Source of the DNA: Planctomycetota bacterium | Lineage (GTDB): Bacteria; Planctomycetota; Phycisphaerae; Phycisphaerales; SM1A02 | Assembly: GCA_022566535.1 (NCBI GenBank) | Contig: JADFIR010000005.1 | Span: forward strand, 1-64,000 | Length of the DNA stretch: 64,000 nt | Direction of reading: 5' to 3' | Notes under the pieces: generated by a model | Database searches by the model: none | What the model saw: the letters and a program-made list of their open reading frames with translations, nothing else | Told to the model about the DNA's origin: nothing | Shown: positions 1 through 64,000 of the stretch, piece after piece | Layout of the letters: the number at the start of each line of letters is the position of its first letter | Numbering within the stretch: position 1 is the stretch's first letter | Program-made: the position numbers and the translations under genes

Positions 1-231
1 CGCCTGGAACGCCCGTCGGACGACGGTGGTGGTGCCGCTGATCGCATCGTCCACGTAGTAGCGCAGCAGCCGCAGGCCGTGCTCGGCCGAGTACTTTTCG
101 ATGGCCCGCTTCTGGTCGGGAATCGACTGCTCCTGGCGGTCGGTGGAGCGCCGCACGTAGCCGACGGCCCGCGTGGCCCTGGTTCGCGCCTTGCCGCCGC
201 GAGGGGCGTTGACGGTGTTGGCTCTGGCCAT
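1..231 (-). CDS. Large serine recombinase, N-terminal part (cut by window edge)
   Basis: The reading frame runs off the left edge, leaving 77 codons. It begins MARANT and contains GYVRRSTDRQEQSIPDQ, the N-terminal resolvase/invertase segment with the nucleophilic serine. A Shine-Dalgarno AAAGGAGG precedes the ATG. It is nearly identical, over all 231 bp, to the start of the complete 658-residue recombinase at 53970-55946. Proteins of this family cut and join DNA at short att sites to integrate or excise mobile elements. Whether this copy is full length cannot be seen, because only its N-terminus lies in the window. Confidence 0.85.
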   Translation of the reverse strand, partial: MARANTVNAPRGGKARTRATRAVGYVRRSTDRQEQSIPDQKRAIEKYSAEHGLRLLRYYVDDAISGTTTVVRRAFQA

Positions 232-328
232 GACTGGACCTCCTTTCGCAGCCCTGCGCGACGTGTCGTCCGCCCAGGGGGGTAGGGGGTCATGGGGGCC
301 TAAGGTGGGCCGAACATCAAGGCAATTG
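1..328. repeat. Direct repeat, left copy (recombinase start plus upstream DNA)
   Basis: Positions 1-328 align without gaps and with few mismatches to 55716-56043, in the same orientation. The match covers the recombinase N-terminus and about 97 bp of non-coding DNA upstream of it, and stops abruptly after CAAGGCAATTG. The sharp end could be a recombination junction. Confidence 0.9.
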
Positions 329-334
329 CGGCCT

Positions 335-372
335 ATTTCTGGCCAAAAACGGCCAAATCTGGCCAGAATCTC
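335..372. promoter_or_regulatory. Iterated GGCCA motifs upstream of recombinase (left)
   Basis: Three GGCCA boxes (TTCTGGCCA, AACGGCCA, TCTGGCCA) follow one another just upstream of the repeated recombinase leader. A similar but not identical set is at 56060-56125 beside the right copy. Evenly spaced short boxes next to a recombinase could be protein-binding sites; that role is inference. Confidence 0.35.
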
Positions 373-445
373 GCTATGTGGCCGTCACTGCTGATCGCCG
401 GCCCCTGGACACGGCACGACCGCCTCGCGCCCAGCCGACCGGAGC

Positions 446-491
446 TCTCGTAAGGCACAGGTCGCGGGTTCGAGTCCCGCGGGTGCGGCCA
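446..491 (+). pseudogene. tRNA 3' half, Thr(CGT)-like (attachment-site scar)
   Basis: Starts in an anticodon loop CTCGTAA (anticodon CGT) and continues through a perfect T-arm, GCGGG-TTCGAGT-CCCGC, and an acceptor strand ending in encoded CCA. No matching D-arm or full-length 5' half precedes it, so this is not a functional tRNA. Tyrosine integrases often recombine in anticodon loops and leave exactly this kind of displaced 3' half. Confidence 0.65.
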
Positions 492-512
492 CTGTCTGAT
501 CGGGGCGAGTTG

Positions 513-555
513 CCTCATAACCCGGAGGTCGTGGGTTCGAATCCCACCCCCGCCA
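513..555 (+). pseudogene. tRNA-Met(CAT) 3' half (attachment-site scar, likely att of the adjacent integrase)
   Basis: Begins at loop CTCATAA (anticodon CAT), then CCCGG for the 3' anticodon stem, T-arm GTGGG-TTCGAAT-CCCAC, acceptor CCCCGCC, A, with CCA encoded. The 5' stem strand reads GTTGC and cannot pair, so the tRNA homology begins at the anticodon loop. The tyrosine integrase starts 120 bp downstream, which suggests this is its attachment site. Confidence 0.7.
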
Positions 556-633
556 TTTGACGGTAAGAACCGTTGAGTCCCCTTCTTAGGGACACGCCAC
601 TGTGGCGGTGTGGCAGGAGTGATCCGCTGGTTT

Positions 634-652
634 GTGTGTCAATCTGACACAC
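634..652. promoter_or_regulatory. Perfect inverted repeat upstream of integrase
   Basis: GTGTGTCA-ATC-TGACACAC, 8-bp arms with a 3-bp spacer, 22 bp before the integrase ATG. A second smaller dyad (CGCCAC-T-GTGGCG) is about 30 bp further upstream. These fit an operator or an integrase/excisionase arm site. Confidence 0.45.
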
Positions 653-674
653 CCCTGTAGGAGATCACACTGTC

Positions 675-2015
675 ATGCAATCAGCGAATCAGCCGTCACA
701 TCCCATCAACCCGGTTTCACCCCGCGCACCACTCGATTCTGGGCGAGTGCCACCGAGTGGTTACCCGGCCCCGGTACCGCCGGTGCGGGTGCCTGTGCGG
801 CGCATGCCCCGGCTTGGCCGGTGTGTGACCCGTGCGTTTGTCCACGTCGCCAAGAAACGCTACTACCTCGGCTCGTACGACGATCCCGCCGTGCAGGAGC
901 TCTACGCTCGGCTGACAGGTGTATGGGAGCGGACCGGGCATATCGATCTCAGCCTGATCCAGGAAGCCCGACACACCACCACCGATCACCGGACAACCAT
1001 TGCAGAGCTGGGCCTGAAGTTTCGCCACTACGCCGAGCAGCGTTACGTGCATCCGGACGGTACGCTCTCAACCGAACTTCACAACTTCCGTACCGCGTGG
1101 CGAATCGTCCGCGAGATGTTCGGCAGTACTCCGGCCGCGGACTTCGGCCCTCGCAAACTTCGCGAGGTTCAATCTGCAATGGCTCAGAAGCGGAAGCCGA
1201 ATGGCGACTGTTGGAGTCGTAGCAACGTGAACAAGCAGACCAGCCGAGTGCGTCTGATCTTTGATTGGGCTGTGGCGGAGGAGATCATCCCAGAGACCGT
1301 CGCCGCGGCTCTGCATCGTGTCCGCGGTCTGCGGCGAGGCGAGCAGGACGTACGCGAAAGCGAGGCGGTTACTCCAGCGTCGCAGGCCGAAGTAGATGCC
1401 GTCAAGCCGCTGGTGTCCCGGCAGGTCTGGGCGTTGATCCAGCTTCAGCTTCTAACCGGAGCCAGGTCTGGCGAGCTGCTCTACCTGCGTCCCATCGACT
1501 TGCAGAATGCGGCTGGCCCGGTCTGGATTGTGGAACTGGGCGAGCACAAGACGGCCCATCACGGCAAGACCAGGACGCTGTACTTCGGCCCGCACGCTCA
1601 AGAGGTCCTGCAGCCGTTCTTGGCCGATCGGCCTGTGGACAAGCCGCTCTTCTCGCCACTGGAGGCAGAGTACGAGCGACGCGGCACCACCGACTACAAT
1701 TCCCAACGGTCTCCCGGTGAGCACTACACGGCGGGCAGCTATCGCCGGGCGATCCGGTATGCGTGCATGAAGCTCCACCCGTACCCGAACGACATCAAGC
1801 GCGCCGCGGACGAGAAGCGGCTGCGAAAAGAGCATCGTGAGCGTTGGTGCTGGCATCCGCACCAGTTGAGGCACAACTACGCCACGATGATCCGCAAGCG
1901 GTTCGGCGTCGAGGAGGCGTCGAACATGCTCGACCACTCGTCGGTCAAGATGACCGAGGTTTACGCGGAGCGGGACCGGGAGCAGGCTCTGGAGATCGCT
2001 CAGTTGGTTGGTTGA
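675..2015 (+). CDS. Tyrosine recombinase / phage-type integrase
   Basis: A 446-residue site-specific recombinase. The catalytic residues are visible: the first Arg in LLTGARSGELLYL, the HxLRH box in HPHQLRHNYATM, and the nucleophilic Tyr in SSVKMTEVYAERD. An N-terminal SAM-like DNA-binding domain (about residues 95-210) precedes the catalytic domain. The ATG follows AGGAG with good spacing. The gene lies just after two tRNA 3'-halves, as expected for an element integrated at a tRNA. A decayed relic of a second integrase tail of the same family is at 4505-4567. Nothing suggests inactivation. Confidence 0.93.
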   Translation: MQSANQPSHPINPVSPRAPLDSGRVPPSGYPAPVPPVRVPVRRMPRLGRCVTRAFVHVAKKRYYLGSYDDPAVQELYARLTGVWERTGHIDLSLIQEARHTTTDHRTTIAELGLKFRHYAEQRYVHPDGTLSTELHNFRTAWRIVREMFGSTPAADFGPRKLREVQSAMAQKRKPNGDCWSRSNVNKQTSRVRLIFDWAVAEEIIPETVAAALHRVRGLRRGEQDVRESEAVTPASQAEVDAVKPLVSRQVWALIQLQLLTGARSGELLYLRPIDLQNAAGPVWIVELGEHKTAHHGKTRTLYFGPHAQEVLQPFLADRPVDKPLFSPLEAEYERRGTTDYNSQRSPGEHYTAGSYRRAIRYACMKLHPYPNDIKRAADEKRLRKEHRERWCWHPHQLRHNYATMIRKRFGVEEASNMLDHSSVKMTEVYAERDREQALEIAQLVG

Positions 2016-2123
2016 TGGCGAAACCACCGGTTACGGTCAAGAATTATTCGAGCTGCGCGGCCACGTGGCTGAAGCGTGAGATGATGGAATCTTAGGCCTG
2101 ATGTCGCATGGCGTGACGGTCTC

Positions 2124-2642
2124 CTACTTCGGCCGTGATTGACTCATAGACAGCTCACCAATTATGCGCTTGAGCGCCTTCTTCTGGTTGAGAGCCATGA
2201 GCAGCGTTATGACGTAGACGACGAGTGAACCCGCAAGCACCACAGTCGATACCGCCACTTTGCCATCAACGACCTTAACCAGCGAGGCCAGACTTGCCCC
2301 CTCACTGCCTACCGAGAGGAGCTGGTACACCAGAACGCCTATTGCAATTGCTGCGGCGAGAACCACCACCCACTGAAGGCAGTTGAACCAGTAGCGCTTA
2401 GGGAACAGGAGGTCCAAGACGTCGGCGTTCGTGCCTGGGAGAGCCACCTCTTCCCCGCGTACTCTCCGGCGCAGCTCCATGAACTCCACAGGTGAGATCA
2501 GCGTCTTGGAACTCTGCTTGAACATTACCTCGCGCACCTTGTCGCGAATGTCCACTTGGGTCCTGTAGAAGCAGAACGAGATCGGAGCACCCAATGCAAC
2601 GGCGACCCCAATGATGACGTATATCGCTTCTTCCACCGGCAC
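2124..2642 (-). CDS. Small membrane protein, partner of the symporter-like gene
   Basis: A 172-residue protein with three hydrophobic segments: one near the N-terminus (YVIIGVAVALGAPISFC), one at about residues 85-110, and one at about 130-155. A charged cytosolic-looking stretch lies between the first two. The GTG start has AGGAGG 8 bp before it and lies 15 bp after the stop of the upstream symporter-like gene, so the two are probably one transcript. I do not recognise the family. The N-termini of the two proteins look alike (MPVEEA and MPVAEA), possibly by chance. Its place in a defence-rich island makes a defence or effector role possible but unproven. Confidence 0.7.
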   Translation of the reverse strand: MPVEEAIYVIIGVAVALGAPISFCFYRTQVDIRDKVREVMFKQSSKTLISPVEFMELRRRVRGEEVALPGTNADVLDLLFPKRYWFNCLQWVVVLAAAIAIGVLVYQLLSVGSEGASLASLVKVVDGKVAVSTVVLAGSLVVYVITLLMALNQKKALKRIIGELSMSQSRPK

Positions 2643-2657
2643 TTGCGTGGCCTCCTG

Positions 2658-4220
2658 CTACTGACGCGAGCGTGCCAACCACATAGCGCCCGCTACGACC
2701 GCGATGCCGACTACTGGACCCAAGTGCGTTCCGCGAAAATCCCCACTGGCGAGCCCATAGATGCTCCCCGCCCACAGGACGACCATGCCGCCCCACAGGC
2801 CCACTATCACCACAGCAGATCTGCGTTGACGCCCCGACTTGCCCCATCGCGATACGACTATCGGGAACAGCAGACACGGCATCCCGTATCCGGCAAAAAG
2901 CAGTTGCGTGACCGTTTGTTCGAAGTCCGCACTGGAGATCGAGACGACAAACGCAGCGACAAGCGCCACGACAACAACAGAGATGCCCGTAACGATCACG
3001 TTCCTACTAGACGGCATGGAATGCGCCGCAGTATCGGCCACATTGCCAACCAGATCTTGTTGCGTATCGTCGTCTGTTGGGTCGCCGCTGGCGGTATCGT
3101 CGGGGGCGCCGCCGTTCCCGTTGGCATGCAACTCGTCCACACCGTCTTCCGCCTCCGCTCCGTGGCGCGCATCTTCGACGGCGAGCATGATGGCTATCAG
3201 CATGCTGTCCGCCGTACTGAGCAAGGCTGCGGCCAAAGCGACAAACAACAGTGGGAATACAAGGAGCGCCGAAAGGGCGTGACCATCGCGCAGCGAATTA
3301 AAAAGGGCCTCGAAGCCACTCTCGCCAGTCGTCAAGTACAGGATTGCAGCCAGTGCAATGACGACATACCACAGTGGCAAGAGGTTCTTCCAAAGGCCAT
3401 CCAGGAAACCCTTGACGACGTCTTTTCTTTTACCTGCCGAAAATCGTTGCCAGGTGCTGATCTGCGTCACCGGCAAGAACAGATTGATGATCAGGAGGTT
3501 GATAAGAAAACTACGTTGGAAGCTCGCCTCTATCTTCGGTTGCGCGAAAACATCGACGAGGGCATGCATCTGCGCGCCTCCGTCGATCCAGCGGTACGCC
3601 AGGACGCCGAGCGTCAACACGAAACCGCCTATGACCAGGTTGAACTGCCAGTTGTCAGTCTGAGACACGGCCGCGAAGCCGCCTTTCCAGACATACCACA
3701 GGACCACGCCTGACAGGAGTGCAGCTCCGATCAGGCGAGCAGCTTCTTGAACCGACTCCATCCCCGCAAAGAAGTACGAGAAAATCTGAGCACCGATGAC
3801 GATCTCGATCACGAATACGGTTACGAAGTTGAGCACAACAATGTAGTTGCAGTGCTGTGCGATCCGACGGTCTCTGGTTCTATGGAGCAGGAAACGGAAT
3901 ATGCTCCCCGTGTTCTCCGGATCGGGTTCCTCTGCTCGAACAACCCAGAGGAACAAGAGAACACCCGCGACGTTAACTATCGGGACGAGCAACATCAGCC
4001 ACCCGAAGAGAGGAGTCGCGTTTAGGAAGAAGAAGATTGCACCCGCGAGCGATGTTGCCGTCGCAGCCAAGTTGGCTCGGATCCGTGACGTGTCAAGTGA
4101 CTGGTTGGCATGAAAGAAGCCAGACCTCGCCGGATTGAGGTAAGCGAGGCAGACGAACCATATCAGTGTCACCCCACATCCAATTGCTGCTACAAGGAGT
4201 GACGCTTCGGCAACCGGCAT
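2658..4220 (-). CDS. Sodium/solute symporter (SSS)-like multi-spanning membrane protein
   Basis: 520 residues with about 12 predicted membrane spans. Segments resembling the SSS/SSF fold are visible: GGFAAVSQTDNWQF in the first half, QRFSAGKR after the sixth span, and LLSTADSMLIAIML later. A long acidic, low-complexity loop (about residues 350-395) interrupts the last third. Known SSS proteins couple Na+ to uptake of small solutes. The substrate cannot be read here, and the divergence leaves room for a sensor or pore role. It is the first gene of a two-gene unit in an island next to an integrase. Confidence 0.65.
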   Translation of the reverse strand: MPVAEASLLVAAIGCGVTLIWFVCLAYLNPARSGFFHANQSLDTSRIRANLAATATSLAGAIFFFLNATPLFGWLMLLVPIVNVAGVLLFLWVVRAEEPDPENTGSIFRFLLHRTRDRRIAQHCNYIVVLNFVTVFVIEIVIGAQIFSYFFAGMESVQEAARLIGAALLSGVVLWYVWKGGFAAVSQTDNWQFNLVIGGFVLTLGVLAYRWIDGGAQMHALVDVFAQPKIEASFQRSFLINLLIINLFLPVTQISTWQRFSAGKRKDVVKGFLDGLWKNLLPLWYVVIALAAILYLTTGESGFEALFNSLRDGHALSALLVFPLLFVALAAALLSTADSMLIAIMLAVEDARHGAEAEDGVDELHANGNGGAPDDTASGDPTDDDTQQDLVGNVADTAAHSMPSSRNVIVTGISVVVVALVAAFVVSISSADFEQTVTQLLFAGYGMPCLLFPIVVSRWGKSGRQRRSAVVIVGLWGGMVVLWAGSIYGLASGDFRGTHLGPVVGIAVVAGAMWLARSRQ

Positions 4221-4337
4221 TGTCTAGGCTCTCAGTACAACTCTCAACGGTCAGCGTGAGCTCGCTGAGCCGACATTTCCCATTTGACCTTCGCCCGGCT
4301 CCACCGCCGAGCTTTCCGAGCACGAGTGTAACGCCCC

Positions 4338-4392
4338 CCCGCGAGGAAGCCAAGTTGGAGTCGCTTGCTTCTGACGGGAATCGATGGTGCCA
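4338..4392. repeat. ~54-bp repeat, copy left of Gabija
   Basis: Contains CGCTTGCTT and CCAAGTT. It is an imperfect direct copy of 8371-8424; the two bracket the Gabija genes. Apart from this repeat and the integrase relic, I see no gene in 4221-4769. Confidence 0.55.
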
Positions 4393-4504
4393 GGCCGAGT
4401 CCTGCCCAGGTCAGTGGCGAACGCCGGGAGTTCGAGATAGCACAAACGGTGGTGTACGCTGTCCGATGCGCCTGCGATGTCGAGGGCAGGGCTCGCCTGC
4501 CAGA

Positions 4505-4567
4505 CTGAGGTCTACGTGGAGCGGGACCGGGATTTAGGCGATTGAGATCGCACGGCAGGTGGGCTGA
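4505..4567 (+). pseudogene. Relic of a tyrosine-integrase 3' end
   Basis: Translates as TEVYVERDRD and, after a frameshift, EIARQVG followed by a stop. This matches the last residues of the intact integrase at 675-2015 (TEVYAERDRE then EIAQLVG stop). It marks the former border of another integrated element and sits about 200 bp upstream of gajA. Confidence 0.65.
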
Positions 4568-4769
4568 CGTACGGTTTCGGAAACCGGGGCTCTATCCGGC
4601 CAAGGCAGGCCCCCGCCGGATACTCTCCGCGAAGGTGAGCAGAGAGCTCAGCATTTGCCGATTGATATGTAGGCCGAAACGAGATTTGGCGTGGTTCGTC
4701 GTCTACAACGGCTTGTGAATCTACGTGTGTGCTCGATGTGCGTGCACGGCGGACTGTGGGAGGCATCCA

Positions 4770-6584
4770 ATGTACCTAAGCCGCGTAGTGATCCGCAACT
4801 TCCGAAACTTCAAGCTCCTCGACGTGCCAATCGCACCCCGCGTAACCTGCATTGTTGGTGAGAACAACACAGGGAAGACCAACTTCATCCACGCTATTCG
4901 ACTGGCGGTTGACGCTCGACTTTCGTCGTATCAGCGGCAGCTTTCAGTGGAGGACTTTCATGTTGGCACGGATATCAGTGCGCCTCAACAGATTCTGGTC
5001 TGCTTGGAGTTCAGCGACTTCGCGGGAAAGCCTAACGAAGAGGCGATGGTATACGGATACGGCGACGAAGGGGGCGTAGCGCGTCTTACCTATCGGTTCC
5101 GGCCGCGTAGAGAACTCCGTGAGGCGATCGCCCAAGGCGAGCATCCTGGAAGCGGTTTGACCATCGAGGACTACCGTTGGGAGATCCGCGGCGGTGGGGT
5201 TGGAAATCCACGCACGGTCGAATGGACCGAAGACTTCGGGCAGTGGGTGAAGTTCGAAGAGCTTCACCAAGGATTCCTTGTAGTCACCATGGAGCCGCGC
5301 CGTGATGTGGAGCAACGCCTCCGTCACACGCGCCAATCGCCGCTTGCGCAGCTCCTAACGGCTGCCGACATACCTCCGGACGAGCAAAACGCACTTGTCG
5401 GTGTCTTGGCAGCCGCTAACCAACAGATCATGGAGAGTGACACGATCCAACAGATTGGATCGGATATCAGTGGAGCCTTCGCTGACGCAGCGGGGAAGGC
5501 GTTCACGATGACTGTTCGCTTGGGAATGGCGTCTCCATCATTCAGCGATGTCTCGCGCGGCCTCTCTGTCCTACTCTCGAACCAGGCTATGCAGGACTTT
5601 GATCCAAGCAGGAACGGCCTTGGTCTAAACAACGTCCTCTACATCAGCATGTTGTTGCGGTACTTTGAACTGCGAGTAGCGGAAGCCAAAACAGCAGGGC
5701 AGATACTTCTCGTCGAAGAGCCTGAGGCACACTTACATCCTCAACTGCAACGAGTTCTTTATGGAACACTCCAAGCAAAGGGTTTCCAAACGATCGTAAC
5801 GACACACAGCACACACATCTCATCACAGGCCCCACTGGAATCAGTGGTTGTCCTGACAAATGACGGGTCGGCAGCTTCGGCATCAACGGTCCCGGTCCAT
5901 GACGTACCTCTAACCCCGCGTGAGACAAACGACCTCGAAAGATACCTTGACGCTACTCGGTCAGCTCTGCTGTACGCGAGACGTGTCATGCTGGTCGAAG
6001 GCCCTGCTGAGTTGTTCCTGATTCCGGCGCTCGTGCGGCAGGTGATGGAGATCAATCTCGATGAGTACGGTGTGTCCGTCATCGCTATATACGGCGTGCA
6101 TTTTGATGCATACACCAAGCTCTTCGGTCCAAATGGTATTCGTAAGCGCTGTGCGATCGTTGCGGACGCCGACCTCCAGGCGTCAGATTCAGCTTCGATC
6201 GAAGATCCCGACCTCCCGGAAGTAGTGAAACCGGAGCTTGCGGCTCTTGAGAACGACTATGTACGGAGCTTCGTTGGAGCGACGACGTTTGAACGAGAAA
6301 TCTGTGATGTCGGAACACTCCAAATGTTTGCCAATGCGGCTGGCGAGCTTGGCGCCCCGCAGATCGCGACGCTGTTGGGCGACACGGCCGCTGCCATCCC
6401 GACAAGCTCGCAGGCGCTGACGCCAGAGCAGACGAGCCTGCTCGAGGCTGCGCGTACAAAGGTACTCGCAACAGCGAAAAGATTCGGCAAGGCGCGTTTC
6501 GCTCAGGTTGCTTCAAAGTACGCGGACAGCGCTACTCACATAGCAACGTATATTCGCCAGGCAGTTGATTGGCTCATAGAGTGA
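4770..6584 (+). CDS. gajA: Gabija protein GajA: OLD-family ATPase with TOPRIM nuclease domain
   Basis: 604 residues. The N-terminal ABC-type ATPase has Walker A GENNTGKTN (residues 30-38) and a Walker B region LLVEEPEAHLHPQ (about 313-325), then a TTHSTHIS switch. The C-terminal TOPRIM domain has its glutamate in VMLVEGPAE (about 405) and the metal-binding DAD at about 464-466. Known GajA proteins are anti-phage DNA nicking enzymes that act in complex with GajB. The start is the ATG after GGGAGG, with an in-frame GTG upstream judged unlikely. Its stop overlaps the gajB start by 4 bp. Confidence 0.9.
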   Translation: MYLSRVVIRNFRNFKLLDVPIAPRVTCIVGENNTGKTNFIHAIRLAVDARLSSYQRQLSVEDFHVGTDISAPQQILVCLEFSDFAGKPNEEAMVYGYGDEGGVARLTYRFRPRRELREAIAQGEHPGSGLTIEDYRWEIRGGGVGNPRTVEWTEDFGQWVKFEELHQGFLVVTMEPRRDVEQRLRHTRQSPLAQLLTAADIPPDEQNALVGVLAAANQQIMESDTIQQIGSDISGAFADAAGKAFTMTVRLGMASPSFSDVSRGLSVLLSNQAMQDFDPSRNGLGLNNVLYISMLLRYFELRVAEAKTAGQILLVEEPEAHLHPQLQRVLYGTLQAKGFQTIVTTHSTHISSQAPLESVVVLTNDGSAASASTVPVHDVPLTPRETNDLERYLDATRSALLYARRVMLVEGPAELFLIPALVRQVMEINLDEYGVSVIAIYGVHFDAYTKLFGPNGIRKRCAIVADADLQASDSASIEDPDLPEVVKPELAALENDYVRSFVGATTFEREICDVGTLQMFANAAGELGAPQIATLLGDTAAAIPTSSQALTPEQTSLLEAARTKVLATAKRFGKARFAQVASKYADSATHIATYIRQAVDWLIE

Positions 6585-8335
6585 CCTCCCTAAACGCCAA
6601 TCAGCAAGCGGCTGTCGCTGGGGGCGACCATAGATGTCTCATCTCGTGCCCTGGGAGCGGCAAGACACGGACGCTTGTTGCAAAGCTCGTTCGTTGTGTT
6701 GACGCTGTTCGTGACAGCACACGGAAGCTCGGCTGCATCACCTATACCAACTCCGCCGTGCATGAAATCGAAAGGCGATTGCGTAAACACCTTTCGTCAA
6801 CCGACCATGAGTGTTGTGAGATCAGTACCATACATTCGTTTTCTCTCAACAATATCTTGCGGCCATATCACCACCTGCTCCCGGAGTTTGAATCAGGCTT
6901 CGAAATAGTTCCTCCTGACGATCCTTCGTACAAGAGCTTGGTCAGTGATTTGGTATCTCGGCACTCCATACCGCCGTGGGCTGTACCCCGATTTGAAGGA
7001 CTGCAACGCTATCCAGATGGCCGTCTGCATATTCCTGACGGGATCACACAGGAAGCTGCTGAAGATTTTGTTCAGTCCATGGACGAGTCGGCGCAAACGA
7101 CGCTTCCGGACATTGTCTATCACTCGTGCCGCCTTATTGAAGCGCATCAGCACATTTCTCGCGGTCTTGCGGCTCGGTTTGCGTGGCTTCTGATCGACGA
7201 GTTTCAAGATACCTCCACGTCGCAGGTCGTGATGCTCAAGGAGATCGCCAGGCACGGTCACACGCATTTCTTCTTTGTAGGCGATCCCAATCAGTCTATC
7301 TACGAGTTTTCCGGCGCGCGTCCAGAGCTTATGCAGGACTTTGCAGACCATGTCAGCGCACTCGATAACATCAGGCTGACCGGAAACTATCGATCCTCGT
7401 CAAGGATTATCGCATACGCCGAGCGTCTTTGCCCCTGCACACCGCCCATGCAAGGGGTAGGCCAGGACAGGGATTGTCCAATCGAACCCCGCTACATCCA
7501 TTGCGGCTCAATCCTCGAAGCAGTGTGGGAACACTTCGTACCTGCTCTCGATGAACTTGGGATTCCTCTTGGGGATGCTGCAGTTCTAGCACCGCAATGG
7601 TTCTCGCTGCTGCATCTTGCGAGAGACCTGCGAGACCGAGAAGTACCCGTCATCGGACCTGGCGCTCGTCCGTACAGACGCAGCCGGGAGTTTGCGCAGT
7701 TTGCTGAGCATGCGTGTGCTTATCTCGAGGATCGTGAGCCACGCACAGCGCTTGCAACACATCGGGCGTTATTCATCATGCTCCTCAACATCTCCGGTGA
7801 GAAAGATTGGCGCGTGTATTCTTTTGAAGGGAAGATGACGCTTCTCAAACTTCTCCTCTTAGCCCAGGAACTTCGGGAGCAGCACCCGCATGCGACCGAA
7901 TGGTTAGCACAGGCTGGTCAACAGATGGAAGCAATATTAGTAGAGGATGGCTTCCTTCCGGCAGCGCACAGCGACGCGCTAACCCACTCGGCTCAGGAAA
8001 TGATCGACGACATCCGCAGAAATGTGCCCGACGCTGCGAACCTCAGCACTGAGCACCTCGGATTATTTGCGCGGCCGTCGAGATGTCTCCGGTTGATGAC
8101 TATGCATCGCGCAAAGGGCCAGGAGTTTGATGCGGTCGCGATTGTCGATCTCCACGACGACAAAGTGCCGCACTTCTCTATGCACGGATCACCGACTGCG
8201 ATCGCCGAGGCGCGTCGCCTTCTCTATGTCGCTACTACGCGCGCCCGCAAGTTAGTCATGTGGTGTTCGGACACCTCGAACGCGCGCAATGAACCATGTC
8301 GATTCCTTGGTCCTGACGGCTTGGAGTTACTGTGA
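6581..8335 (+). CDS. gajB: Gabija protein GajB: UvrD/Rep-type helicase
   Basis: 584 residues if the GTG at 6581 (GTGA overlap with the gajA stop) is the start; an in-frame TTG at 6569 would add four. Superfamily 1 helicase motifs appear in order: Walker A CPGSGKT (about residue 23), motif II LLIDEFQDTS, motif III VGDPNQSIYEFSGA, LTGNYRSS, motif V MTMHRAKGQEF, and motif VI LLYVATTRARK. In Gabija, GajB senses DNA termini or products and works with GajA. The translational coupling to gajA and its partner's domain make-up make the call firm. It is somewhat longer than typical GajB. Confidence 0.9.
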   Translation: MTSLNANQQAAVAGGDHRCLISCPGSGKTRTLVAKLVRCVDAVRDSTRKLGCITYTNSAVHEIERRLRKHLSSTDHECCEISTIHSFSLNNILRPYHHLLPEFESGFEIVPPDDPSYKSLVSDLVSRHSIPPWAVPRFEGLQRYPDGRLHIPDGITQEAAEDFVQSMDESAQTTLPDIVYHSCRLIEAHQHISRGLAARFAWLLIDEFQDTSTSQVVMLKEIARHGHTHFFFVGDPNQSIYEFSGARPELMQDFADHVSALDNIRLTGNYRSSSRIIAYAERLCPCTPPMQGVGQDRDCPIEPRYIHCGSILEAVWEHFVPALDELGIPLGDAAVLAPQWFSLLHLARDLRDREVPVIGPGARPYRRSREFAQFAEHACAYLEDREPRTALATHRALFIMLLNISGEKDWRVYSFEGKMTLLKLLLLAQELREQHPHATEWLAQAGQQMEAILVEDGFLPAAHSDALTHSAQEMIDDIRRNVPDAANLSTEHLGLFARPSRCLRLMTMHRAKGQEFDAVAIVDLHDDKVPHFSMHGSPTAIAEARRLLYVATTRARKLVMWCSDTSNARNEPCRFLGPDGLELL

Positions 8336-8370
8336 CCGAAAATTCCGCAGCGCGAGTCTTCAGTCTAAAG

Positions 8371-8424
8371 CCCGCGGAAACCCAAGTTCCAGCCGCTTGC
8401 TTTTGTCCGGAGTCGACGGTGACA
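8371..8424. repeat. ~54-bp repeat, copy right of Gabija
   Basis: An imperfect direct copy of 4338-4392, with shared CCAAGTT, CGCTTGCTT and a TCGA-GGTG tail. With its partner it brackets gajA-gajB, as expected of a cassette boundary. Confidence 0.55.
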
Positions 8425-8549
8425 GTGCCGGAACTGGGCAACGCTACATGTTGGATGTGCGCAAGAGCTTGGTCGCACGTCGGCTAGCACACACCTGCGT
8501 CTGTGCTATACCGAATACCCTAACAAACTTCGATCACAGAGGGCTGGGC

Positions 8550-8756
8550 GTGCAGGCAGTGGGCTACGTGCGGGTCAGCACCGAGCGACAGGCGGTCGAG
8601 GGGATCTCCCTCGCGGCCCAGTGGGCCAGAATCGAGGCGTGGTCCGGTTTGAGGAGCGTCGACCTGGTCGGATTTCACGCGGTTGAGGTGATCAGAGGGC
8701 GGACGGCCGACAACCGGCCGGGCGAAGTCGCTTACAAGGTACGCTGCCCCGCATGA
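8550..8756 (+). pseudogene. Serine recombinase, N-terminal fragment
   Basis: GTG start, then AVGYVRVSTERQAVEGISL with the catalytic-serine motif of resolvase/invertase enzymes, then a stretch ending TADNRPG. The frame stops after 68 residues, where a real enzyme would run on for 100-500 more. It is debris of a mobile element, not close to the complete recombinase at 53970-55946. Confidence 0.7.
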
Positions 8757-8864
8757 TCATCCCAAGCAGATCCTCGATCAGAGCGATCGGAGCATCCTCA
8801 GATGTCTGGATGAGCTCGATGGAACGAATCCCTAGAGCTGCAGTCGTAGCATCACCGTCGCGGC

Positions 8865-9008
8865 GTCAACGAGCAGCAGCTGGCCGTCATCGAGTACCTC
8901 AAGGAAGAGAATCGTGTCCTTCGAGAGCAGCTTGGGCGCAAGTGGCTGCGGCTCGCTGATGCCCAGCGAGGACGGCTCGCTGCGAACGGGAAGGTGCTCG
9001 GGCGCCGG
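8865..9008 (+). pseudogene. Transposase N-terminal fragment (integrase-core IS)
   Basis: The + frame reads NEQQLAVIEYLKEENRVLRE, then LRLADAQRGRLAANGKVLGR. This is the leading helical/HTH part of planctomycete transposases with an rve (integrase core) domain. The homology ends abruptly and no catalytic domain follows. C-terminal parts of such transposases are at 20999-21355 and 30576-30760. Confidence 0.6.
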
Positions 9009-9225
9009 ACCCTTCGCTTACATGATTTGCTCAATCGTAACCTTGTTGCCCGGCTTGCGGGGAAGCTCGACGGCCATCTCAAGGGCGTGGGGCCCGTCGA
9101 TCGAGTAATGGTACACGACGCCCGCAACTTCAGTATCGATCCCTTTGCAGGCATGATATCGTGCTGTTCCCCGATGGCGTATCGGTCCGGCCACAATGCT
9201 GCTCCTCATGCAAGGAGGTGCGACG

Positions 9226-9516
9226 ATGGCCTTCACATTTTCCTCCACAGTGAGTCGCGGAGAAGCGAAGGGTGAACCGATGGAGCCGTGGAAGGATAAA
9301 AACGGGAACTTTGTCCTGTTCGATCCGGCGAAGCGCCGTGAGGGCGGAGTGCGTGCGGATGACTGTACGCGCACTCGGTCACCGGAACTTGCGAGGAAAC
9401 TGATCGAAGAACGCGGTTACAGCATGCGGATGCGCATTCGAGGAACGCGAGGTGGTCCCGGCAGCATGATCAAGGCGGGACGCATCGACGTCATCGATAT
9501 TTCTCAAGACTCTTGA
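9226..9516 (+). CDS. Small hypothetical protein
   Basis: 96 residues, unrecognised. The ATG follows a strong AAGGAGG at 7-bp spacing, which favours it over the earlier in-frame starts. It is hydrophilic, with a basic C-terminal half containing MRMRIRGTRGGPGS. It lies between transposase debris and a miniature element, so it may be a passenger gene or a remnant. No partner gene is apparent. Confidence 0.5.
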   Translation: MAFTFSSTVSRGEAKGEPMEPWKDKNGNFVLFDPAKRREGGVRADDCTRTRSPELARKLIEERGYSMRMRIRGTRGGPGSMIKAGRIDVIDISQDS

Positions 9517-9528
9517 GCAAACCGGCCG

Positions 9529-9557
9529 GCGTATGGTTCCAAAACTCAGGCGAGCTC
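9529..9557 (+). repeat. 29-bp repeat, copy left of the DUF2779 gene
   Basis: Begins GCGTATGGTTCCAA and ends GCGAGCTC. A second copy with two mismatches is at 11359-11387, in the same orientation. The pair brackets the DUF2779 gene. A weaker match, GCGTATGGTTGC, begins at 31731. Confidence 0.6.
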
Positions 9558-9562
9558 GTCCT

Positions 9563-9725
9563 GTGCCAATATTCAGCCCAACTGCAAATCGCACTGTGTC
9601 AAGAGCTTGGATTTGCTGGCGGCGGGTCGTTTGTGGGCCGAATCTGGCACGCATGCGATGGGCTGCGGAGATGAAGTTCACACCATCTTCAAGCTCTTGA
9701 CGCATCACACTTCGGCTTGGGCTGA
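9563..9725 (+). mobile_element. Miniature element (MITE-like), copy 1, ends degraded
   Basis: Shares about 160 bp with the copies at 14330-14515 and 18375-18561, including a core with CGCACTGTGTCA and GAAGTTCACACCATCTTC. The outer terminal-repeat bases (CGTATGGG and its complement) are lost at both ends. No coding function is evident. Confidence 0.75.
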
Positions 9726-9864
9726 CTGATGACGGGGCGAATTCGAGGAGTCAGCCGCGGTGGCGCCTTTCCGCTGCATGTGGGAACATTCGGTGATACA
9801 GCCGGCTGCGGCGACAGGGACAAATTCAACAGGCTGTTGAGTTCGACAACATAGGGATCGAATC

Positions 9865-11316
9865 ATGCCGAACCTCACGAAGGAATTGTTTCTAAACGCG
9901 ATTGAGTGCCCATTGCGGGCGTGGTTCATGTTCCGCGGTGAAGGGGCTGTCGCGCCGACTTTGGCAGAGCAGTTCCGTATGGAGCAGGGGCTGGATGTCC
10001 ATCGACGTGCGAGATCCCGTTACCCGGATGGTATGTCGGCAGCGCGCGCAGGGATTGAGGAAGCGGCAGCGCGGACGCAGGAGTTGATGGCCGATGCGGC
10101 GGTGGACGCGATCTTCGAGGCGACGTTCGTGACCGGCGAGTATGCCACTAGAGCCGACGTGCTGACCCGCAGCGGGGATGCGTGGAACCTGATCGAAATC
10201 AAGTCGAGCGTGAACGACAAGCCGGAGTTGATCGACGACTTGGCATACACGGCGATGGTCATGCAGCGGACGGGCTGCACCATTGCCAGTGCAGCGCTTC
10301 TGCTTGTATCGCGTGACTTCCGCTTGGGTATGGAGGACCGCGACCTGTTTGCCTCCTACGACCACACCGATGATGTCAGAACACGCGTCACTGAGTTTTC
10401 TGCATTAGCGAATCGTGTCGCTGAGTCAATGCGAGGAGAGGCACGTCCCGACGGCCCCCTCATCAAAGAGTGTCGAGACTGCTCCTTCTTTGTCACCGAA
10501 TGCCTAGGCGCGGGAGTCACGCATCCGATCTTCGATCTTACACGCCTGACCGGACCACGATTCGAGAGACTCGCAGACGCGGGCATTGTCTCGGTGAACG
10601 ACATCCCGGCCGACTACGAACTGACGGCGACTCAAGAGCGAGTGCGAGGCGTGATCGTGTCGGGCGAGCCGGAGATTGGAGCGGGTTTGGGTAACGCTCT
10701 GGCCGAAGTTGAGTGGCCCACCTACTACCTCGACTTCGAGACGTTCGCAACGGCCGTGCCGGTCTACCCGGACATCGAGCCGTACCGAACGATCCCGATG
10801 CAGTTCTCCGTCCATGTTTGTGCCGCGCTCGGCGACGTGAGCGCCCACCACGAGTTCTTGGCCGAGCCGGGTGGCGATCCTCGCCGCGGGCTCGCGGAGC
10901 GCCTTGTCGAAGCGCTGGGCACCGATGGGAGCATCGTTGTCTACTCCTCCTACGAGAGACGCATCCTGAACGATCTGGCGTCCGTATGCCCCGATCTCGC
11001 TGAGCGACTTGAGGGGTTTGTGAGCCGTCTGTTTGATCTGGAAACCGTCTTCAAGCAGCACTACACCCATCCCGACTTCCACGGGAAGACTTCCATCAAG
11101 GTGACCGTGCCTGCACTCGTTCCCGAGATGTCCTACGACGGGATGGAAATCGGGGACGGCGACAGCGCCTCGGCTTGCTTCGCCTTCATGGTTTGGGGCA
11201 GATATGGGGCTGGCGAGGTAACGGACGTGAGAAGGAACCTGCTGGCGTATTGCAAGCACGACACACTGGCGATGGTGCGACTGCACGAACGCATGGTCCA
11301 GATCGCATACGGCTGA
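9865..11316 (+). CDS. DUF2779-type protein: Cas4-like PD-(D/E)XK nuclease plus DEDD-type exonuclease-like domain
   Basis: 483 residues in two halves. The N-terminal half resembles RecB/Cas4 nucleases: Asp in TRADVL (about residue 98) and the E-x-K of LIEIKSS (about 111-113). A Cys-rich segment, CRDCSFFVTECLG, is placed as in iron-sulphur Cas4 relatives. The C-terminal half has exonuclease-like motifs: YYLDFET (about 289), VVYSSYERRIL, and YCKHDTLAM near the end. Proteins with DUF2779 are often in mobile or defence islands; their activity is poorly known. It stands alone, bracketed by the 29-bp repeat. DNA degradation is a reasonable inference. Confidence 0.8.
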   Translation: MPNLTKELFLNAIECPLRAWFMFRGEGAVAPTLAEQFRMEQGLDVHRRARSRYPDGMSAARAGIEEAAARTQELMADAAVDAIFEATFVTGEYATRADVLTRSGDAWNLIEIKSSVNDKPELIDDLAYTAMVMQRTGCTIASAALLLVSRDFRLGMEDRDLFASYDHTDDVRTRVTEFSALANRVAESMRGEARPDGPLIKECRDCSFFVTECLGAGVTHPIFDLTRLTGPRFERLADAGIVSVNDIPADYELTATQERVRGVIVSGEPEIGAGLGNALAEVEWPTYYLDFETFATAVPVYPDIEPYRTIPMQFSVHVCAALGDVSAHHEFLAEPGGDPRRGLAERLVEALGTDGSIVVYSSYERRILNDLASVCPDLAERLEGFVSRLFDLETVFKQHYTHPDFHGKTSIKVTVPALVPEMSYDGMEIGDGDSASACFAFMVWGRYGAGEVTDVRRNLLAYCKHDTLAMVRLHERMVQIAYG

Positions 11317-11358
11317 TCGCCGGAGCCGGCGACATTCGCGGTTCCAGCCGACACTCTC

Positions 11359-11387
11359 GCGTATGGTTCCAAGACTCAGACGAGCTC
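11359..11387 (+). repeat. 29-bp repeat, copy right of the DUF2779 gene
   Basis: GCGTATGGTTCCAAGACTC followed by a GCTC-ending tail, 27 of 29 bp identical to 9529-9557. It lies 43 bp after the DUF2779 stop codon. Confidence 0.6.
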
Positions 11388-11513
11388 TAAACGAGCACGT
11401 ACAAGAGTGATGCGGCACGGTGGGAAGTTCGACACCTGCGATCTCCGCCGCTCGGATAGCATTAGGGGATATCAGCCGGGATCCTGATTGACTAGGGATG
11501 TGGAGCGGCAGAC

Positions 11514-14312
11514 ATGAAGCCAGGCGAGGCATTCGAACGCAGAGTCGCTGATCTCTACCTCCGACTCGGGGCATCGCGAGTAGAGCGCAACTTCCCCCTC
11601 GCTGGCCGCGTACTCGACGTCTACGTAGTATTCAAGATCCCTGATCGTGGTGGGAAGCACCGTATCGCGGTCGAAGCGAAAGACTGGAAGGATCCAGTCG
11701 GGCCAGGTATTGTTGCTGAGTTCTACAGTAAGATAGCGTTCCCTCTTCGCATCGCCGGCAAGATCGAGGAAGGTGTTATCGTTTCCGCGAAAGGTTTTAC
11801 ACCGGGAGCACGTAGAGCACGCGAGACATATTCCGTACGCCTGATCGAAATCGAGGAGCTCGAGTCAAGTGCTACCGCCGAGCGAATCGCTGCGTCTCCA
11901 CTCTTCATGCTCATCCCGACGCCGCCCACGCCGCATATTGCACACCCGTATGTGCTCCAAAGCCATTTCACTGGCCGCGACGAGCAGCGCCGGATGCTTA
12001 CCAGTTGGTTAGAGCAAGAAACGGCTTCGCTATTTCTCCTTGTAGGCCCAGGTGGCACTGGAAAGACAGCCCTCTCCTGGGTCTGGTACATATGGGACCT
12101 TCTCGGGTATCACAGTGCGGTGCCGGCTGAGCTCCCGCGACACTGTCCACTTGATGGCTTCGCGCCTGAAGGCATGTTCTGGTGGTCCTTCTACGGTGAA
12201 GAGGCAAGCTTTGACTTTTTCCTCGATGAAGCCCTCTACTACGTGAGCGCAGGCAGTGTTGCCCCGCACGAAATCGCGTCACCCAAGGAGAAGGTTCGGA
12301 TACTCACTGCTCTCCTCCGAAGGAAACGGTTCCTGCTGGTACTCGATGGATTCGAGCGCGAGCTTGAGGGGTATCGGCACACTGCAACGGTTGCTCAGGC
12401 GCCGGATAGCGATATAAAAGACGAGTTCCGCGCGTGTTCGGATCGCTACGCTTCGGATTTTCTGATACGCGTCGTGTCATCTCCGATACTGACGAGCCGC
12501 GTGCTGCTTATCAGTAGGCACCAGCCGCGAGAACTAGACGATCTTGCTACGAATTTTGCATGTCTGCAGGTCTCAGGACTGGACCCGCCTGAGGCTGTCA
12601 TGTTTTTGAAGAATCATGGAGTGCAGGGTAAAGACGCTCAGCTCAAGGCAGTTTGTTCCGCGTACTTCAATGACCCATTCGCGCTGCGACTTGTGGCAGG
12701 TCACATCATGAATCACCCAGACAAGCCTGGGGACATCCGGATGGCATCGGGTTCTTCCGTCATTGGTAAACTTACGAATAGTCGGCGCCACATTCTCCAA
12801 GTTGAATACGACAGCTTGGCTGAAGAGGACCAGCAGTTGCTGCAAGGGATAGCCGCGTTCTGTACACCGCTAGCCTACGAGGAGTTGTTGGTTCTCAACC
12901 GCTACACATCCGAAGAGTCATTTGCGCGTGCGCTAGCGCGCTTGGAGAATCGCGGTTTGCTATCCCATGACCGCCAGCGCATGCGCTTTGATCAGCATCC
13001 GATCGTGCGCGCGTTTTGCTACGCCGCCCTACTTCGTACCGGCAGACAGGCGCGCAGGGACACAGAACGCTTTCCCGTGATCCCGGACGCGATCCTTGCT
13101 GGTGAGATTCGCGAAGACATGAGACCGCTTTTCACGATCGGACACATTGATGTGGCCCGTGCGTTTGAATCCGCAAATCGGCTGAAAGAAGAAGATCTCA
13201 CTCCTGTGATCGAGCTGTACTCCGTCTTGGTTGATACTGGACGCCACGATCTCGCAAGGGCACTGTATAGGGATCGCCTAGCGGACTTGCTCTACTATCA
13301 TTTTGCAGCGTATCAGAAGTGTATCGACTTGCTTAGTGCGCTGGTTCGAAGCAATGAAAGTATGGAACCCCTGCTGGAGAGTCCGCATGCACAGGCATGG
13401 ACCCTCCAAGTGCTTGGTAACTGCCTTATGCAAGTAGGCAGACCTGGTGACGCTGCAAAGTCATATCACCGAGCTTCTGAAATCGCTCGGTTAACCTATG
13501 ACCGTAAGGGAGACGCGCAGAGCTCGGTGAACCTCGCATACCAACTCTTCTCTCTAGGAAAGCTCATGGATGCTGAGAGCGCCTTTCGCAAGAGCATTGC
13601 CTTGTGGAAGCAGATTTTGGAGCCGGTCGCTGAGGCAGAGGCGCATCAGGAGTTTGGACGGCTGCTAGTGTACTGTGGCCGGCTGGAGGAGGCGAATCTG
13701 GAAGTCGAAAACGCCCAGCACATTTATGCTGATCTTGAGACGCCCACACAGGAGTCAGAAGGAGTTGGACTCACATACCTCGCTCTGTGCAAGCTGGCGA
13801 CAGGTGAGGGTCGGGAGGCATATCGGGTCGCAGGGCAAGGTCGATCAAAGGTTCAGTTGGAGTCGAACGTCATTTGGTCAGAATGGGTGCTCGGAAAGGT
13901 GTTGACCGCGCTCGAGAGCAGCGGGCGTGTAGCTGAGGGAAACGCTGATCGTCATCTGACTGAGGCCCTGGCCCGCTGCCAGCAGCTTCGATGCGTTGAG
14001 ATTGAGAGGTATATCCTGATATCCTGCGCGCGCCTGCAATATCAACGAGGCAAACTGGCAGAGGCCTTGAAGTACGCTGAGGAAGCTATGACCGTCGCTG
14101 ACAGAGGAGAATACAGATTAGAGCAGTCAGACGCGCACAACATAATCGCACGTGTCGCACTGAGTAGGGAGAAACGGCAGGAGGCCCGACAGCATGCGGA
14201 GAAGGCTCGAGGGCGCGCACGCTGTGATGGACCAGGCCACTGGTATCAGGCAGCCCTGACCGAAGCAGAAACGATCCTCGCACAGCTTGATGAAGAACAG
14301 ACGGGCCCGTGA
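11514..14312 (+). CDS. Mrr-type nuclease / STAND NTPase / TPR protein (candidate anti-phage sensor)
   Basis: 932 residues. An N-terminal Mrr-like restriction endonuclease domain (1-115) has Asp in VLDVYV and E-x-K in VEAKDW (54-56). An NB-ARC/STAND ATPase follows with Walker A GPGGTGKT (178-185) and Walker B FLLVLDGF (about 272-279). From about residue 590 the C-terminus is helical repeats of TPR type, for example QVLGNCLMQVGRPGDAAKS. Nuclease-STAND-repeat layouts are known from Avs/NLR-like defence proteins, in which the repeats sense a phage product and the nuclease kills or clears. It has no operon partner and lies between the 29-bp repeat and a miniature element. Confidence 0.82.
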   Translation: MKPGEAFERRVADLYLRLGASRVERNFPLAGRVLDVYVVFKIPDRGGKHRIAVEAKDWKDPVGPGIVAEFYSKIAFPLRIAGKIEEGVIVSAKGFTPGARRARETYSVRLIEIEELESSATAERIAASPLFMLIPTPPTPHIAHPYVLQSHFTGRDEQRRMLTSWLEQETASLFLLVGPGGTGKTALSWVWYIWDLLGYHSAVPAELPRHCPLDGFAPEGMFWWSFYGEEASFDFFLDEALYYVSAGSVAPHEIASPKEKVRILTALLRRKRFLLVLDGFERELEGYRHTATVAQAPDSDIKDEFRACSDRYASDFLIRVVSSPILTSRVLLISRHQPRELDDLATNFACLQVSGLDPPEAVMFLKNHGVQGKDAQLKAVCSAYFNDPFALRLVAGHIMNHPDKPGDIRMASGSSVIGKLTNSRRHILQVEYDSLAEEDQQLLQGIAAFCTPLAYEELLVLNRYTSEESFARALARLENRGLLSHDRQRMRFDQHPIVRAFCYAALLRTGRQARRDTERFPVIPDAILAGEIREDMRPLFTIGHIDVARAFESANRLKEEDLTPVIELYSVLVDTGRHDLARALYRDRLADLLYYHFAAYQKCIDLLSALVRSNESMEPLLESPHAQAWTLQVLGNCLMQVGRPGDAAKSYHRASEIARLTYDRKGDAQSSVNLAYQLFSLGKLMDAESAFRKSIALWKQILEPVAEAEAHQEFGRLLVYCGRLEEANLEVENAQHIYADLETPTQESEGVGLTYLALCKLATGEGREAYRVAGQGRSKVQLESNVIWSEWVLGKVLTALESSGRVAEGNADRHLTEALARCQQLRCVEIERYILISCARLQYQRGKLAEALKYAEEAMTVADRGEYRLEQSDAHNIIARVALSREKRQEARQHAEKARGRARCDGPGHWYQAALTEAETILAQLDEEQTGP

Positions 14313-14329
14313 CGAGACGCATCAGAGGT

Positions 14330-14515
14330 CGTATGGGTCCAATATTCAGCCGACCTGCAAATCGCACTGTGTCAGGACCTTGGATTTGCTGGCGACGGGT
14401 CGTTTGTGGCCCGAATCTGGCACGCATGCGATGGGCTGCGGAGATGAAGTTCACACCATCTTCAAGCTCTTGTCGCATCACGACTTCGGCTTGGGCTGAC
14501 TTTTGGACCCATACG
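14330..14515 (+). mobile_element. Miniature element (MITE-like), copy 2, complete
   Basis: 186 bp with terminal inverted repeats: left end CGTATGGGTCCAATATTCAG, right end complementary with two mismatches, ending TTTTGGACCCATACG. No transposase is encoded. A transposase fragment with the same kind of end is at 30576-30760, a likely relative of the autonomous parent. This copy is the left border of the ubiquitin-like operon. Confidence 0.82.
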
Positions 14516-14659
14516 GGGCTCGTATTCCGGCGGCTGAATCAATAGCCATCTCTTCGGAAAGAACAGTCAGAGCATTCACCATGGAGCATCGCCGGCGCAA
14601 AAGGTTTGCAAGTGGGAGCGGTCGACGATTGCGAAGGCAGTCGCTAAAATCTCGGGAAT

Positions 14660-15409
14660 ATGACCCCAACCTACACGATCTTCGCCGTTGGCAAGGGCCA
14701 CATGATCTTGGTCCAGTTCTCGAATGGAGTCAACATGCTCGTGGATTGCCGGCGCTCGGGCAATTGGCCCTCTCCGCTCGCACATCTGAAGTCAAAGATT
14801 CAAACGCTGGATGTGGTGGTCATCACCCATCCGCATCAGGATCATCTCACAGGTCTCCAGGAGGTGTGCGAGTGGTACAGGCCGCGTCAAATTTGGCACA
14901 ATGGACGCTATTTCAGGCCCGATCCAGTCTATGACGACTGGAGCTACTACGAGCGTTTACGCAACGGAAAGATCTCTTTCTGTACACCGGTCCGTGTGCA
15001 GGAAGGCTACACGACCACGATCGGCGACTCACAAATCTACGTGGCAGGCCCAACTACTCCGAATCTCCAGGGTACGGCGGACGACGAGAACAACAACGGC
15101 ATCATTTTGGCAATTGCCACCAGCAACTCAAAGGTGGTGCTCACTGGTGATACAGAAATGGAACAGTGGAATGCGATCAATCTTACGCCGCTCGCGAACG
15201 CGTCAGTCTTCCTGGCCAGCCATCACGGGCGCGAGGACGGCTATTGCAAGCGGGCGCTCGACGTAATAGAGCCACAACGGATCATCATTTCGGATGGCAA
15301 ACCCGCCGCGACCGATGCGACAGCCAAGTACGATCGCGTCGCACCGGTCTCGACGACACGGAATGGCTCCGTTGTTGTCCGAGCGAGCCAAGTTGCCGCG
15401 CGAGCATAG
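14660..15409 (+). CDS. Metallo-beta-lactamase-fold hydrolase, first gene of the ubiquitin-like operon
   Basis: 249 residues of ComEC-like metallo-beta-lactamase fold. Metal ligands are visible: THPHQDH (about 55-61), the Asp of LTGDTE (about 163), and SHHGR (about 187). There are no membrane segments, so it is a soluble cytosolic hydrolase rather than a competence channel. Eighteen bases separate it from the 48-residue gene, and the next genes are E2, E1 and JAB. Metallo-beta-lactamase-fold genes have been reported beside prokaryotic E1/E2/JAB clusters (family knowledge from memory). The substrate is unknown; nuclease, peptidase or thioester hydrolase roles are all possible. Confidence 0.85.
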   Translation: MTPTYTIFAVGKGHMILVQFSNGVNMLVDCRRSGNWPSPLAHLKSKIQTLDVVVITHPHQDHLTGLQEVCEWYRPRQIWHNGRYFRPDPVYDDWSYYERLRNGKISFCTPVRVQEGYTTTIGDSQIYVAGPTTPNLQGTADDENNNGIILAIATSNSKVVLTGDTEMEQWNAINLTPLANASVFLASHHGREDGYCKRALDVIEPQRIIISDGKPAATDATAKYDRVAPVSTTRNGSVVVRASQVAARA

Positions 15410-15427
15410 GTAGATTCGGAGGCTTAC

Positions 15428-15574
15428 ATGACACATAGCTCAGAAGAGGTTCTGGTTGAACAGACGCCGGAGGAGATCATCGAGATTGATGAGGACGGCG
15501 TTGTGCATGCTGTGGGCAAGACTCCAGCCGGATTGAAGTCGACAGTGCTTCGCGATCCAGAGGGAGAGTATTGA
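15428..15574 (+). CDS. 48-residue acidic protein in the ubiquitin-like operon (candidate conjugated modifier or adaptor)
   Basis: ATG preceded by CGGAGG; its TGA overlaps the E2 start (TGATG), so translation is coupled. The protein begins MTHSSEEVLVEQTPEEII, is very acidic, contains a probable beta hairpin (IIEIDEDGVVHAV), and ends RDPEGEY. It is too short for a whole beta-grasp ubiquitin fold and has no Gly-Gly tail. In comparable operons this slot holds the ubiquitin-like protein. Its function is unknown: it might be a reduced modifier, a target peptide, or a regulator of the MBL protein. Confidence 0.75.
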   Translation: MTHSSEEVLVEQTPEEIIEIDEDGVVHAVGKTPAGLKSTVLRDPEGEY

Positions 15575-15996
15575 TGCCTGAGATTGCGGCAGATCCGGAA
15601 CTCACGCTCACGTCATCGCAGATGCAGTCGAACCGCTGGTACCATGAGCAGGAGAAGCTCAAGATGTTTCCGGCATTCGCTCTGGTTGGGGCAAATGGCC
15701 AGATCAAGGCGGCCGAGGGTGCTCTTGACACACAGTACAATAACACCTATGGCCTCCGTATCGCACTTGAGAATTATCCATACGCCCTTCCAAAGGTGTT
15801 TCCGAAGGGTTGGACCGTTGCCCCCGGGGTCCTCCACAAATTCCCGGATGGTTCTATCTGCATCATGAAGTGCGGGCAGTGGCAGCAGTATTTCACTGTG
15901 GCGCTCGTCGTTGCGAAGGCGGCGATCTGGCTCGGCAAGTACGAGATTTGGAAGCGGAACGGGCATCGGTGGCCCGGGCTCGAACAGCAGCATTAG
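15574..15996 (+). CDS. E2-like (UBC-fold) conjugating enzyme
   Basis: 140 residues. The candidate catalytic cysteine is Cys96, in HKFPDGSICIMKC. It follows an H-x-F/P segment that corresponds to the HPN region of E2 enzymes, and is followed by W and a hydrophobic helix, as in UBC folds. Cys100 is an alternative. The N-terminal half has the expected beta-sheet with ALENYPYALPKVFP resembling the YP-x(n)-P motif. It would accept a modifier from the neighbouring E1 as a thioester. The ATG overlaps the stop of the 48-residue gene, and the E1 gene starts 4 bp after its stop. Confidence 0.82.
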   Translation: MPEIAADPELTLTSSQMQSNRWYHEQEKLKMFPAFALVGANGQIKAAEGALDTQYNNTYGLRIALENYPYALPKVFPKGWTVAPGVLHKFPDGSICIMKCGQWQQYFTVALVVAKAAIWLGKYEIWKRNGHRWPGLEQQH

Positions 15997-16000
15997 GCAC

Positions 16001-16831
16001 ATGTTGCAATTCGATCGAATCCAGCACCTGCTCTCGCCGGAGCAGCTTCACGATAAGCTCGTCGTTCAAGTGGGCGTTGGCAGCGGAGGCGCTCCAGTGA
16101 ACGAGCATCTGACAATGAATGGGGTTCGACGCTGGGTGCTGTTTGATCCAGACGTCTACGATGAGATCAACCTTGTCAAGCATCCCCACGGACGAAATGC
16201 AATAGGTCATCTGAAAGTCGAGAACCAACAGAAATGGATTCTGGATCGCAACCCGAGCGCTGACGTTGAAGTTCGTGCCGAGGATGTGATGAATTCCGCT
16301 GGCTTCCGTAAGTATGCAAAGGAAGCAGATATCATTCTCTGTTGTGCGGACACTCAGCACGTTCGGTTGTTCGTGAATTCCGTTGCAGTAGAGGTTCGCC
16401 GGCCTTGTGTTACGGCGAGCGTGTTCCGTCGGGGCTTCGGAGGGGAGGTCTATGCCTACATCCCAGGCGTTTCGGGTTGTTTCGAATGCATGGCGCGTAC
16501 ATCGGAGGAAAAGGGGTGGAACATCGATGAGTCGATCGATCTGATAAAGGAAGAGAAGGACGCCATCTACGGGTTGAACCTCCGCGATTTCAAGGCATCT
16601 GGCTTGTCATTGGATATTCAGAGCATTGCCCTAATTCAGGCACGTATCGCCCTTGACATCCTCCTGACTGGCTCTGACCACGCGCTGGAACCAGTTGCGC
16701 AGAACTGGATCATCTTCTATAACAGGCAAATACCGAACAACCCAGAGACAGGCTTCCTGAAAAGCGTCAAGATAACTCTGAAACCTAAACCCGAATGCTC
16801 CTGTGCAGTCCATGAAGCAGCATCGACCTAA
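16001..16831 (+). CDS. E1-like ThiF-family adenylyltransferase
   Basis: 276 residues, single ThiF/E1 domain. The nucleotide-binding glycine loop is VQVGVGSGGAP (about 22-32), then FDPDVYDEINLVKH, equivalent to the ThiF D-x-D-x-V-x(n)-N-L box. The CFEC pair (about 159-162) and C-terminal CSC (266-268) are placed like the structural zinc ligands of the family. Known homologues adenylate the C-terminus of a beta-grasp protein and load it onto E2. It has neither a fused E2 nor a fused JAB, unlike CBASS Cap2. It overlaps the JAB gene by about 20 bp. Confidence 0.88.
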   Translation: MLQFDRIQHLLSPEQLHDKLVVQVGVGSGGAPVNEHLTMNGVRRWVLFDPDVYDEINLVKHPHGRNAIGHLKVENQQKWILDRNPSADVEVRAEDVMNSAGFRKYAKEADIILCCADTQHVRLFVNSVAVEVRRPCVTASVFRRGFGGEVYAYIPGVSGCFECMARTSEEKGWNIDESIDLIKEEKDAIYGLNLRDFKASGLSLDIQSIALIQARIALDILLTGSDHALEPVAQNWIIFYNRQIPNNPETGFLKSVKITLKPKPECSCAVHEAAST

Positions 16832-17771
16832 AACAACTAGACCGCGTGACCTAGGAATCCAAATTGCGATGGACCGCAATGTCCTTGGATATATCACCGC
16901 CGATGTAGCCAAGTCACCCGACGCTGAGGAAGGTGGCAAGTTTGTCGGATACCTACTGGGCTCACACAATACGGAGCTTCAAGCAATCGGCCTCAACCCT
17001 GAGACTCCAGCGCTCGTAGTGACTGATTACCTTCCTAGTGGCCCGAATGCCGTGCGTTCCGCCGTGGAACTGCTGCCAGATGGTGAATACCAAGAGAGGC
17101 TCTTCCGGCAGATTGAAGGACTGGATTCTGACATTGAACATCTCGGAAGCTGGCATAGTCATCATTGCAATGGACTACGGACACTGAGTGATGGTGACCT
17201 TCGCGGCTACTTCCGCACGGTCAACAAGACGGCATATCGACTGGATTGGTTTCTCGTTTCGCTGGTAACGCGCCTTCCATCTGACCCGAGCGACGCGAAT
17301 TGGATCGATCACTATGTCTTTGTACGTGGTGAACGCGAGTACCACCGCATCACCAACACTGTGAAGGTCATCGATCGGCCAACAAGGTTCGGGCAAATCA
17401 CTACCCACTCATTGAAGGTGGGACAAGGAGCCCGTCGCTCTGACGATGCAGGCACACAGGTTCAGAGCGCGACAGTAGATGCTTGGTACGAGACGGCTGA
17501 GGGGCGGAGGATTCTCGCGGAGGATCGGGATCTCTTCGCCAAACATTTCAAAGAACATGTGACGGCAACGCGGCGTGCGAGTGTCATCACACTTGCTGGT
17601 CGTATCGGACCAGTCGTCATCTCGATGATCTATCCGAGCGATGGCGGCACATCGCAGGTGGCTGTTTCTCTTCGTTGCAATGATGTAGGCATCCTGAAGA
17701 TCAGCAGTGAGCTCAAGTGGCGATGGTTGGCCATGAATGCAGCGCTTGCGGGTGCGGCTGAACTCAGGTGA
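16812..17771 (+). CDS. JAB/MPN (JAMM) metallopeptidase
   Basis: 319 residues from the ATG at 16812 (a GTG nine bases earlier is possible). The JAMM signature is complete: Glu in EEGGKFVGYLLG (about residue 39), and H-S-H followed by S-x-x-D in WHSHHCNGLRTLSDGD (about 113-129). In related systems this enzyme trims the modifier precursor or removes it from targets. The C-terminal 130 residues form a second, unrecognised domain, possibly for target or partner binding. The gene is translationally coupled to the E1 gene and followed after 4 bp by a membrane protein gene. Confidence 0.88.
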   Translation: MKQHRPKTTRPRDLGIQIAMDRNVLGYITADVAKSPDAEEGGKFVGYLLGSHNTELQAIGLNPETPALVVTDYLPSGPNAVRSAVELLPDGEYQERLFRQIEGLDSDIEHLGSWHSHHCNGLRTLSDGDLRGYFRTVNKTAYRLDWFLVSLVTRLPSDPSDANWIDHYVFVRGEREYHRITNTVKVIDRPTRFGQITTHSLKVGQGARRSDDAGTQVQSATVDAWYETAEGRRILAEDRDLFAKHFKEHVTATRRASVITLAGRIGPVVISMIYPSDGGTSQVAVSLRCNDVGILKISSELKWRWLAMNAALAGAAELR

Positions 17772-17775
17772 GGCC

Positions 17776-18291
17776 ATGAAGGAAGTCATCGAGAAACTCT
17801 CATCGTACAATCTCTTCAACTATCTCCTACCAGGGATCCTTTTCGCAGCATTCGGTGACTACATAACCGCCTACAAGATCATTCAAAAAGATCTGCTCAT
17901 CGGTCTCTTCCTCTACTACTTTGTCGGCCTCGTTATCAGTCGAATAGGATCACTCATCCTTGAACCGATCATGCGGAGAGTCCGATTCGTGACATTCGCG
18001 CCGTACACGGACTTTGTGAGGGCTTCGCAACATGATCGGAAGATCGACCTATTCTCCGAGCAGAACAATATGTACAGGACGCTATGCGCACTCTTTCTCT
18101 CGCTGGGGATGCTCAAATTCTTCGAGATCATCGCCGACAGCATCGAGGTGACACCGGAGTTCGCCACGTACATTCTCCTTGGCTTGCTGTTCCTGCTCTT
18201 AGCCGCGTCCTATCGGAAGCAGACTGGCTTCATCAAGAAGCGTGTGGAGCTAGCAAACAGCAGTGAGCACGATGCTCACGTAGGACAATAA
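17776..18291 (+). CDS. Membrane protein ending the ubiquitin-like operon (candidate effector or anchor)
   Basis: 171 residues. Hydrophobic segments: LFNYLLPGILFAAFGDYI, then LLIGLFLYYFVGLVIS, then about residues 93-112, then ATYILLGLLFLLLAASY, so about four spans. An exposed middle segment (60-95) and a polar, charged tail separate or follow them. ATG starts 4 bp after the JAB stop, with GAGG at a short distance, which ties it to the operon. I do not recognise the family. Such a terminal membrane protein could be a membrane-damaging effector, a target of conjugation, or an anchor for the machinery. Confidence 0.7.
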   Translation: MKEVIEKLSSYNLFNYLLPGILFAAFGDYITAYKIIQKDLLIGLFLYYFVGLVISRIGSLILEPIMRRVRFVTFAPYTDFVRASQHDRKIDLFSEQNNMYRTLCALFLSLGMLKFFEIIADSIEVTPEFATYILLGLLFLLLAASYRKQTGFIKKRVELANSSEHDAHVGQ

Positions 18292-18374
18292 GCGGACGCT
18301 CAATATCGCACAATGAGCGGTTCATTCCATGCAGCGACGGCGCCACTGAACACAGCGCCAGCGCGCCTGAACCC

Positions 18375-18561
18375 CGTATGGGTCCATTATTCAGCCCAAC
18401 TGCAAATCGCACTGTGTCAAGAGGTGGGATTCGCTGGCGACGGGTCGTTTGTGGCCCGAATCTGGCACGCATGCGATGGGCTGCGGAGATGAAGTTCACA
18501 CCATCTTCAATCTCTTGACGCATCACGACTTCGGCTCGGGCTGGCTGTTGGGCCCATATGG
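18375..18561 (+). mobile_element. Miniature element (MITE-like), copy 3, complete
   Basis: About 187 bp, same orientation and terminal repeats as copy 2 with a few substitutions (right end reads GGGCCCATATG). It lies 83 bp after the membrane protein of the ubiquitin-like operon, so the operon is bracketed by two direct copies. Confidence 0.78.
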
Positions 18562-18656
18562 GGGTCCACTGCCGAGGACGAATCAAGCCGACAGCGAGTC
18601 AGCAGCTTCCCGCGGTCGAGCCGAATCCGAGGGATCAGACGCTGAGCTTCTCTAGA

Positions 18657-19148
18657 CTAATCGCTGGGTTTGAATAGCGCGCCAGACGCCCACTCATGGT
18701 AGGTGTCTTCGTAGTCGCTGAGCCAGCTAACTCGTCCGGCCGTCACATCCCACACAGCGATCGCGTTCATGGTGACCGATGAAACTACCCCACCGAAGAG
18801 GTTGGTGCCCGACACCGCGGGTCCGATCTTTCCCAGGACCCTTACCTTGTGGTCCTTGACCACTGGGATCTTCGTATTGGGATAGACCACAATCAAAGAC
18901 GGCCCTCCGAACTGAGTGGAGTCGTCGTAGGTGATCATCTGGAAGACGAGCTTGCCACGTTCTTCGGCGGCTCGAATGACGCGGCCCCGAAACGCGTACA
19001 ACTCGCTCGTGTATCGCGCGGGATTCCGCTCGATTTGGTTGAGTGTTTCCACCGAGGATGTTCGGTATCTCGCGGTGTAGCTCGCGGTGCAGCCACAGAG
19101 CGCGAGGCCGATGGCGAGGATCGACGTCTGTCGGATCAGCATTGGCAT
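18657..19148 (-). CDS. Small lipoprotein, unknown function
   Basis: 163 residues from an ATG that follows AAAAGGAGG. A short basic start, a hydrophobic stretch and a lipobox (GLALCGC) predict a lipid-anchored envelope protein. The rest is beta-rich, with segments such as YAFRGRVIRAAEERGKLVFQ and VRVLGKIGPAVSG reminiscent of OB-fold-like lipoproteins. No transmembrane segment follows. It lies alone between the third miniature element and an XRE gene, on the opposite strand, and may be resident rather than a defence gene. Confidence 0.7.
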   Translation of the reverse strand: MPMLIRQTSILAIGLALCGCTASYTARYRTSSVETLNQIERNPARYTSELYAFRGRVIRAAEERGKLVFQMITYDDSTQFGGPSLIVVYPNTKIPVVKDHKVRVLGKIGPAVSGTNLFGGVVSSVTMNAIAVWDVTAGRVSWLSDYEDTYHEWASGALFKPSD

Positions 19149-19261
19149 GGCAGCCTCCTTTTCAGCGTGGGGTGGAGCCCAGAGGGAACGGTCAATCGTC
19201 CCCACGGGCTGACCGATTCAGGATCAGGGCCGGCCGGTGGGGCGGAACGCCGCTGCACTGT

Positions 19262-19288
19262 GCCTTGACACGCAACACGTGTCAAGGC
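19262..19288. promoter_or_regulatory. Operator-like perfect inverted repeat upstream of XRE gene
   Basis: GCCTTGACACG-CAACA-CGTGTCAAGGC: 11-bp perfect arms, 5-bp spacer, 22 bp before the XRE start. The half-site TTGACACG also resembles a -35 box. A related shorter dyad stands upstream of the neighbouring RAMA nuclease (20816-20836). Confidence 0.65.
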
Positions 19289-19310
19289 AACATGCCGTCA
19301 AAGTACAGGC

Positions 19311-19556
19311 ATGCCGCGCAAGGCACAGCATGCCCGCGACTATCGCTCCGTCCCGGCCTTTCTCCGCCAACTGCGAGAGAAGGCCGGGTTGACCCAGCGC
19401 GAGCTTGGCGAGCGGCTGGGACAGCCCCAGTCATGGGTGTACAACTGCGAGACCGGCAACCGGCGCGTGGATGTGGCGGAGTTCGCACGGTGGTGCGAGG
19501 CATGCGAGACCACCCCGGCGGCTGGTTTCGGGCGCTGGCTGAAGCACCGACGGTGA
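19311..19556 (+). CDS. XRE-family HTH regulator
   Basis: 81 residues with a central helix-turn-helix, AGLTQRELGERLGQPQSWV, followed by a conserved CETGNRRVDVAEFARWCEA segment. It is homologous to the 79-residue protein at 24526-24765 (shared LTQREL, ETGNRR and WC-AC). Each lies beside a RAMA-domain nuclease, so it may act like a controller protein of a restriction system. The dyad in front of its own gene, found again before the nuclease gene, supports autoregulation plus nuclease control (inference). Confidence 0.8.
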   Translation: MPRKAQHARDYRSVPAFLRQLREKAGLTQRELGERLGQPQSWVYNCETGNRRVDVAEFARWCEACETTPAAGFGRWLKHRR

Positions 19557-19674
19557 TAGCGCGATCCCAGCCCGTGGCCACGGCTTGACGACCGGGAGAG
19601 ACTCAGCGGTAGCGTTGGGGTTCAGAACGGCGTCGACTGCCACCTCAGTTTGCGCAGGGCGGCCGGGCCGTCAC

Positions 19675-20769
19675 CTACCGGCCTTGCTGCTTACGGCGCT
19701 GGTGATACTCATCCCTCGCATCATCGAGGGATCGCTCATCGCCGCTTTTGCCGACGAACCGCCAGAACCGCCATCCATTGGTGCTGGCGCGGCGGCCGAG
19801 AATGACTGATCGGGCTTCGGCAGCCGCCGTCGACGGACTGTCGTACCGCGTCCCCCGGAACTCAATCGTGCCGTCGCGGTGCAGGGCCGCTTCGAGGCGC
19901 TGACCCTTGTACTCGCGGAAGAGTGGAAGCGGAGCAGGCAAGATGCCGGCTTTGATGAGTTGAAGCAGCGTTACCGCCGGATGTGCCCGCGTGCCTGGGC
20001 GCTGCTCTGCGGATTCTCCCCGCCCCGTCCGGTGTTCCGGTGCGGTTGACGCGATTTCCCCGATCGTCGCCAGCGCGTTCTCGTTGAGCAGGTGGTGAAC
20101 GGCGTCGATGACATCGTCGATGGAGACCGCCACGCCCGTGCTCCGACGCAGTTGGCGCCAGAGCGCCTTCATTAATGACTCGCTGAAGATCGCCTGGAGT
20201 ACGGTGCCGCTGTCGAGCACCTCGCGTTTCTGCCACAGCTTGTCCAGCACACCCTTCTTGACGCTGCGGTAGGAGATGAGCTCGAACCGTTCGAGGAGCA
20301 TCTCGACGTCGTCCTCAAGGAGGTCCCATTCGAAGAGCCGCTTGGTCACCGGCGGTTGGCCGAACGCAACGTGGTAGAGGCGCCATTGGCGGCCGTTGGT
20401 GAGGATGATCCACTCGCAGCCGGTGTTGATGGCGTAGGACGAGACCTGCTTGAGGTGTTTGCGAGCCAGGTCAATTCCAACCCGCTTGAGCTCCACGAGG
20501 ATGGTGGGGCGGCTGTGCTCCTGGGCATCGATCCGGATCGCGAAATCGACGTGTTCGGTCTCGCCCGCCCCTCGGATCGCATGTTCGCGTGTGAGGTGCT
20601 CGAAGGGGTCGTAGCCCAGGACGCTCTCGAAGATGCGTTCCACGCGGCGGCGGGTCTCCGCTTCGTTGCCGTCCATCTTCGCCAGCTGCTGGATCACGCC
20701 GCGGGCCTCGATCACGGCGCGTTGGCGATCCCGATCTCGGCTCGAAGCGTTCGATCTCTTCTTGGCCAT
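19675..20769 (-). CDS. HsdR_N-like nuclease with C-terminal RAMA (modified-DNA reader) domain
   Basis: 364 residues. The N-terminal domain resembles the type I restriction R-subunit nuclease: Asp in VDFAIRID (75) and E-x-K in LVELKRV (93-95), then QVSSYAINTGCEWIILTNG. A linker leads to a C-terminal domain of about 75 residues, AGILPAPLPLFREYKGQ to NGWRFWRFV, matching RAMA domains, predicted readers of modified DNA. There is no helicase, so it is not an HsdR subunit. A modification-dependent nuclease is the likeliest role. It is convergent with the XRE gene, with a dyad 49 bp upstream of its ATG. Confidence 0.8.
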   Translation of the reverse strand: MAKKRSNASSRDRDRQRAVIEARGVIQQLAKMDGNEAETRRRVERIFESVLGYDPFEHLTREHAIRGAGETEHVDFAIRIDAQEHSRPTILVELKRVGIDLARKHLKQVSSYAINTGCEWIILTNGRQWRLYHVAFGQPPVTKRLFEWDLLEDDVEMLLERFELISYRSVKKGVLDKLWQKREVLDSGTVLQAIFSESLMKALWRQLRRSTGVAVSIDDVIDAVHHLLNENALATIGEIASTAPEHRTGRGESAEQRPGTRAHPAVTLLQLIKAGILPAPLPLFREYKGQRLEAALHRDGTIEFRGTRYDSPSTAAAEARSVILGRRASTNGWRFWRFVGKSGDERSLDDARDEYHQRRKQQGR

Positions 20770-20815
20770 GCGTTGTCCCCTCGCCGGAGATCCGGCAGAG
20801 AACCACCAGTCTCGC

Positions 20816-20836
20816 CCGACACGGAAACCGTGTCAA
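20816..20836. promoter_or_regulatory. Dyad upstream of the HsdR_N-RAMA gene
   Basis: GACACGG-AAA-CCGTGTC followed by AAG, reproducing the TTGACACG/CGTGTCAA half-sites of 19262-19288. It could let the XRE protein control the nuclease. Confidence 0.5.
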
Positions 20837-20899
20837 GACGGAGTTGTCGAGCTCATGGCGTGGCGCACGGCATACGGGGTGAAGAGGGCTTGCGACGGA

Positions 20900-20998
20900 A
20901 GCTGTGAGTGTAGGGCAGCACTGCCGCGGGCGCCTGGGTGGACTGTTGAACTACTACCACCGCAGGGCCGCCTGATATGCTCGGGCGAATTATGAAAC
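20900..20998 (+). mobile_element. Insertion-sequence 3' end, copy A (truncated)
   Basis: The + strand encodes the last residues of a transposase ([10 protein letters not shown] then stop), followed by TCGGGCGAATTATGAAAC, whose final 12 bp recur at the end of the next copy (21344-21355). It is the tail of an rve-type IS, broken on the left. Confidence 0.6.
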
Positions 20999-21355
20999 CA
21001 TACGCGAAAGACTTCCGCGAGCTCTTGGAGAAGGCAGACGTAAAGCCGCTGCGGTTGCCGCCACGGAGCCCTAACCTGAACGCCTACGCCGAGCGTTTCG
21101 TGCTCTCGATCAAATCGGAGTGTCTCGATCGACTACTCATCCTCGGCGAGCGTCATCTTCGCCACGTGATCGACGAGTACGTGGAGCACTATCACACTGA
21201 GCGGAATCACCAGGGATTGGGCAATCGGCTCATCAGCCCGCAGGCAGCCAAATCAAGGAGCGCCGATGGGCCGGTCTACAGCCGCCAGCGGCTCGGCGGC
21301 ATGTTGAACTTCTACTATCAGAGGGCAGCATGAACGGTCGGCCGAATTATGAAAC
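20999..21355 (+). mobile_element. Insertion-sequence 3' part, copy B: transposase integrase-core C-terminus
   Basis: Encodes about 110 residues of an rve/integrase-core transposase: [20 protein letters not shown], the last catalytic Glu in [11 protein letters not shown], then [16 protein letters not shown], ending NFYYQRAA and stop at 21333, and the IS end GAATTATGAAAC (21344-21355). The N-terminal half is absent. Copies A and B lie in tandem. The IS end interrupts a methylase gene on the other strand (21347-21481). Confidence 0.8.
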
Positions 21356-21481
21356 ACGACGCGGTCGTCGAGCGAACCATTTGTGGACGCCAATGACTGG
21401 GCGATAGTCCTGCTGAATCTGCTTCTCTTCGGATGTGAGCTTCGCCACGAGCCCGATGTCGAATGTGTCTTCAATGCTCAC
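21347..21481 (-). pseudogene. DNA methylase N-terminal fragment, cut by the IS
   Basis: GTG start overlapping the stop of the HTH gene (GTGA). The 44-residue frame begins MSIEDTFDIGLVAKLTSEEK and includes YRPVIGVHKWFARRP, the characteristic opening of large DNA methylases found in defence islands. It ends in a stop created inside the IS terminal repeat, just after FARRP. The remaining gene, normally several hundred codons, is gone. Confidence 0.7.
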
Positions 21482-21690
21482 GCCTCGCCGTCCTTGTCTT
21501 CCGAGAGCTGTCGCAGCAAGTCTTCAAGCTCAGCCTTCCTGTCGAGTCGGTACCCGTTTACCGGATGACGCCTTGCTCTGAGCTTCCCCTCCTGGTCCCA
21601 GTTGCGGAGCGTCGATGCCGACACGCCCAGGAACTCCGCTGCCTCGCTCAGGTTCGGTGATTGTGGTGGCAGAGGGAGCGGCTCTAGTGA
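21478..21690 (-). CDS. MerR/excisionase-type HTH protein, partial or with unusual start
   Basis: The open frame reads NLSEAAEFLGVSASTLRNWD, then RRHPVNGYRLDRKAELEDLL, a classic MerR-like helix-turn-helix plus wing. The frame is closed upstream by TAA and contains no ATG, GTG or TTG before the domain, so it uses CTG or has lost its start. Its stop overlaps the methylase fragment start, so the two once formed an operon. HTH-methylase pairs of this type belong to restriction-like modules (family knowledge); this one is broken. Confidence 0.65.
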   Translation of the reverse strand, partial: SLEPLPLPPQSPNLSEAAEFLGVSASTLRNWDQEGKLRARRHPVNGYRLDRKAELEDLLRQLSEDKDGEA

Positions 21691-21903
21691 TTAGCCTTTC
21701 TCCTTGGGACGTTGTGCCGCGCCCCTACTGAAGCGCAGTACATCTGGTTGCTCTACGAGGCGAGCACGCCCGTCTTGTTCGCTTCTCTGGATAACAACCG
21801 GAGGCTCCACGAGCGAGGGACGATCGCCTGTCGATACCGGCGCTTGGCCCTGCGACTGAGTGGGGCCGGTGTTGTTGGAGTCACTACTTGGATTCTGAGG
21901 CAT
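21691..21903 (-). CDS. Small hypothetical protein
   Basis: 70 residues from an ATG that overlaps the last 20 bp of the upstream membrane protein gene. It is polar and low in complexity (PSSDSNNTGPTQSQG, then RPSLVEPPVV), resembling the tail of that membrane protein (ERPTLVEPTDYV). It may be an in-frame relic of a duplicated tail rather than a functional gene. Confidence 0.35.
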   Translation of the reverse strand: MPQNPSSDSNNTGPTQSQGQAPVSTGDRPSLVEPPVVIQRSEQDGRARLVEQPDVLRFSRGAAQRPKEKG

Positions 21904-22729
21904 TGCCCGAGGCTCCTGCTTGGCTAGAATCGCCGATGTCATGCTGCACGCCAGAGACTTGACCTGCTTGAGGAAGCCCACCTGTTAAGTCCGATTGGAC
22001 ATAGTCGGTCGGTTCGACAAGCGTGGGCCGCTCAGCGGACGGCGGTGGAGGACTATCCGGTGATTGGGACGGTTGCTCTTTTTCTACTGCCATGAGACGG
22101 GCTTCCTGATTGGAGTCATGACCACGATGCTCTACTAGAACATTGCCGATGATGGCGTACGAAATGAAGATCGCGCCGAACAAGAAGCCTGCGAACGTCG
22201 TCCAGTTGAGACCGATCGCCCAATGCGCTCGGCGCTTCTGAATGGCTCTGTCGTCATTGATCGCCTTGGCGAGATTCTCACTGAGATCCTTGTAGACCTC
22301 TTCCGGCCGCAGGCAACCAACCGTGCTGCTTCGGATCGACTTCTCTAGCTCATTGACCCCGACAACGGGCGTGTTCCGGATGTGATGACACATGACGCCG
22401 CAGACAAACGCCGCCACCAGACTCAGTGCGGCGAGGGATGCAAACACAATTAGCACAACAAGGTGCGTGGAGCTTGTGTCCTTGATCGCCCACGAGATCT
22501 GAGTCACGGCATAGGACATGCTCGCGATGATGACCATTACTACGGTCATCAGGAATCGAGCCTTCTGGAGGTAGATCGGATAAGCAGCCTCGTCGAAATC
22601 ACGAACTGCTTGAAGATGCTCATGCACGATGCGGCATGAGGCGACAGATTCCTCTTTCGAGATCTGTCTGGCGCGAGTCGGGTCGGCGAGCTCGTCAGTG
22701 CTTGGTGTCTCGGGGCGGGTTGGGGTCAT
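21884..22729 (-). CDS. Membrane protein with paired transmembrane helices, unknown function
   Basis: 281 residues from an internal ATG (the longer frame overlaps the upstream gene). Hydrophobic segments: FLMTVVMVIIASMSYAV and VVLIVFASLAALSLVAAF, then, after a charged loop of about 65 residues, FAGFLFGAIFISYAIIG. The tail of about 75 residues is Pro/Ser/Gln-rich and disordered. The two first helices plus a long helical stretch recall SLATT-like membrane proteins, but that is only a resemblance. It overlaps the DUF2188 gene by 35 bp, suggesting one transcript. Confidence 0.65.
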   Translation of the reverse strand: MTPTRPETPSTDELADPTRARQISKEESVASCRIVHEHLQAVRDFDEAAYPIYLQKARFLMTVVMVIIASMSYAVTQISWAIKDTSSTHLVVLIVFASLAALSLVAAFVCGVMCHHIRNTPVVGVNELEKSIRSSTVGCLRPEEVYKDLSENLAKAINDDRAIQKRRAHWAIGLNWTTFAGFLFGAIFISYAIIGNVLVEHRGHDSNQEARLMAVEKEQPSQSPDSPPPPSAERPTLVEPTDYVQSDLTGGLPQAGQVSGVQHDIGDSSQAGASGNASESK

Positions 22730-22928
22730 TGCCGTAGCTGTCCGAATCGCGAATCCGGCCATCTCGTCGGTGGATGACCAGTTCAGTCCGGTTCTTGGAG
22801 GCAAGGTCCTTTCCTGCCTCGATGGCTGACTTCTGGGTGGGGTGCCGGGAGGATACTCGCTGAGCTCCCTCTCGTTTCACCGCCCACTCTGTGCCCTCGG
22901 GGACCACATGGTAATCTCGCTTAGCCAT
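22695..22928 (-). CDS. DUF2188 domain protein
   Basis: 77 residues. The start KRDYHVVPEGTEWAVKREGA and the ending HRRDGRIRDSDSYGNDPNPP are typical of DUF2188, a small family of unknown role often encoded on mobile DNA. The ATG is preceded by AGGAG at suitable distance. It overlaps the following membrane protein gene. Confidence 0.8.
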   Translation of the reverse strand: MAKRDYHVVPEGTEWAVKREGAQRVSSRHPTQKSAIEAGKDLASKNRTELVIHRRDGRIRDSDSYGNDPNPPRDTKH

Positions 22929-23043
22929 AGCCTGGCTCCTGGATAATCGGTTCTTGTACGGGTATGCTACCCGTCGTGGGTGCTGAGGTCAAGACCCACT
23001 AGTTCTGGCACAAATGCCGCACCAACGGCGAAAGGGCCAAACG

Positions 23044-23244
23044 ATGCAACTCCCTGACGTAGCCAATGTTGCGATGGACCGTGAGAGGAACATCCGCTTC
23101 GTCGTGACGGCCTACCGCCGCCTCTCGCGGCAAGAGCTGCTCGCGGCAGTCCGTACGTTCTTCTCGATGAAGGGTGCCCCCCGGCCGAAGCCGAACTCGA
23201 CATACGAAATCATCACCGTGATCGGTGCCCGGGAGTCGGTCTGA
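23044..23244 (+). CDS. Small hypothetical protein
   Basis: 66 residues from the ATG at 23044; a start 30 bp earlier is also open. It contains a helical segment, LSRQELLAAVRTFFSMKG, and a C-terminal strand, STYEIITVIGA. No family recognised. It is divergent from the DUF2188 gene and followed by methylase debris. Confidence 0.45.
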   Translation: MQLPDVANVAMDRERNIRFVVTAYRRLSRQELLAAVRTFFSMKGAPRPKPNSTYEIITVIGARESV

Positions 23245-23310
23245 GCGAACATTCGGCGGGCCTTGCCGGCGCAAACAGCCGTGTGTGCCAGTCCGTCCTC
23301 CCGTGACTGC

Positions 23311-23498
23311 AAGCCAGCGCGTCGGGCCAGAAAGAGCATGTGGCTGGCCACCAGATGGGCCAAGTGCTCGGCGTGCTCCACTCCCACCGTGTGATTCGCC
23401 GCGCGTTCCTCATGGAGATCGACTCGGCCTACTGCGATGTGATCGTGCACCGCTGGGAGGAGTTCACCGGCCGGAAGGCGGAGCGGGCGAGCCGATGA
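23311..23498 (+). pseudogene. DNA methylase C-terminal fragment
   Basis: The + frame ends MEIDSAYCDVIVHRWEEFTG followed by RKAERASR and a stop. This is the usual C-terminus of N4/N6 DNA methylases; compare GLEIDPHFVDVVVRRY in the intact enzyme at 28181-29497. The catalytic part is missing and the upstream frame has no recognisable methylase motif. Confidence 0.6.
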
Positions 23499-23542
23499 TG
23501 AATACACAACACGCTGCGAACTCGACAGCACACGACCGACCG

Positions 23543-24328
23543 CTACAGACCGTGTTTCGGTTTCCCTTCGACGGAGGTCAGCGCAACGCCGGAGGGCGGC
23601 AGTTCGACCAGACCGAGCAAGAGCCATTCTATCGCGGCAGCTTCGTACGTCTCAATTGGCAATTCGATCGGCACGTCCGTCGCATGGGCGCGCACATGCT
23701 CAGTAAACGCGCTAGCTATGGTCGGATTGCCTTTGACCACGTGTGCCGACCACGACAGTACCGCCAGGTACGACAGAAGGTCACAAGCCGGTGCTGCATC
23801 AGAGCAGCGTGCATCCGGGAGGAGCGATTCGATGCGGGCTCTGGTCTCCTCGATCTGTCGCTTCAGCCATCTGTGAGCAAATACCCAGCTCCAGATGATC
23901 GCGTGGTCAACAATGACAAAGAGCCGTGGATTCCAGAAGTGAAGGAACTTCGAGATGGCCACAACGGAGGGCGCATATTTCATGGGCTTGATGTCGGATA
24001 TGGATTCGATGATCTGCCAGCAATCCGCGAGATCGTCGTCATTCATTTCCGACAATCGAAGGTTGCGCAACCGTTCGTTCTGCGACCGCAGGTGGTCAAA
24101 TATCCGTTTCGGCTCCCAAGGCGCGCCGATCGCACCACGGAACACGTGCCAGTGGTTCTTGAGCTGGAAGTAGAGCCATTTAAAGTCTGCGGGCGAGTTC
24201 TCGTCAAACGCGGTCTTAGACCGAACCCAGCATTCGATGTGGTACGGGATGCCCCAACCCTTGGTCGCGGCGTAGACGTCGCCATGCATGCGAAACGCAT
24301 CTTGGATCGTGGCCTGCGGCAGTTGCAT
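23543..24328 (-). CDS. Hypothetical protein, 261 residues
   Basis: A soluble, helix-rich protein with many aromatic residues. Notable stretch: SVVAISKFLHFWNPRLFVIV followed by DH (about residues 120-143), which has the look of a conserved core and is followed by a Trp-rich helix (IIWSWVFAHRWLKRQ). I do not recognise the family and see no catalytic signature. It stands alone among methylase debris and the second XRE/RAMA pair; a passenger or defence role is possible. Confidence 0.6.
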   Translation of the reverse strand: MQLPQATIQDAFRMHGDVYAATKGWGIPYHIECWVRSKTAFDENSPADFKWLYFQLKNHWHVFRGAIGAPWEPKRIFDHLRSQNERLRNLRLSEMNDDDLADCWQIIESISDIKPMKYAPSVVAISKFLHFWNPRLFVIVDHAIIWSWVFAHRWLKRQIEETRARIESLLPDARCSDAAPACDLLSYLAVLSWSAHVVKGNPTIASAFTEHVRAHATDVPIELPIETYEAAAIEWLLLGLVELPPSGVALTSVEGKPKHGL

Positions 24329-24525
24329 GAGGGCGATTGTAACGGTGCGAGCCCGTCATCGGCGGCCGAAGAGAAAGCCTCGGCTACGGCCGAGGCGGTG
24401 AAGGGGGAAGCGAAATGATGCGGCTACACAGCCGGGCGCTGAGCTGCCGATCCGGCTTATTGCCATCGAACGCTGCTGCAGCACCGAGCAGCGTAATGGA
24501 GTCGGTCATCGCCGGCACGAGTGGC

Positions 24526-24765
24526 CTACTTGCCAGCTACTCGCCTGATTGCTTCCGATGGATCGAAGCCGCAAGCTTTGCACCAGCGGACCATTTCAAC
24601 CGGATCGATCCGCCGGTTGCCCGTTTCCGTCTTGTATACGAACGAGTGGGGACGCTTCAGTTTGCGAGCCAGCTCTCGCTGGGTGAGATCGGCCTGCAAA
24701 CGCCACTCTCGAAGCAGCTTACACAGCCTCCGGTATGCGGGGTCATGCTGCGCCTTTGTGCCCAT
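24526..24765 (-). CDS. XRE-family HTH regulator, paralogue of the 19311 gene
   Basis: 79 residues with HTH core ADLTQRELARKLKRPHSFV, then TETGNRRIDPVEMVRWCKAC. It shares the ETGNRR-x-D and WC-AC segments with the XRE protein at 19311-19556. It is divergent from the GIY-YIG-RAMA nuclease gene, with dyads between them. Likely a repressor or controller of that nuclease (inference from layout). Confidence 0.8.
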   Translation of the reverse strand: MGTKAQHDPAYRRLCKLLREWRLQADLTQRELARKLKRPHSFVYKTETGNRRIDPVEMVRWCKACGFDPSEAIRRVAGK

Positions 24766-24766
24766 C

Positions 24767-24813
24767 CTGGGCGCACGCTAGACTGCCCGAAGGATGCGCC
24801 CAGTTGGGGCGCA
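24767..24813. promoter_or_regulatory. Inverted repeat between XRE and GIY-YIG-RAMA genes
   Basis: CTGGGCGCA (24767-24775) and TGCGCCCAG (24795-24803) form perfect 9-bp arms, and a third half-site, TGGGGCGCA, follows at 24805-24813. It starts 2 bp from the XRE ATG, in the divergent promoter region, as expected of an autoregulatory operator. Confidence 0.5.
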
Positions 24814-24896
24814 GTCTGAGGAACGGAGCGATCCCTGATTCTGGGTCCACGGCGATCGTGCTGCGGACCTGAGAAGCGTTCAACGGAGCCCAGACC

Positions 24897-25607
24897 GTGA
24901 ATAATGGTGCCCACTTGGTTTGCCAGCATCTGGAGAACATCTCGGCGAAGGTGCTGGAGGACTACCAGGGGATCATTCGAGAATACATCCGGGGCAGGCA
25001 CGGCATCTATGCGCTGTACAAGAAGGACAAGCTGTACTACGTCGGCCTGGCGAGCAACCTTCGGGTGCGCCTGAAGCACCATCTGAAGGATCGACACAAG
25101 GGCCTGTGGGATCGTTTCAGTGTGTACCTGGTCATCGACGACGGTCACATCAAGGAGCTCGAGTCACTGGTGCTGCGGATCGTCAGGCCGACGGGGAACC
25201 GCCTGATCGGGCGCTTCCAGCGATCGGAGAATCTGGGCAAGAGACTGACTCAAGACATCCGCAGACACCACCGCAAGGAGCTTCAGTTGCTGGTCGGTCG
25301 CAAGGCGAAGCCCAGCAGCCGCAAGAAAAGCACACGGCAAGGCCAGCCATCGGCCCAAGGTGGTCGATCAAAGGCGATTCTGGCCGCATACATTGAGGGC
25401 CCACTGAAACTGCGCGCCAACCACAAGGGAAGGACGGCTCGAGCGACGGTGCACCGAGATGGATGGATCAGCTACGAGGGGGATCTGTACAGGTCGCCAT
25501 CAGCCGCGGCGCAGGCCGTCGTGGGACGAAGCTGCAACGGCTGGAGTTTCTGGTCGTACGAGAGGGCGCCTGGTGACTGGACGCGCTTGCAGGAGTTGAG
25601 GCGATAG
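24897..25607 (+). CDS. GIY-YIG nuclease fused to a RAMA (modified-DNA reader) domain
   Basis: 236 residues from a GTG start. The GIY-YIG core is HGIYALYKKDKLYYVGLA (about 36-54), with the conserved Arg in LRVRLKHH and the metal-binding Glu in IKELESLVLR. A basic linker (about 135-165) leads to a C-terminal RAMA-type domain, LRANHKGRTARATVHRDG to NGWSFWSYE. The same reader is fused to an HsdR_N nuclease at 19675-20769. A nuclease plus modified-base reader suggests cleavage of modified foreign DNA. It is divergent from an XRE regulator. Confidence 0.82.
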   Translation: MNNGAHLVCQHLENISAKVLEDYQGIIREYIRGRHGIYALYKKDKLYYVGLASNLRVRLKHHLKDRHKGLWDRFSVYLVIDDGHIKELESLVLRIVRPTGNRLIGRFQRSENLGKRLTQDIRRHHRKELQLLVGRKAKPSSRKKSTRQGQPSAQGGRSKAILAAYIEGPLKLRANHKGRTARATVHRDGWISYEGDLYRSPSAAAQAVVGRSCNGWSFWSYERAPGDWTRLQELRR

Positions 25608-25831
25608 CTCCGGACCGCCCTTTCGCCGACTCCCGATGCGCATCAATGCGCTGGCGAATCCTTGCCAGCGACCTTGGGCGATGTGTTCGCTCTGCGCACT
25701 TCCGAGCGGCCGAGGTCGGCAGTATTCCTGGTCGGTTGCCCGTTGGCACCATCTGCGCGCCAAGCACACGCCCACGCATAGAGAGGTCACTGGCCGAACG
25801 AGAGAGGCGCTTCATCGGTCGAAGCAGCCGC

Positions 25832-27496
25832 TTAGGGATTCAGGAACGATCCATTCCAAGGCCGCCAGTGCTCCCGGCGTGATCGCATGTTGAGCGTGGT
25901 CACGAGCGGAATGGAGCGAAGCTGTCGTTTGCCTCCTCGATGACTGACCATGTAGGCCATCTGCAGGGCGTCCGGCCCGTCGTCATACGCACCGAGTGGG
26001 AACTGCCGCAGTTGATCCAGGAGATCCGTCTGACGTCGTGAGAAACGAATCCGACCGCCCCGAACCGCCGGCTGCAACGCCTCAATCCGCCCCTGCTTGT
26101 TGCTGTGAGGCGTCAGTTCCGTGACCCGAAGAGGCATACCTCGGGCCAATGCTCTTTTCCTCAGCTCACTGGCCAAGAACGCTTGATACTGCACCGATTC
26201 CATTCCGAACAGGCGGTAGCGGTACAGTTTGTGATGTTCGATGATGGCATCGATGATCTCATCGGGCTTGCGGCGGCGGATGTCGGCCGCTACCACGTAT
26301 CGGATCGGGCTCCCGCGGGGCACAAACAATGTGATGATCGCGGAATAGTCACCGCGTGGACCCTTGTTGCCCATGCTCGGATCGCAGGCGCCATAGAACG
26401 AGCCCCCGCGGTCGATTGCAGCGTTGAGCTCATCGACAGATGGGAACTCATCGTCCCAGAAGACCAAGTCACTCTCCTGGAACATGCAGTCTGCCGGATC
26501 GACCGGTTCATTCTGCTTTTCGGAATCGAAGCTCCGCCTTCCCTCGCGCAGCCGCGTTTCCATGAGCCGATAGTAGCTGTCTCTTTCGGGCCAAAGAACA
26601 TCGGTGCCTTCCAGGAGCTGTTGGCGCTGGTCATTGAAAAACGCGAGCGCGGCATCCTGGCCGCTGCGGCCGTCGAACTCTTCCAAGTCGTTGTAGATCC
26701 GTTCCCACCGGTACCACAGCTCCGGTTGGTCCGACCAGGATAGAATGGCCTTGTACTTGCGCCTGATCCACGCCGGCGATTTCTGACGGTCAGTCAGTTC
26801 GGCCAGCAGCGAGCCGAAGTGAAGGATCGTGCCGACCACCACCACGTTGGTGACGGCGCTACCGGCCTTGAGCACGGCCTTGTCGAACCAGTCGCGGAGG
26901 TATGCCCGCTGGTCGGCCGAGCGTACTTGCGACTCATTTTCCACGTCATCGACGACGATCAGCGTGGGCCGATGCTGGCGGTGCCGACGTCCACGGATCT
27001 TCTGGTCGGCCCCGAACGCGGCGACCTTCACATCGTTGCGAGTGATGATGTCTGCCTTTCTCCACCGAGGCGCGCGCGGCTTGGCGCCGGGAACCTCGCA
27101 TGCTTCGGGGAAATCCTCGAGAAGAAGGGCATTGGCCTCCAGCTCGTGCTTGATATGGGCCAGGAGCTCCATGGCCTGCTCGGCCGTGTCCGAGATCAAG
27201 AAGATGCAGGGCTCCTTGGCGTAGCAAATACACCAGAGGCAGTAGCCGAGGGTTACCAGCGTGCTCTTGGCGTGTTCACGGGGCGCCGCGATCGCTATCC
27301 GCTGGCCTCGCTTCCGCACGGTGCCCTCGAGCAGCTCGAAGAGCTCGAGATGCATCCGCGACGCCGGCAGTTGGAAATAGGCCGGCAGATAGGTTTCGGC
27401 GAAGACGCGTAGGCAGTGTTCCGCGGCATCCCGACGCGCCTGGGAAAGCAGCCGTCGGGCCGCCGCGCGATAGGAGTGATCATGGCTGTTGTTCAT
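25832..27496 (-). CDS. terL: Phage terminase large subunit
   Basis: 554 residues from the ATG with AAAAGGAG before it. The ATPase domain has an atypical Walker A, APREHAKST, typical of terminases, Walker B TLIVVDDVENE, and later the nuclease-domain Asp in GACDPSMGNKGPRGDYSA. TerL cuts and pumps phage DNA into proheads. It overlaps the preceding gene by 17 bp. No portal, capsid or tail gene follows, so this packaging module is an isolated remnant or belongs to an unusual satellite or gene-transfer element. Confidence 0.88.
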   Translation of the reverse strand: MNNSHDHSYRAAARRLLSQARRDAAEHCLRVFAETYLPAYFQLPASRMHLELFELLEGTVRKRGQRIAIAAPREHAKSTLVTLGYCLWCICYAKEPCIFLISDTAEQAMELLAHIKHELEANALLLEDFPEACEVPGAKPRAPRWRKADIITRNDVKVAAFGADQKIRGRRHRQHRPTLIVVDDVENESQVRSADQRAYLRDWFDKAVLKAGSAVTNVVVVGTILHFGSLLAELTDRQKSPAWIRRKYKAILSWSDQPELWYRWERIYNDLEEFDGRSGQDAALAFFNDQRQQLLEGTDVLWPERDSYYRLMETRLREGRRSFDSEKQNEPVDPADCMFQESDLVFWDDEFPSVDELNAAIDRGGSFYGACDPSMGNKGPRGDYSAIITLFVPRGSPIRYVVAADIRRRKPDEIIDAIIEHHKLYRYRLFGMESVQYQAFLASELRKRALARGMPLRVTELTPHSNKQGRIEALQPAVRGGRIRFSRRQTDLLDQLRQFPLGAYDDGPDALQMAYMVSHRGGKRQLRSIPLVTTLNMRSRREHWRPWNGSFLNP

Positions 27497-28184
27497 CGAT
27501 GGGCTCCTTTTCAATCAGTTTCGTCAGATTCTGAACTTTCTCGCCGAGCTCGAGACGCGAAAACGTTGCACGGAGTTGGGTGACCTGTTGTTTGGTCGAG
27601 TCGTCGCCTGGTTGGCTGCGCTGGACGATGACCGCCAAGCGGTCGAGCTCGCCCTGCAGTTCATCGAAGCCCGGCGGGTCACCGAGACGGTGGGTGACAT
27701 CGCCGTGGATCTCGTGGGGGGCAGTCGGCAGGCATCCGAGTTGCTGCAGGGACTGGACGAGCTCCCGCTTGATGGTCCAGCACGCTCGCTCGCCTTCGAT
27801 CTTGGCGATCGGCGAGGTGTCCTTGTTGCGGATGACCCGGCGGATGTGGGAGCGGGCAAGCTCTGCTTCCATCACCAGCTGGCCAATCATCTCCGCGGTG
27901 AACGCGGGATCGGCTTCGACGGCATTCGCCTCGCGGATGGCCCGACGATCGCGGCTGACGGTTCGTTCGATGGTCCTCAAGATCTCAGCGATCTCGGCCG
28001 TGCTGAATCCTTCCCCGGTCAGATGCTCCACACACCGACGACGATCCTCAATGGAGAGGGACTTCGGCGGGATCTGACCGCTTTGAATCCCGCGGATCAA
28101 AGACAAGACGGAATGCCCGGTCGAGGTCGACTCAGCTTCGGAGTTAGCATTCTCGGCCGCTGTGTTTTTCTCGGGATGTTTCAT
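27480..28184 (-). CDS. HTH protein, candidate terminase small subunit
   Basis: 234 residues. The N-terminal part is acidic and low in complexity, followed by a helix-turn-helix-like stretch, FSTAEIAEILRTIERTVSRD, and a long helical C-terminal part. It is encoded between a ParB-methylase and TerL, with ATGA overlap upstream and overlap downstream, the position of a small terminase. The sequence itself does not prove this, so DNA-binding regulator remains an alternative. Confidence 0.6.
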   Translation of the reverse strand: MKHPEKNTAAENANSEAESTSTGHSVLSLIRGIQSGQIPPKSLSIEDRRRCVEHLTGEGFSTAEIAEILRTIERTVSRDRRAIREANAVEADPAFTAEMIGQLVMEAELARSHIRRVIRNKDTSPIAKIEGERACWTIKRELVQSLQQLGCLPTAPHEIHGDVTHRLGDPPGFDELQGELDRLAVIVQRSQPGDDSTKQQVTQLRATFSRLELGEKVQNLTKLIEKEPIDEQQP

Positions 28185-29497
28185 GGAATCTGCTCGGTAT
28201 TGGTGTGGAGATCAGTGCAGTGCGTGGCATAGCGTTGGGCAAGTTGCGGATCGACGGCGTCAGCGCCGACGAACGCGATGTAGCGGCGAACGACGACGTC
28301 GACGAAGTGCGGATCGATTTCGAGGCCGTAGCACCGGCGACCTGTCCGTTCGCATGCAATCAGCGTGCTGCCGCTGCCAAGAAACGGATCAAGGACCAAG
28401 TTGCCCGGTCGTGTCGAGTCGCGGATGCCGCGCTCCGACAGAAGCAGAGGCTTCTGGGTCGGATGGAGGTAGCTGGACGTTGGGTCGCGCTTGACCTCCC
28501 AGACGGTTGTTTCGTTCGTCGGTCCGTACCAGAAGTGACCGCCTTTGTCGTCCTTAGGCAGCCAGCCGTAGAGGCAGAATTCGCTTTGCTCGTTGAAATC
28601 ACCAAACCCGATGGCGAAGCTCGGTTTGACCCATGTGAGGACGCAGCTGACGTGGAAGCCTAGTGCTTCCAACATGAAGTGCATCGGGCCGAAGTTGCGA
28701 TGGCCGTTCCACAGGTAGAACGGAGCTCCGGGAAGAAGATGGTCTTTGATGTCGGTGAGAATCCGCCGAAGCCAATCGGTATACTCACGGTGACTTAAGT
28801 TGTCGGCATAGATGCGCCGCCACTCACGCGATCGTTTGGGCCGCGCCTTGCTCGGATTGGGTCTATTGCCGCCAAGGTATGCCACGTTGTAAGGCGGATC
28901 ACCGAGCAGAAGATGCACCTTCTCGTGTTGGAGCAGGCGCTGAACGTCTCTGGGATTCGCCGAATCGCCGCAGAGCACCCGGTGGCGGCCAAGCTCGATC
29001 AGTTCACCTCGCTTTGTTACTGGCGGGTGATCCGTGTCTACTGCCGCTTCGGGATTGAAGCTCTCCTCCTTGTCTTCCAGATCCGTGTGCAGTGCTTCGG
29101 CGATGATCGCCGCAATGTCAGGCAAATCGATGCCCGTTCTCGTTGCATCAAAGTCGGGCAACTTCACGAGCTCATCAAGTAGCGCGCCGAGTTTCTGCAT
29201 GTCCCAACGGCCCGATATTTGATTGAGCGCGACGGCGAGAGCGCGCTCGTTCGCCTCATCGAGGTCAACAAGAACGACATCGACCTCAAGTTCCCCGAGC
29301 GCGCGCAGCACATGAAGGCGTTGGTGGCCGCCAATCAGTCGGTTGTTGCGCCGATTGACGACCAATGGCTCCACGAGGCCGTAGTCGGTAATGGAGCGCT
29401 TTAGTTTCTCGTAGGCCGGATCACCGGGTCCCAGGTCCTGGCGGGGGTTGTAGAGGGCTGGGCTGATCTTCGAAATCGAAATGCGGCGGACTTGCAT
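28181..29497 (-). CDS. ParB-like nuclease domain fused to N4/N6 DNA methyltransferase
   Basis: 438 residues. The N-terminal 100 residues are ParB-like: YNPRQDLG, the GGHQRLHVLRAL box and VVLVDLDEANERAL. The methylase has DPPY in LLLGDPPYNVAYLGG (about 207) and the SAM-binding motif DPFLGSGSTLIACE near residue 370, order beta-type. Known relatives are phage- and mobile-element-borne solitary methylases placed upstream of terminase genes. The ATG follows GAGGAG. Its stop overlaps the start of the next gene. Confidence 0.88.
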   Translation of the reverse strand: MQVRRISISKISPALYNPRQDLGPGDPAYEKLKRSITDYGLVEPLVVNRRNNRLIGGHQRLHVLRALGELEVDVVLVDLDEANERALAVALNQISGRWDMQKLGALLDELVKLPDFDATRTGIDLPDIAAIIAEALHTDLEDKEESFNPEAAVDTDHPPVTKRGELIELGRHRVLCGDSANPRDVQRLLQHEKVHLLLGDPPYNVAYLGGNRPNPSKARPKRSREWRRIYADNLSHREYTDWLRRILTDIKDHLLPGAPFYLWNGHRNFGPMHFMLEALGFHVSCVLTWVKPSFAIGFGDFNEQSEFCLYGWLPKDDKGGHFWYGPTNETTVWEVKRDPTSSYLHPTQKPLLLSERGIRDSTRPGNLVLDPFLGSGSTLIACERTGRRCYGLEIDPHFVDVVVRRYIAFVGADAVDPQLAQRYATHCTDLHTNTEQIP

Positions 29498-29587
29498 GGC
29501 CTCGACTCCTCTTGCGGGGGCATTCGCTCCCTGTCTGAGGCCATCATTTCCTCTAATCTTGCCGCCGTCCGTCCCCTCAACCGGAGC

Positions 29588-30325
29588 TCAACCGGACTCC
29601 TGAGCGGCCGAATCCATTTCCGGGGGTGGAGCATCCGAGCGATAGAAACCCAGCCCGGCGACGTGCTCGATGCACCAACCCCTATTCCTGATAGCTGTGA
29701 TACGTTTGCGGATGGCATCCTCCTTGGTCCGTGAATTCATGAGCTCCTTGGCGAGCTGAGGGCATGTGCGGACACGGTTTTCGAGGGCGCCCCACACTTT
29801 CCGCAGAAGCGGCGTCAACGGGCACCGGAGAGGGGGGAGCAATACCCCTCGCCCCCGCAATTGGTCCAAGGCTCGCCGAAGTACGCTTTCTGCCAGATGC
29901 AGCGGGTTGCGGCCGCCGTTTGCGACCGTTGACTTGTGGAGTTCCAGCGGCCCCACATTGAGCCAGCGGTGGAACTCCCTGAGGCTGGCCGTGGCCTCCT
30001 CCATCAGCGGCAAGAACTCGCCCACAAGACCGGCCTCTCTTGCGCGGGCAAGGACCAGATCGCGGGCCCGCTTGATACGTGGCTCGTAGAATTCCACAAC
30101 CGCCGCGGTGACGGCGTCGGGGTCCACTGCGTCATCGCTGGTCGCTCGCCTCAGAGCCACTTGCTTGGCCGCCCAGAGCATCTCGCGGCAAGTTTCACAG
30201 GTATCGATGAACTGGCGCAGCGGATCCCGTTTGGCCTGGCCGCGGGGTCTCGGCAGCCGGCCCACGAACTCCTGGATGAAGCGCCTCTGCTTGGCGTGCC
30301 ATTCACTGTCGCTGATCATGGCCAT
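29588..30325 (-). CDS. Hypothetical phage-module protein
   Basis: 245 residues from an internal ATG (MAMISDSEWHAKQRRFIQEF) preceded by GGAG; the longer frame is not protein-like. It is mostly helical and basic in the C-terminus (NSRTKEDAIRKRITAIRNRG). It precedes the ParB-methylase gene by 90 bp on the same strand and is probably co-transcribed with the packaging module. No family recognised; an HTH regulator of the module is possible. Confidence 0.55.
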   Translation of the reverse strand: MAMISDSEWHAKQRRFIQEFVGRLPRPRGQAKRDPLRQFIDTCETCREMLWAAKQVALRRATSDDAVDPDAVTAAVVEFYEPRIKRARDLVLARAREAGLVGEFLPLMEEATASLREFHRWLNVGPLELHKSTVANGGRNPLHLAESVLRRALDQLRGRGVLLPPLRCPLTPLLRKVWGALENRVRTCPQLAKELMNSRTKEDAIRKRITAIRNRGWCIEHVAGLGFYRSDAPPPEMDSAAQESG

Positions 30326-30503
30326 TGGTCTCCAAAGGGGGGTACGACATCGTAACCGCGCAGATTCTATGCGCGGCAAGAAGGAGCACCCGGGCCGATC
30401 CGACCGGCATGGGCGTGGCGTGCTTGCTGAGTTGCGAGTCTGTTCTGCGCCAGAGCAGCATCGGCTACCGCCTGGATCGAAGGACATGGAAGTGCTCGAT
30501 CGG

Positions 30504-30575
30504 CTGAAGTTCACACCATCTTAAAGCTCTTGACGCATCACGACTTCGGCTTGGGCTGACTTTTGGACCCATACG
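30504..30575 (+). mobile_element. Miniature element, copy 4, right part only
   Basis: Seventy-two bp equal to the right end of the other copies, from GAAGTTCACACCATCTTA to TTTTGGACCCATACG. It abuts a transposase fragment that ends in a similar terminal repeat. Confidence 0.7.
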
Positions 30576-30760
30576 ACGTCGGGCACTATCACGCCGAGCG
30601 GAATCATCAAGAACTGGAGAATGTTCTCATCACTCCCGAATTGGTAGTACGGGAGTCGTCCGGACCGGTGCTTCGGCGCGAACGGCTCGGCGGGATGATG
30701 AATTCCTACCACCGGAAAGCGGCATGACGTGCTGTGTTGAGTATTGGACCCATACGGGAG
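30576..30760 (+). mobile_element. Transposase C-terminal fragment with IS end related to the miniature elements
   Basis: Encodes HYHAERNHQELENVLI, then RRERLGGMMNSYHRKAA and stop, an rve-type transposase tail homologous to that at 20999-21333. Beyond the stop the DNA reads GAGTATTGGACCCATACG, matching the miniature elements' terminal repeat. It is probably a remnant of the autonomous parent. Confidence 0.7.
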
Positions 30761-30863
30761 CCGACGATGCAATCCTTCTCCTGGTAGAAGTACTCCTCGG
30801 AGTTCCTGACGTGGAAGTCGTTGCGTGGGTTCGGCTCTAGCGGGTGCACGACAGAGTCGCACG

Positions 30864-31088
30864 TCACTTGAACCGGAGCAGGGCCAACACTGTGATGACC
30901 GTCGCGCAGAAAACCACCAGGGCCAGCAGAAACGGCCAGGGGTTCGGCCCCCGTGTGGCCTCCTCTAGGGCCTGGGAGGCGCCCTTCAGGGCTTCGATCG
31001 GCCCAGAATCGGCCGGGGGGTCGCCACAGGGGGTCCCAGTCCGACAAGTGGCCGGTACCTTTGGTCGAGAGGGATCGGGACTGGACAT
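30864..31088 (-). CDS. Small C-tail-anchored membrane protein
   Basis: 74 residues: a Pro-rich polar N-terminal part and a single C-terminal hydrophobic helix (FLLALVVFCATVITVLALL) before a short basic end. The ATG has GGGAGG 8 bp upstream. No family recognised. It may be a phage-module or island gene. Confidence 0.5.
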   Translation of the reverse strand: MSSPDPSRPKVPATCRTGTPCGDPPADSGPIEALKGASQALEEATRGPNPWPFLLALVVFCATVITVLALLRFK

Positions 31089-31220
31089 GAGCTAAGCCTC
31101 CCTGATCTGAATTCAAGTGGGCTGCGGACAGTGGTTGGCCGGTTCGGAAATAACTCCGCGACGGCTTTCTATTCTAACGCAGCCTCCGAGACCCAGACTG
31201 AAGTCAACCAACCCTCGCCA

Positions 31221-31355
31221 TCACGAAACGAAGGTAGCGCAAGTGTGGAATACCGCGATGACGCGGAGAGTCCACTGAAGTTCGACGGAAAGCCCAACCT
31301 GCTCCTGACCGAAGTACAGTTTGCCCGGATCGTCGTCGAAGAACTTGTTGGTCAT
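31221..31355 (-). CDS. Possible small protein, 44 residues
   Basis: ATG with GGAGGGG upstream, reading MTNKFFDDDPGKLYFGQEQV and then a beta-rich tail. The frame merges upstream with PutA debris, so an independent gene is uncertain. Apart from this and the PutA fragment, nothing is seen in 31089-31894. Confidence 0.25.
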   Translation of the reverse strand: MTNKFFDDDPGKLYFGQEQVGLSVELQWTLRVIAVFHTCATFVS

Positions 31356-31486
31356 GCACCATCCCCTCCGTCGCAAGATTCCCCGGTCTTGCAGGTGCAA
31401 TATGGGTTTCCGATCGTCTCGGTGTCGGCGGTCTTCCCGTCGCCCAACTAGTTCATCGCCTTCCAGCGCCCCCAAGGATGTACCCG

Positions 31487-31650
31487 AAGCGGACCCGTGG
31501 GTGAGGTAATCGAGGCGGTGGTCGTGCATCTGCTCGGGGGTCCGCAGCATCAGGAACGTGCCGATCAAACGGAAGAGTTGCACCTTGAACGCCTCGTCTT
31601 TCATCGCCCAGCCCATGAGCTTGTCCGACCAGAACGCCCTCGGCGCCAGG
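31487..31650 (-). pseudogene. PutA / proline dehydrogenase fragment
   Basis: The minus strand encodes FWSDKLMGWAMKDEAFKVQL, then FRLIGTFLMLRTPEQMHDH and LDYLT. This closely resembles the N-terminal part of bifunctional proline dehydrogenase / pyrroline-5-carboxylate dehydrogenase (SDKLM-x-W-x-MKD-x-AFKVQLFR). About 55 residues remain of a protein normally near 1000. It suggests a metabolic gene broken at the island edge. Confidence 0.75.
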
Positions 31651-31861
31651 CCGGGCACAAATGACGTCCAGATGCCGCCGGCTGTAGGTGGCGAAAACCT
31701 CATCCGGGCGTTCGTCGGGTATTGGATGATCGCGTATGGTTGCCTAATTCAGCGCTACCAGAAGCCGTGATGCATCAACACCTTGAGGTTGTTGTGAGCA
31801 GGCGCAGATGGCTGAGATCTGGCGCGATCCCCGGTCGTGACCCATGCCGGCATGAGCGCCC

Positions 31862-31889
31862 GGACGGGTCGGCAAGGCGACACCCGTCG
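31862..31889. terminator. Hairpin downstream of the secretion operon
   Basis: On the minus strand GACGGG-TG-TCG and CGA-CCCGTC can pair around a CCTTGC loop, starting 6 bp after the last gene of the operon. There is no clear T-tract, so the terminator assignment is weak. Confidence 0.3.
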
Positions 31890-31894
31890 GCTCT

Positions 31895-32473
31895 TCAGGG
31901 TGGCAGCAAGGTCAGCTGTTGGCGGGCCCAGTGGCGCCACTGCTGGGTTTCGCCACGGAGGGCGATCTCTTTGAGCATCTCGCCGGTGCGGTCGTCGGAG
32001 CGGTTGTGCCGCAGCTGGCAGCGGCACAGCGCCTGCATGGTCGGCAGGTGATTGGGATAGACCTCAAGCGCCGTGCCGTAGGTGGCCAGAGCTTCCTCGA
32101 TTCGCCCGGCGCGCTCGAGGGTCAGGGCCAGGTTCATCCGCGGATCAGGGTGTCCGGGCATCAGCTTGCGGGCCCACTCGAACTCGTTGGCGGCTTCATA
32201 CAGCTGGCCTTGCTTGAGATACACGACGCCGAGATTGTTATGGCCGGGGCCGTAATACAGATCGGCAGTCAGCGCTTCGCGGAGCAGATGCTCAGCTTTC
32301 TGGGGGTCGCGGTCAAGGAGCTCGGCGGCTTCCTGGGTAAGCTGCTGGGCTCGGAGGGAGTTGCGGTTGATCTCGCGCGGGGTTGCGTAGGGACTGCCGC
32401 TGCGCATCGCGCAACCGGCCAACAGACAGACACTCGCAAGAATCAATAGTGGTGTGTGCTTCACCGGATTCAT
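31895..32473 (-). CDS. TPR lipoprotein, end of the type II secretion operon
   Basis: 192 residues. A signal peptide with lipobox (LLAGC) is followed by about three TPR motifs, for example GPGHNNLGVVYLKQGQLYEA and AALTLERAGRIEEALATYG-like repeats. Family resemblance is to PilF/TadD pilotins that help secretins or pili assemble in the outer membrane. It overlaps the M-like gene by 4 bp, so it is the last gene of the operon. A pilotin role for GspD is inference. Confidence 0.8.
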   Translation of the reverse strand: MNPVKHTPLLILASVCLLAGCAMRSGSPYATPREINRNSLRAQQLTQEAAELLDRDPQKAEHLLREALTADLYYGPGHNNLGVVYLKQGQLYEAANEFEWARKLMPGHPDPRMNLALTLERAGRIEEALATYGTALEVYPNHLPTMQALCRCQLRHNRSDDRTGEMLKEIALRGETQQWRHWARQQLTLLPP

Positions 32474-32982
32474 TGCTCGCCAATGTATGTTGCCCCGATC
32501 ACGATGTTCACATCGTAGCGCGCCGGGTCATTGTGGTTACGGGCACGCGCCAGCTCGATCCGAGTCGGCGTCCACAGATGCTGTGAGTCGGACCATTGGG
32601 CAAGGAATGCTCCGAGCCTCGGGATCGTAAGCCCGTTGAGGGTCATTCGCACGGACTGGCGTCGATAAGTGCCCGCCCCCGGAAGTGCTGAATCAGATTC
32701 GGGCACCAGACCGCCGAAGCGATCCAGCGGGATACCTGATTCAGCGAGCACGGTATTGACCCTGGCGATCACATCCTGCTGGGGCCGCTTGTGCTCCGCG
32801 ATCCGCTGCTGCTTTGCTCGCAGCTCGAGGATGCGCTGGGCATCACTCTCAGTGCGTATCAAGGACACTCTTGCGGCCTGAAGGTGAGTACGGACACCAC
32901 CAAGGCGCCGGGCGCTACCAAAGACGGGTAGAGTCAGAGCCGCCAACAGCAAGGCAACGACCAGCACGGGGCGAAGCGTCAT
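32470..32982 (-). CDS. GspM/PilO-like inner-membrane assembly protein
   Basis: 170 residues: one N-terminal membrane helix (LVVALLLAALTLPVFG), a coiled-coil-like stretch to about residue 70, and a small alpha/beta domain ending in VNIVIGATYIGEQ. Size, topology and position after the GspL-like gene fit GspM/PilO, which stabilise the inner-membrane platform. Sequence identity to named GspM cannot be judged by eye. Start and stop overlap both neighbours by 4 bp. Confidence 0.65.
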   Translation of the reverse strand: MTLRPVLVVALLLAALTLPVFGSARRLGGVRTHLQAARVSLIRTESDAQRILELRAKQQRIAEHKRPQQDVIARVNTVLAESGIPLDRFGGLVPESDSALPGAGTYRRQSVRMTLNGLTIPRLGAFLAQWSDSQHLWTPTRIELARARNHNDPARYDVNIVIGATYIGEQ

Positions 32983-33908
32983 GGAAGCGCCTCCTGCTGG
33001 TGGGGCTGTAAGCGCAGTGTGACGTCAACGTGATCTTGCCTCGCCTCGGATTGCGGCTGGTGGAGTCGCCAACCCGGAAGTGCGACGAAGGCGTCGGCCA
33101 GCCGCTGGGCATCGGCCATGGATGGTACGGCAGCTCGGATGGTGATCGAGGTCGGTGTGACTGACAGTGAGTCGGTCAGCGCGTGGACATCCTTGGGCCA
33201 GCGGACTAGCACATCGCTCAGGATGGCCGAACAGTCGACCATCTCGGTGCCGGCCACGTCGGGGCTGCGGGTCTGCTGGAGGCGGCGCAGTTCGGCCGTC
33301 AGACGTAATGCCCCGGGTTGCAAGGGAGCACCCGACCGCGATGGGGCCGGTCCCAGGAGTTGCTCGACGAGGCGCCCTTTGGTTGAGACGGCGCCGTTGA
33401 TCTGGTCCTGCATCCCATGCACGCGGCGCTCCAGGCCGAAGATGATGAGGCTGGTGCAGGCGATCAGTATCACCGCGCCATGCAGAAGCCATCGGCGCTG
33501 AAGCAATCGCACGGGCTTCGCCAAAAACGAGCCGGTCAGCAGGTTGATGCGGTCCAGCTCGATCTCGTCCTCAACGAATGACGGCAATGACCCCGGGGTG
33601 AGGGTCACCGCCTGGGGGTCGACCTCCTGCTCAAGCACGCTGCGGGTCAGACCGCAGGCGAGGAAGCGCTGCCCCGCCCCCGTCCCCGCCCCCGGACTTA
33701 GACCCGCCCCCGGACTTGGACCCCGCAGCCGCCGATAGACCGCATGGACCTCCTCAATCGCCAGCCCCGGAAGTACACCTTCAAAGAGATAGCCCAGCCG
33801 CTGTGATGATCGCCTCCACCTCTTGGTCCGAGCGGATGACAGCACGGAGGCGTCCAGGACGGCCCAGAAGAAGCGCTCCGGGGGCCAGGTGAGATGTTCC
33901 TGATTCAT
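32979..33908 (-). CDS. GspL/PilN-like inner-membrane platform protein
   Basis: 309 residues. A cytoplasmic N-terminal domain without full actin-like motifs, a membrane helix at about residues 145-165 (WLLHGAVILIACTSLIIFG) and a periplasmic domain ending in a ferredoxin-like ALTDSLSVTPTSITIRAAVP segment. This is the layout of GspL/PilN. A Pro/Gly-rich insertion near residue 70 (GPSPGAGLSPGAGTGAG) comes from CCCGG repeats seen in several genes of this operon. Overlaps neighbours by 4 bp. Confidence 0.65.
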   Translation of the reverse strand: MNQEHLTWPPERFFWAVLDASVLSSARTKRWRRSSQRLGYLFEGVLPGLAIEEVHAVYRRLRGPSPGAGLSPGAGTGAGQRFLACGLTRSVLEQEVDPQAVTLTPGSLPSFVEDEIELDRINLLTGSFLAKPVRLLQRRWLLHGAVILIACTSLIIFGLERRVHGMQDQINGAVSTKGRLVEQLLGPAPSRSGAPLQPGALRLTAELRRLQQTRSPDVAGTEMVDCSAILSDVLVRWPKDVHALTDSLSVTPTSITIRAAVPSMADAQRLADAFVALPGWRLHQPQSEARQDHVDVTLRLQPHQQEALP

Positions 33909-34414
33909 GAGCGGTCCTCCGTCAGGGTGAGCCGGGTGGTTGACCGGCCGTCAGACAGCTCTACATCCTCAGCACTGATGGCGGTGACGGTGTGCCGGCG
34001 GATGCGGTCGCCGCTTGTGACGATGAGCAACCGATCGGTGTCCGGGTCATACAGGGCTGCCTTGAGCTGCCCGCCATCGTTGATGATGCCGATCAGCTGG
34101 AACCGAATCGACTCTTGGCGCTTGGCGCTTTTGGATTCGCGCTGCTGGTCGGTCTCCTGCGGTGCAACGGGATTCCACAGGCGAGCGGCAAAGGCGCCCA
34201 GGTCGATGGTGTCCGAAGCGTTCGGCGACTTTTCGATCAGCCCAGGTGATGGCTGATTCAGGGTGATCGCAGTCCCGGACGAGTATTGTTCAAGCGGAAG
34301 CGCCGCCCACCAGGCGCACATCACGATGGCCGATGCACCGATGAGCCAGGTCATGCGTATCCGGCGCCGCACCGTTCGGATTGGATCACTCAGGGATCGC
34401 AAGGCGCTGCACAC
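33905..34414 (-). CDS. GspC-like inner-membrane protein
   Basis: About 169 residues if the GTG at 34414 is used; this keeps the basic RTVRRRIR segment before the membrane helix (WLIGASAIVMCAWWAALPL). An ATG at 34354 would remove it. The periplasmic part has a linker and a beta-rich IRFQLIGIINDGGQLKAALY region like the homology region of GspC/PilP, which connects platform to secretin. It overlaps gspK by about 29 bp. Confidence 0.6.
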   Translation of the reverse strand: MCSALRSLSDPIRTVRRRIRMTWLIGASAIVMCAWWAALPLEQYSSGTAITLNQPSPGLIEKSPNASDTIDLGAFAARLWNPVAPQETDQQRESKSAKRQESIRFQLIGIINDGGQLKAALYDPDTDRLLIVTSGDRIRRHTVTAISAEDVELSDGRSTTRLTLTEDRS

Positions 34415-35327
34415 ACTCCCATGTTGACCGAGACTGCACGTAGACCGCCCACCAGGATCGTCGCAATGTCCCCACGCGCAGGTCGATTCGAAAGGCCCAA
34501 GCGTTACTGCTTGCGGCGATCCGGGGCGCCGCTGAGTGCGGGTCAGCGGTCGGAGATAGAGCACTCAGCGAGGCGAGACGCCCTTGGGTTCGAGCGGCGA
34601 TGATCTGCTCGAGGCCTCCGCGGCCAGCGAGGCGAAGCGCCGCTTCGACAAGGTCCATCGCAGCGGTATTGACGTTGATGCGGCCGGGATTGTGGGTGGC
34701 AAGATAGGCGCCGAGGCCGACCCCGCTGGGTTCGCTCGCTGATATACCGGGCGGAGTTGATTCACTTTGCACCTGCGGCGAAGAGTCCTCACCACTTGCT
34801 CGTTTGAAGACCATCGGCGGTGATCTCGTGGGCTTTGGAAAGACGCCGATCGCCCCGCCGGTATGCCGCGCCGCCAGGAACAGGTCCAGCCCTGCCGGCT
34901 GGTCGCGCGGAATCGTCACCTGATCAAGGACGCGCTTGACGTCGGTGGGAAGTGCGAGGCGAAGCGGCGAACCGGAACGGGCAACATTGATGGGCACCAT
35001 CCCGCACTGGTCCCACGCGGTGATGCGCAGCTCATGGTCGGTGGCGTCGATGACCCAGGCATCGTGAAGTACCTGAACCTGCGGGCTCGTCGCCTCAGGC
35101 GGCAACACGACGGTTGAGGACTTGGAGGCGAGCCAGGCGAGGATCGGTGCTTCCGCGGCCCGCAGCAAGTCGTCGGCGACAATGGTGCGCGTCGCGACGA
35201 TTCGTTGGGTCTTCACGGTTGACGCCAGCCGGGCCAGGGTCGCCGCCGCGGTGATGGCGACAATCAGCGTGGCCAGGACCAACAACAGGGCCGCTCCGCG
35301 CCGAGTTGGAGAATGCGGCCGGGTCAT
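34386..35327 (-). CDS. gspK: Type II secretion minor pseudopilin GspK
   Basis: 313 residues. The N-terminus RRGAALLLVLATLIVAITAA is the non-canonical GspK pseudopilin signal, lacking the Glu5 of other pilins. The large C-terminal domain contains NPGRINVNTAAMDLVEAALR, a hallmark of GspK helix-hairpin-helix regions. GspK caps the pseudopilus tip with GspI and GspJ. It overlaps gspJ by 4 bp. A Ser/Pro-rich insertion is present at about 180-200. Confidence 0.85.
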   Translation of the reverse strand: MTRPHSPTRRGAALLLVLATLIVAITAAATLARLASTVKTQRIVATRTIVADDLLRAAEAPILAWLASKSSTVVLPPEATSPQVQVLHDAWVIDATDHELRITAWDQCGMVPINVARSGSPLRLALPTDVKRVLDQVTIPRDQPAGLDLFLAARHTGGAIGVFPKPTRSPPMVFKRASGEDSSPQVQSESTPPGISASEPSGVGLGAYLATHNPGRINVNTAAMDLVEAALRLAGRGGLEQIIAARTQGRLASLSALSPTADPHSAAPRIAASSNAWAFRIDLRVGTLRRSWWAVYVQSRSTWECVQRLAIPE

Positions 35328-35911
35328 GGCAGAACATAGCTCCGCGCGACGTCAGGTCCTTGGATCGAAGTGATGGCGATGGTGAGAAGGTTGTGTTCAT
35401 GATCGATCTCGCATTGCCATTGGCGTACACGGTCCAGCAATGGGCGAGTGCATTGCTCGCCGTGCGCGCTTCGCTGCTGCAGTCGCAGCTCGCCGGAGAA
35501 GGCGTCGAAGATGTAGCGGTGGGTGGCAGGACCGGTCACACTTCCGGGGGTCACACGTCCGGGGGTCACAGTTCCGGGGGCGGGGGGGGGGGCGGTCCAA
35601 CTTCCGGGGGTGGCTCGCGTTCGTATGCGTAGCATCCCGTCAACGACCTCGACACGGGGCTTCTGATCACTGCGGCCGCCGATTTGCGCGCCCGAGAACC
35701 CACTGGAGAAGTCCCCGGAGAAGTCACCGGTGACCAGGTCATCATGGATCAACTGCAGCGCGGCCTCGGCCGCCGCCCGCCACCGCATCGGCTCGGCGGC
35801 GCTTGCGCTTGCCCGAGCCGCCACCTGTGTCCAGGCGGCGATCGCGAGCGTGATGGGCGTCAGGAGGCTGACCGCCAGCAGCAGCTCAATCATGGTCAGG
35901 CCGCGCCTCAT
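35324..35911 (-). CDS. gspJ: Type II secretion pseudopilin GspJ
   Basis: 195 residues from the ATG of MRRGLTMIELLLAVSLL, the prepilin peptidase site (G before LTMIE) plus hydrophobic helix. An earlier in-frame start would overlap gspI by 43 bp. The C-terminal part has CEIDHEHNLLTIAI. An internal stretch (APGTVTPGRVTPGSVTGP) is produced by four near-identical G-rich repeats at 35537-35615 and is probably an expendable linker. Overlaps on both sides show translational coupling. Confidence 0.82.
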   Translation of the reverse strand: MRRGLTMIELLLAVSLLTPITLAIAAWTQVAARASASAAEPMRWRAAAEAALQLIHDDLVTGDFSGDFSSGFSGAQIGGRSDQKPRVEVVDGMLRIRTRATPGSWTAPPPAPGTVTPGRVTPGSVTGPATHRYIFDAFSGELRLQQRSAHGEQCTRPLLDRVRQWQCEIDHEHNLLTIAITSIQGPDVARSYVLP

Positions 35912-36303
35912 GGAACGGGCTCCTCTGTATCGTGATGAACCGGAACCCACCGGAAGATGAACGTTTTACCAGATGAGAACGCCAGCCAGGTGTGATCTAC
36001 TTCAGCATCTTGTGCCCTCAGGCGGCGCACGGTCACCAGCGGGCGTTGCGGATGTTCCGGCCAGGGCAACTGGAGTTCATCATGCTCAGACGGTGATTTG
36101 GCGCTGAAGGTGGAAGGATCGGCGAGGAATGAATCGGCGAGTCGAGCCAACTCGAAGAGTTCAAACGGCGCGTCCGGGGGCGGGGGTGCCCCCAAGGCGC
36201 GCATCGCCCGCTGCAGCATCGGCATGCACGCAGCGGCGAGCATCGCCAACAGGACCGTGGCCGCGAGGACTTCCACGAGTGTCAAGGCGCGCCGGATTCT
36301 CAT
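35908..36303 (-). CDS. gspI: Type II secretion pseudopilin GspI
   Basis: 131 residues. It starts RRALTLVEVLAATVLLAMLA, the class III signal with Glu5 and the conserved helix. The soluble domain is small, with RPLVTVRRLRAQ and FIFRWVPV strands. A short PPPPDAP insertion again comes from a G-rich motif. It overlaps gspH and gspJ by 4 bp each. Confidence 0.82.
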   Translation of the reverse strand: MRIRRALTLVEVLAATVLLAMLAAACMPMLQRAMRALGAPPPPDAPFELFELARLADSFLADPSTFSAKSPSEHDELQLPWPEHPQRPLVTVRRLRAQDAEVDHTWLAFSSGKTFIFRWVPVHHDTEEPVP

Positions 36304-36764
36304 CGCTTCGACTCCGTGATCAGGCCGGTCAACCCCCAGACACGCCAGTGGATGACTCGTTGGGCGGTGCGAACCTCGACGTCGTAGTCCACGGTTCGAC
36401 CGAGCCGATCAAACACGATTGATTGGGTGCGCGGATCGACACGCAATCGCCCCCAGACGCCGTCGGGTAACCCGACCGTTGTCAATCGCTCATTTGACTC
36501 GACCGAGTGAAGTGTCACTGCATTGCCTTGGTCGTCGACACTCATGACCACCGGGCCCAGGCTGCGACTGAAGAGCCGCGCGCGTGCATCCAGATCGCGC
36601 CATTGCGCCGCAGCAGCGTGGAGCCGAGCGCTGTCACTGGCGGCCGTGAGCCCGACGGTCGCCACGCCCGCCACCATCGAGACGATGACGATGACCGCCA
36701 TGACCTCAATCAGTGTGAATGCGGACCGAGCGCCATGATCTGATTGGTTGCACTTCGCCATCAT
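36300..36764 (-). CDS. gspH: Type II secretion pseudopilin GspH
   Basis: 154 residues; prepilin site SAFTLIEVMAVIVIVSMVAG, then a helical linker and a beta-rich C-terminal domain (WGRLRVDPRTQSIVFDRLG). The position after gspG and the size fit GspH. Two adjacent ATG codons could serve as start. The stop overlaps the gspI start. Confidence 0.8.
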   Translation of the reverse strand: MMAKCNQSDHGARSAFTLIEVMAVIVIVSMVAGVATVGLTAASDSARLHAAAAQWRDLDARARLFSRSLGPVVMSVDDQGNAVTLHSVESNERLTTVGLPDGVWGRLRVDPRTQSIVFDRLGRTVDYDVEVRTAQRVIHWRVWGLTGLITESKR

Positions 36765-37253
36765 CTAATCGATCCCCCGCAGGTTCGCGGAGCTGATGTC
36801 TGCGCTCTCGCCTTCACCGCCCGGCTGGCCGTCGGCGCCGTAGCAGAGCACTTCATACGGGTGACCGCTCGGCCCGGGCGTTACATAGAGGTAGGTGCGC
36901 ATCCACGGATCGAGAAGTTGACCTGGGTTCAGGTAATAGGAAGCGGACGGCGTGGTCTGACCGTCGGTCAACACTGCGAGCCCTTGGTCATTGGATGGCC
37001 AGGCGCTGTGCTCGAGTCGGTACGTTTCCAGTTGACTCACGATGATGCCGATTCCGCTCTTGGCCAGCTCGTGCTTGGCCTTGCCGAAAGAGCCGGAGAA
37101 CCCCACCAGAAGCGTGCCGGCGATCAGACCCAGGATGACCACGACCGCGAGTATCTCCACCAGCGTCATACCCCTTTGGCGCTTTTGCGCTTCGTCGCTC
37201 CATCGCTTCTTCCCTCGATGCCTCGATGCCTTGATGCCTGGTTGCCTTCCCAT
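36765..37253 (-). CDS. gspG: Major pseudopilin GspG
   Basis: 162 residues from the ATG overlapping the gspF stop (TGATG). The prepilin motif GMTLVEILAVVVILGLIAG is followed by the hallmark GspG region LETYRLEHSAWPSNDQGLAV and the end DPWMRTYLYVTPGPSGHPYE, including the calcium-loop area. GspG polymerises into the pseudopilus that pushes substrates through GspD. The leader (about 28 residues) is longer than usual. Confidence 0.92.
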   Translation of the reverse strand: MGRQPGIKASRHRGKKRWSDEAQKRQRGMTLVEILAVVVILGLIAGTLLVGFSGSFGKAKHELAKSGIGIIVSQLETYRLEHSAWPSNDQGLAVLTDGQTTPSASYYLNPGQLLDPWMRTYLYVTPGPSGHPYEVLCYGADGQPGGEGESADISSANLRGID

Positions 37254-38608
37254 CACAACACCTCCTGCATTCGCAATAGCGGCAATACGGCCGCCATGAC
37301 CACGATTCCCACCAACATGGCGAGCGCCAGGATCACACACGGCTCGAGCAGCGTCGCGAGTCGATCGATGAGCCGATTGGCCTGGCGGGCGTAGCGATGA
37401 CCGATGCGTTCCAGCAGCACATCCAGCTCACCGCTGGCCTGGCCGATCTCCAGCAGGCGGCGGAACTCCGGGTCAAACCAGTGCTCGTCATCCAGGGCTG
37501 CCGAGAGTTCCTCACCCCGCTCAACGTGATCAGCCGCGTCGAGCAGCCGGCGCCCCAAGTGGCCTGTGGCGGTGGGCGCGAGCACCCGCAGGGCTTCGAC
37601 CATGGGCACGCCGCTGCGCAGCAACTGGGCCAGCTGCAGGGCAAGCCGCGCGACTGCCATTCGACGCAGTACCTTCGGAGAAAGGTCTCGCAACCAACGC
37701 GGTAGCTCGACTCCGTACGGAGCGGCGGCGCCCGCGGCCACCACGACCATTGCGATAAGGGCAAATAGAACGAGAACGATCGCCAACCAGTACCCGGCGA
37801 GGAACTGACCGAACGCCATCACCTTGGCGGTCAGGGCCGGCGTCTCGATGTCCGCATCGGCCAGGACTTGCGTGAGGTCCGGTAGGGTCTTTGTGCTCAG
37901 GAACACCACGACGCCGAGGCCGACCATGGCCACAATCGATGGATACGCCAAGGCGCTGATGAGCTTGTGGCTCAACTCGCCGCTGCGCTCGTGCCGCTGG
38001 GCCACCGATCTGAGCACCTCCGCCAAGGTGCCGCTGTGCTGGCCGGCCTGAACCATCGCGATCTCACTTCCCTCGAACCACGATGGGTGGTTGCTCATGG
38101 CCAGGGCAAGTGACGAGCCTGACCGCAACTGTTCGCGGATGTTGACGAGCATGGATCGCAAACTCGACCCCCGGAAGTACTCCCGGACGCTCGTCCTGCG
38201 CGTGGTCGTACCGATCACCGTGTCCACGGCTTCCAGCAGTGGCAGACCGGAGCTGAGCATCGTGGCCAGGCTGTCGAAGAGCTCCGCGCGCTGATGCCGG
38301 CGACGTACCCGGAAGTAGCGCTGAGCGCTGCCCAAGATGGATCGCCGGGCCTCGTGCCACCAACTCAAACGGCCGGCGTGGCGCAGATGATCGGCTCTGG
38401 ACGATCGGACGGGGCGCAGGTCAACTACCTGCAGACCGATGCGCCGTAGCGCTGCCCGTACATCGGCAGCACATTCGCCGGCCAGTTCGCCGGCGCGCCT
38501 CGCCCGCCCCCCGGAACCCCCGGAACTCGCGGAAATCGCGGAATCCCCGGAGCCCCCGGCACCCCCGGGACTTTGAATCTCAACTGCGGTGTATCGCCAG
38601 ACGGTCAT
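37253..38608 (-). CDS. gspF: Type II secretion inner-membrane protein GspF
   Basis: 451 residues. Two repeated GspF domains are visible: FDSLATMLSSGLPLLEAVDT with the first helices, and LALQLAQLLRSGVPMVEALR with the second; the last helix is ILALAMLVGIVVMAAVLPLL. The N-terminal linker has a Gly/Ser-rich insertion (SPGGAGGSGDSAISASSGG) built from CCCGG-type repeats. GspF is the platform core that couples the GspE ATPase to pseudopilus assembly. Confidence 0.92.
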   Translation of the reverse strand: MTVWRYTAVEIQSPGGAGGSGDSAISASSGGSGGRARRAGELAGECAADVRAALRRIGLQVVDLRPVRSSRADHLRHAGRLSWWHEARRSILGSAQRYFRVRRRHQRAELFDSLATMLSSGLPLLEAVDTVIGTTTRRTSVREYFRGSSLRSMLVNIREQLRSGSSLALAMSNHPSWFEGSEIAMVQAGQHSGTLAEVLRSVAQRHERSGELSHKLISALAYPSIVAMVGLGVVVFLSTKTLPDLTQVLADADIETPALTAKVMAFGQFLAGYWLAIVLVLFALIAMVVVAAGAAAPYGVELPRWLRDLSPKVLRRMAVARLALQLAQLLRSGVPMVEALRVLAPTATGHLGRRLLDAADHVERGEELSAALDDEHWFDPEFRRLLEIGQASGELDVLLERIGHRYARQANRLIDRLATLLEPCVILALAMLVGIVVMAAVLPLLRMQEVL

Positions 38609-40143
38609 CCCGAACCCTCCACGACGCGCTTGGCTTCCGCCTGGGTGGTCCGACCGGTAGCGACCAGGCGCTCACCCTCTTCGCGCAGGGTTCGCAGACC
38701 GCCGGCCTTGGCCGCAGCGCGCAAAATGGCCAGAGTGGCGCGGTTGGAGATCAGCTCGCGGATCGATTCATCAATCGTCATCAACTCGAACAACCCGGTG
38801 CGGCCGAGAAAGCCGGTGCCCAGGCATTCATCACAGCCGTCTCCATTGCAATCAGCGTGGATGAGCCGCACCAATCGCTGGGCGAGCACCGCGGCAAGTG
38901 AAGCGCTGACCAGGTACGGCTCAATGCCCAGGTCGATCAGCCTGGTCACGGCGCTGGCGGCGTCGTTGGTGTGTAGGGTGGAGAAGACCAGGTGGCCGGT
39001 GAGGCTGGCCTGGATCGCCATGCGAGCCGTCTCGGCGTCGCGGACCTCACCCACCATCACCACATCGGGATCTTGACGAAGAATATGACGGAGTCCGGTG
39101 GCGAAGGTGATTCCCTTCTTGGTGTTCACCTGAGACTGACTGATGGCCAGCCCCACTGTGGAGAGCTCGTATTCGATCGGGTCCTCGATGGTCATGATGT
39201 TGACTTCGGCCGAGCCGGTGCGCCGCAGCGTCGAATAGAGCGTGGTGGTCTTGCCCGAGCCGGTGGGACCGGTGACCAGGATGATGCCGTTGGTGCGGCC
39301 GGCTCGATCCAGATACCGCTCGGCCACTTCCGAGGGCATGCCGAGCTTCTCAAACCCCCGGAAGCTCTCACACAGCTGATGCGCGTTGTCCAGCAGTCGA
39401 ACCACGGCCCGTTCGCCGTAGCTCGTCGGAAGCGTGCTGATGCGCAGGTCAATCGCTCGATGGGCGATCCTGACCGTGGCTCGCCCATCCTGCGGAATCC
39501 GCCGCTCGGCGATGTCCATTCGCCCCATGACCTTGATGCGGCTCACGACGGCCGTGGTCAGCTTCCGGGGGAGCTCGCGAACCGTGTGCAGGACGCCGTC
39601 GAGCCGGTAACGCACCAGGGTGCGGTCATCCAGCGGCTGGAAGTGCACATCACTCGCCCGGCGTCCCAACGCTTCAAACAAAAGCGCATCAACGAGCTTG
39701 ACCACCGGCCCTTTGCCCTGGGTGCTGAGTAGATCGCGATCGGCTTCGGCCAAGAGACGATCGATGTCAGCGGTGTCGTACTGATCAATCTCATCACCCG
39801 CTGCGTCATCAGCCTCGGCGGATCGCCCGTAGACCTCATCGATCATGCGCGCGATTGCCTCGGCGTCGGCAATAACCGGATGAACGTTGACCCCCAGCCG
39901 AACACCGACGTTGAAGATGGCCGCAGGATCGGTTGATTCAGAGACGGCGAGTTGCTCGACGCCGTCAATTCGACCTTGTGAGAGGATCAAGTGTTGGCGC
40001 GCAAAGTCGCGGGGGACCAGTGTCACGAACTCCTGACCGACTGCGTCGCAGCGCAGATCAAATGATTGATCGTCGGCGGTCGCGACATCCTCACCAGGAG
40101 CATCGACGGCACGGTCCATGGATGGTGCATGCGCCCCGCTCAT
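38605..40143 (-). CDS. gspE: Type II secretion ATPase GspE
   Basis: 512 residues from the ATG that overlaps the gspD stop. Walker A is GPTGSGKTTT, with Asp box IMTIEDPIEY, Walker B DPDVVMVGEVRD and a His box TGHLVFSTLHTND. The Cys cluster DCNGDGCDECLG is a shortened version of the usual zinc-binding tetracysteine motif, with three cysteines. It powers pseudopilus extension from the cytoplasmic side. An Asp/Ala-rich N1 domain of about 120 residues precedes the ATPase. Confidence 0.93.
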   Translation of the reverse strand: MSGAHAPSMDRAVDAPGEDVATADDQSFDLRCDAVGQEFVTLVPRDFARQHLILSQGRIDGVEQLAVSESTDPAAIFNVGVRLGVNVHPVIADAEAIARMIDEVYGRSAEADDAAGDEIDQYDTADIDRLLAEADRDLLSTQGKGPVVKLVDALLFEALGRRASDVHFQPLDDRTLVRYRLDGVLHTVRELPRKLTTAVVSRIKVMGRMDIAERRIPQDGRATVRIAHRAIDLRISTLPTSYGERAVVRLLDNAHQLCESFRGFEKLGMPSEVAERYLDRAGRTNGIILVTGPTGSGKTTTLYSTLRRTGSAEVNIMTIEDPIEYELSTVGLAISQSQVNTKKGITFATGLRHILRQDPDVVMVGEVRDAETARMAIQASLTGHLVFSTLHTNDAASAVTRLIDLGIEPYLVSASLAAVLAQRLVRLIHADCNGDGCDECLGTGFLGRTGLFELMTIDESIRELISNRATLAILRAAAKAGGLRTLREEGERLVATGRTTQAEAKRVVEGSG

Positions 40144-42395
40144 CGGATCACCCTCGGTTCGACTTCCGGCCACCCGTCATCCACACCGGCGGCGAGCACA
40201 TCCAGGTCGCTGAGGTACTTCAGATCCTCAAACCCACCGTGGCGCAGGATGTCGGCCCGGATGAAGATGTAGAACCGTGATAGGCTCCTGGATTTCGAGC
40301 GGCTCTTGAACAACTCGCCCAAAAAAGGGATGTCACCCAGCAGCGGCACCTGGGAGACCGCTTCGGCGGCGCTTTGGACCTCAAGGCCTCCCACCACGAC
40401 CGTGTACCCATCGGGGATCGTCACCACGCTTTGAATCGTGTTCTGCTGGCGTGGCGGTGGAAGGGATGGATCACTCGATTCACCCACGAACGAGCTCAGC
40501 GAGACCGAGTACTCCAGGGTCAGATGGTCGCCTTCGGCGATCTGCGGCGTGACCGTCACCGTAGTGCCCGCGTCCTGCGTGCCGCCGAAGGAGGTGGTGG
40601 CGATGGTGTCCGAAGCGTTGGTGGCCAGGAAGGGTTCCTGCAGGACCGAGTCCAGTGTCGCCTGCTGGTTGTTGTTGACCAATACTTTGGGGATGTTCAG
40701 TGTCCGGCCGTCGTTGACCGTCTGTAACGCCCGGATCAGGACCCGAAAATCGCCCGGGCTCAGTACGAAGCCGCTGAAGCCGCGGCCCGCCGGTGACGTG
40801 ACTTGATCGACACCCGCGGCGCCAAGCCCGAACAGCGACGAGAGGGTGATCAACGTACTGCCGCTGATCCCCATATTCTCCAGCTCCACGCCAAGGTCTA
40901 GCGTGTCACCTTCAGTCATGCTCACCATCAGCGCCTCGATCATCACCTGGGGTTGACGCACATCCAACGTGCGGATGAGCTCCTCAAGTTGGTCGAGCCG
41001 CCGGGCATCGCCGATGGCGATGAGCGTGTTCGTCCCTTCGTCAGCGGTCAGGATGAGTGATGGTTCAGCTTCAGTCGGCAGCGTGCGGGTCCCATACGGG
41101 CGTTCCTCGGCCTCATGCGGACGCCTCTGCTCTTGTGTGGCCATGAGTTCGGCAATCACCCCAGGTGGTAGCACTTCCCGCACAGTTCGCTGTGGGCTCG
41201 ATCGCTCGTCGCGCCCGAGCCTCGGGCGGAACTCGCCTGCTTGCAGCACGCCGGCCTCGATGAGGCTTGACAGCACCTCCATGATCTCGTGGACGCTGCG
41301 ATTGCGTATGGGGAACGCTCGCACCGGTCGTCGGGCCTCGATCGCGACTGAATCCAACCGTTCAATCAGGTCGTCGATCTGTTCATGCTCAGCAGCGGTC
41401 GCCGTGACGATAAGCGTGCCGGTAAGCTCATCGCTGACCAGCCGCCACCGATCTGCTGAGCCGCGCGGGCCGGGATCGCGCGCGGTCTGCTCGATGAGCC
41501 GGCCCACCTCCGCAATTGAGAAATACCGAGGCGCGTAGCTGCGGGTCTCCACCGTTTGGCGCTGATCGAAGCGCTGAATCAGCTCCAACCACGGCTCGAT
41601 CTCGTCCTGCGGGGCGACCAACACGATCGCGTTGCCGTCCGAAACGGGCGAGAGCTTGCCGACGAGTGGCTTGACGGCGATCGCATTGTGGGCGGTGGCG
41701 GCGGCCGTCACCAGCGCGGCCAGTTGCGTGGCGTTGAGATGCTGCGAGGGAATCTGGCGGATGATGGTGTCGGTGCCCGGAATGTCGATGAGCTCGATCA
41801 ACTGCAGTATCTGGTCAATCCGCGGGCGCAAGTCTGACAGCAGGAGGCGCTGCTCATCGCCCAGAGCGATGACCGAACCCCCCGGCGTGGAGACGATCGG
41901 CTTGACTGCCTCGATCACGTCCTTGACCGGCCGGTGCTTCAGATCCAGGATCACCGTCGCAAACCCCGCGATCGTTTGGGGTCGGGGTGGGAACGCAGGC
42001 TCGATTCGAGCCGTGCTTGCGGCCTCGGATAGCTTGACGATGCTGAGCACTTCGTTGCCGGGCATCTGGATACTGGTCAATCCCCGCGCTGCTAGCAGCT
42101 GATTGGTCAGCGCCCAGAGCTGCTCATCACTCACCGCGGCACCGAGGCGCAGGGTCACGGTTACTCCCTGCAACGTCCGCGCGTCGTATTCGATCTTCAA
42201 TCCCAGGCGCTGAGCGCTCAGGTCCACCAGCCGGGCCAGCTGTACCTCGCCCGAGAGGGTCGTGCGGGCCAAGTCGTCTGTCTGGCCCATGGCCGGCAGC
42301 TGCAGCGCAGCCGAGAGGTACAACAGCCACGTACCCAGGCACGCTCCGACCGTCCGCGATGACACGAATCGAGCTATCCGTAGACTGAGCGCCAT
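40140..42395 (-). CDS. gspD: Type II secretion outer-membrane secretin GspD
   Basis: 751 residues from the ATG before a signal peptide (LGTWLLYLSAALQLPAMG). N-domains with repeated VIEAVKPIVSTPGG and RAFPIRNRSVHEIMEVLSSL segments precede the secretin core: VMIEALMVSMTEGDTLDLGV, TVTVTPQIAEGDHL and PDGYTVVVGGLE, then VPLLGDIPFLGELF near the end. It forms the outer-membrane gate. It is the first gene of the operon; a 39-bp dyad (42507-42545) lies about 110 bp upstream of the start. Confidence 0.93.
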   Translation of the reverse strand: MALSLRIARFVSSRTVGACLGTWLLYLSAALQLPAMGQTDDLARTTLSGEVQLARLVDLSAQRLGLKIEYDARTLQGVTVTLRLGAAVSDEQLWALTNQLLAARGLTSIQMPGNEVLSIVKLSEAASTARIEPAFPPRPQTIAGFATVILDLKHRPVKDVIEAVKPIVSTPGGSVIALGDEQRLLLSDLRPRIDQILQLIELIDIPGTDTIIRQIPSQHLNATQLAALVTAAATAHNAIAVKPLVGKLSPVSDGNAIVLVAPQDEIEPWLELIQRFDQRQTVETRSYAPRYFSIAEVGRLIEQTARDPGPRGSADRWRLVSDELTGTLIVTATAAEHEQIDDLIERLDSVAIEARRPVRAFPIRNRSVHEIMEVLSSLIEAGVLQAGEFRPRLGRDERSSPQRTVREVLPPGVIAELMATQEQRRPHEAEERPYGTRTLPTEAEPSLILTADEGTNTLIAIGDARRLDQLEELIRTLDVRQPQVMIEALMVSMTEGDTLDLGVELENMGISGSTLITLSSLFGLGAAGVDQVTSPAGRGFSGFVLSPGDFRVLIRALQTVNDGRTLNIPKVLVNNNQQATLDSVLQEPFLATNASDTIATTSFGGTQDAGTTVTVTPQIAEGDHLTLEYSVSLSSFVGESSDPSLPPPRQQNTIQSVVTIPDGYTVVVGGLEVQSAAEAVSQVPLLGDIPFLGELFKSRSKSRSLSRFYIFIRADILRHGGFEDLKYLSDLDVLAAGVDDGWPEVEPRVIR

Positions 42396-42506
42396 GAGGT
42401 CCAAACGTCGATGAAGCGGGCAAGGGCCATGCTTGTCCATTGCAACACCCGGGCACCTTCGCGATCGCTCATGCTCTTTGAACAAGACCGCCCTTGCGAC
42501 CAGGAA

Positions 42507-42545
42507 TCCAGTATTTGGAATTTGAAGCAAGCTCCAAATAGTCGA
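42507..42545. promoter_or_regulatory. 39-bp dyad operator, site 1 (gspD / ArsR intergenic region)
   Basis: TCCAGTATTTGGA, a 13-bp spacer with TTGAAGCAA, then TCCAAATA followed by a degenerate end. It matches site 2 at 44902-44940 in sequence and spacing. It lies between the divergent gspD and ArsR-1 genes and could control both. Confidence 0.7.
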
Positions 42546-42652
42546 TGGCAGCGCGATCGTTCACGCCGGTCTTGTCGGGTGTGTGCTTCAGGCTGGGAGC
42601 TTGGAGTTGAACAGCATCCTCGGTCCATCATCATCGTGGGACGAATTGGCAG

Positions 42653-43030
42653 ATGCCCAAGACACGCCCCAAGCGCCGTCAGAAGAAGTATGCAAGCTCA
42701 TCGCTCGTCGATCTCTTAGGACTGCTTCGCAGCGAGCCGCGGCGGCGCATCCTGATCCAGCTGGCCGCAGGGCCGAAGGACGTGGCGACCCTGGCCGCGG
42801 AGATGAAGCTTTCGGCTTCAACCGTCAGATACCATCTGGGGAGACTGCGGGACCGCCGCTTGGTGCACGTCAGGCGAGTCGCGAAGCGCTGCCTGTTCCG
42901 GCACTCCCCCAACGTCAGTGCCATTGTGGGCCGCCAAAGGGTGATCTTGAGGGTGGCCACGCCAGATGGCAGCCAAGTGACGTTGATGATCCCTGCTCAA
43001 GTCGGCGGCCGCCAGGCGAGGTACAAATAG
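42653..43030 (+). CDS. ArsR-type winged-helix regulator 1
   Basis: 125 residues. Basic N-terminus (MPKTRPKRRQKK), then an ArsR-like winged helix: LLRSEPRRRILIQLAAGPKD, recognition helix LSASTVRYHLGRLRDRRLV. No cysteine metal-binding motif is seen, so it is not an arsenic sensor as such. The C-terminal part ends in a beta-rich VTLMIPAQVG segment, also seen in regulator 2 (VTIQLPLRP). Its closeness to the dyad before gspD suggests it controls the secretion operon (inference). Confidence 0.8.
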   Translation: MPKTRPKRRQKKYASSSLVDLLGLLRSEPRRRILIQLAAGPKDVATLAAEMKLSASTVRYHLGRLRDRRLVHVRRVAKRCLFRHSPNVSAIVGRQRVILRVATPDGSQVTLMIPAQVGGRQARYK

Positions 43031-43274
43031 ACCGCGCGACCAGCCGGCCAATCGTCATAGCGCCAACGGCCTATGCCACCCTAGCCGCCATTTGGAGCTC
43101 ACCCTTTCTGCTCACACTGGAGCCCCGCCTCTCGCCTCTTACTTGCGGGAAGCGAAAGAAGAGGGGCGACGAATCTTCGCATATCGCCCTTCATGCTGCG
43201 TATTCACCTATAGGAGCCAAGAGCACGCTCGGCGTCGCCAGCTTGGGAACGAACCAGAGCTTCCGCGATGAGGC

Positions 43275-43368
43275 CCAACGGGTTCCAGATCGGGGGTGTC
43301 ACACCTGTGTCACCCGCCGGGCCTGAACAGGTTCCAAACTTGGTGTGGCATACCTATGTCATCGCGTA
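43275..43368 (+). repeat. Imperfect tandem ~46-bp repeat in a 530-bp intergenic region
   Basis: Two units, each AAC-GGTTCCA, a short gap, then GTGTCACACCTGTGTCA or GTGGCATACCTATGTCA. They lie about 200 bp upstream of the ArsR-2 start. The rest of 43031-43560 shows no gene. Possible regulator-binding sites or a duplicated promoter. Confidence 0.45.
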
Positions 43369-43560
43369 GACCACGACCCAAAGGATCCCACCTGAGAGTG
43401 AATCAGGGGTGCATCATGTCATTGCCCCAGGCCCGAGAGCCTTTCGCGGCGCTCCCACTTCTACGCCGCGAAGCCATTCCCCAGCCGTAAGGCGGAGGGT
43501 GTCCAGCTCGATGGAGTGGCATCGGAGTTCTGAGCCGTCGTGGGGTCGGAGGAAACGACC

Positions 43561-43968
43561 ATGTCCAAGGGAAGACAAGGACCGGCGGTGTGCGCGCGGG
43601 CGCCGCCCTGCCGGTCGGTGTGCGAACTGTTGGGCCATCTCGGCCACGAGATTCGGTTGGAGATCGTCTGTAGCCTTGCCGAATCGCCCAAGGACGTCTC
43701 GACCCTAGCCAACTGCCTGGAGCTGGATGTCACCACGATCAGTCACCACCTGCGCCGTCTTTGGGAATGTGGACTGGTACAGGTGGAGGCCTTCAAGCAG
43801 AGGCACGTGTACCGGCTCGGCGATCATCTCGAGGTGACCAGCGGTCACGGCGTCGTGCACCTGAGCTCCGTGAGCGGTGATGGAGGTCAGGTCACGATCC
43901 AGCTGCCCTTGCGCCCTCTGCACACATCCGCCGACACGACCGCGAAACCGCTGGGTGGTCACCACTAG
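43561..43968 (+). CDS. ArsR-type winged-helix regulator 2
   Basis: 135 residues from the ATG following GGAGGAAAC. The winged helix is LLGHLGHEIRLEIVCSLAES, then LDVTTISHHLRRLWECGLVQ, with the typical wing afterwards. A second, C-terminal beta-rich segment parallels that of regulator 1, so the two are paralogues. Several Cys residues are present but no classical CVC metal site. It is encoded between the gspD and RHS loci, both bearing the shared dyad. Confidence 0.8.
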   Translation: MSKGRQGPAVCARAPPCRSVCELLGHLGHEIRLEIVCSLAESPKDVSTLANCLELDVTTISHHLRRLWECGLVQVEAFKQRHVYRLGDHLEVTSGHGVVHLSSVSGDGGQVTIQLPLRPLHTSADTTAKPLGGHH

Positions 43969-44056
43969 CACGGCGAATCTCCTGCGATTCTTACGCCCAT
44001 CGGGCCCAGACCACAGTGCCTAACAAGACCTCGGGCAGCGCGGTTAAGCGAGCTGC

Positions 44057-44818
44057 TCAGCCGCCGGTGTCGGCGATCGCCTGCTCCCAGGCCGTGGTGA
44101 CCACCGCGAGATTGGCATCGAGATTGGCCTTCGCAGTGGCCACCAACGGATTGCCGCGGAGCTGCTGCAGCAGTGCCTGGGCCTCGGGATCGGGCTCTTC
44201 ACCCAGCTTCGCCGAGATCCGCTCGTTGGCTAGGGCCTCGCGCAGCTGGACCCATTGGGCCTCGGTGCGATCGACCGTGAGGAGCTCGATGGGCAGGTCC
44301 CAGTTGCGGTTGCCGCGAATTGCGGCCAGGGTGTTTTGCTGGCTCGCGCTGAGACTTGCCGTCGCGCTGGTAAGGAGGCCGTTCAGCACGCTGTGGCGCT
44401 GATCCTCTGCGAACGAAAGCTGCGTCATGGCCGCGACGTAGGTGGTGATCTGCTCGGGTGTGGCTTGTCCACTTTGGATCACCCGCTTGAGAAGATCGCA
44501 CTGTTGCTTGGGTCCGGCGAAGGCGGCGTCGGCGAGCTCGATGGCCGCCGGGTTGGCGATCATATCAACCAGGGAATCGTCGACGACCGTGGCGACGGCC
44601 GATGGGGACCCACCGGCCGCGGTCAGCTGGGCGGGACCCAGGCCGATCCGGAGCATGGCTGCGGCGAGCTCATCGGCTGTGGGCGCCACCAACAGCATCA
44701 ACGCTCTGGCCCTCGCCTGCTCGATCGAGTGGACCTGGACATAGACGACAGCGAAGACGATCCCAAGCATGATGATCGCGGGGTAGCGTGCTTTGCCGAG
44801 GTGCTTTGTCATGGTCAT
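44057..44818 (-). CDS. Membrane-anchored hypothetical protein next to the RHS gene
   Basis: 253 residues from the ATG after AAGGAGG. One N-terminal membrane helix (YPAIIMLGIVFAVVYVQV), then a helix-rich, Ala/Leu-rich extracytoplasmic domain with LNGLLTSATASLSASQQNTL. No family recognised. It is divergent from the RHS gene and shares its promoter region and the 39-bp dyad, so it may be part of the same regulon or serve as a partner for the RHS protein or the secretion system. Confidence 0.65.
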   Translation of the reverse strand: MTMTKHLGKARYPAIIMLGIVFAVVYVQVHSIEQARARALMLLVAPTADELAAAMLRIGLGPAQLTAAGGSPSAVATVVDDSLVDMIANPAAIELADAAFAGPKQQCDLLKRVIQSGQATPEQITTYVAAMTQLSFAEDQRHSVLNGLLTSATASLSASQQNTLAAIRGNRNWDLPIELLTVDRTEAQWVQLREALANERISAKLGEEPDPEAQALLQQLRGNPLVATAKANLDANLAVVTTAWEQAIADTGG

Positions 44819-44901
44819 GTGAGACCTCCTTGAGAAATCCAATACCAACGCCACGCCCAGAAGCATGGCCACCGTGTAGTAAGCACCGAGTTGGGGCTCG
44901 T

Positions 44902-44940
44902 GTCCAGTATTTGGAACTTGATGCAAACTCCAAATACTGG
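44902..44940. promoter_or_regulatory. 39-bp dyad operator, site 2 (upstream of the RHS gene)
   Basis: TCCAGTATTTGGA and TCCAAATACTGGA form perfect 13-bp arms around a 13-bp spacer with TTGATGCAA. Same arm sequence and layout as site 1 before gspD. It lies between two divergent genes. Confidence 0.75.
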
Positions 44941-45042
44941 ACTTGGGCTTGATCCGGGCGCATTGAGTTGAGTCAGATAAGACGCCGCGTGCTTTGCGCC
45001 GCCGGTGCGGCGTGGGGCGCGGATCTCGATTGGAGGTTGATC

Positions 45043-48000
45043 ATGGCTCGGCTAAACTCGTCTGCGTCGGTGTACCGCTTCGGTGTCCTGGCCGCGTTGC
45101 TGGCGATGGTTGCTCCTGGGCGGCCGGCGTGGGCCGACCCGATCCTGGAGATCCACGACGGCTCGCTGACGACGTATCTGCCATCGAGCAAGTCGAACAT
45201 CCAGGATATCCGCGCGCTGGTGGATCAGCGGGGCGTGAACATCGACGGCTCACTGCGCCTTCGGTCAACGCAGCGGATGGCGATGGGGGGCAATCCGTTC
45301 AGGGAGGCGTGGAACCGCAACCAGATGCTCTCCGGCGCTCGGCTGGATACGGGCACGTTCGTCATCAACGACGTCGATCTGACCTTTCCGGGGGACGTAC
45401 CGTGGCTGATCGGCCGCAGCTACAACACCCGCCAGAAGGACAGCGGTGGCTCATACTTCGCCAGCAACGGCTACCAGGGCAAGAACTGGTTCCAGAGCTC
45501 CCAGCCGGAGCTGGTGTTCCACGACAGCGCAACCGACTCGGAAGATACGATCTACCTGGTCTACGGGGCGGACCGGTTCCTCGAGTTCCGTCGGGCCGAC
45601 GATGCGGGCCAGGGTGACAGCACCGACACCTTCAAGGCGGTCAACGGCGCGGCGGGTGCGATTCTGCTGCACACCTTCGACGACGTTGACCTGGCCACGT
45701 ACTACGACCAGAACGGCAACAGAGTCGACTTCTTCTGGTTCGGCGACGCAGACATCGACGACGACATCGAAGGGTCGATCTGGCGGATGATGGACCCCAC
45801 GGTGGAGGTGGATCCCTACGATCCCGCCGACCGCCTGGTGGCCGGCGACGGCAACACCGCCTATGTCGGCGACATCGGCAACCCGAACACGGCCCTGAGC
45901 TCCGGGTACAACGCGACGACCGGGGCGGTCACGACCGCCTACGACAGCACGGGGCGGCGGTTCACGTACACCTACACCAGCGGGAAGCTGACCCAGGTGA
46001 AGGCCGAAGTCAATAGCGGCGGCTGGACGGAAGTCGGCAAGGTCGATTACAGCTACTACGTTGCCGCGGACGCCCACGGCGAGGATGATGACCTGGAACT
46101 GGTCACCATTACCCTGCCGCTGACCGACTCCGGGGTATCGTCCATACGCAAGAAATATTACTGGTACTACGAAGGCACCTACGACGCCACGAACAACCCG
46201 GGCTATCACCACCAGATCCAGTACGTCATCGACTTCGAGGGCTATCGCGGCTACGACTGGGACCAGGACTCCAATCTCGATGATGACCCACAAAGCGCTA
46301 CTGAAGCGAATCTCAAGTCCTATGCGAGCAGCTTCTTCAAGTACGACACGGACCGCCGCATCGTCAGCGCCTGGTTCAACGGGGCCTGCGGCTGCTCGGG
46401 CGCGGCCAGCGGCACGCACACGTTCACGTACGAGTCCAACGGCAGCTACACGGACAACACCGGCTACGACACCACCTGGAAGTCACGCACAATCGCCAAG
46501 AAGCCGGATGTCAAGCACAAGACGGCTGACCCGGCCATCGAATCGTACATCACGCAGTACTTTGACGAGGTCGGCCAGCCGCTGAGCCGGGTAAGCACCA
46601 AGCTGACGCCCACCGACACCTCCGGGAACCAAAAGACGTGGGCCACGAAGGTCACGCGCAACGCCGACGCCCAGGTCACGGATATCCACTCTCCGGCCAA
46701 CGTGACCGGCTACACCCACAGCACGGCATCGTTCACGACCTCGACATCCGCCGGCCTGGTGACGGTCTTCACCCGCGTGCCCTCCGGCGACATGAAGGGC
46801 TTCGTGGCCGACCGCAAGCACAAGAAGGGCACCAGCGGCAGCGCCTATCTCGACGGCACCTCCACGTACACCTCGCGGAGCCTCACCGTTAGTGACGTGG
46901 GTCTGACCAGGCCGTTGATCGCCAGCCGGCGGGTCTACACCAAGGAGATCATCTCCGGCACCGACGACTCACGCTTGACCTCCTTGGCCTACACCTTCCA
47001 TAGCGCGACGAGCACGGCCGTTCTGTACATCGCCCCCAAGAAGATCACCACCACGAACCCGGCCGTGAGCACCGCCAATAACGGCTCGAACTCGTCCACC
47101 AAACCCAAGCGATACCTGCGCAAGGACGGCACCACGGCCTTCAGCGAGTCGGCGACCAACATCTTCACCTACACGCAGTACACCGACGGCCAGCTGAGCA
47201 AGCGGATCGATGATGTCAAGACCAACGGCACATTCCCCACGGGCGACGACCCGAACACCGACTTCGGCATCACGGAGACCGCCGACGGCTGGGATCGCAG
47301 CACCACCTACGCCTACGACGCTCAGGGCCGCTCCGACATCGTCACCCAGCCCGATGGGCGCGTGGGTAAGCGATACTACTCCAAGCTCGCCGACAGCCGT
47401 TTAGTGACGCTTGGCTACAACGACTACGAGGATCTTGCCACGGACAAGTTCCACGGCCCGGTGCAATACACGGTGCGCAACCATGCCCGCCGGACCGAGG
47501 TCCGGGCGACGGTGTCGCTGACCGGCAACGAGTCCACCACCGCGCTGACCGGGCACATCGACGAGACCGACAGCGATCCCATCACCGCCATGGACCTGGG
47601 CACGGTGGCCCGCATGACGGTCAGCGTCTTTGATGAGACCGGCGGCGTCCTGGAGGAATCTCGCCCCTACTTCCTCATCCCCGCCTCCGGCTCGGGCACC
47701 GACGGCACCAACTACGACGCCACGTTCATCGGCTACGACGACCAGGGCCGCCGGATGCGGACCAAGGCCCCCCACGGCACCATCTCCCGCAGCGACTTCG
47801 ACACCCTGGGTCGGGTCGTGCGCCAGTGGATCGGCACCAACGACAATGACTTCGACGGCGGTGAGACCGGCGGCACCGACAACATGGTCAAGACCTCCGC
47901 CAAGGAGTACGACTCCGGCAACGACAAGGACAACAGCTCGGTCACCAAACGGACGGCTTTCATTCAGGACTCCGAGACCGGCAAGCGGGAACCCAGCTAC

Positions 48001-51000
48001 AGCTTCGACCTGCGGGGCCGGGTGCTGCTGACGACCAATCCCACGGAGCCGGAGCACGTCCTGAACAAGTACGACAACATGGGCCGCGTCATCGCGAGTG
48101 GTGTCTACAAGAACGGCAACGTCGCTGCGACCGACGATCCGACCACCCGGACGACCGACCGTCTGAGTCTCACGCAGACCTTCTACGATGAGATGGGCCG
48201 TGTCTGGAAGACCCAGCGGCACAAGATCGATGATGCCGACGGCTCGGACGATGACAACCTCCAGACCCTGACCTGGTACGACGCCGCCGGAAGGGTCATC
48301 AAGGTGGACGGGTCACAGCTGACCAAGACCTCCTACGACCGCCTGGGCCGCCGGACCCATCGGTTCACCCTGGCCAGCGACAACGACACCGGCTATTCGG
48401 ACGCCGATGACGTGACCGGCGATATCGTGCTCCAGGAGACGCAGACCGTCTACGAGTCCTCCGACAGCGGTGACGTGGTCATGACCGCCACCATCGACCG
48501 CTTCCATGACGACTACGGCGCGGGCGAGACCACCGGCGCCCTGGACACCAACGCCGACTTCGTCGACGTGAAATACACCGCCGCCAACCTCGAGGGCCGC
48601 ATCCAGATCACCGCGAACTGGTACGACCGGTTCGGCCGGCGCACGGACACCGTGCGCTACGGGACCAACGGCGGGTCGGACTTCAACCGCAGCGGCCTGT
48701 CCGTCCCCACCCGCTCCGACACCAAGCTGCTCACCGAGCAGGTGTACAACACCGACGGCACCCTCAAGTCCACCACCGACCCCGAGAACCTGGAGACCCG
48801 CTTCGAGTATGACGATGCCGGCCGGCAGACCAAGGTCATCAGCAACTACACGGATGGCACGCCCAGCGCCGATACCGACCAGACCATCAAGTACGAGTAC
48901 ACGGACGGTCTGCGCACCAAGATGACCGCGGATCTTCCCGCCTCCGAGACCGACCAGGTGACGACCTACACCTATGCCGTCACCACGACCGACACGCCGG
49001 GAGCGTCGAAGATCGCCGCCAAGCACCTGCTGCGAGAAGTGAAGTACCCCGACTCCGCTGACTCCAACGATGTCGTGCGCTTCGCCTACAACGCCCAGAG
49101 CCAGCAGATCTGGACCAAGGACCAGGAGGGCAACGTCATCGAGACCGACTACGATGACGCCGGTCGGCAGACCCACCGCCGAATCACGACTCTGGACGCC
49201 GACTTTGACGGGGCGGTCCGCCGAATCAGCACCACCTACGACAAACTCGGTCGGCGCGACCTGGTCACCCAGTACGACAACGCCACGGTCGGCTCCGGCA
49301 CCGTGGTGGACGAGGTCAAGTTCACCTACGAGGACTGGGGCAACGTCGAGAAGTTCGAGCAGGATCACAACTCCGCCATTGGCGGCAGCTTGCTCTATGA
49401 CATCGACTACACCTACGCCAAGGCCACCAACGGCCGCAACACCATCCGCCGCTCTGGATTCACCCTACCGGATGGCAACGTCATCACGTACCAATTCCGG
49501 TCGAACGATCTGCATGACGAGGAGGCCAGCCGGGTGACCAATATCAAGGATGGTGCGGTCACCCTCGTCATCTACGATTACAATGGCGTGGGACAGGTGG
49601 TGGGGACCGACTATCCCGAACCGGATGTGATGTGGGACCAGTTCGGCTCATCCGGCAGCTACCCCGACCTTGACCGGTTCAACCGCGTCACCTCCAGCCG
49701 CTGGACCAAGGACCTGGCCACCGACGTGGACTTCTACGATCTGGACATCACCTATGACCGCGACTCCAACATCACCCTGATCGAGGACAACGTCCACGCG
49801 GGCTTCGATGTGGACTACGACCTCGACAACCTCAACCGCCTCACCCAGGCCCAGGAGGGCACCTGGAACAGCGGCACTTCGCAGATCGACTCGACCACCC
49901 GCGACCAGATCTGGACCACCCTCTCCCAGACCGGCAACTGGGAGCTCGTCAAGCTGGATCTCAACGGCGACGGCGACTTCATCGATACCGATGAATACAA
50001 CGACGACCGTACCCACAACGATGTCAACGAGCTCACCGCCCGGGACACCGATGACGACGGCACGAACGACTTCACCCTCACTTCCGACAAGCTCGGCAAC
50101 CTCACCGATGACGGCGAACACTGGGAGTACGTCTACGACCCCTTCGGCCGGCTGCGCCAGGTCAAGAAGACCTCCGACCAGGCCCTGGTGGTCGAGTACA
50201 CCTACAGCGGCCTGGGTCATCGCATCGGCTGGCACTACGATGTCGATGGCAATGGCACCGTCGACGACATCTCGGATCCGTGGTTCCGCTTCGTCTACGA
50301 TGAGCGCTGGCGGATCGTGGCCACGTATCGCGATAGCGACAGCTCACCCAAGGAGCAGTTCGTCTACCACAACGCCGGGCTGAACGGCTTCGGCGGGTCC
50401 AGCTACATCGACACCGTGGTCCTGCGCGACAAGGACGCCAACACCGCCTGGTCTGCGGCCTCAGACGGCACCCTCGAGGAGCGCATCTACTACTGCCACA
50501 ACTGGCGCGGCGACGTCTCGGTGTTGATCACCGACACCGGCAACGAGATGGTTGAGTGGGTCAAGTACTCATCCTACGGCGTCCCCTTCGGCCTGCCCAA
50601 GGGCGACACCGACAGCGATGGCGATCTCGACACCACCGACTACGCGCAGATCGGCACGTGGATCCAGGCCGCACAGTACGATGTGCGTGGCGACCTTGAT
50701 CTCGACGGTGATGTGGACACGACCGACAGGACGATGGCCAACAACGCCTTGCCCATCACCCTGGGCTGGGGCGTGCTCTCAGATCTCGGAAACCGCAAGG
50801 GCTACGCCGGCTACGAGCTCGATGACGCCATCGCCGGCGCCTACCGCCTCTATCACGTCCGTAACCGCGTGCTCAACGCAGACCTCGGAAGATGGCTCCG
50901 GCGTGATCCCCTCGGGTATGTGGATGGTGCGAATCTGTATCCGTACGTGCGGTCGAATCCGATGACGTGGGTCGATCCGAACGGGACCAATATTCTTTGT

Positions 51001-51522
51001 GACATCGCCTGCCATGCTATCTGCGGGTTGGGATGCCTCGCACTTACAGGACCTGCCGCCTTTTTGTGTCACATCGCATGCTTCTTCTGGTGTTTTGCCA
51101 TCTGCAATCCCACCCCAATCGGCCCTGCTCTTATCCCCTTCCCTGACCCGCCACCCAAGCCTGATCCAGTCAAAGCATGTATAGCTAGGGCACAAGAATC
51201 GTATGACGGTGAACTCGCATGGTGCGACCAGGAGTGGGGTCCGGATCTTAATCCGATGGCCTATTGCTTCGATGAAAGCTGTCGTAGCTGGAACCACACG
51301 GTCTGCCGCGATAACGCCCAGGAACGATTCTGGTGTGCGAAATGTGAGTGCGATCCTCCGCCTGCTGGATGCGGTTCGAGCGGTGCTGGCCTCTGCCCGC
51401 CTCGGCGTTACGCTTATGCGGATTGTTGCGCCGATTCGTCGCCTAAATTTGAACCGGACCTTCGAGGGAGTGGACCTTTGGGTACACCTGGGGGGGACGG
51501 ATCTTTGCCTTGTCCCGGCTAA
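45043..51522 (+). CDS. Giant secreted RHS/YD-repeat protein with an inserted dockerin-like repeat
   Basis: 2159 residues from the ATG after GGAGG, with a signal peptide (FGVLAALLAMVAPGRPAWA). Dozens of YD repeats of the type FEYDDAGRQTKV and TYDRLGRRTHR build the shell. The conserved C-terminal core has AYRLYHVRNRVLNADLGRWL, then RRDPLGYVDGANLYPYV. Within the core, after YGVPFGLPKG, there is a calcium-binding-like pair, DSDGDLDTTDY and DLDGDVDTTDR, resembling a dockerin repeat. The last about 175 residues are Cys- and Pro-rich with hydrophobic stretches, the variable tip where toxins are usually found; the activity is unrecognised. Confidence 0.92.
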   Translation: MARLNSSASVYRFGVLAALLAMVAPGRPAWADPILEIHDGSLTTYLPSSKSNIQDIRALVDQRGVNIDGSLRLRSTQRMAMGGNPFREAWNRNQMLSGARLDTGTFVINDVDLTFPGDVPWLIGRSYNTRQKDSGGSYFASNGYQGKNWFQSSQPELVFHDSATDSEDTIYLVYGADRFLEFRRADDAGQGDSTDTFKAVNGAAGAILLHTFDDVDLATYYDQNGNRVDFFWFGDADIDDDIEGSIWRMMDPTVEVDPYDPADRLVAGDGNTAYVGDIGNPNTALSSGYNATTGAVTTAYDSTGRRFTYTYTSGKLTQVKAEVNSGGWTEVGKVDYSYYVAADAHGEDDDLELVTITLPLTDSGVSSIRKKYYWYYEGTYDATNNPGYHHQIQYVIDFEGYRGYDWDQDSNLDDDPQSATEANLKSYASSFFKYDTDRRIVSAWFNGACGCSGAASGTHTFTYESNGSYTDNTGYDTTWKSRTIAKKPDVKHKTADPAIESYITQYFDEVGQPLSRVSTKLTPTDTSGNQKTWATKVTRNADAQVTDIHSPANVTGYTHSTASFTTSTSAGLVTVFTRVPSGDMKGFVADRKHKKGTSGSAYLDGTSTYTSRSLTVSDVGLTRPLIASRRVYTKEIISGTDDSRLTSLAYTFHSATSTAVLYIAPKKITTTNPAVSTANNGSNSSTKPKRYLRKDGTTAFSESATNIFTYTQYTDGQLSKRIDDVKTNGTFPTGDDPNTDFGITETADGWDRSTTYAYDAQGRSDIVTQPDGRVGKRYYSKLADSRLVTLGYNDYEDLATDKFHGPVQYTVRNHARRTEVRATVSLTGNESTTALTGHIDETDSDPITAMDLGTVARMTVSVFDETGGVLEESRPYFLIPASGSGTDGTNYDATFIGYDDQGRRMRTKAPHGTISRSDFDTLGRVVRQWIGTNDNDFDGGETGGTDNMVKTSAKEYDSGNDKDNSSVTKRTAFIQDSETGKREPSYSFDLRGRVLLTTNPTEPEHVLNKYDNMGRVIASGVYKNGNVAATDDPTTRTTDRLSLTQTFYDEMGRVWKTQRHKIDDADGSDDDNLQTLTWYDAAGRVIKVDGSQLTKTSYDRLGRRTHRFTLASDNDTGYSDADDVTGDIVLQETQTVYESSDSGDVVMTATIDRFHDDYGAGETTGALDTNADFVDVKYTAANLEGRIQITANWYDRFGRRTDTVRYGTNGGSDFNRSGLSVPTRSDTKLLTEQVYNTDGTLKSTTDPENLETRFEYDDAGRQTKVISNYTDGTPSADTDQTIKYEYTDGLRTKMTADLPASETDQVTTYTYAVTTTDTPGASKIAAKHLLREVKYPDSADSNDVVRFAYNAQSQQIWTKDQEGNVIETDYDDAGRQTHRRITTLDADFDGAVRRISTTYDKLGRRDLVTQYDNATVGSGTVVDEVKFTYEDWGNVEKFEQDHNSAIGGSLLYDIDYTYAKATNGRNTIRRSGFTLPDGNVITYQFRSNDLHDEEASRVTNIKDGAVTLVIYDYNGVGQVVGTDYPEPDVMWDQFGSSGSYPDLDRFNRVTSSRWTKDLATDVDFYDLDITYDRDSNITLIEDNVHAGFDVDYDLDNLNRLTQAQEGTWNSGTSQIDSTTRDQIWTTLSQTGNWELVKLDLNGDGDFIDTDEYNDDRTHNDVNELTARDTDDDGTNDFTLTSDKLGNLTDDGEHWEYVYDPFGRLRQVKKTSDQALVVEYTYSGLGHRIGWHYDVDGNGTVDDISDPWFRFVYDERWRIVATYRDSDSSPKEQFVYHNAGLNGFGGSSYIDTVVLRDKDANTAWSAASDGTLEERIYYCHNWRGDVSVLITDTGNEMVEWVKYSSYGVPFGLPKGDTDSDGDLDTTDYAQIGTWIQAAQYDVRGDLDLDGDVDTTDRTMANNALPITLGWGVLSDLGNRKGYAGYELDDAIAGAYRLYHVRNRVLNADLGRWLRRDPLGYVDGANLYPYVRSNPMTWVDPNGTNILCDIACHAICGLGCLALTGPAAFLCHIACFFWCFAICNPTPIGPALIPFPDPPPKPDPVKACIARAQESYDGELAWCDQEWGPDLNPMAYCFDESCRSWNHTVCRDNAQERFWCAKCECDPPPAGCGSSGAGLCPPRRYAYADCCADSSPKFEPDLRGSGPLGTPGGDGSLPCPG

Positions 51523-51665
51523 CGGGCGAGTAGCCATCAAGAGTGCTAGCCTGGCTGTGATAGGGCTAACGGCCATACGAGTCGGACCGTTGTTTGCCAT
51601 CTATATCTTTCTTGCAGTTTCCGTTGCGTACCGAAGCGCTGTTTCGACGCGCTTTCCTTGCAGAT

Positions 51666-52226
51666 CTATTCTCGAGGCGTCAGCATCCGGCCCTTCATCT
51701 GGTGGTCCCAGAGAACGATCACGCCGTCTCCGTCGTCATCAGCCCTCAGTACACACACAGGTATTCCTCCGGCCACTATACTGTTGATTACACGAACCTC
51801 TCCACCGTTGTTGTCCCCTGCCAGAGTAACAAGTTGCTTACGCTTAGCAGCATCATATACGATGACTGCACCTGTTCCGACGGGTGTGTTCCCGATTCTA
51901 ACAAGCGGTCCGCCGCCGCCGTTATAAGTTGCGATCGCGCCAAACCGCGGTCTCCCCATGATCGTGACAACTGGCACACCGTCACGATTGAAGACTTCAA
52001 TATTTGCTGAGCCAGCTGGGCGATGTAGAGCAATGAGGACACGACCCTCGTCATCGACCACCTCAAATGCATGGGCTCGAATCACCTCCGGCACTTCGTC
52101 GCTGGAAGCAGCAGGAGCCCGGATGACCGCGATCGCGAGCGCGATCAGCACGAACAGGGCAATGAACAAGCGGTTGCGACGGTTCGCCCTTTGCAACTTC
52201 TCAAGGCCTTCTTCCAGATTCTTCAT
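51666..52226 (-). CDS. Membrane-anchored beta-repeat protein
   Basis: 186 residues from the ATG preceded by AAGGAG. One N-terminal membrane helix (LFIALFVLIALAIAVI), then short beta-rich repeats of about 30 residues: FEVVDDEGRVLIALHRPAGS, VFNRDGVPVVTIMGR and VYDAAKRKQLVTLAGDNN. No enzymatic motif. It is convergent with the RHS gene, 143 bp away. Not recognised as an immunity protein, but its position beside the RHS tip makes that testable. Confidence 0.65.
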   Translation of the reverse strand: MKNLEEGLEKLQRANRRNRLFIALFVLIALAIAVIRAPAASSDEVPEVIRAHAFEVVDDEGRVLIALHRPAGSANIEVFNRDGVPVVTIMGRPRFGAIATYNGGGGPLVRIGNTPVGTGAVIVYDAAKRKQLVTLAGDNNGGEVRVINSIVAGGIPVCVLRADDDGDGVIVLWDHQMKGRMLTPRE

Positions 52227-52439
52227 GATTCGGTCTCCTTGAATTACGGACTGACTGTTAGATCGCTGATGCTTACAACTGATCCTACAGCGCCCAGAAT
52301 GTCGTATCCAGTGGGAGCTCTGTGGCGCAGGGGAATGAGCGACCACGGAATCTGTGACGCGGCTGCCTGGGATATGGCTCGCAGCGCCCTGCTGGCGGAT
52401 GAATCACCACTTCGGCGCGCGGACATGCGCAGGCGACTA

Positions 52440-52646
52440 TCAGAGCAAGATCTGGATGAGACGAAACGATAAGCCCGCTCCAACCCCAAACCCGATTCCT
52501 GCGATCAACCCCCATGGCGATAAGAACTTGTTCCCCGCTCTCACTGCTTGGCGTTTCGCAAAGAAGCCTATCGCAAATCCGAGAACGGCGATTCCAGCGA
52601 TGATGGCCGGATGGAGATTAAGCAACCATTGTTTCACATGCACCAT
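52440..52646 (-). CDS. Small two-helix membrane protein
   Basis: 68 residues, with helices AIIAGIAVLGFAIGFFA and PWGLIAGIGFGVGAGLSFRL separated by a basic loop. The start follows a weak ribosome-binding site. It lies next to an orphan RHS fragment. Function unknown; the size and topology would suit a small immunity or anchoring protein, with no direct support. Confidence 0.45.
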   Translation of the reverse strand: MVHVKQWLLNLHPAIIAGIAVLGFAIGFFAKRQAVRAGNKFLSPWGLIAGIGFGVGAGLSFRLIQILL

Positions 52647-52707
52647 AACAGCTACAATCCCGTTGAAGGGCTCGATGCGCGACAGGTTGCGAAGAAGCTC
52701 TGACCGG

Positions 52708-53017
52708 TGAGTATACCATCGACGCGCTGATCCTGCGCGACAAGGACGCCAACACCGCCTGGTCTGCGGCCTCAGACGGCACCCTCGAGGAGCGCATCTA
52801 CTCCTGCCATAACTGGCGGGGCGATGTGGTGGCCCTGATCGACCACACCGCCGACCAGGTCGAGCAGGTGCGGTACTCATCCTACGGCGTCCCCTCCGGC
52901 CTGCCGATGGGCAGGTGGAGTGCTTGCGGGAGGTTGGTGCCGGACTGGGTTGGCCGAGCCCGCACTCAATCGGGAGGGTCTCGACCTAGACGCACGCACC
53001 GATTCGCTCGTGGCTGA
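52708..53017 (+). pseudogene. Orphan RHS core fragment
   Basis: Encodes LILRDKDANTAWSAASDGTL, then EERIYSCHNWRGDV and YSSYGVPSGLPMG, nearly the same as 50418-50600 in the large RHS gene, then diverges into an unrelated tail. It has no start of its own. It resembles the displaced RHS tips known from other bacteria. The following 53018-53570 shows no convincing gene. Confidence 0.75.
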
Positions 53018-53570
53018 CTGGGAATGACGGAGAATTTTCCAGAGTAGACCGCGGCGCCGGAGAGGTGACCGAGTCGCCGATCCTGACCCGGGTCGTCGGT
53101 GTAGGTGTTGGCGGGAATGACCACGTTGGCCTCCAAGTCCTGGCGTCGATTCGGGTGACCACGCTCACCGACAGTGCGGCTGCGTGGCAGAGGTGGGCCG
53201 GACCACTGCCGCCGCGAAGGCTCACCCATCGACCGTCCGAACCTGGCTTGGACACGTGGCCACGTGGCGGTCCACGTGGAAGGGGCGCCGTTGGCCCCGA
53301 CCTGGACTGACAGCCCAGAATCCGCGGCACGCCGCACTTGGGCAGGGCGATGGAGCACCCACGTGGACCTAGACCGCTTGGGTCGCTGGGGCCTGGAATG
53401 ACCACGTAGCGGTGATCGGGAATCGGAGCTAGACGACTGCCGAAACACGTGTCATAGTCGCGCGGGGGTGACACCGCCTAAACATTTGACGTAACAACGG
53501 TTAGCCTGATTCAAGACCCTCCGGCCTATGACAAAAAGGACACCACTTTTCTGCTCGTTACCCTATGGTT

Positions 53571-53935
53571 TTGGGGTCGTCCTGTTTGGAGATTGATAGG
53601 TGCCTATCGGCCTTCGCGCATGCGCGAAGGCCGGTCGAAACAGGGGTTCGTAGCGCTACACCGTTACGCACCGCGCGCATTCCCTGTAAAGCAGGGGTTC
53701 GAACCTATTTGGGGTCACCTTGTTTGGAGATTGATAGGTGCCTATCGGCCTTCGCGTATGCGCGAAGGCCGGTGCAAACAGGGGTTCGTAGCGCTACACC
53801 GTTACGTAGCGCGCGCATTCCTTAGTAAAGCAGGGGTTCGTAGCGCTACACCGTTACGCAGCGCGCGCATTCCTTGTAAAGCAGGGGTTCGAACCTATTT
53901 GGGGTCACCTTGTTTGGAGATTGATAAGGTGCATA
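53571..53935. repeat. Palindromic tandem repeat array beside the large serine recombinase
   Basis: A unit starting GGGGTC and TTTGGAGATTGATAGGTGCC recurs at 138- and 190-bp spacing. Each of the first two units holds a 26-bp palindrome centred on CGCGCATGCGCG or a near-copy (53608-53633, 53746-53771). A 51-bp sub-unit with the palindrome GTAGCGCTAC occurs three times. The array ends 35 bp from the recombinase stop codon. No coding capacity is credible. Confidence 0.75.
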
Positions 53936-53969
53936 ACGGCCTCCATTCGGCAGCCCAGGCCGACGTTGT

Positions 53970-55946
53970 CTACTGGCCTCGACCGCGCTCGCGCCTCCTG
54001 CCCGGCGGCCGGCCGCGCCGCACCTCCGGCAGCTTCACGGCCACCGTCTCCGTCGCAGCGCCCACCGCCCCGCCCACGATCGTCGGCAGCAGGCGCACCT
54101 CGATCTTCGCCTCGTGCATCTGGCGATCGATCACGATCTGGACAACGCACCGTCGCACCGCGGCCTGCCGTTGGTCGAGTGGTCCTTCGCGCAGCGACGG
54201 CACAAGGCATGCGACGAACCGTGCAGTCTCTGCCACGAGATCATGAACCTCCGCCTCTGTTAGCGCCAGGCGTTCCAGCGATTCGATCTGGGTCTCCAGT
54301 CGCTCGCGCTCTTTGTTCAGTTCTTCGAGACGCTGATCGACCAGCTGGCGGTTCGTCGCCGTGATGTTGTCCAGCAGGTTCCGCGTGGTCTTGTCGATGC
54401 CCTTGAGCCGTGCTTCGAGCTTCTTCTTCTGCTTGGTGATCTGGCCGCGGTCCTCGTTGATGTGGATGCCCACTGCCTCGGCGATCCGCGTCCTCGCGCC
54501 CTTGCCTGCGTATCGAGCGTAGAAATCCACCAGGGTCTGGATCACCGCCTCCTCGAGCGCGTCCTTGGGAACGGCGCCGAGTGTGCACATGCTCCGGCCG
54601 TGGCGAATGTAGCCGCCGCAGGCGTAGTGGAAGGTCCGCTCGCGTCCTCCGTTGTCACCCTGAATGTTGCCGTAGCGCGTGTAGCCCTCGTAGCGACTCC
54701 CGCAGTTCGAGCAGACGCCGAGCCCCGAGAGCAGGAACTTGGCGCGGGGGCCGGTCCAGCCGCCGATGCGTTCGCCTGCCGGGGCGCCAGTCCGGGGGTT
54801 GATCCCGCGCTGGAGTCTTGACGATGGCTGCTCCTGGAGGCGCTGCTTGGCTGACTCCCAGATGCGCCGACTCACGGTTGCCGGGTGGGCGTTCTCGACG
54901 ACGAGCCAATCCGATTCGTCGTTCTGTTCGAGGCGCCGGCCATGGACCCCCTTTCGCTCGACCGCTCGTCCATCGACGATGCGGTAGAACCGCGCATCGG
55001 TCCGTCGGTTCCAGGCCATGTCACCGGTGTAGGCGGGGTTGATCAGGATTCCACGAACCGAGGTCAGCGACCACTTTCCGCTGTAGTGCGCTGCCCATTC
55101 GGGGCCTCTGGGCGGTGGAATGCCGTCTCGGTTCAGGGCGTCGGCAACGGCCTTGAAGCCGCGTCGCTCCTGAACATACATCGTGAAGATCCGCTGGATC
55201 GTTTCCACCCGGCTCTTCTCGCTGGGGATCAGCTTGCACCGGTCCTTGCGGGAGACGCTGATCGACTCACCGCGTTCGAGCGTGCGGACCAGCTTTCCCT
55301 TGTGATCGAACATCTGCTTGGTGCCGTCGCGCATGTAGCGGAGGATGAACAGGAACTGGCCCGACTGGCTCTCATAGCCCAGGTCGTAGCCGTAGGGCGG
55401 GGCGCCACCCATCCACCAGCCTTCACCGTTGCCTGCGGCATCCCCGTTGGTCGCCTTGCTGACCAGCCCGCGAATGACCACCTTGGACAGATCCTTGCTT
55501 TCCTCCCTGGCCTGCCACTGCTTGACCGGCCGAATCAGATCATCCGTTCCATCGCCGGTGAAGTTCTCGCTGACGTAGTGGACCTCGACGCCGTGGGTGC
55601 GAAGGACGTGGCGGTAGTAGCCGGCCTCGTCGTTGTCGATCCTGCCGAAGCGCTTGACGTCGTACACGACGATTATGCCGAAGTCGCAGCTGGGGCGCTT
55701 GGCATCAGCCATCATCGCCTGGAACGCCCGTCGGCCGATGGTACTGGTGCCGCTGACCGCATCGTCCACGTAGTAGCGCAGCAGCCGCAGGCCGTGTTCG
55801 TCCACGTACTTTTCAATCGCACGCTTCTGATCGGGGATGGACTGCTCCTGGCGATCGGTGGACCGCCGCACGTACCCAACGGCCCGCGTGGCCCGGGTTT
55901 GCGCCTTGCCGCTGCGAGGGGCGTTGATGGTGTTGGCTCTGGCCAT
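53970..55946 (-). CDS. Large serine recombinase
   Basis: 658 residues from the ATG after AAAGGAGG. Domains in order: resolvase catalytic domain with Ser in VGYVRRSTDRQEQS (about residues 20-33) and the AFQAMMADAKR, VYDVKRFGR and GLVSKATNGD segments; recombinase domain with RRGFKAVADALNRDGIPPPR; zinc ribbon LLSGLGVCSNCGSRYEG with a second Cys pair near HGRSMCTLG; and a C-terminal coiled coil (KQKKKLEARLKGIDK). Such enzymes integrate and excise large elements. The N-terminal 77 codons are duplicated at 1-231. Confidence 0.92.
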   Translation of the reverse strand: MARANTINAPRSGKAQTRATRAVGYVRRSTDRQEQSIPDQKRAIEKYVDEHGLRLLRYYVDDAVSGTSTIGRRAFQAMMADAKRPSCDFGIIVVYDVKRFGRIDNDEAGYYRHVLRTHGVEVHYVSENFTGDGTDDLIRPVKQWQAREESKDLSKVVIRGLVSKATNGDAAGNGEGWWMGGAPPYGYDLGYESQSGQFLFILRYMRDGTKQMFDHKGKLVRTLERGESISVSRKDRCKLIPSEKSRVETIQRIFTMYVQERRGFKAVADALNRDGIPPPRGPEWAAHYSGKWSLTSVRGILINPAYTGDMAWNRRTDARFYRIVDGRAVERKGVHGRRLEQNDESDWLVVENAHPATVSRRIWESAKQRLQEQPSSRLQRGINPRTGAPAGERIGGWTGPRAKFLLSGLGVCSNCGSRYEGYTRYGNIQGDNGGRERTFHYACGGYIRHGRSMCTLGAVPKDALEEAVIQTLVDFYARYAGKGARTRIAEAVGIHINEDRGQITKQKKKLEARLKGIDKTTRNLLDNITATNRQLVDQRLEELNKERERLETQIESLERLALTEAEVHDLVAETARFVACLVPSLREGPLDQRQAAVRRCVVQIVIDRQMHEAKIEVRLLPTIVGGAVGAATETVAVKLPEVRRGRPPGRRRERGRGQ

Positions 55947-56043
55947 GACTGGACCTCCTTTCGCAGCCCTGCGCGACGTGCCGTTCGCCCAGGGGGGTAG
56001 GGGGTCATGGGGGTCTAAGGTGGGCCGAACATCAAGGCAATTG
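55716..56043. repeat. Direct repeat, right copy
   Basis: Gap-free counterpart of 1-328. In this copy the recombinase gene continues intact. The match ends at 56043, where both flanks diverge. Confidence 0.9.
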
Positions 56044-56059
56044 TGGGCGAATCCGGTGA

Positions 56060-56125
56060 TTTCTGGCCAGAATCTGGCCATCCGGGCCCAGAATCGGCCA
56101 AATCGGCCAATGCGGCCGACCTGGG
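56060..56125. promoter_or_regulatory. Iterated GGCC/GGCCA motifs upstream of recombinase (right)
   Basis: Six or more GGCCA or GGCC boxes within about 65 bp, for example TTCTGGCCAGAATCTGGCCA. Similar boxes follow the left repeat. No gene is recognised in 56126-56361, although the frame ending LYRLQALLKMACTSQK looks partly protein-like. Confidence 0.35.
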
Positions 56126-56361
56126 CCCGGATGCCGATTCCTCGCCGTCGGGCCTTGCTGTCGCATCGGAACTGCTGCTGCGGAGCTCTTCGAAGGATCG
56201 CTGGATGAGTACCTGACCGATGCGGCATGGGTGCTGCACCGCCAGACAGACGCGGAAGTTCTCGTTGACCTCGCCAGCGCACCGGACACGATCACGACCT
56301 GCGTGCAATTGCGGCTCTACCGGCTCCAGGCGCTGCTGAAGATGGCCTGCACATCTCAGAA

Positions 56362-56481
56362 ATGAGGTGCTCCCAACCGGACCGCGATCTGGCCACCGTG
56401 ATCGAAGCCTGGAAGGATCTGCCGGACCCGGTTCGCAAGCGGACTAGAACCGTAGCGCACGCCAGCCTGCCTCATGATTGA
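56362..56481 (+). CDS. Small protein, 39 residues, paralogue of the 56485-56754 product
   Basis: Contains DRDLATVIEAWKDLPDPVRK, which matches DPDLQCLIDAWPRLPKPVKA in the next gene. This repeating DL-x(3)-I-x-AW-x-LP-x-PV pattern suggests a small conserved helical family. Possibly truncated. Confidence 0.4.
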   Translation: MRCSQPDRDLATVIEAWKDLPDPVRKRTRTVAHASLPHD

Positions 56482-56484
56482 GGC

Positions 56485-56754
56485 GTGGGTCACGCTGCCG
56501 CAGGATTGCCCAATGGGCTGGCATCGTCAGCTTTCAGTTTGGAAGGCTGCAAGCTGCCGAGCGCAAACACTAGGAAACACAGCGACTTACGAAACCGCCC
56601 CATCGGCGAAACAGCACCGGCGCTGAATCCTGCGCGGGGATCAGCCCATATCGACCCCGATCTGCAATGCCTGATCGACGCATGGCCGAGGCTGCCGAAG
56701 CCGGTCAAGGCGGGCATCGTGGCGATGGTCAAGTCGACGGAAACTCACGGATGA
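56485..56754 (+). CDS. Small phage-like protein
   Basis: Up to 89 residues; the conserved part is the C-terminal half, DPDLQCLIDAWPRLPKPVKA then GIVAMVKS. The N-terminal part from the GTG start looks less protein-like, so the true start may be later. Its stop overlaps the next ATG (GATGA), giving a three-gene coupled unit with the following two. Confidence 0.5.
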   Translation: MGHAAAGLPNGLASSAFSLEGCKLPSANTRKHSDLRNRPIGETAPALNPARGSAHIDPDLQCLIDAWPRLPKPVKAGIVAMVKSTETHG

Positions 56755-57062
56755 GGGCACCGTCACCAACGGGAGATAACGGCAACCACGACCGTCGTGG
56801 GCGGTTCCAACGGGGCAATAAGGCAGCGAAGGGCAATCCCCACGCTCAACGGGTGGGGCGGCTCCGATCGGCGCTCCTGGAAGCGGTCGATGAGGCCGCA
56901 ATCCGTCGGGTTGTCGAAGCCCTGATCAAAGAGGCCGAGGGCGGCAACGTCCCGGCCGTCCGCGAACTGCTCGACCGCTGCATCGGCAAGCCGCATGAGA
57001 CGGACCTCATCGAGCGCATCGAACGGCTCGAAGCCACGCTCGTCGAGAAGGTGGGACGATGA
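56751..57062 (+). CDS. Small DUF5681-like mobile-element protein
   Basis: 103 residues. It begins with a Gly/Asn-rich stretch and RGRFQRGNKAAKGNPHAQRV, then a helical domain, LRSALLEAVDEAAIRRVVEA, and ends LLDRCIGKPHETDLIERIER. The GRFxxGN-AAKGNP start is typical of DUF5681-like proteins found with phage packaging genes. Overlaps both neighbours by 4 bp. Confidence 0.65.
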   Translation: MRAPSPTGDNGNHDRRGRFQRGNKAAKGNPHAQRVGRLRSALLEAVDEAAIRRVVEALIKEAEGGNVPAVRELLDRCIGKPHETDLIERIERLEATLVEKVGR

Positions 57063-57277
57063 GTCTGAACGGACGGATACGCAAGCTGGAACGGCGCTTG
57101 GGCGTCAGCGGCCCATGCTCCACCTGCGGCGGGCGTGGACGGGGCGCACTTATCCTGATCGACGAAGAGAACCCGCCTGACAAACCACCGGAGCCGAGAG
57201 GCTGCCCCGAGTGCGGCAAGGTGTCGAGCATCAAACGGATCATTTTGTGCGCGCGGCCTGCGGCCACACGGCAGTAG
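57059..57277 (+). CDS. Small zinc-ribbon protein
   Basis: 72 residues. Two CxxC pairs, CSTCGG (about 20-25) and CPECGK (about 49-54), form a likely zinc ribbon around an acidic loop. The N-terminus SLNGRIRKLERRLG is a helix typical of small phage proteins. Its ATG overlaps the stop of the previous gene. Role unknown; 57278-57587 downstream holds no gene I can support. Confidence 0.6.
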   Translation: MSLNGRIRKLERRLGVSGPCSTCGGRGRGALILIDEENPPDKPPEPRGCPECGKVSSIKRIILCARPAATRQ

Positions 57278-57587
57278 AGAAAATCCGGCGGTCCGGCCTT
57301 GGTGGGACCCAGCATCTCGCCCAGCAGCACGACCGCTGCAAGCAGGTCATCGTGGTGGATGATCCACCGCTGGCCAGATTCGTCGCAGGCATCGAGTGTC
57401 CAGTTGCCGTCGCCGCCGGCATCCTCTGTCCGCCACGTGGCGCAGTGGACTGACGCGCACGTCGCGCGGCCTGGCCGTTGTTCGTCCTGGACTCTAGAGA
57501 ATTCGCGGCTGATCGAGTGCAAGGAGCCCGAAAACAAAAAAGCCCCCGGTGCTGGCCGAGGGCGTCGTCGATAAGCGATTTCATCAC

Positions 57588-57611
57588 CCTCTCCCCTGCA
57601 GGGGAGAGGGG
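57588..57611. terminator. 24-bp palindrome, possible bidirectional terminator
   Basis: CCCTCTCCCCTG and its exact complement. Such CTCTCCC palindromes are frequent intergenic repeats in many bacteria. It lies between converging genes (57277 and 57640), compatible with transcription termination, but lacks a T-run. Confidence 0.4.
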
Positions 57612-57639
57612 AGGGTGAGAGGTGAGAGAAGATGCCCGC

Positions 57640-59964
57640 TTATGGCTGCCCCTCCAGAAGCGCAAGCAGCAGAGACGCGGACGCGAAGGCTTCGGAGTCG
57701 CTTGCGTCGATCAGCCAGTCCTGGTATTCGTCGACGCTGTCGAATCCCATCTCATCGAGCGCCGCGGTGAGCGATGAGCTTGAACCCGATCCGCCGTCGC
57801 CTTGAGCGCACTCGTCGCAGGTCAACTCCGGGCCGGGGCCACAGAGGGGCGCTTGCGGGCAGGCGCCCCAGTTGTTCAGCAGTCTCGACAGATCGAATGG
57901 ATCGGTGGTGCAGTCGCCGGTCAGATCGCCGCAGGGCATGCCCCAGCACGCCAGCAAGCGTGCCTGATCGAACGCATCGACGGTGCAGTCGGGCACGCCT
58001 AGAGGGCCGGTGAAGTCGCCGGGACATTCGTTGAAGGGATCAACGTCGCCACACGCCGGGAGCTGGGAGCAATCGGCCGGACATCCAATGAGATAGCGAT
58101 CGAACCAGCACCGGCAGTTGTCCTGTTCCTCCGGGGTGCCGTTGGTCAGGCAGTCCTTGAACAGGTCCCAGTCGTCCTCGCTCAGCCCGGCGTCATCGAG
58201 CTCCTTTTTCAGCGATTTCGGCGGTTGTCCCGTCGTTTCGGGGCACCTGCCCCAGTTGTCCGCCAGGGCCTTCAGGTCGAAGACGTCCACATCGCCGTCG
58301 CAATTGACGTCAGGCGGACCGCCGGGGTCGGTACCCCACGCGGCGAGAAGGTTCAGCAGATCCAGGATACCGACCATCCCATCGCCGTCGAGGTCCCACG
58401 GACACGGCCCCAGTTTGCACAGTTCATACGCGCCCATGTCCACAATTCCAAGTGGCGGCGCTGGGACGACCCGAATGTGCAAGTCGAGGTCAGGCGTCGG
58501 CTCCATGATGTCCATGTCCTCATTAACATCAAATTCATCATCCGGGATCACATCTTCGTCCGGGTTGCCCGCGTTGATGCACAGTGATCCGGCTTGTAAA
58601 TGAAAATCACTCGCGGGATTGACAAAAAGTGGATCATCTCCGATGTTGCCATTTCCATCGAACGGCCCGCCTGGCTCGAGGCCCTCAATGCAGGTGTAGC
58701 TGACATCGGGGATTGCCGGTGGATTCCAGGAGATTTGCGCGGATTGCCCGCTGCCGCTGGAGTCCGAATTGCCCCATAGAATGCAGTTGATGACCTCGGC
58801 GCTGGCCTCGTCGTCGTCAAGGATTCCACCGCCGATTCCGATATCTGCTGAGTTTCGAGTGAATGTACAGTTGATGAACACCGGTGAACTCGGACCGGGG
58901 TTTGCCGAGTTCAAGATAGCACCGCCCCCATCGGCTCCCAGAGCGAAATTATCTACAAATAGACAGTTCACCAGCAAGGAACGATTCGCGCTATGGTTGA
59001 ATATAGCGCCTCCGCCGTCGCCGGTAGCTGAGTTGTCGATAAATGAACAATTGATCATGCGCAGCCCAACCCCGGGGCAGCCCATACAATCCCCCTGGTT
59101 GTACACGGCGCCGCCTTCCGAGGCCAGGTTCCCTTGAAATTTGCAGCGAATGAGGACCGGCTGTGAAAGTTGAGCCAACATTCCCCCGCCGCGACTCTCA
59201 TTGGCACCGCCATTGGCGTGGCCACTGGTAATCGTGAACCCGTCGAGGCGAGAAGTCTCGTCCACGCCAGGCCCCGCTGCAGCGCCGGCATTGACGACGT
59301 GGTATGCCTTCGTGGAACAGAGCCCGTTGGCGATGTCGGTACAGAAGGTGTCCCACTGAATGTCGCAGCAATACTGGAACCCCCCCCCCGGGAAGGCACA
59401 CACGACCTCGCAGCAGGCCGGGTCGGTGCATCCCGGGATGCCGGGCGTTGGCGTGAAACAGTTGCCAGCCCCAGGGTCTGGATCGGCGCACGCCGGTGGC
59501 GGATCGACCGGCTGTAGCGGATTAATGTCCCCGCTCAAGATGGTTTCGTTCGCTTCGGGGTCGCGCTGACTGAGCTCGGTTTCACCGCCGCCCGGAAAGG
59601 CGTTGCCGAGGAATCCGCCGTAGATCCCGACATTGTTGATCAGGTTGAAGGTCGCTGTGCGGTCGTCGCTGCCGCCGAGACCACACGCATCACATTCATC
59701 GGGATGATAGGTGCCGGCCGCGACCCAGACTTGTGTGATCCCGTTCAGGGGATCTGAAGCAAACGCCAGCGCGTCTTGGAGGTGGATGTAGGCATTCTGC
59801 CATGTCGCCCCGGGATCGCCAGGTCCTCCCGGCGCATTCTGATCCACCGCTCGAATAGTTGCTGGGTTAAACTGTGCATGCGCTGACCCTGCCAACGCGA
59901 TGGCAAGTAGTCCTGCTAGACATGACGGAAGTCTGTACGGAATGTTGCGCGAGTTGTTTGTCAT
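57640..59964 (-). CDS. Secreted parallel beta-helix protein with dockerin-type repeats
   Basis: 774 residues with a signal peptide (LPSCLAGLLAIALAGSAHA). The middle (about 60-480) is a polymorphic-outer-membrane-protein-like right-handed beta-helix: GGAVYNQ, GGGAIFNHS, GGGAILNSA and GGGILDDD repeats. Two dockerin-like regions follow: WDLDGDGMVGILDLLNLLAA with NCDGDVDVFDLKALADNWG, and DFTGPLGVPDCTVDAFDQAR with GDCTTDPFDLSRLLNNWG. It is an extracellular or surface protein. The dockerin-type regions, common in Phycisphaerae, may act as attachment or sorting modules. ATG with GAGGAG upstream. Confidence 0.88.
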   Translation of the reverse strand: MTNNSRNIPYRLPSCLAGLLAIALAGSAHAQFNPATIRAVDQNAPGGPGDPGATWQNAYIHLQDALAFASDPLNGITQVWVAAGTYHPDECDACGLGGSDDRTATFNLINNVGIYGGFLGNAFPGGGETELSQRDPEANETILSGDINPLQPVDPPPACADPDPGAGNCFTPTPGIPGCTDPACCEVVCAFPGGGFQYCCDIQWDTFCTDIANGLCSTKAYHVVNAGAAAGPGVDETSRLDGFTITSGHANGGANESRGGGMLAQLSQPVLIRCKFQGNLASEGGAVYNQGDCMGCPGVGLRMINCSFIDNSATGDGGGAIFNHSANRSLLVNCLFVDNFALGADGGGAILNSANPGPSSPVFINCTFTRNSADIGIGGGILDDDEASAEVINCILWGNSDSSGSGQSAQISWNPPAIPDVSYTCIEGLEPGGPFDGNGNIGDDPLFVNPASDFHLQAGSLCINAGNPDEDVIPDDEFDVNEDMDIMEPTPDLDLHIRVVPAPPLGIVDMGAYELCKLGPCPWDLDGDGMVGILDLLNLLAAWGTDPGGPPDVNCDGDVDVFDLKALADNWGRCPETTGQPPKSLKKELDDAGLSEDDWDLFKDCLTNGTPEEQDNCRCWFDRYLIGCPADCSQLPACGDVDPFNECPGDFTGPLGVPDCTVDAFDQARLLACWGMPCGDLTGDCTTDPFDLSRLLNNWGACPQAPLCGPGPELTCDECAQGDGGSGSSSSLTAALDEMGFDSVDEYQDWLIDASDSEAFASASLLLALLEGQP

Positions 59965-60082
59965 GTTTTTGCTCCTCTTTCAAGTGTCCCTTTCACGATG
60001 AGCTTTCACGCCCTCCGTGTTTGCTTGTGTGTCCGTCGCACCTCCGTTCTTCGCGCCGTAAGGAGCGACATGTTTGCTGTCA

Positions 60083-61369
60083 TCACTGGCCCCAGTTGGC
60101 CAAGAGTGTGAGAAGGTCGAGGATCCCGACGCCGCCGTCGCCATCCAGGTCGGCCGGGCAGGCGGCCTTCGGCGGACACGGCCCCCAATTGCTCAGCAGT
60201 ATCAGCAGATCGGTGATGCCGACGGCGCAATCGCTGTCAAGGTCGCCCAACGGCGGTTGAATCGGTGTCAGGAGGAATGCGACCACACCGGTCGAACTAG
60301 TGGCCCGCCCTGTGATCTGACCAGCGTTGGCGACCGCCGTCCCCCAATTGATAAGCAAGTCAGAATCCACAGGGATGAGATCATTGAGGTCGGCCATCAC
60401 CCCATCCTTCCACACAAACCCTCTCTGGACATTGGGGTTTGCACTCATGCTGCAAACGCCGACCGCCACACCGGCGTCGTTCAAATCGAAGCCGCCACAG
60501 CGATCAAACCCCGGGAGCAGACCCAGATCCGTCATCTCTCCATCCTCCCAAAGGAACGAACGGCTCAACACCGGGGAATCCTTATCCTTCTGCAGAGATC
60601 CGGTGATTAGGATTGCTCCAAGGTTATTGACAGCCTGAGCCTGCGCCGCGAAACCATCTGGGATGATCCCGAGATCGATCACAAAACCGTCGTGCCAGAC
60701 GAAGGCATGTGAGTCGGTGGCAATGCCGGTCCCCATCCATCCGACGATCTGGGGGCCGGCGCCATTGATGTCGCCACCTGCGCTTCTGGGTCCGAAGGTG
60801 GGCTCAATAATGGTCATCCGGGCCTCGTCCCAAAGGTAGGCTTTGTGGCTGTAGGGTGGGCCATCGCTATCGCTGGTGGTCCCGAGGACTCGGCCGAGGC
60901 TGACCGCTTCGGCATTGCTGAACGCCCCCGCCGGCGGAGGGATCTGGATGAACTCATTGCCGTCGATCAGGAATGCGATATTGGTAAGCCCGTCGCCGGG
61001 GATGTCGAACTCCCCGACGATTTGGGTGCCGTCGGCGCTAATATCGCGGGCCTTAGCCGATCCCGTGCCCGGCGGCATGTCAAGGGTGACGAATTTCCCA
61101 TCGGCTCCCGTCCAGAGGAACGCCCTAGCAGGGCCAATCACGCAGGATTGGTAGTAGCCCACGATATTCGGCAGACCGCCGTCCACCGGCTCACTGATGG
61201 CGGTCCCGATCGTCGGCGGGAAACCAAACGGAGGACATTCCTCAGCCTGGATGAGCGCGGTCACTTTGTACCCGCAGGGCATTTGCGCGCGAACAGCAGC
61301 GGTCACCAGCAGGATGGCCAGGGTGACTGGAACCACTGAGCCCAAACGTCTTGCGAACAGGGTAAGCAT
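60083..61369 (-). CDS. Secreted HAF-repeat protein with dockerin-type repeats
   Basis: 428 residues with a signal peptide (SVVPVTLAILLVTAAVRA). Repeats of about 50 residues, each with a W-x-DG or W-x(2)-G strand, such as AFVWHDGFVIDLGIIPDGFA and SFLWEDGEMTDLGLLPGFD, define HAF/extracellular repeats. The end has two dockerin-type motifs, DLDSDCAVGITDLLILLSNW and DLDGDGGVGILDLLTLLANW. Adjacent beta-helix gene on the same strand, 118 bp downstream. Start preceded by AAGGAGG within a leader that is duplicated at 61684-61760. Confidence 0.88.
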   Translation of the reverse strand: MLTLFARRLGSVVPVTLAILLVTAAVRAQMPCGYKVTALIQAEECPPFGFPPTIGTAISEPVDGGLPNIVGYYQSCVIGPARAFLWTGADGKFVTLDMPPGTGSAKARDISADGTQIVGEFDIPGDGLTNIAFLIDGNEFIQIPPPAGAFSNAEAVSLGRVLGTTSDSDGPPYSHKAYLWDEARMTIIEPTFGPRSAGGDINGAGPQIVGWMGTGIATDSHAFVWHDGFVIDLGIIPDGFAAQAQAVNNLGAILITGSLQKDKDSPVLSRSFLWEDGEMTDLGLLPGFDRCGGFDLNDAGVAVGVCSMSANPNVQRGFVWKDGVMADLNDLIPVDSDLLINWGTAVANAGQITGRATSSTGVVAFLLTPIQPPLGDLDSDCAVGITDLLILLSNWGPCPPKAACPADLDGDGGVGILDLLTLLANWGQ

Positions 61370-61382
61370 GGATTCTTGGCCT

Positions 61383-61455
61383 CCTTAGGTCTATATGCCG
61401 TGTAGGCGTCGATCTTGCGCGCAATGTGAAAAAAAGTTCGAAATCACCAATCCGG
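61383..61455 (-). promoter_or_regulatory. Leader/promoter segment of the HAF gene (copy 1 of a duplicated leader)
   Basis: On the minus strand GGTGATTTCGAACTTTTTTT, then a GC-rich stretch, then GCATATAGACCTAAGGAGGC before the ATG. The same order of elements recurs at 61684-61760. Conserved position suggests a promoter plus ribosome-binding leader. Confidence 0.5.
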
Positions 61456-61573
61456 CCGGGACGTGGGCAGAGGTGCTTTGAGTAGCGTCCCTGTTCGGCC
61501 GTCGCACGGAGTGTACCAGATTTCCTACAACGAATCGCCCCCTTTTTCTGAATCTCATGCTTTTCATCCTGGA

Positions 61574-61760
61574 CTACGCGCGCGAAGCCGAGTTGCCGAG
61601 GAGAACGGCCACCAAGGCGGTGGACATACTCACGCGAGCGATCAATCCCGGACGTACCGCGAACACAGCGGCACGCGTTTTGGCCTCCATAGGTATATGC
61701 GCTTCCGGCCTCGGTCTTGCACCCGCGAATCCGAAAAAAGCTTCAAAATCACCTCCCAGC
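61574..61760 (-). pseudogene. Duplicated leader plus signal-peptide remnant of a lost secreted-protein gene
   Basis: The minus strand has GGTGATTTTGAAGCTTTTTT and GCATATACCTATGGAGGCC, close to the HAF gene leader, followed by a frame reading MSTALVAVLLGNSASRA and a stop, a truncated signal peptide. Upstream, at 61817-61880, another frame has AGITDLLYLLATGARV, a decayed dockerin repeat. The region 61370-62432 is therefore a graveyard of secreted-protein genes. Confidence 0.5.
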
Positions 61761-61903
61761 TGTCGCTCATCGCTCATGGCTTCTGGCTGATAGCTGAGAG
61801 CCATTCATCACCACGAAAGGACACGCGCCCCGGTTGCGAGGAGATACAGCAGATCCGTGATGCCGGCGCTGCTGCCATGACGTTCCAGGGGCAAGCGCCA
61901 CGC

Positions 61904-62035
61904 TCAAGGAATCTTCCTCGGCACCTTCAGAACCTGGTCATCGCCAAAATACCTCTTCAGACATCCCTCATTGCAGAAGAAGAGCATGTCCTCTAGCCAA
62001 GTTTCCTTGCGACCACCTGAGCCGCCATTTCCCAT
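61904..62035 (-). CDS. Possible small YHS/TRASH-like protein
   Basis: 43 residues with WLEDMLFFCNEGCLKRYFGD, in which FCNEGC followed by an aromatic pattern resembles metal-binding TRASH/YHS domains. No good ribosome-binding site. May be a fragment. Confidence 0.3.
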   Translation of the reverse strand: MGNGGSGGRKETWLEDMLFFCNEGCLKRYFGDDQVLKVPRKIP

Positions 62036-62432
62036 TCTCACACGCGCCCGAGATTCTTTGCGAAATCGGCATTCCCTGGTCACACTGCCGCCCCGCCGAT
62101 CGCCTCTTGTTGTGGAGTATTGAGTTGGGGGGCCCCCGCTGGAGGCCAACCGAAAGGAGATGATTCGCGAGGACAATGCAACTGAATGCGTGTTGCGAGA
62201 AGCGATTAAAGTCTCGTTGCCCTGTCCACGTTGATGATTGGAAGATGTCTCGGTAAGGCTTGGATATTCGACGTGTGAGCAGCAGGCCTTTTGACAATAT
62301 GGAGGATGTCCCGTCGACTCGCTTTTTCACATGCGGGGCGAGTTCAGGCGGATTGCACACGACTTGTCAGCCCCGGCGATAGCCGCGTTGGCCAGCTGCT
62401 GGGGCGGCGCCATTTTAACGAGGAGAAACACG

Positions 62433-63251
62433 ATGTCAGAAAGAAGGAGCAACACCATGGTATTGTTGTCACGAGAATCACTTTCGATTGCGATCGCCGC
62501 CGCGGGGATGCTGGCCCAAACCAGCTTCGGCTCCGGGGAGTTCCAATACGGCACGATCAGCGAAGCGGGAACGGTCTGCGCGACGGCCCGGGCCGAATCA
62601 CCATTCCAAGGCCAGTTTGACGAGGAGATAACTTGCGTTCCCATCAGCAACGGTTCCGGCTTCGCCGTTGCCACCGCCTCCCGCCAGGACGTCGGTGGGC
62701 CATGCACTGTTACGAATAGGTCCCATGCCACCCTGACGACCGCGTACGTACTCACGACCGACCCGGGTCAGCTTGGCATCGGGGGTGAAAGCCTTGCAGT
62801 TCACACTGTGAGGGCGAGTTCGACGGGCGACGGGTGCCATGTCCCAGCCGTCTGTTTCCTCGGTAAGGCAGTGGCCGATGCGGAGTCGGACCTCCTGATC
62901 GACGTGAACTTCACCCTGGAGCAAGACACGCGGATAAAGGTTACCATTTGCGGGCTCAGTCGGAACGTCGACGAGGGCTCGTCGACATTTGAGTGGCGCC
63001 TTTTCGACGAAGGAGGAAATGAAATCGCAGCGTGCCTTCTGCAGGTGAACGGCATCGGCGAGGACGCTGGCCCAGTATTCGTGTTCGATGCTCCGATGGG
63101 CGACTACCTCTGGCAGGTCTCCTACCATACGCAGGGCCTTAGGGTGACCGCGAGTGTCGTCGAGTGCCCCCAGTCGGACAGCGACAGCTTGATAGGCGGC
63201 GATGCATGGGCTGCTACTTTGACTATCGTGAAATTCGGTCAAGTTCCATGA
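62433..63251 (+). CDS. Secreted protein of unknown function
   Basis: 272 residues from the ATG after GAGGAG. Signal peptide: a basic start, then LSIAIAAAGMLAQTSFGSG. The mature part is beta-rich with a jelly-roll-like texture (LIDVNFTLEQDTRIKVTICG, DYLWQVSYHTQG). Cysteines could form disulphides. No dockerin tail and no family recognised. Confidence 0.7.
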   Translation: MSERRSNTMVLLSRESLSIAIAAAGMLAQTSFGSGEFQYGTISEAGTVCATARAESPFQGQFDEEITCVPISNGSGFAVATASRQDVGGPCTVTNRSHATLTTAYVLTTDPGQLGIGGESLAVHTVRASSTGDGCHVPAVCFLGKAVADAESDLLIDVNFTLEQDTRIKVTICGLSRNVDEGSSTFEWRLFDEGGNEIAACLLQVNGIGEDAGPVFVFDAPMGDYLWQVSYHTQGLRVTASVVECPQSDSDSLIGGDAWAATLTIVKFGQVP

Positions 63252-63476
63252 CCCGGCGATCTTGACGGTCACTTGGTTATCACTCTCTTGATGTGATGTG
63301 GCTATCCCCCTCGCCATTTGGGGAGCATGCACCGCCCCCATGCGAGTGCTCTGGTGACCTCAATGACTACGGCCCCGATGTGGCCGCTCTAGCACCGATT
63401 TCTAATGCCCCCTTACCCAGCTACGTGCCTGCCTTAACAATTCCGTTGACAAGCCCGAATCGGCTCGGTATTCGAC

Positions 63477-63956
63477 TCAGTCGACGAACCTCACACCGAC
63501 GTGGAAGATCGACCCAACCAGCTTCTCACAATGGGCCACGCTTACTCGCGAGTAGAATCGTTGCCACAGCGGTGAGCCGAAGAAATTGACGATCAGCTGA
63601 TCGTCGACGGCGAGTGGACATTCGGTCAGCAGGGACATCCCGCCTCCGGAGAAATCCATTGCCCACGCCTCACCAATCGACCTCTGCGAGCCGTCCTCCA
63701 ATTCGACAGCAAGCGACACGCCGGCGTTGAGGGGGTAGCGAGCCCCCGTCAAAGAATACTTGAATGAGTGCTCGTTGCAGCGTTGTCTTACTGCGATCGA
63801 CCAGACGCGTAACGGGCACGGTACGCGCGGGCGCGCGAGAGAGGCTACAACGGCGGCCTGGAGGCCCTGTCGCGCCGCTTGGGCAGGGGTTGGGACAGAT
63901 TGACATCCCAGACCCCTCGTCGTTTGTTGGGTTGGTGAGCGGTTCGCACCTGTCAT
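63477..63956 (-). CDS. PilZ-domain protein
   Basis: 159 residues as the open frame. The PilZ core is AMDFSGGGMSLLTECPL (about residues 98-114), the D/N-x-S-x-G-G box that helps bind cyclic-di-GMP, followed by beta strands to the end. The preceding arginine motif is less clear (VRQRC). The first about 55 residues do not look protein-like, so the true start may be later than the ATG at 63956. Suggests c-di-GMP control of a surface function. Confidence 0.65.
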   Translation of the reverse strand: MTGANRSPTQQTTRGLGCQSVPTPAQAARQGLQAAVVASLARPRVPCPLRVWSIAVRQRCNEHSFKYSLTGARYPLNAGVSLAVELEDGSQRSIGEAWAMDFSGGGMSLLTECPLAVDDQLIVNFFGSPLWQRFYSRVSVAHCEKLVGSIFHVGVRFVD

Positions 63957-64000
63957 ATCGGCGCTGCCCTCGGCGATAGCGCGGCGAACCGTCGTATCCG

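Follow-up and report, generated by a model that had tools for sequence, protein, structure and literature searches.

The operon and its enzymes

The window analyzed here, a stretch of 64,000 nucleotides from a Planctomycetota bacterium, contains an operon of six genes, all on the forward strand, in the order MBL, peptide, E2, E1, JAB, and membrane protein. The first gene (14660-15409) encodes an MBL-fold hydrolase resembling PDC-M48B (PADLOC, 7.6e-22; Pfam Lactamase_B) and the last (17776-18291) a membrane protein, assigned to PDC-M48A (PADLOC, 4e-63), which is a putative effector. Between them are located the gene of a 48-aa acidic peptide (15428-15574, stop included) and the genes of an E2-like protein of the UBC fold (140 aa; 15574-15996), an E1/ThiF-like adenylating enzyme (276 aa; 16001-16831), and a JAB/JAMM peptidase (319 aa; 16812-17771). 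PADLOC assigned E2, E1-E2, JAB, PDC-M48B (the MBL protein), and PDC-M48A (the membrane protein) to this operon. The similarity to NCBIfam 6A-MBL was weak and far below the cut-off (38.6 vs 220 and 36.5 vs 320).

The E2-like protein was recognized by PADLOC (8e-9), and its profile aligns with the catalytic region of eukaryotic E2s (1e-5). Cys96 (codon 15859-15861) and His88 are invariant across the E2 family alignment. The best solved match to the E2 model of a relative from an Acidobacteriaceae metagenome-assembled genome (MAG; L019) was the CdnG-E2 complex of S. marcescens (Z 11.3, rmsd 2.8, 116 residues), in a comparison that covered the E2 part alone and in which matches within 1 Z are tied. 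E1 matches Pfam ThiF (1.3e-25). By sequence, MccB is its closest solved relative (1e-21), followed by MoeB, ThiF, and the SUMO E1. ThiF-type and ATP-site residues are kept across the E1 family, together with a zinc-like Cys-x-x-Cys pair. Beyond this pair, the family alignment contains no further invariant Cys as a candidate thioester site, which makes a thioester step on E1 doubtful. The JAB assignment is based on PADLOC (5e-8) and on invariant columns, and the JAMM motif is intact (E39, H115, H117, S126, D129).

Judged from these residues, the E2, E1, and JAB machinery looks active. With the invariant Cys and His of E2, the JAMM motif, and the ATP-site residues of E1, it therefore should need something to conjugate. 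Pfam, PADLOC, and NCBIfam gave no CD-NTase among the six genes, and neither a beta-grasp ubiquitin-like protein (Ubl) nor a CD-NTase gene was found in the window or in the operons of the relatives, as far as these were read.

The peptide gene

The peptide ORF starts with ATG, comprises 48 codons, and ends with TGA. Its product, MTHSSEEVLVEQTPEEIIEIDEDGVVHAVGKTPAGLKSTVLRDPEGEY, has a net charge of -9 and the C-terminus RDPEGEY, of which Gly46-Glu47-Tyr48 are encoded at 15563-15571. A Shine-Dalgarno sequence, GGAGG, is located at 15418-15422, 5 nt before the ATG, and the same GGAGG was found ahead of the peptide gene in all four relatives examined for it. The stop codon (15572-15574) shares bases with the E2 start codon (15574) in TGATG at 15572-15576, from which we infer translational coupling of the peptide and E2. 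Both signals had been named in the preliminary description, and both are in place. The window peptide has no match in Pfam, NCBIfam, or PADLOC. It is the sole ORF with the end GEY among the 1003 six-frame ORFs of at least 20 aa in the window.

Homologous peptides in other genomes

A homologous ORF directly upstream of an orthologous E2 gene was found in six further genomes. Five of these ORFs encode 57-60 aa, and one is intact only in its C-terminal half. A tblastn search with the window E2 yielded one plasmid relative, Mesorhizobium sp. AR10 (L004), in which a 57-aa ORF, MTTNSKIDELERLLNSEEDVPIQILPNGEIRQIGQTTSAELGTKKPLTMRENLGGEY, lies directly ahead of the E2 gene. The genome collection was scanned with a DNA pattern encoding the E2 motif WLxKYxxWxxxGxxWPG, which gave four matches. 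Two of them were true operons with the peptide in place, from a Proteobacteria MAG (L016) and the Acidobacteriaceae MAG, and the other two (L017 and L018) had no such operon among the listed ORFs. Whole-genome searches added three genomes, namely G599, G756, and G062, the last of which belongs to the same phylum as the window genome. The peptide of G756 has an intact C-terminal half (...LTPIQILPNGEIREIGKATISDMGNKKPLTMRENLGGEY), and a normal in-frame start was not found; this copy is perhaps disrupted or mis-assembled, or its start lies elsewhere. The E2 matches in Clavibacter, Priestia, Fibrella, Nostoc, and Limosilactobacillus were CBASS-like or isolated E2s, beside which no such peptide was seen, and an E1 match in Microvirga was an ordinary ThiF next to thiamine-like genes. 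The scanned viral contigs contained no relative of E2, and nothing in the phage records matched the E2 of Mesorhizobium.

In the relatives an acidic stretch near the N-terminus, helical in the model of one of them, is accompanied by a hairpin-like IxIxPNGExR and by L-G-G-E-Y at the C-terminus. The latter two motifs read I-E-I-x-x-x-G and P-E-G-E-Y in the window copy. This copy is the divergent member, to which a profile of four relatives gave only E = 10 (rank 10 of 603 ORFs). Because this profile failed to single out the window peptide, global alignment with shuffled controls was used. Aligned to the four relatives, the window copy reached a mean of 33.6 compared to 6.1 +/- 6.1 for shuffled sequences, of which 3 in 5000 were as good. 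It also ranked first of the 291 window ORFs of 40-70 aa (runner-up 13.4). Since the global alignment, the GEY end, and the position before an orthologous E2 combine, the window peptide is taken as homologous to the peptides of the relatives. A search of the PDB with the peptide profile gave chance matches only, and Pfam gave nothing above the cut-off for the peptides of two relatives.

The peptides from Mesorhizobium and the Proteobacteria MAG differ by a pS of 0.82 and a pN of 0.09. For other pairs of relatives pS is also well over pN; pairs that include the window copy have diverged too far for this comparison. The substitution pattern of the relatives thus indicates that the peptide is under purifying selection. 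The ORF is short and overlaps the E2 start, as would be expected of a chance ORF or of a leader peptide whose translation merely sets the expression of E2. Such an origin is contradicted by the substitution pattern, by the conservation of the sequence across distant genomes, and by the fusion of a similar segment to E2 elsewhere, so that we attach next to no probability to it. We conclude that the ORF is a genuine coding gene. The preliminary description had placed a coding gene in the slot that normally holds the ubiquitin-like protein and had named missing conservation, or a substitution pattern like that of non-coding DNA, as grounds for giving this up; the six further copies in the same slot and their substitution pattern uphold it.

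The conserved C-terminus

The C-terminus is the best conserved part of the peptide, and in the alignment of the free peptides G, E, and Y are invariant, which answers the earlier suggestion to look for a conserved C-terminus or Gly among homologues. The relatives end in LGG-EY and the window copy in PEG-EY. Hence, the Gly is internal and there is no terminal Gly-Gly. The Tyr is followed by GVN in one copy, by YIEG in another, and by no residue in the others (tails of 3-4 or 0 residues). It had been proposed that trimming by JAB could expose an internal Gly as the reactive end. The LGG-EY ends, the residues beyond EY in two copies, and the kept Gly strengthen this proposal.

The conservation of EY after the Gly in all free copies would be odd if these residues were merely trimmed off, which argues against a role as a modifier. 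It is what would be expected of the tail of a bound inhibitor. The peptide might thus be a regulator of the operon, either an inhibitor of E1, E2, or JAB or an infection-responsive switch, with the LGGEY end blocking the active site of JAB or E2. A small, acidic, E2-coupled product would suit such a role. However, residues can follow EY, and an inhibitor leaves unexplained what is conjugated. We therefore regard regulation of this kind as improbable.

A Gly with a short end also occurs in related systems. The CD-NTases encoded upstream of E2-only genes (type II-short CBASS) end in FHG, FYG, or FFG followed by 1-4 residues (..FHG-DE, ..FHG-KW, ..FYG-E, and ..FFG-D). What these proteins share with the peptides, a Gly with a short and variable end encoded directly ahead of an E2 of the same kind, was noticed post hoc. 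In genome G081, which belongs to another family of the same phylum, a 65-aa ORF ending in HYAGR lies directly upstream of an E2-E1 pair (L065, 6566-6763). This ORF may encode a strongly diverged counterpart of the peptide; homology is not claimed.

Fusions of a peptide-like segment to E2

The peptide gene always adjoins the E2 gene, either overlapping it or at a distance of 2-9 nt. In two genomes that are more distant, G051 (locus L028) and G089 (L029), E2 itself carries an N-terminal extension (...DPLDVRELLTDNTKKAVITPNGELKVKGG...GVELMKERYWGN...) that resembles the peptides and aligns with them above shuffled sequences (z 4.3, 0 of 3000, and z 3.7, 3 of 3000, respectively). The peptide-like extension reads AVITPNGELKVKGG...ELMKERYWG. 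Aligned with the peptides, the extension places its RYWG Gly next to the Gly-Gly of LGG, the first Gly of which is not kept in the fusions (RYWG-N/A). Since the segment is fused, a free C-terminus would require cleavage. The peptide-E2 fusion adjoins a JAB-E1 fusion in both genomes. In a model of the fused protein from L028 the extension is at a pLDDT of about 50.

The fusions argue against a simple free modifier and bring in the main rival to the modifier reading, a non-conjugated cofactor of E2. According to this explanation, the peptide is a subunit of E2, a detached N-terminal segment that binds to E2 or links it to E1; its C-terminal tail perhaps occupies the active site as a pseudosubstrate, and another protein or a small molecule is the real modifier. 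The similar segment within one polypeptide with the E2 domain and the constant adjacency of the two genes are both in its favor. On the other hand, conservation is highest in the tail, and its Gly motif is one that activated ends typically have. Moreover, the operon encodes no other modifier, and JAB would have no substrate in it. On balance we consider an E2 subunit possible but rather unlikely.

At both fusion loci a Cas2-like gene, the peptide-E2 fusion, the JAB-E1 fusion, and genes of S1-like and NYN/LabA-like proteins occur together (ORFs named by eye). By the same naming, the locus adjoins type III CRISPR-like RAMP genes in L028 and a reverse transcriptase-like gene in L029. It is unusual for a ubiquitin-like cascade to have CRISPR genes as neighbors.

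Structure models

The peptide had been described as too short for a beta-grasp fold, and this holds by its length, since a full domain of a beta-grasp Ubl has about 70 residues or more, compared to 48 aa here and 57-60 aa in the relatives. A low-confidence model of a relative qualifies this statement. AlphaFold2 predicted for the Acidobacteriaceae peptide a helix (6-14), strands (17-23 and 29-31), a short helix (37-40), a further strand (43-46), and a disordered tail. In this model the peptide was tethered artificially to E2 by stop read-through and reached a pLDDT of about 54-70, and no claim on docking is made from it. The predicted order of elements, alpha-beta-beta-alpha-beta, equals that of the C-terminal half of a beta-grasp; because of the low confidence of the model it is only a lead.

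Following this lead, the peptide might be a half-size ubiquitin that keeps the C-terminal beta-grasp half (helix, two strands, short helix, strand, and Gly tail), the rest being supplied by the E1 or E2 partner or lost. Maturation by JAB would be followed by conjugation in a defence system with MBL, patatin, and membrane-protein components. We consider this reading unlikely. If it were true, this would be, to our knowledge, the smallest modifier known for an E1-E2-JAB cascade.

Comparison with known systems

Relatives of ubiquitin conjugation are now being found in bacterial phage defence. In the systems covered by the literature examined, the role of modifier falls to a beta-grasp protein or to an entire CD-NTase. 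No short peptide in the slot before E2 is described in this literature; the main Bub papers (Ye 2026; Gong 2025) lie outside that scope.

Very short acidic modifiers with a Gly-Gly-acidic C-terminus are represented by Pup and UBact, and Pup is ligated by PafA through its C-terminal Glu. The window peptide resembles both in being very short and acidic. In contrast to Pup, it is accompanied by an E1/E2/JAB set and ends in EGEY rather than in GGE or GGQ, and Pfam and NCBIfam gave neither PafA nor Dop among the genes of the window operon.

Type II CBASS consists of a CD-NTase, the E1-E2 protein Cap2, and the JAB protein Cap3, and its type II-short form of a CD-NTase and an E2. Shared with the operon described here are homologues of E2, E1, and JAB with their catalytic residues (no thioester Cys being identified in E1), a modifier, here a putative one, without beta-grasp fold, an upstream protein ending in Gly or in Gly plus a short tail, and the CdnG-E2 complex as best structural match of the E2 model. 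In contrast, our operon has neither a CD-NTase nor a cyclic-nucleotide effector, a peptide of 48-60 aa occupies the slot, and E1 and E2 are separate. In type II CBASS, cGAS, which has no beta-grasp fold, is conjugated by Cap2 through the Gly at its C-terminus, and linear fusions of two cGAS units are cleaved by Cap3 behind the first unit (PMC10097602). This is the nearest precedent, both for a non-beta-grasp modifier and for a JAB that cuts linear fusions.

The type 6a operons of Iyer et al. 2006 combine an E2-E1-JAB triple-module protein with an MBL protein (PMC1779556). Like these and the NCBIfam 6A-MBL family, the window operon has E2, E1, and JAB beside an MBL-fold gene; it differs by three separate ORFs, by the presence of the peptide gene, and by scores far under the NCBIfam cut-off. 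Bil (BilABCD) and Bub follow the same modifier-E2-E1-JAB logic. The DUB of the Bil operon matures BilA, exposing a Gly (PMC11354881), and thus provides a precedent for trimming to Gly. The modifiers of Bil and Bub are ubiquitin-like beta-grasp proteins, unlike the 48-60 aa peptide found here.

MccB adenylates the C-terminus of a 7-residue peptide, and some MccA precursors have 17-56 residues and a strong Shine-Dalgarno sequence (PMC6495379). MccB thus demonstrates that very short peptides can be activated at their C-terminus by an enzyme of the ThiF fold, a precedent for the modifier role proposed below. The combination of a ThiF-fold enzyme with a short ribosomal peptide preceded by a strong Shine-Dalgarno site is shared with the window operon, and MccB is the closest solved relative of its E1. 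The peptide might consequently be a RiPP-like or microcin C-like substrate, whose C-terminus is adenylated by E1 to give a peptide-nucleotide or another small product, with E2 and JAB being secondary. However, MccA needs a C-terminal Asn and the window peptide ends in Tyr. The microcin C system forms a peptide-nucleotide and has neither E2 nor JAB, whereas an E2 with its Cys and a JAB accompany the peptide in the operons read, in which no exporter or tailoring enzyme was seen. This makes such a product very unlikely.

Both PDC-M48 proteins of PADLOC flank the cascade in the window. On the plasmids L005 and L006 a relative of the membrane protein occurs with no E1, E2, or JAB gene in its vicinity, in one case beside a ComEC-like gene. 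Hence, PDC-M48 is a partner module and not the cascade itself.

Proposed function of the peptide

With somewhat less than even confidence, we favor the explanation that the peptide is a dedicated small modifier, or an activated carrier, of the E1-E2-JAB cascade, with 48-60 residues and without a beta-grasp fold. By analogy, it would take the part that falls to the beta-grasp Ubl in Bil operons and to the C-terminal CD-NTase tail in type II CBASS. The peptide would be made in stoichiometry with E2 via the presumed translational coupling. JAB would then remove the residues past the conserved Gly (EY plus 0-4 more) and expose ...LGG or ...PEG. E1 would adenylate the exposed Gly end and pass the peptide to Cys96 of E2, as the intact catalytic residues suggest. 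E2 would attach it to a target, possibly the MBL protein, the membrane protein, or a host or phage protein, and JAB would reverse the attachment. According to the company in the operons, an MBL, membrane, or patatin partner may execute the response.

Our reserve mainly results from the fusions, which fit an E2 cofactor equally well unless JAB cuts them. A further point against the modifier is that the four-relative profile misses the window peptide, so that homology rests on the slot, the global alignment, and the C-terminus.

The peptide suggests what may be missing from E1/E2/JAB/MBL operons of this type. They seem to have no modifier, since annotation easily passes over so short an ORF. If the modifier role is true, a length of 48-60 residues would demonstrate how small a modifier can suffice for an E1-E2-JAB set, and the operon would offer a very simple system for in vitro study.

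Neighboring genes and possible mobility

What recurs in the operons is a peptide-E2-E1-JAB core, in which the peptide gene invariably comes immediately before the E2 gene; MBL, TM protein, patatin, and NTPase vary. An MBL gene is present in the window, L004, L057, L058, and L076, a patatin gene in L004, and genes of TM-like proteins in the window, L058, L059, and L076. The C-terminus of the MBL protein was considered as the conjugated end and rejected, for the MBL proteins of the window and of Mesorhizobium end in Ala but that of L058 ends in Arg, and L027 shows no MBL gene. The Mesorhizobium E1 (L004, 6024) seems to be missing the nucleotide-binding part at its N-terminus, as a frameshift might cause.

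A second E2-like protein with a Phd/YefM-like (antitoxin-like) N-terminus follows the first E2 in L004 (5427-5957), L016 (2372-2899), L019, L027 (5367-5873), L059, and L076 (4414-4941 of the reverse complement), and is absent from the window operon. Its active-site position is occupied by Ser in some copies and by Cys in others.

A 192-nt repeat whose ends are inverted repeats borders the operon on both sides, with one copy each upstream at 14330-14521 and downstream at 18375-18566, both on the forward strand. Further copies of this repeat of about 190 nt were found in the window at 9557-9748 and 30505-30575. The genome contains about 11 near-full copies, and those on this contig are all in forward orientation. 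The repeat, which is very stable as a single strand (z -4.8), could represent either a MITE or an attC-like cassette border, and the operon may be a mobile cassette. The repeat borders not only the operon but also its neighbor, a repeat-bounded segment in which 11514-14312 encodes a 932-aa protein with an Mrr-type endonuclease, an ATPase, and TPR repeats (an NLR-like defence protein). A DUF2779/Cas4-like nuclease gene (9865-11316) is located in the same region.

Follow-up and report, generated by a model that had tools for sequence, protein, structure and literature searches.

Two RAMA-containing restriction-type nuclease genes of a planctomycete, each beside an XRE gene with its own candidate operator

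In a stretch of 64,000 nucleotides of planctomycete DNA (the window), two nucleases of different type carry the same predicted DNA-modification reader, a RAMA domain, and each is encoded next to a small XRE regulator. A preliminary description took the pairs to be one class of modification-dependent restriction module with exchangeable nucleases. Is there such a class, and what ties each regulator to its nuclease? The features concerned are collected in Table 1.

Table 1. Genes and candidate operators of the two modules (window coordinates)
Feature	Coordinates	Strand	Description
Predicted lipoprotein gene	18657..19205	-	divergent to XRE1, operator 1a in between
Candidate operator 1a, GACACG-N5-CGTGTC	19267..19283	.	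27 bp upstream of XRE1; 12-bp perfect arms; TGCCTTGACACG
XRE1, HTH_31 regulator of module 1	19311..19556	+	81 aa; Pfam HTH_31, E 1.8e-15
HsdR_N-RAMA nuclease P0001	19675..20769	-	364 aa; Pfam domains
Candidate operator 1b, palindrome of operator 1a	20818..20834	.	48 bp upstream of the HsdR_N-RAMA start
XRE2, HTH_31 regulator of module 2	24526..24765	-	79 aa; Pfam HTH_31, E 2.1e-11
Candidate operator 2a, one mismatch to the operator 2 palindrome	24757..24775	.	overlaps the XRE2 start codon
Candidate operator 2b, TGCGCCC-N5-GGGCGCA	24795..24813	.	29 bp upstream of XRE2, 83 bp upstream of P0002
GIY-YIG-RAMA nuclease P0002	24897..25607	+	236 aa, GTG start; Pfam domains and predicted fold

Both nuclease reading frames were found where that description had placed them, with the domains it had named. 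Pfam assigned HSDR_N_2 to residues 36-134 of P0001 (E 1.7e-11) and RAMA (PF18755) to residues 251-360 (E 9.5e-20); in P0002, GIY-YIG covered residues 35-69 (E 8.5e-6) and RAMA residues 142-235 (E 1.8e-12). All four matches exceed the Pfam cut-offs, the RAMA scores of P0001 and P0002 being 71 and 47.6 bits against a curated cut-off of 35.2; their RAMA domains share 40% identity in an alignment of 81 columns. Sequence comparison with solved structures gave weak matches. The profile confirms RAMA in both nucleases, and the predicted fold confirms it in P0002 as well, where model residues 161-236 matched the RAMA domains of MPND (Z 10.2, rmsd 1.5, 70 residues) and CcrM (Z 9.8, rmsd 2.1, 72 residues); the model of P0001, built without an alignment, had a pLDDT of 44. 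Residues D75, E93 and K95 of P0001 are invariant in an alignment of 8 rows, as are G36, Y38, Y48, R58, H62, E89 and N101 of P0002 in one of 41 rows. The catalytic roles of these conserved nuclease residues are known from their families. The methyltransferase gene nearest to either module, neither of which contains one, is a prophage-like ParB-methyltransferase at 28181-29497. Two features expected of a Type IV enzyme are present, namely conserved active-site residues in the nuclease domain and no cognate methyltransferase at the locus.

The homologous XRE neighbours of about 80 residues were likewise confirmed. Both are HTH_31/HTH_3 proteins, 49% identical across 75 residues. The genes of module 1 are convergent, with a stop-to-stop gap of 118 bp, and those of module 2 are divergent, with a start-to-start gap of 131 bp. 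Adjoining XRE1 in 3 of 3 copies seen is a gene whose product lacks a Pfam match and is predicted from its N-terminus to be a lipoprotein; its membership of module 1 is uncertain. Mrr-type and ThiF genes also neighbour the modules, which suggests a defence region. A prophage-like terminase and the ParB-methyltransferase lie near the modules as well.

What links each XRE to its nuclease is a palindromic candidate operator that is unique or nearly so in the genome. The operator 1 palindrome has three sites in the 3.36-Mb genome of origin (G000): one precedes each of the two XRE1 copies and the third precedes P0001; this genome holds a second copy of module 1 (C37), ended by a contig end. The sister genome G001 has two such sites, both in module 1. 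The operator 2 palindrome has a single site in each of G000 and G001, at XRE2. Operator 1a is kept in G001 and C37; operator 1b retains its arms in G001, with changes in the spacer and the upstream sequence. Operator 2b is kept in G001, and the XRE gene of G046 has an operator 2 array with the same operator 2a spacing. An XRE of G182, 51% identical to XRE1, also has operator 1. The genes of the XRE1 relatives in G012 and G054 have no such operator, and the operator 1 matches in those genomes sit elsewhere. All four module genes are intact in G001, with identities of 94% (P0001), 93% (P0002), 91% (XRE1) and 99% (XRE2) and dN/dS values of 0.29, 0.64, 0.36 and 0.06, respectively.

Across the XRE family, palindromes with a 5-nt spacer and arms of at least 6 nt were found upstream of 17 of 32 genes, compared with a resampled expectation of 1.5 on average and 5 at most (100 resamplings, which preserve nearest-neighbour composition on average only); the other 15 genes have no such palindrome at the chosen threshold. 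Recognition helix and half-site varied together in the 17 (Mantel r 0.53, 0 of 5000 permutations as high, relatedness uncontrolled). The family frequently adjoins other genes, for example a membrane protein gene in 6 of 30 loci. Since the operators are nearly unique, conserved in G001 and covary with the recognition helix, each XRE very probably controls its own gene and the neighbouring nuclease, and binding of each XRE to its operator can be strongly inferred. The effect would be repression. Here the choice over activation rests on analogy, because a promoter scan of both modules revealed no consensus promoter.

The preliminary description had made recurrence of the XRE association in other genomes one of its tests, and there the association is rare. 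Named genomes supplied 80 GIY-YIG-RAMA loci, of which 2 have an XRE of this family divergently adjacent, one of the two being that of the sister genome. Among Planctomycetota outside the genome of origin, 1 of 39 GIY-YIG-RAMA loci has the XRE, in the other of those two genomes; some of these 39 loci are pieces of one gene. A strong XRE-family neighbour was present in 1 of 54 HsdR_N relatives, and that relative has no RAMA. These counts exclude four of the 80 loci with weak XRE-model matches (E 2.5e-3 to 1.4e-7) 0.9-1.9 kb downstream, and likewise two HsdR_N loci (L087 and L097). Pairing of HsdR_N-RAMA with this XRE family was seen in this genus only; outside it, a single XRE/GIY-YIG-RAMA pair was found, with a third operator type. 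The counts of 2/80, 1/39 and 1/54 rule out the pairing as a general rule. Searches of viral contigs returned no P0001 relatives with P0001 or L079 as query and two with alignment A3. Ten plasmid records matched part of P0001, in its HsdR_N half, and two matched the RAMA part of P0002.

The XREs and the RAMA domains fall into separate groups, too. XRE1 and XRE2 belong to different clades, and the RAMA domains of GIY-YIG and HsdR_N proteins separate with support 89/89, that of P0001 grouping with two RAMA domains of other P0001-type matches (support 98/95). Because the HsdR_N-RAMA protein L092 adjoins the GIY-YIG group, this separation depends on a moderately supported branch; the HsdR_N rows of the tree also include L093, in which an HsdR_N part was not found. 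A recent swap of RAMA between the two nucleases is unsupported, as their RAMA domains group separately. Of the proposal of one class with exchangeable nucleases, the tie of an XRE to each nuclease and the reality of RAMA stood. The rarity of the association and the separate groups speak against it, and the case for a single class of modification-dependent module is weak. With the XREs and RAMA domains grouping apart, the modules appear to reflect one regulator family captured repeatedly rather than an inherited module class.

According to the accessible part of PMC9963953, the RAMA domains of MPND and CcrM contact DNA independently of sequence and without base-specific contacts, and 6mA has no effect on binding by MPND RAMA, although an earlier pull-down cited there disagrees. 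Cutting dependent on DNA modification is therefore plausible but unproven. That both are true Type IV enzymes, with RAMA reading a phage base modification and licensing the nuclease, was the original view, and we give it a real chance, if somewhat short of an even one. It accords with the fusion of a predicted reader to a nuclease and the lack of a methyltransferase gene in either module, and it has precedents, as far as the sources could be consulted, in CMoRE, a single-protein GIY-YIG enzyme classed as Type IV (PMC12923530), and in the Type IV reading already proposed for GIY-YIG-RAMA in PMC11037411. The contacts just described weigh against it, as does the risk that a plain 6mA-dependent cutter would pose near an R-M gene, often an adenine methyltransferase, at 32 of 80 loci. 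The genome of origin itself has 8 N6_N4_Mtase and 3 N6_Mtase matches, one in the prophage-like block, which do not decide the target of RAMA. The same contacts, the fold matches to MPND and CcrM and the predicted dedicated repressors in both modules would suit a RAMA that merely holds DNA for a modification-blind nuclease, made safe wholly by XRE control that is relieved upon infection. We consider this unlikely: 78 of the 80 GIY-YIG-RAMA genes have no such XRE and therefore need another safeguard. An R-M gene is in fact a commoner neighbour than XRE, on the strand of the GIY-YIG-RAMA gene for 38 of 39 genes and within 100 bp at 18 loci, and Pfam confirmed the orders hsdM-hsdS-GIY and HsdR-GIY. 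Control loci (R-M genes at 0 of 20 and 2 of 57) were drawn without matching to the 80 global genomes, and we relied on the strand bias instead. GIY-YIG-RAMA might then serve R-M operons as an accessory nuclease, and the copy in the window would be an orphan with an XRE in place of its former R-M partner. We doubt this equally, since 48 of the 80 loci have no R-M gene within the available flanks, only 2 of 39 Planctomycetota loci, with shorter flanks, have one, and HsdR_N-RAMA is left unexplained.

Two further readings concern the XREs. Small XRE proteins are often antitoxins, and XRE1 is weakly similar to TIGR03070. That XRE and nuclease form a toxin-antitoxin pair, with XRE also neutralizing the nuclease by contact, is nonetheless improbable: the score of 30.8 bits is far under the curated cut-off of 71.65, the gene pairs are convergent or divergent rather than co-directional, and related nucleases occur without XRE. 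Least probable of all is that the XREs are unrelated regulators of mobile elements placed here by chance. The prophage-like genes close by and the varied neighbours of the family would fit, but the sole exact operator 1 site in the genome that does not precede an XRE1 gene is the one before P0001, and it is kept in G001.

We therefore favour, with reasonable confidence, a defence-like region in which two stand-alone nuclease genes of restriction type were assembled independently and are each governed by a dedicated small XRE repressor. XRE1 would bind upstream of both its own gene and HsdR_N-RAMA, and XRE2 in the divergent XRE2/GIY-YIG-RAMA intergenic region, keeping nuclease expression low and self-limiting. 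RAMA would dock the nuclease onto double-stranded DNA, which the PD-(D/E)XK domain of P0001 or the GIY-YIG domain of P0002 would then cut; the target is presumably foreign DNA. The domains and the operators, nearly unique in the genome and conserved, are observed. More speculatively, tiny XRE repressors with diversified helices and 5-nt-spaced operators could be mutually orthogonal locks repeatedly picked up by defence genes, with no fewer than three captures of RAMA nucleases (XRE1/HsdR_N-RAMA, XRE2/GIY-YIG-RAMA and the G402 pair), while the unlocked GIY-YIG-RAMA relatives in R-M operons would act as back-up cutters when a phage overcomes the R-M system of its host. One genome could then carry, side by side, two restriction nucleases with orthogonal locks. 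Nucleases without a methyltransferase need other means of safety, and their regulation has been little studied. Here the sequence itself reveals the regulator, its candidate operators and part of a recognition code, giving ready predictions for binding and for promoter swaps, and the R-M operon context of many GIY-YIG-RAMA genes offers a concrete route to what RAMA reads.

Several known systems resemble parts of these modules. The domain pair of P0002 is identical in kind to that of the GIY-YIG-RAMA fusions of PMC11037411 and the PADLOC candidate PDC-S14; the best match to the PDC-S14 models (E 3.2e-19) covers the RAMA part only, and another model matched in two stretches (E 2.1e-11). Unlike module 2, those fusions are not described with an XRE or operator in the part of the source available. 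CMoRE (PD-T4-3) shares with P0002 an N-terminal GIY-YIG and a C-terminal domain; the fold match is weak (Z 3.2) and the C-terminal domain of CMoRE lies outside its range. Its motif, in the available part of PMC12923530, is GIYxY-YIG, whereas P0002 has GIYALY with L40 invariant in 41 rows. MPND and CcrM have the RAMA fold of P0002 residues 161-236 in an MPN-domain protein and a methyltransferase, whereas here it is in a nuclease. Stand-alone HsdR_N proteins ('type I restriction enzyme HsdR N-terminal domain-containing protein') are 49-57% identical to P0001 over residues ~10-250; unlike P0001, the nine closest relatives have a basic tail and no RAMA. Controller (C) proteins such as C.Kpn2I, and RptR, are small HTH proteins that regulate restriction genes and bind upstream of their own promoter, as far as the consulted parts of PMC6237814 and PMC12255303 describe. 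XRE1 matched the PADLOC C-protein models weakly (E 0.003), and both modules differ from R-M systems with C proteins in having no methyltransferase partner. XRE1 and XRE2 resemble C proteins in being small HTH proteins with a predicted site before their own gene, and what is new here is that the link from XRE to nuclease can be seen in the DNA as candidate operators.

The window contains two pairs of an XRE regulator and a RAMA nuclease, as the preliminary description had it. In the nucleases P0001 and P0002 both domains score above the Pfam cut-offs; the regulators, XRE1 and XRE2, are 49% identical and the two RAMA domains 40%. Candidate active-site residues are invariant in both nucleases (D75, E93 and K95 of P0001 in an 8-row alignment; G36, Y38, Y48, R58, H62, E89 and N101 of P0002 in a 41-row alignment), and their catalytic roles are those that we presume from knowledge of the families. 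In a predicted P0002 structure built from the 41-row alignment (pLDDT 83.8), residues 161-236 match the RAMA domains in MPND and CcrM (Z 10.2 and 9.8, respectively), and residues 16-105 match the GIY-YIG domains of UvrC proteins (Z 5.8). DUF4357 also matches P0002 weakly in Pfam.

Positions and descriptions of the features (window coordinates unless a locus is named)
Feature	Position	Strand	Description
Operon-like block	11514-18291		Mrr_cat-TPR protein (932 aa), metallo-beta-lactamase, 141-aa protein, ThiF-family E1-like protein, two without Pfam match; we take it to resemble a ubiquitin-like conjugation defence operon
Lipoprotein gene	18657-19205		predicted
Lipoprotein gene, locus L016	9415-9957		predicted
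Lipoprotein gene, locus L017	6549-7097		predicted
Operator 1a	19267-19283		GACACG-N5-CGTGTC, exact palindrome before XRE1
XRE1	19311-19556	+	81 aa
P0001	19675-20769	-	HSDR_N_2 + RAMA
Operator 1b	20818-20834		GACACG-N5-CGTGTC, exact palindrome 48 bp before P0001
Transposase piece	20977-21333		integrase core (rve, Pfam), between the modules
XRE2	24526-24765	-	79 aa
Operator 2a	24757-24775		one-mismatch partner of 2b; spans XRE2 start
Operator 2b	24795-24813		TGCGCCC-N5-GGGCGCA at XRE2; single occurrence in own genome
P0002	24897-25607	+	GIY-YIG + RAMA
Prophage-like block	25832-29497		terminase large subunit and ParB-DNA methyltransferase, after module 2
RHS-repeat protein	44968-51522		2184 aa
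Mrr_cat gene, locus L016	5816-6871		restriction-endonuclease-like (351 aa), adjoins XRE2 in sister genome

The exact operator-1 sequence has no third site within the window. Across the 3.36-Mb genome it occurs at 1a, at 1b and once before a second XRE1 copy on contig C37, and in the sister genome G001 solely at the two corresponding places; a reversed control pattern gave 0 occurrences in either genome. Operator 2b is present once each in G001 and in the genome G046, every time at an XRE, and a genome search found none in G225 or G402. At the module-1 nuclease promoter the operator arms are kept between the two sister genomes, 2 of the 5 spacer bases are changed and no homology is left upstream of the operator. 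In all three module-1 copies seen, XRE1 and the predicted lipoprotein gene point away from each other, with operator 1a between.

Similar sites accompany the wider XRE family, whose profile was built from 30 XRE match sequences. In 17 of 32 genes the 120 nt preceding the conserved region include a palindrome with a 5-nt spacer and arms of 6 or more (mean 1.5, maximum 5 in 100 resamplings); the other 15 have none by these settings. Among the 17, similarity of the recognition-helix segment tracks that of the half-sites (Mantel r 0.53; 0 of 5000 permutations as high). XRE1 and a G182 protein 51% identical to it have in common a YNCE helix end and TGACACG, and XRE2 and a G046 protein VYK and TGCGCCC. 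The two-site array of G046 equals that of operator 2, with equal spacing, although a search of G046 gave no match to GIY-YIG-RAMA. Evidence against a link between the family and such sites comes from the 15 genes with none and from G012 and G054, where the XRE1-like proteins lack operator 1.

Most likely an XRE dimer sits on its own palindrome, restricting transcription of its own gene and of the nuclease gene, and RAMA would probably supply DNA binding. Both module-1 operators contain TTGACA, compatible with a blocked -35 box; a promoter scan found no consensus promoter in either module. The link between XRE and nuclease is better supported than could be known from the first reading. The available text of one study describes sequence-independent RAMA contacts in both solved cases, MPND and CcrM, and 6mA as without effect for MPND, contrary to an earlier pull-down cited there (PMC9963953). 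In the accessible parts of other papers RAMA is treated as a reader of modified bases (PMC12839542), DUF4357 is noted both in GmrSD proteins, which are Type IV, and alongside GIY-YIG (PMC4619093), and GIY-YIG-RAMA is proposed as a possible Type IV system for future study (PMC11037411).

G001 has both modules, about 2 kb apart and in an arrangement unlike that of the own genome, and a comparable terminase/ParB-methyltransferase pair also follows them there. All four module proteins are 91-99% identical between these genomes, and the dN/dS of their genes, 0.06 to 0.64, indicates that they are kept, XRE2 most strictly.

Of the further proposal, neither a general restriction class with exchangeable nucleases nor the dependence on DNA modification was established. 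The global set comprises the 80 best of 112 named-genome loci with GIY-YIG-RAMA. An XRE-family gene is divergently adjacent in two of them, one from the sister genome and one (L149) from a Planctomycetota MAG, where the operator reads ATATCCC-N5-GGGATAT; among 39 non-own Planctomycetota loci, which include some pieces of one gene, it is adjacent in one (G402, the genome already counted as L149). Of the 56 loci retrieved as relatives of P0001, 54 have the HsdR_N part; RAMA is fused in 6 and in a separate frame in one more, and the nine closest relatives (49-57% identical) are all without it. The one strong XRE-family neighbour in this set is that of L074, a relative without RAMA. Since XRE1 and XRE2 fall in two separate well-supported clades, each including members that adjoin other genes, and the nuclease-neighbour label changes 4 times on the tree, 3 of them forced by well-supported branches, the XRE-nuclease pairings look separately assembled. 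In 6 of 30 loci (L025, L027, L036, L044, L047 and L048) the XRE adjoins a small membrane protein with a NFGLLIAYVLPGF-like start, the sole partner family looked for.

GIY-YIG-RAMA itself is often part of restriction-modification (R-M) operons. In the global set 32 of 80 loci have an R-M gene in the flanking sequence available (at most 4 kb), within 100 bp in 18, and 38 of 39 neighbouring R-M genes are on the same strand; R-M genes made up 13 of 19 neighbours scanned with Pfam (HsdM, HsdR, HsdS, Type ISP, Eco57I-type and Type III). The control loci, with 0/20 and 2/57, are all Planctomycetota and so not matched to the global set. Since in Planctomycetota GIY-YIG-RAMA too has an R-M gene nearby in just 2 of 39 loci (1.5-kb flanks), the association is more safely argued from the strand bias.

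No description of XRE-controlled RAMA nucleases was found in the open-access literature searched, as far as its text was available, which does not prove that none has been published. The nearest known systems are GIY-YIG-RAMA fusions, PADLOC PDC-S14, which by the accessible part of its source overlaps the GAO_29 system (PMC10855318), CMoRE, C proteins and RptR.

What the first reader, a model, noticed from the sequence alone, without database searches (positions are those of the whole stretch)
42507..44940. 39-bp dyad shared by the secretion operon and the giant RHS gene
Site 1 (before gspD) and site 2 (before the RHS gene and its divergent neighbour) have the same 13-bp arm TCCAGTATTTGGA and a 13-bp spacer. 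Two ArsR-type genes lie between. This links a type II secretion machine to a 2159-residue toxin-like protein in one regulon.
Basis: partly seen in the sequence, partly recalled or inferred. Interest (0 to 1): 0.76.

Follow-up and report, generated by a model that had tools for sequence, protein, structure and literature searches.

The report
Shared operator couples secretion and RHS genes
Two nearly identical mirror-image DNA sites, found nowhere else in this planctomycete genome, sit in front of a secretion-machine operon and a giant RHS gene, and related genomes carry matched pairs with different spelling at the same module, so a small local repressor probably switches the machine and its likely cargo together.

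Summary
Site 1 (42507-42545) and site 2 (44903-44941) are 39-bp dyads 87% alike, and they are the only two in the 3.36-Mb genome. Each lies between divergent genes: gspD|arsR1, and p3 (an unnamed membrane protein)|RHS.

A same-genus genome keeps site 1 letter for letter. At site 2 the core survives inside a poorly conserved intergenic region. The footprint is a 27-bp core, ATTTGGARYTTGM-N-KCAARYTCCAAAT; the outer TCCAG part of the '13-bp arm' is not conserved.

The gspD-arsR-p3-RHS module recurs across the order (Planctomycetota, with Phycisphaerales members). Other genomes carry module palindromes with a different sequence, usually as matched pairs, and in six genomes scanned each occurs nowhere but at its module. 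In six loci p3 and gspD are adjacent on one strand.

Best explanation: an autogenous ArsR/SmtB-type operator, probably bound by a module-encoded ArsR-like repressor, coordinating the T2SS, p3 and RHS. No binding or expression was tested. Which ArsR binds, and the signal, are unknown. Export of RHS by this T2SS is inferred. I rate it a new variant of a known kind.

The parts
42507..42545 (.). Site 1: 39-bp dyad between divergent gspD and arsR1; core 42513-42539 ATTTGGAATTTGAAGCAAGCTCCAAAT
   Evidence: identical in same-genus genome G001
44903..44941 (.). Site 2: 39-bp dyad between divergent p3 and RHS; core 44909-44935 ATTTGGAACTTGATGCAAACTCCAAAT
   Evidence: core kept in G001 (22/27) while flanks are 58-66% identical; palindrome score p=0.005 against dinucleotide shuffles
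40140..42395 (-). gspD, T2SS secretin (751 aa)
   Evidence: Pfam Secretin E 8.7e-33; best NCBIfam match GspD, below its curated cutoff
38605..40173 (-). gspE ATPase
   Evidence: Pfam T2SSE E 3.7e-120
37253..38608 (-). gspF inner-membrane protein
   Evidence: Pfam T2SSF E 1.1e-45
31895..37340 (-). rest of the gsp operon: pseudopilin-like ORFs (36765-37340, 36300-36764, 35324-35950), GspK-like (34386-35327), 32979-33908, 31895-32473
   Evidence: ORF calls and synteny in G001 and other modules; weak GspK hit
42653..43030 (+). arsR1, ArsR-type winged-HTH protein (125 aa), candidate regulator B
   Evidence: Pfam HTH_5 E 3.9e-10
43561..43968 (+). arsR2, ArsR-type winged-HTH protein (135 aa), candidate regulator A
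   Evidence: Pfam HTH_5 E 4e-14; AlphaFold model with C-terminal beta strands; CzrA/SmtB-like fold
44057..44818 (-). p3: membrane-anchored all-helical protein (253 aa), module marker
   Evidence: no Pfam/NCBIfam family; found in 48/400 genomes of the order; model without a significant PDB match
45043..51522 (+). RHS/YD-repeat giant protein (2159 aa) with RHS core and variable C-terminal tail
   Evidence: Pfam RHS_repeat, NCBIfam Rhs_assc_core E 1.7e-13; tail comparison

Best explanation
The two dyads are copies of one operator. A dimeric ArsR/SmtB-type repressor encoded inside the module (arsR2 or arsR1) binds the 27-bp palindromic core in the two divergent intergenic regions, gspD|arsR1 and p3|RHS. 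Binding silences, and release on an unknown signal turns on together, the type II secretion operon, the regulator itself, the membrane protein p3 and the RHS protein, which is probably exported by this T2SS. Shown: two genome-unique matching dyads at both divergent intergenic regions, evolutionary constraint on them, and recurrence of module-restricted palindromes in other genera. Inferred: protein binding, identity of the binder, repression rather than activation, signal, and RHS export.
For: Only two sites in 3.36 Mb, both here. Same-genus footprint: site 1 39/39; site 2 core 22/27 with flanks 58% and 66%. Synteny gspD-ars-p3-RHS in other genera and families. Matched palindromes with lineage-specific sequence: G136 TATTTGGTACTTG... 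at p3|RHS and before gspD; G027 an identical 27-bp palindrome before gspD and before a PA14-domain gene; G338 before RHS and before p3-gspD; G376 and G251 two copies in p3|RHS. Each is restricted to its module genome-wide: 2, 2, 2, 4 (two modules) and 2 sites. The region upstream of p3 carries a significant palindrome in 14 of 35 loci (binomial 5e-10), 5/5 in the window's family, at 72-88 bp from the p3 start there. In six loci p3 and gspD are adjacent on one strand. Both candidate regulators are ArsR by Pfam, the arsR2 model matches CzrA/SmtB (Z about 12), and ArsR/SmtB proteins bind palindromes of about 26 bp (12-2-12; PMC8790569).
Against: No binding or expression data. No sigma70-like promoter found beside either site. 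In G223 the module has palindromes but no HTH_5 gene on its contig, and in G317 the nearest is about 11 kb away, so the binder need not be ArsR everywhere. In four f2 loci with a separate gspD (L094, L097, L098, L103) no copy was seen before gspD. In G015 gspD is on another contig with no matching site. About 60% of p3-upstream regions show no significant palindrome. The core has an odd centre (13-1-13) rather than the classical 12-2-12.
Confidence: 0.7

Rival explanations
1. The dyads are operators of the module, but the binder is another regulator (a non-ArsR transcription factor or an ArsR encoded elsewhere); arsR1/arsR2 control something else.
For: In G223 palindromes exist without an HTH_5 gene on the contig, and in G317 the nearest is about 11 kb away. 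The genome holds other HTH_5 genes. The arsR1-arsR2 gap has its own palindrome-like GGGTGTCACACCTGTGTCACCC, which could be the ArsR site, though it does not beat shuffles.
Against: Palindrome sequence differs between genomes yet stays module-restricted, as expected of a co-inherited local regulator; an ArsR gene lies in most modules that show a palindrome.
Confidence: 0.2
2. The dyads act as RNA hairpins in the 5' leaders (attenuator, stabiliser or protein-binding RNA), not as DNA operators.
For: Site 2 would fold very stably as RNA (-21.4 kcal/mol, z -7.8); site 1 less so (-10.8, z -3.5).
Against: No terminator call at the dyad; no Rfam match; any perfect DNA palindrome folds this way. The sites lie between divergent genes. 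Not excluded experimentally.
Confidence: 0.05
3. The dyad is a mobile or repeated element (REP/MITE-like) duplicated locally, or a recombination site, with no regulatory role.
For: A serine recombinase lies nearby (53970-56282).
Against: Only two copies in the genome, both at divergent intergenic positions; the site 2 core outlasts its flanks; other genera have palindromes of unrelated sequence at the same position.
Confidence: 0.03
4. Chance resemblance.
For: None beyond the short arm.
Against: 30/35 identity against 20/35 for the next-best place in 64 kb; conservation in G001; order-wide recurrence.
Confidence: 0.01

Closest known systems
ArsR/SmtB-family autogenous repressor-operator systems (e.g. 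SmtB-smtA, ZiaR-ziaA, AzuR-nmtA; PMC8790569)
   Same: Small winged-HTH regulator gene divergent from the controlled gene; imperfect palindrome of about 26-29 bp upstream; regulator core aligns to CzrA/SmtB.
   Different: Controls a secretion operon and an RHS gene rather than metal handling; no ELCVCDL metal motif by inspection; predicted C-terminal beta strands where family members have helix alpha5; odd-centred 27-bp core; sequence drifts between genera.
Type II secretion loci (gspD-gspE-gspF with pseudopilins)
   Same: gspD, gspE, gspF and pseudopilin-like genes present.
   Different: Recurrently linked to p3, ArsR-like regulators and an RHS gene across an order of Planctomycetota; NCBIfam scores lie below the equivalog cutoffs; no description of this linkage found in the papers searched.
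RHS/YD-repeat polymorphic toxins
   Same: RHS repeats and core followed by hypervariable C-terminal tails; RHS-core fragments downstream.
   Different: Linked to a T2SS and p3; no recognised toxin or immunity domain in this tail; toxicity untested.

Membership tests
ArsR/SmtB transcriptional repressors | HTH_5 winged-helix domain | tested here: met
   ArsR1 39.9 bits and ArsR2 52.6 bits against cutoff 22; ArsR2 model aligned to CzrA/SmtB at Z about 12
ArsR/SmtB transcriptional repressors | Metal-sensing site (e.g. ELCVCDL in alpha3, His/Asp in alpha5) | tested here: not met
   By inspection: no CxC in alpha3, no alpha5 helix in the model. Many family members sense other signals, so this lowers 'metalloregulator', not 'ArsR family'.
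ArsR/SmtB transcriptional repressors | Binds an imperfect 12-2-12 inverted repeat near its own promoter | tested here: inconclusive
   Palindrome of similar length lies between arsR1 and gspD but with an odd centre (13-1-13); binding not testable here
Type II secretion system | Secretin GspD, ATPase GspE, GspF, pseudopilins | tested here: met
   Pfam Secretin, T2SSE and T2SSF far above cutoffs; ORFs below gspF conserved in synteny
Type II secretion system | Exports folded periplasmic substrates | not testable with these tools
   needs secretion assay
RHS polymorphic toxin | RHS repeats plus associated core domain | tested here: met
RHS polymorphic toxin | Variable C-terminal tip after the core | tested here: met
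   tails differ completely between G000, G001 and other loci
RHS polymorphic toxin | Recognisable toxin domain and adjacent immunity gene | tested here: inconclusive
   no Pfam family in the last 159 aa; immunity gene not identified

The most novel reading that the evidence does not exclude
An order-wide planctomycete module in which a dedicated type II secretion system, a membrane protein (p3) and a variable-tip RHS protein are kept in one two-site regulon by a fast-diverging local ArsR-like repressor whose operator sequence is re-spelled in each lineage, i.e. a T2SS-borne RHS weapon or cell-recognition system with its own coevolving switch.
Probability: 0.35. Interest if true: 0.75.

Novelty: new variant of a known kind. 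Interest (0 to 1): 0.55.

Why it matters
RHS and other polymorphic proteins are usually discussed with T6SS, Tc or Sec-dependent routes (own knowledge). Here synteny, gene arrangement and module-restricted palindromes together connect an RHS family to a T2SS throughout an order of Planctomycetota known here mostly from metagenome-assembled genomes, and give a concrete DNA element and two small candidate regulators to test. The re-spelled palindrome pairs also offer a natural data set for repressor-operator coevolution.

Tried and rejected
Two palindrome hits in relatives, G015 C18 and G044 C67, were set aside as unrelated: different spacers, and no module gene detected in the G015 stretch. An ArsR tree to assign orthologues was mostly unresolved: only G136 with G015_b, the ArsR1 pair, the ArsR2 pair and one G034 pair are firm. 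Predicted site before gspD of G015 on contig C16: not found. Sigma70 promoters near the sites: none. p3 fold search: no significant match. Rfam: no match in the window. Literature on T2SS+RHS or T2SS+ArsR in planctomycetes: nothing relevant in the open-access library.

Full report
What is there. The window belongs to a 3.36-Mb, 86-contig genome. From left to right: a T2SS operon on the minus strand (31895-42395; gspD, gspE, gspF, pseudopilin-like genes), arsR1 (+), arsR2 (+), p3 (-), RHS (+).

The dyads. Site 1 (42507-42545) and site 2 (44903-44941) are 87% identical over 39 bp. Site 2 is perfectly symmetric in its 13-bp arms; site 1 has two mismatches in the right arm. Neither the core pattern nor the 39-bp pattern with three mismatches occurs elsewhere in the genome. 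In the 64-kb window the second site matches the first at 30/35 positions, and the next-best place at 20/35.

Footprint. The same-genus genome G001 has the same gene order. Site 1 is identical (39/39) in a region 95% identical overall, so it is weak evidence alone. At site 2 the p3-RHS intergenic region is poorly conserved (58% and 66% at aligned positions on either side), but the core is 22/27: ATTTGGAACTTGATGCAAACTCCAAAT against ATTTGGAATTTGAATCGAACTCCAAAC. The outer TCCAG/CTGGA is not kept at that site. The six half-sites give approximately ATTTGGARYTTGM around a single central base, so the element is best described as a 27-bp palindrome.

The module is old and widespread. A search with p3 found it in 48 of 400 genomes of the order. 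In fetched neighbourhoods RHS lies next to p3, usually divergent from it, and an ArsR-like gene and gspD are often adjacent. In G393, G223, G317, G338 and two contigs of S-RSF-IL-06, p3 is followed directly by gspD on the same strand, so the region upstream of p3, which faces RHS where RHS is held, would serve the T2SS as well. Two other genomes of the window's genus lack detectable gspD and p3, though both are incomplete.

Palindromes recur with different spelling. The region upstream of p3 has a palindrome better than dinucleotide shuffles at p<=0.05 in 14 of 35 loci (expected 1.75; binomial 5e-10), including all five loci of the window's own family, where it lies 72-88 bp from the p3 start. 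Examples: G136 TATTTGGTACTTGTTTCAAGTAACAAGTA; G015 CATTTGTAACTTATTAAAAGTTTCAAATG; G006 AACATATGACGTATGTGACATACGTCATATGTT. A second matching copy was found upstream of gspD in G136 (26/35) and G027 (27/27, the partner lying before a PA14-domain gene), before p3-gspD in G338 (28/31), in the ArsR cluster of G015 (24/31), and as a second copy within the p3-RHS interval in G376 (two modules), G251, G223 and G344. Genome-wide searches of G027, G338, G136, G376 and G251 found these palindromes only at the modules. Negative cases: in L094, L097, L098 and L103 no copy was seen before the separate gspD, and in G015 none before gspD on its own contig. Loci for the pair comparison were examined after seeing the pattern, so the pair counts are descriptive; one search is the cleaner test.

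Which protein binds. ArsR1 and ArsR2 are both ArsR-family and about 37% identical to each other. AlphaFold gives ArsR2 a winged helix-turn-helix (block pLDDT about 80-92) followed by beta strands where SmtB-like proteins carry helix alpha5; the nearest solved folds include CzrA, CadC and SmtB. The canonical CxC metal motif is absent by inspection, so the signal is unknown. G136 has a single ArsR between p3 and gspD, matched by ArsR2 but not ArsR1 at the threshold used, and its palindrome half-site differs by one base from this one (ATTTGGTACTTG against ATTTGGAACTTG). I therefore favour ArsR2 (about 0.5) over ArsR1 (about 0.3) or both (about 0.2), but the tree is unresolved, and G223 has palindromes with no HTH_5 gene on the module's contig.

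Mechanism proposed. A dimeric local repressor occupies both sites and releases both divergent regions on an unknown signal, so that the secretion machine, p3 and the RHS protein appear together. Steps shown: matching, unique, constrained dyads at both divergent regions; recurrence in other genera. Steps inferred: binding, repression, signal, export of RHS by the T2SS.

RHS. The protein has RHS repeats and the RHS core; tails after the core differ entirely between G000, G001 and other loci, and RHS-core fragments lie downstream in several loci, including window 52717-52912. This is the layout of polymorphic RHS proteins, but no toxin domain was recognised in the window's tail, so 'toxin-like' is plausible, not shown.

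Verdict. It is a new variant of ArsR-type autogenous control rather than a new kind of regulation; the linkage of a T2SS with RHS and p3 across an order is the more interesting part.

Noticed in passing
43294-43315: Palindrome-like GGGTGTCACACCTGTGTCACCC in the 530-bp arsR1-arsR2 gap, nearly kept in G001; possibly a separate operator of arsR2, but not better than shuffles.
   Followed up: partly
52717-52912: RHS-core fragment 93% identical to the RHS gene of same-genus G001, downstream of the intact RHS: a possible orphan tip or recombination remnant.
   Followed up: partly
53970-56282: Large serine recombinase (Resolvase + Recombinase + zinc ribbon) right of the module, 91% identical at a similar place in G001; a resolvase-like ORF also lies at the window's left edge (1-231).
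   Followed up: no
L049 (G027) 3351-5297 -: In G027 the T2SS palindrome pair connects gspD with a PA14-domain gene instead of RHS/p3, suggesting that the partner gene of the T2SS can differ.
   Followed up: partly
44057-44818: p3: order-wide membrane-anchored helical protein with no Pfam or NCBIfam family and no significant PDB fold match; function unknown.
   Followed up: partly
45043-51522: Within the RHS protein, a dockerin-like DxDxDGxxDxxD repeat (DTDSDGDLDTTDY...DLDLDGDVDTTDR) shortly before the core, seen by eye; a downstream RHS fragment in L096 scores as Dockerin_1.
   Followed up: no
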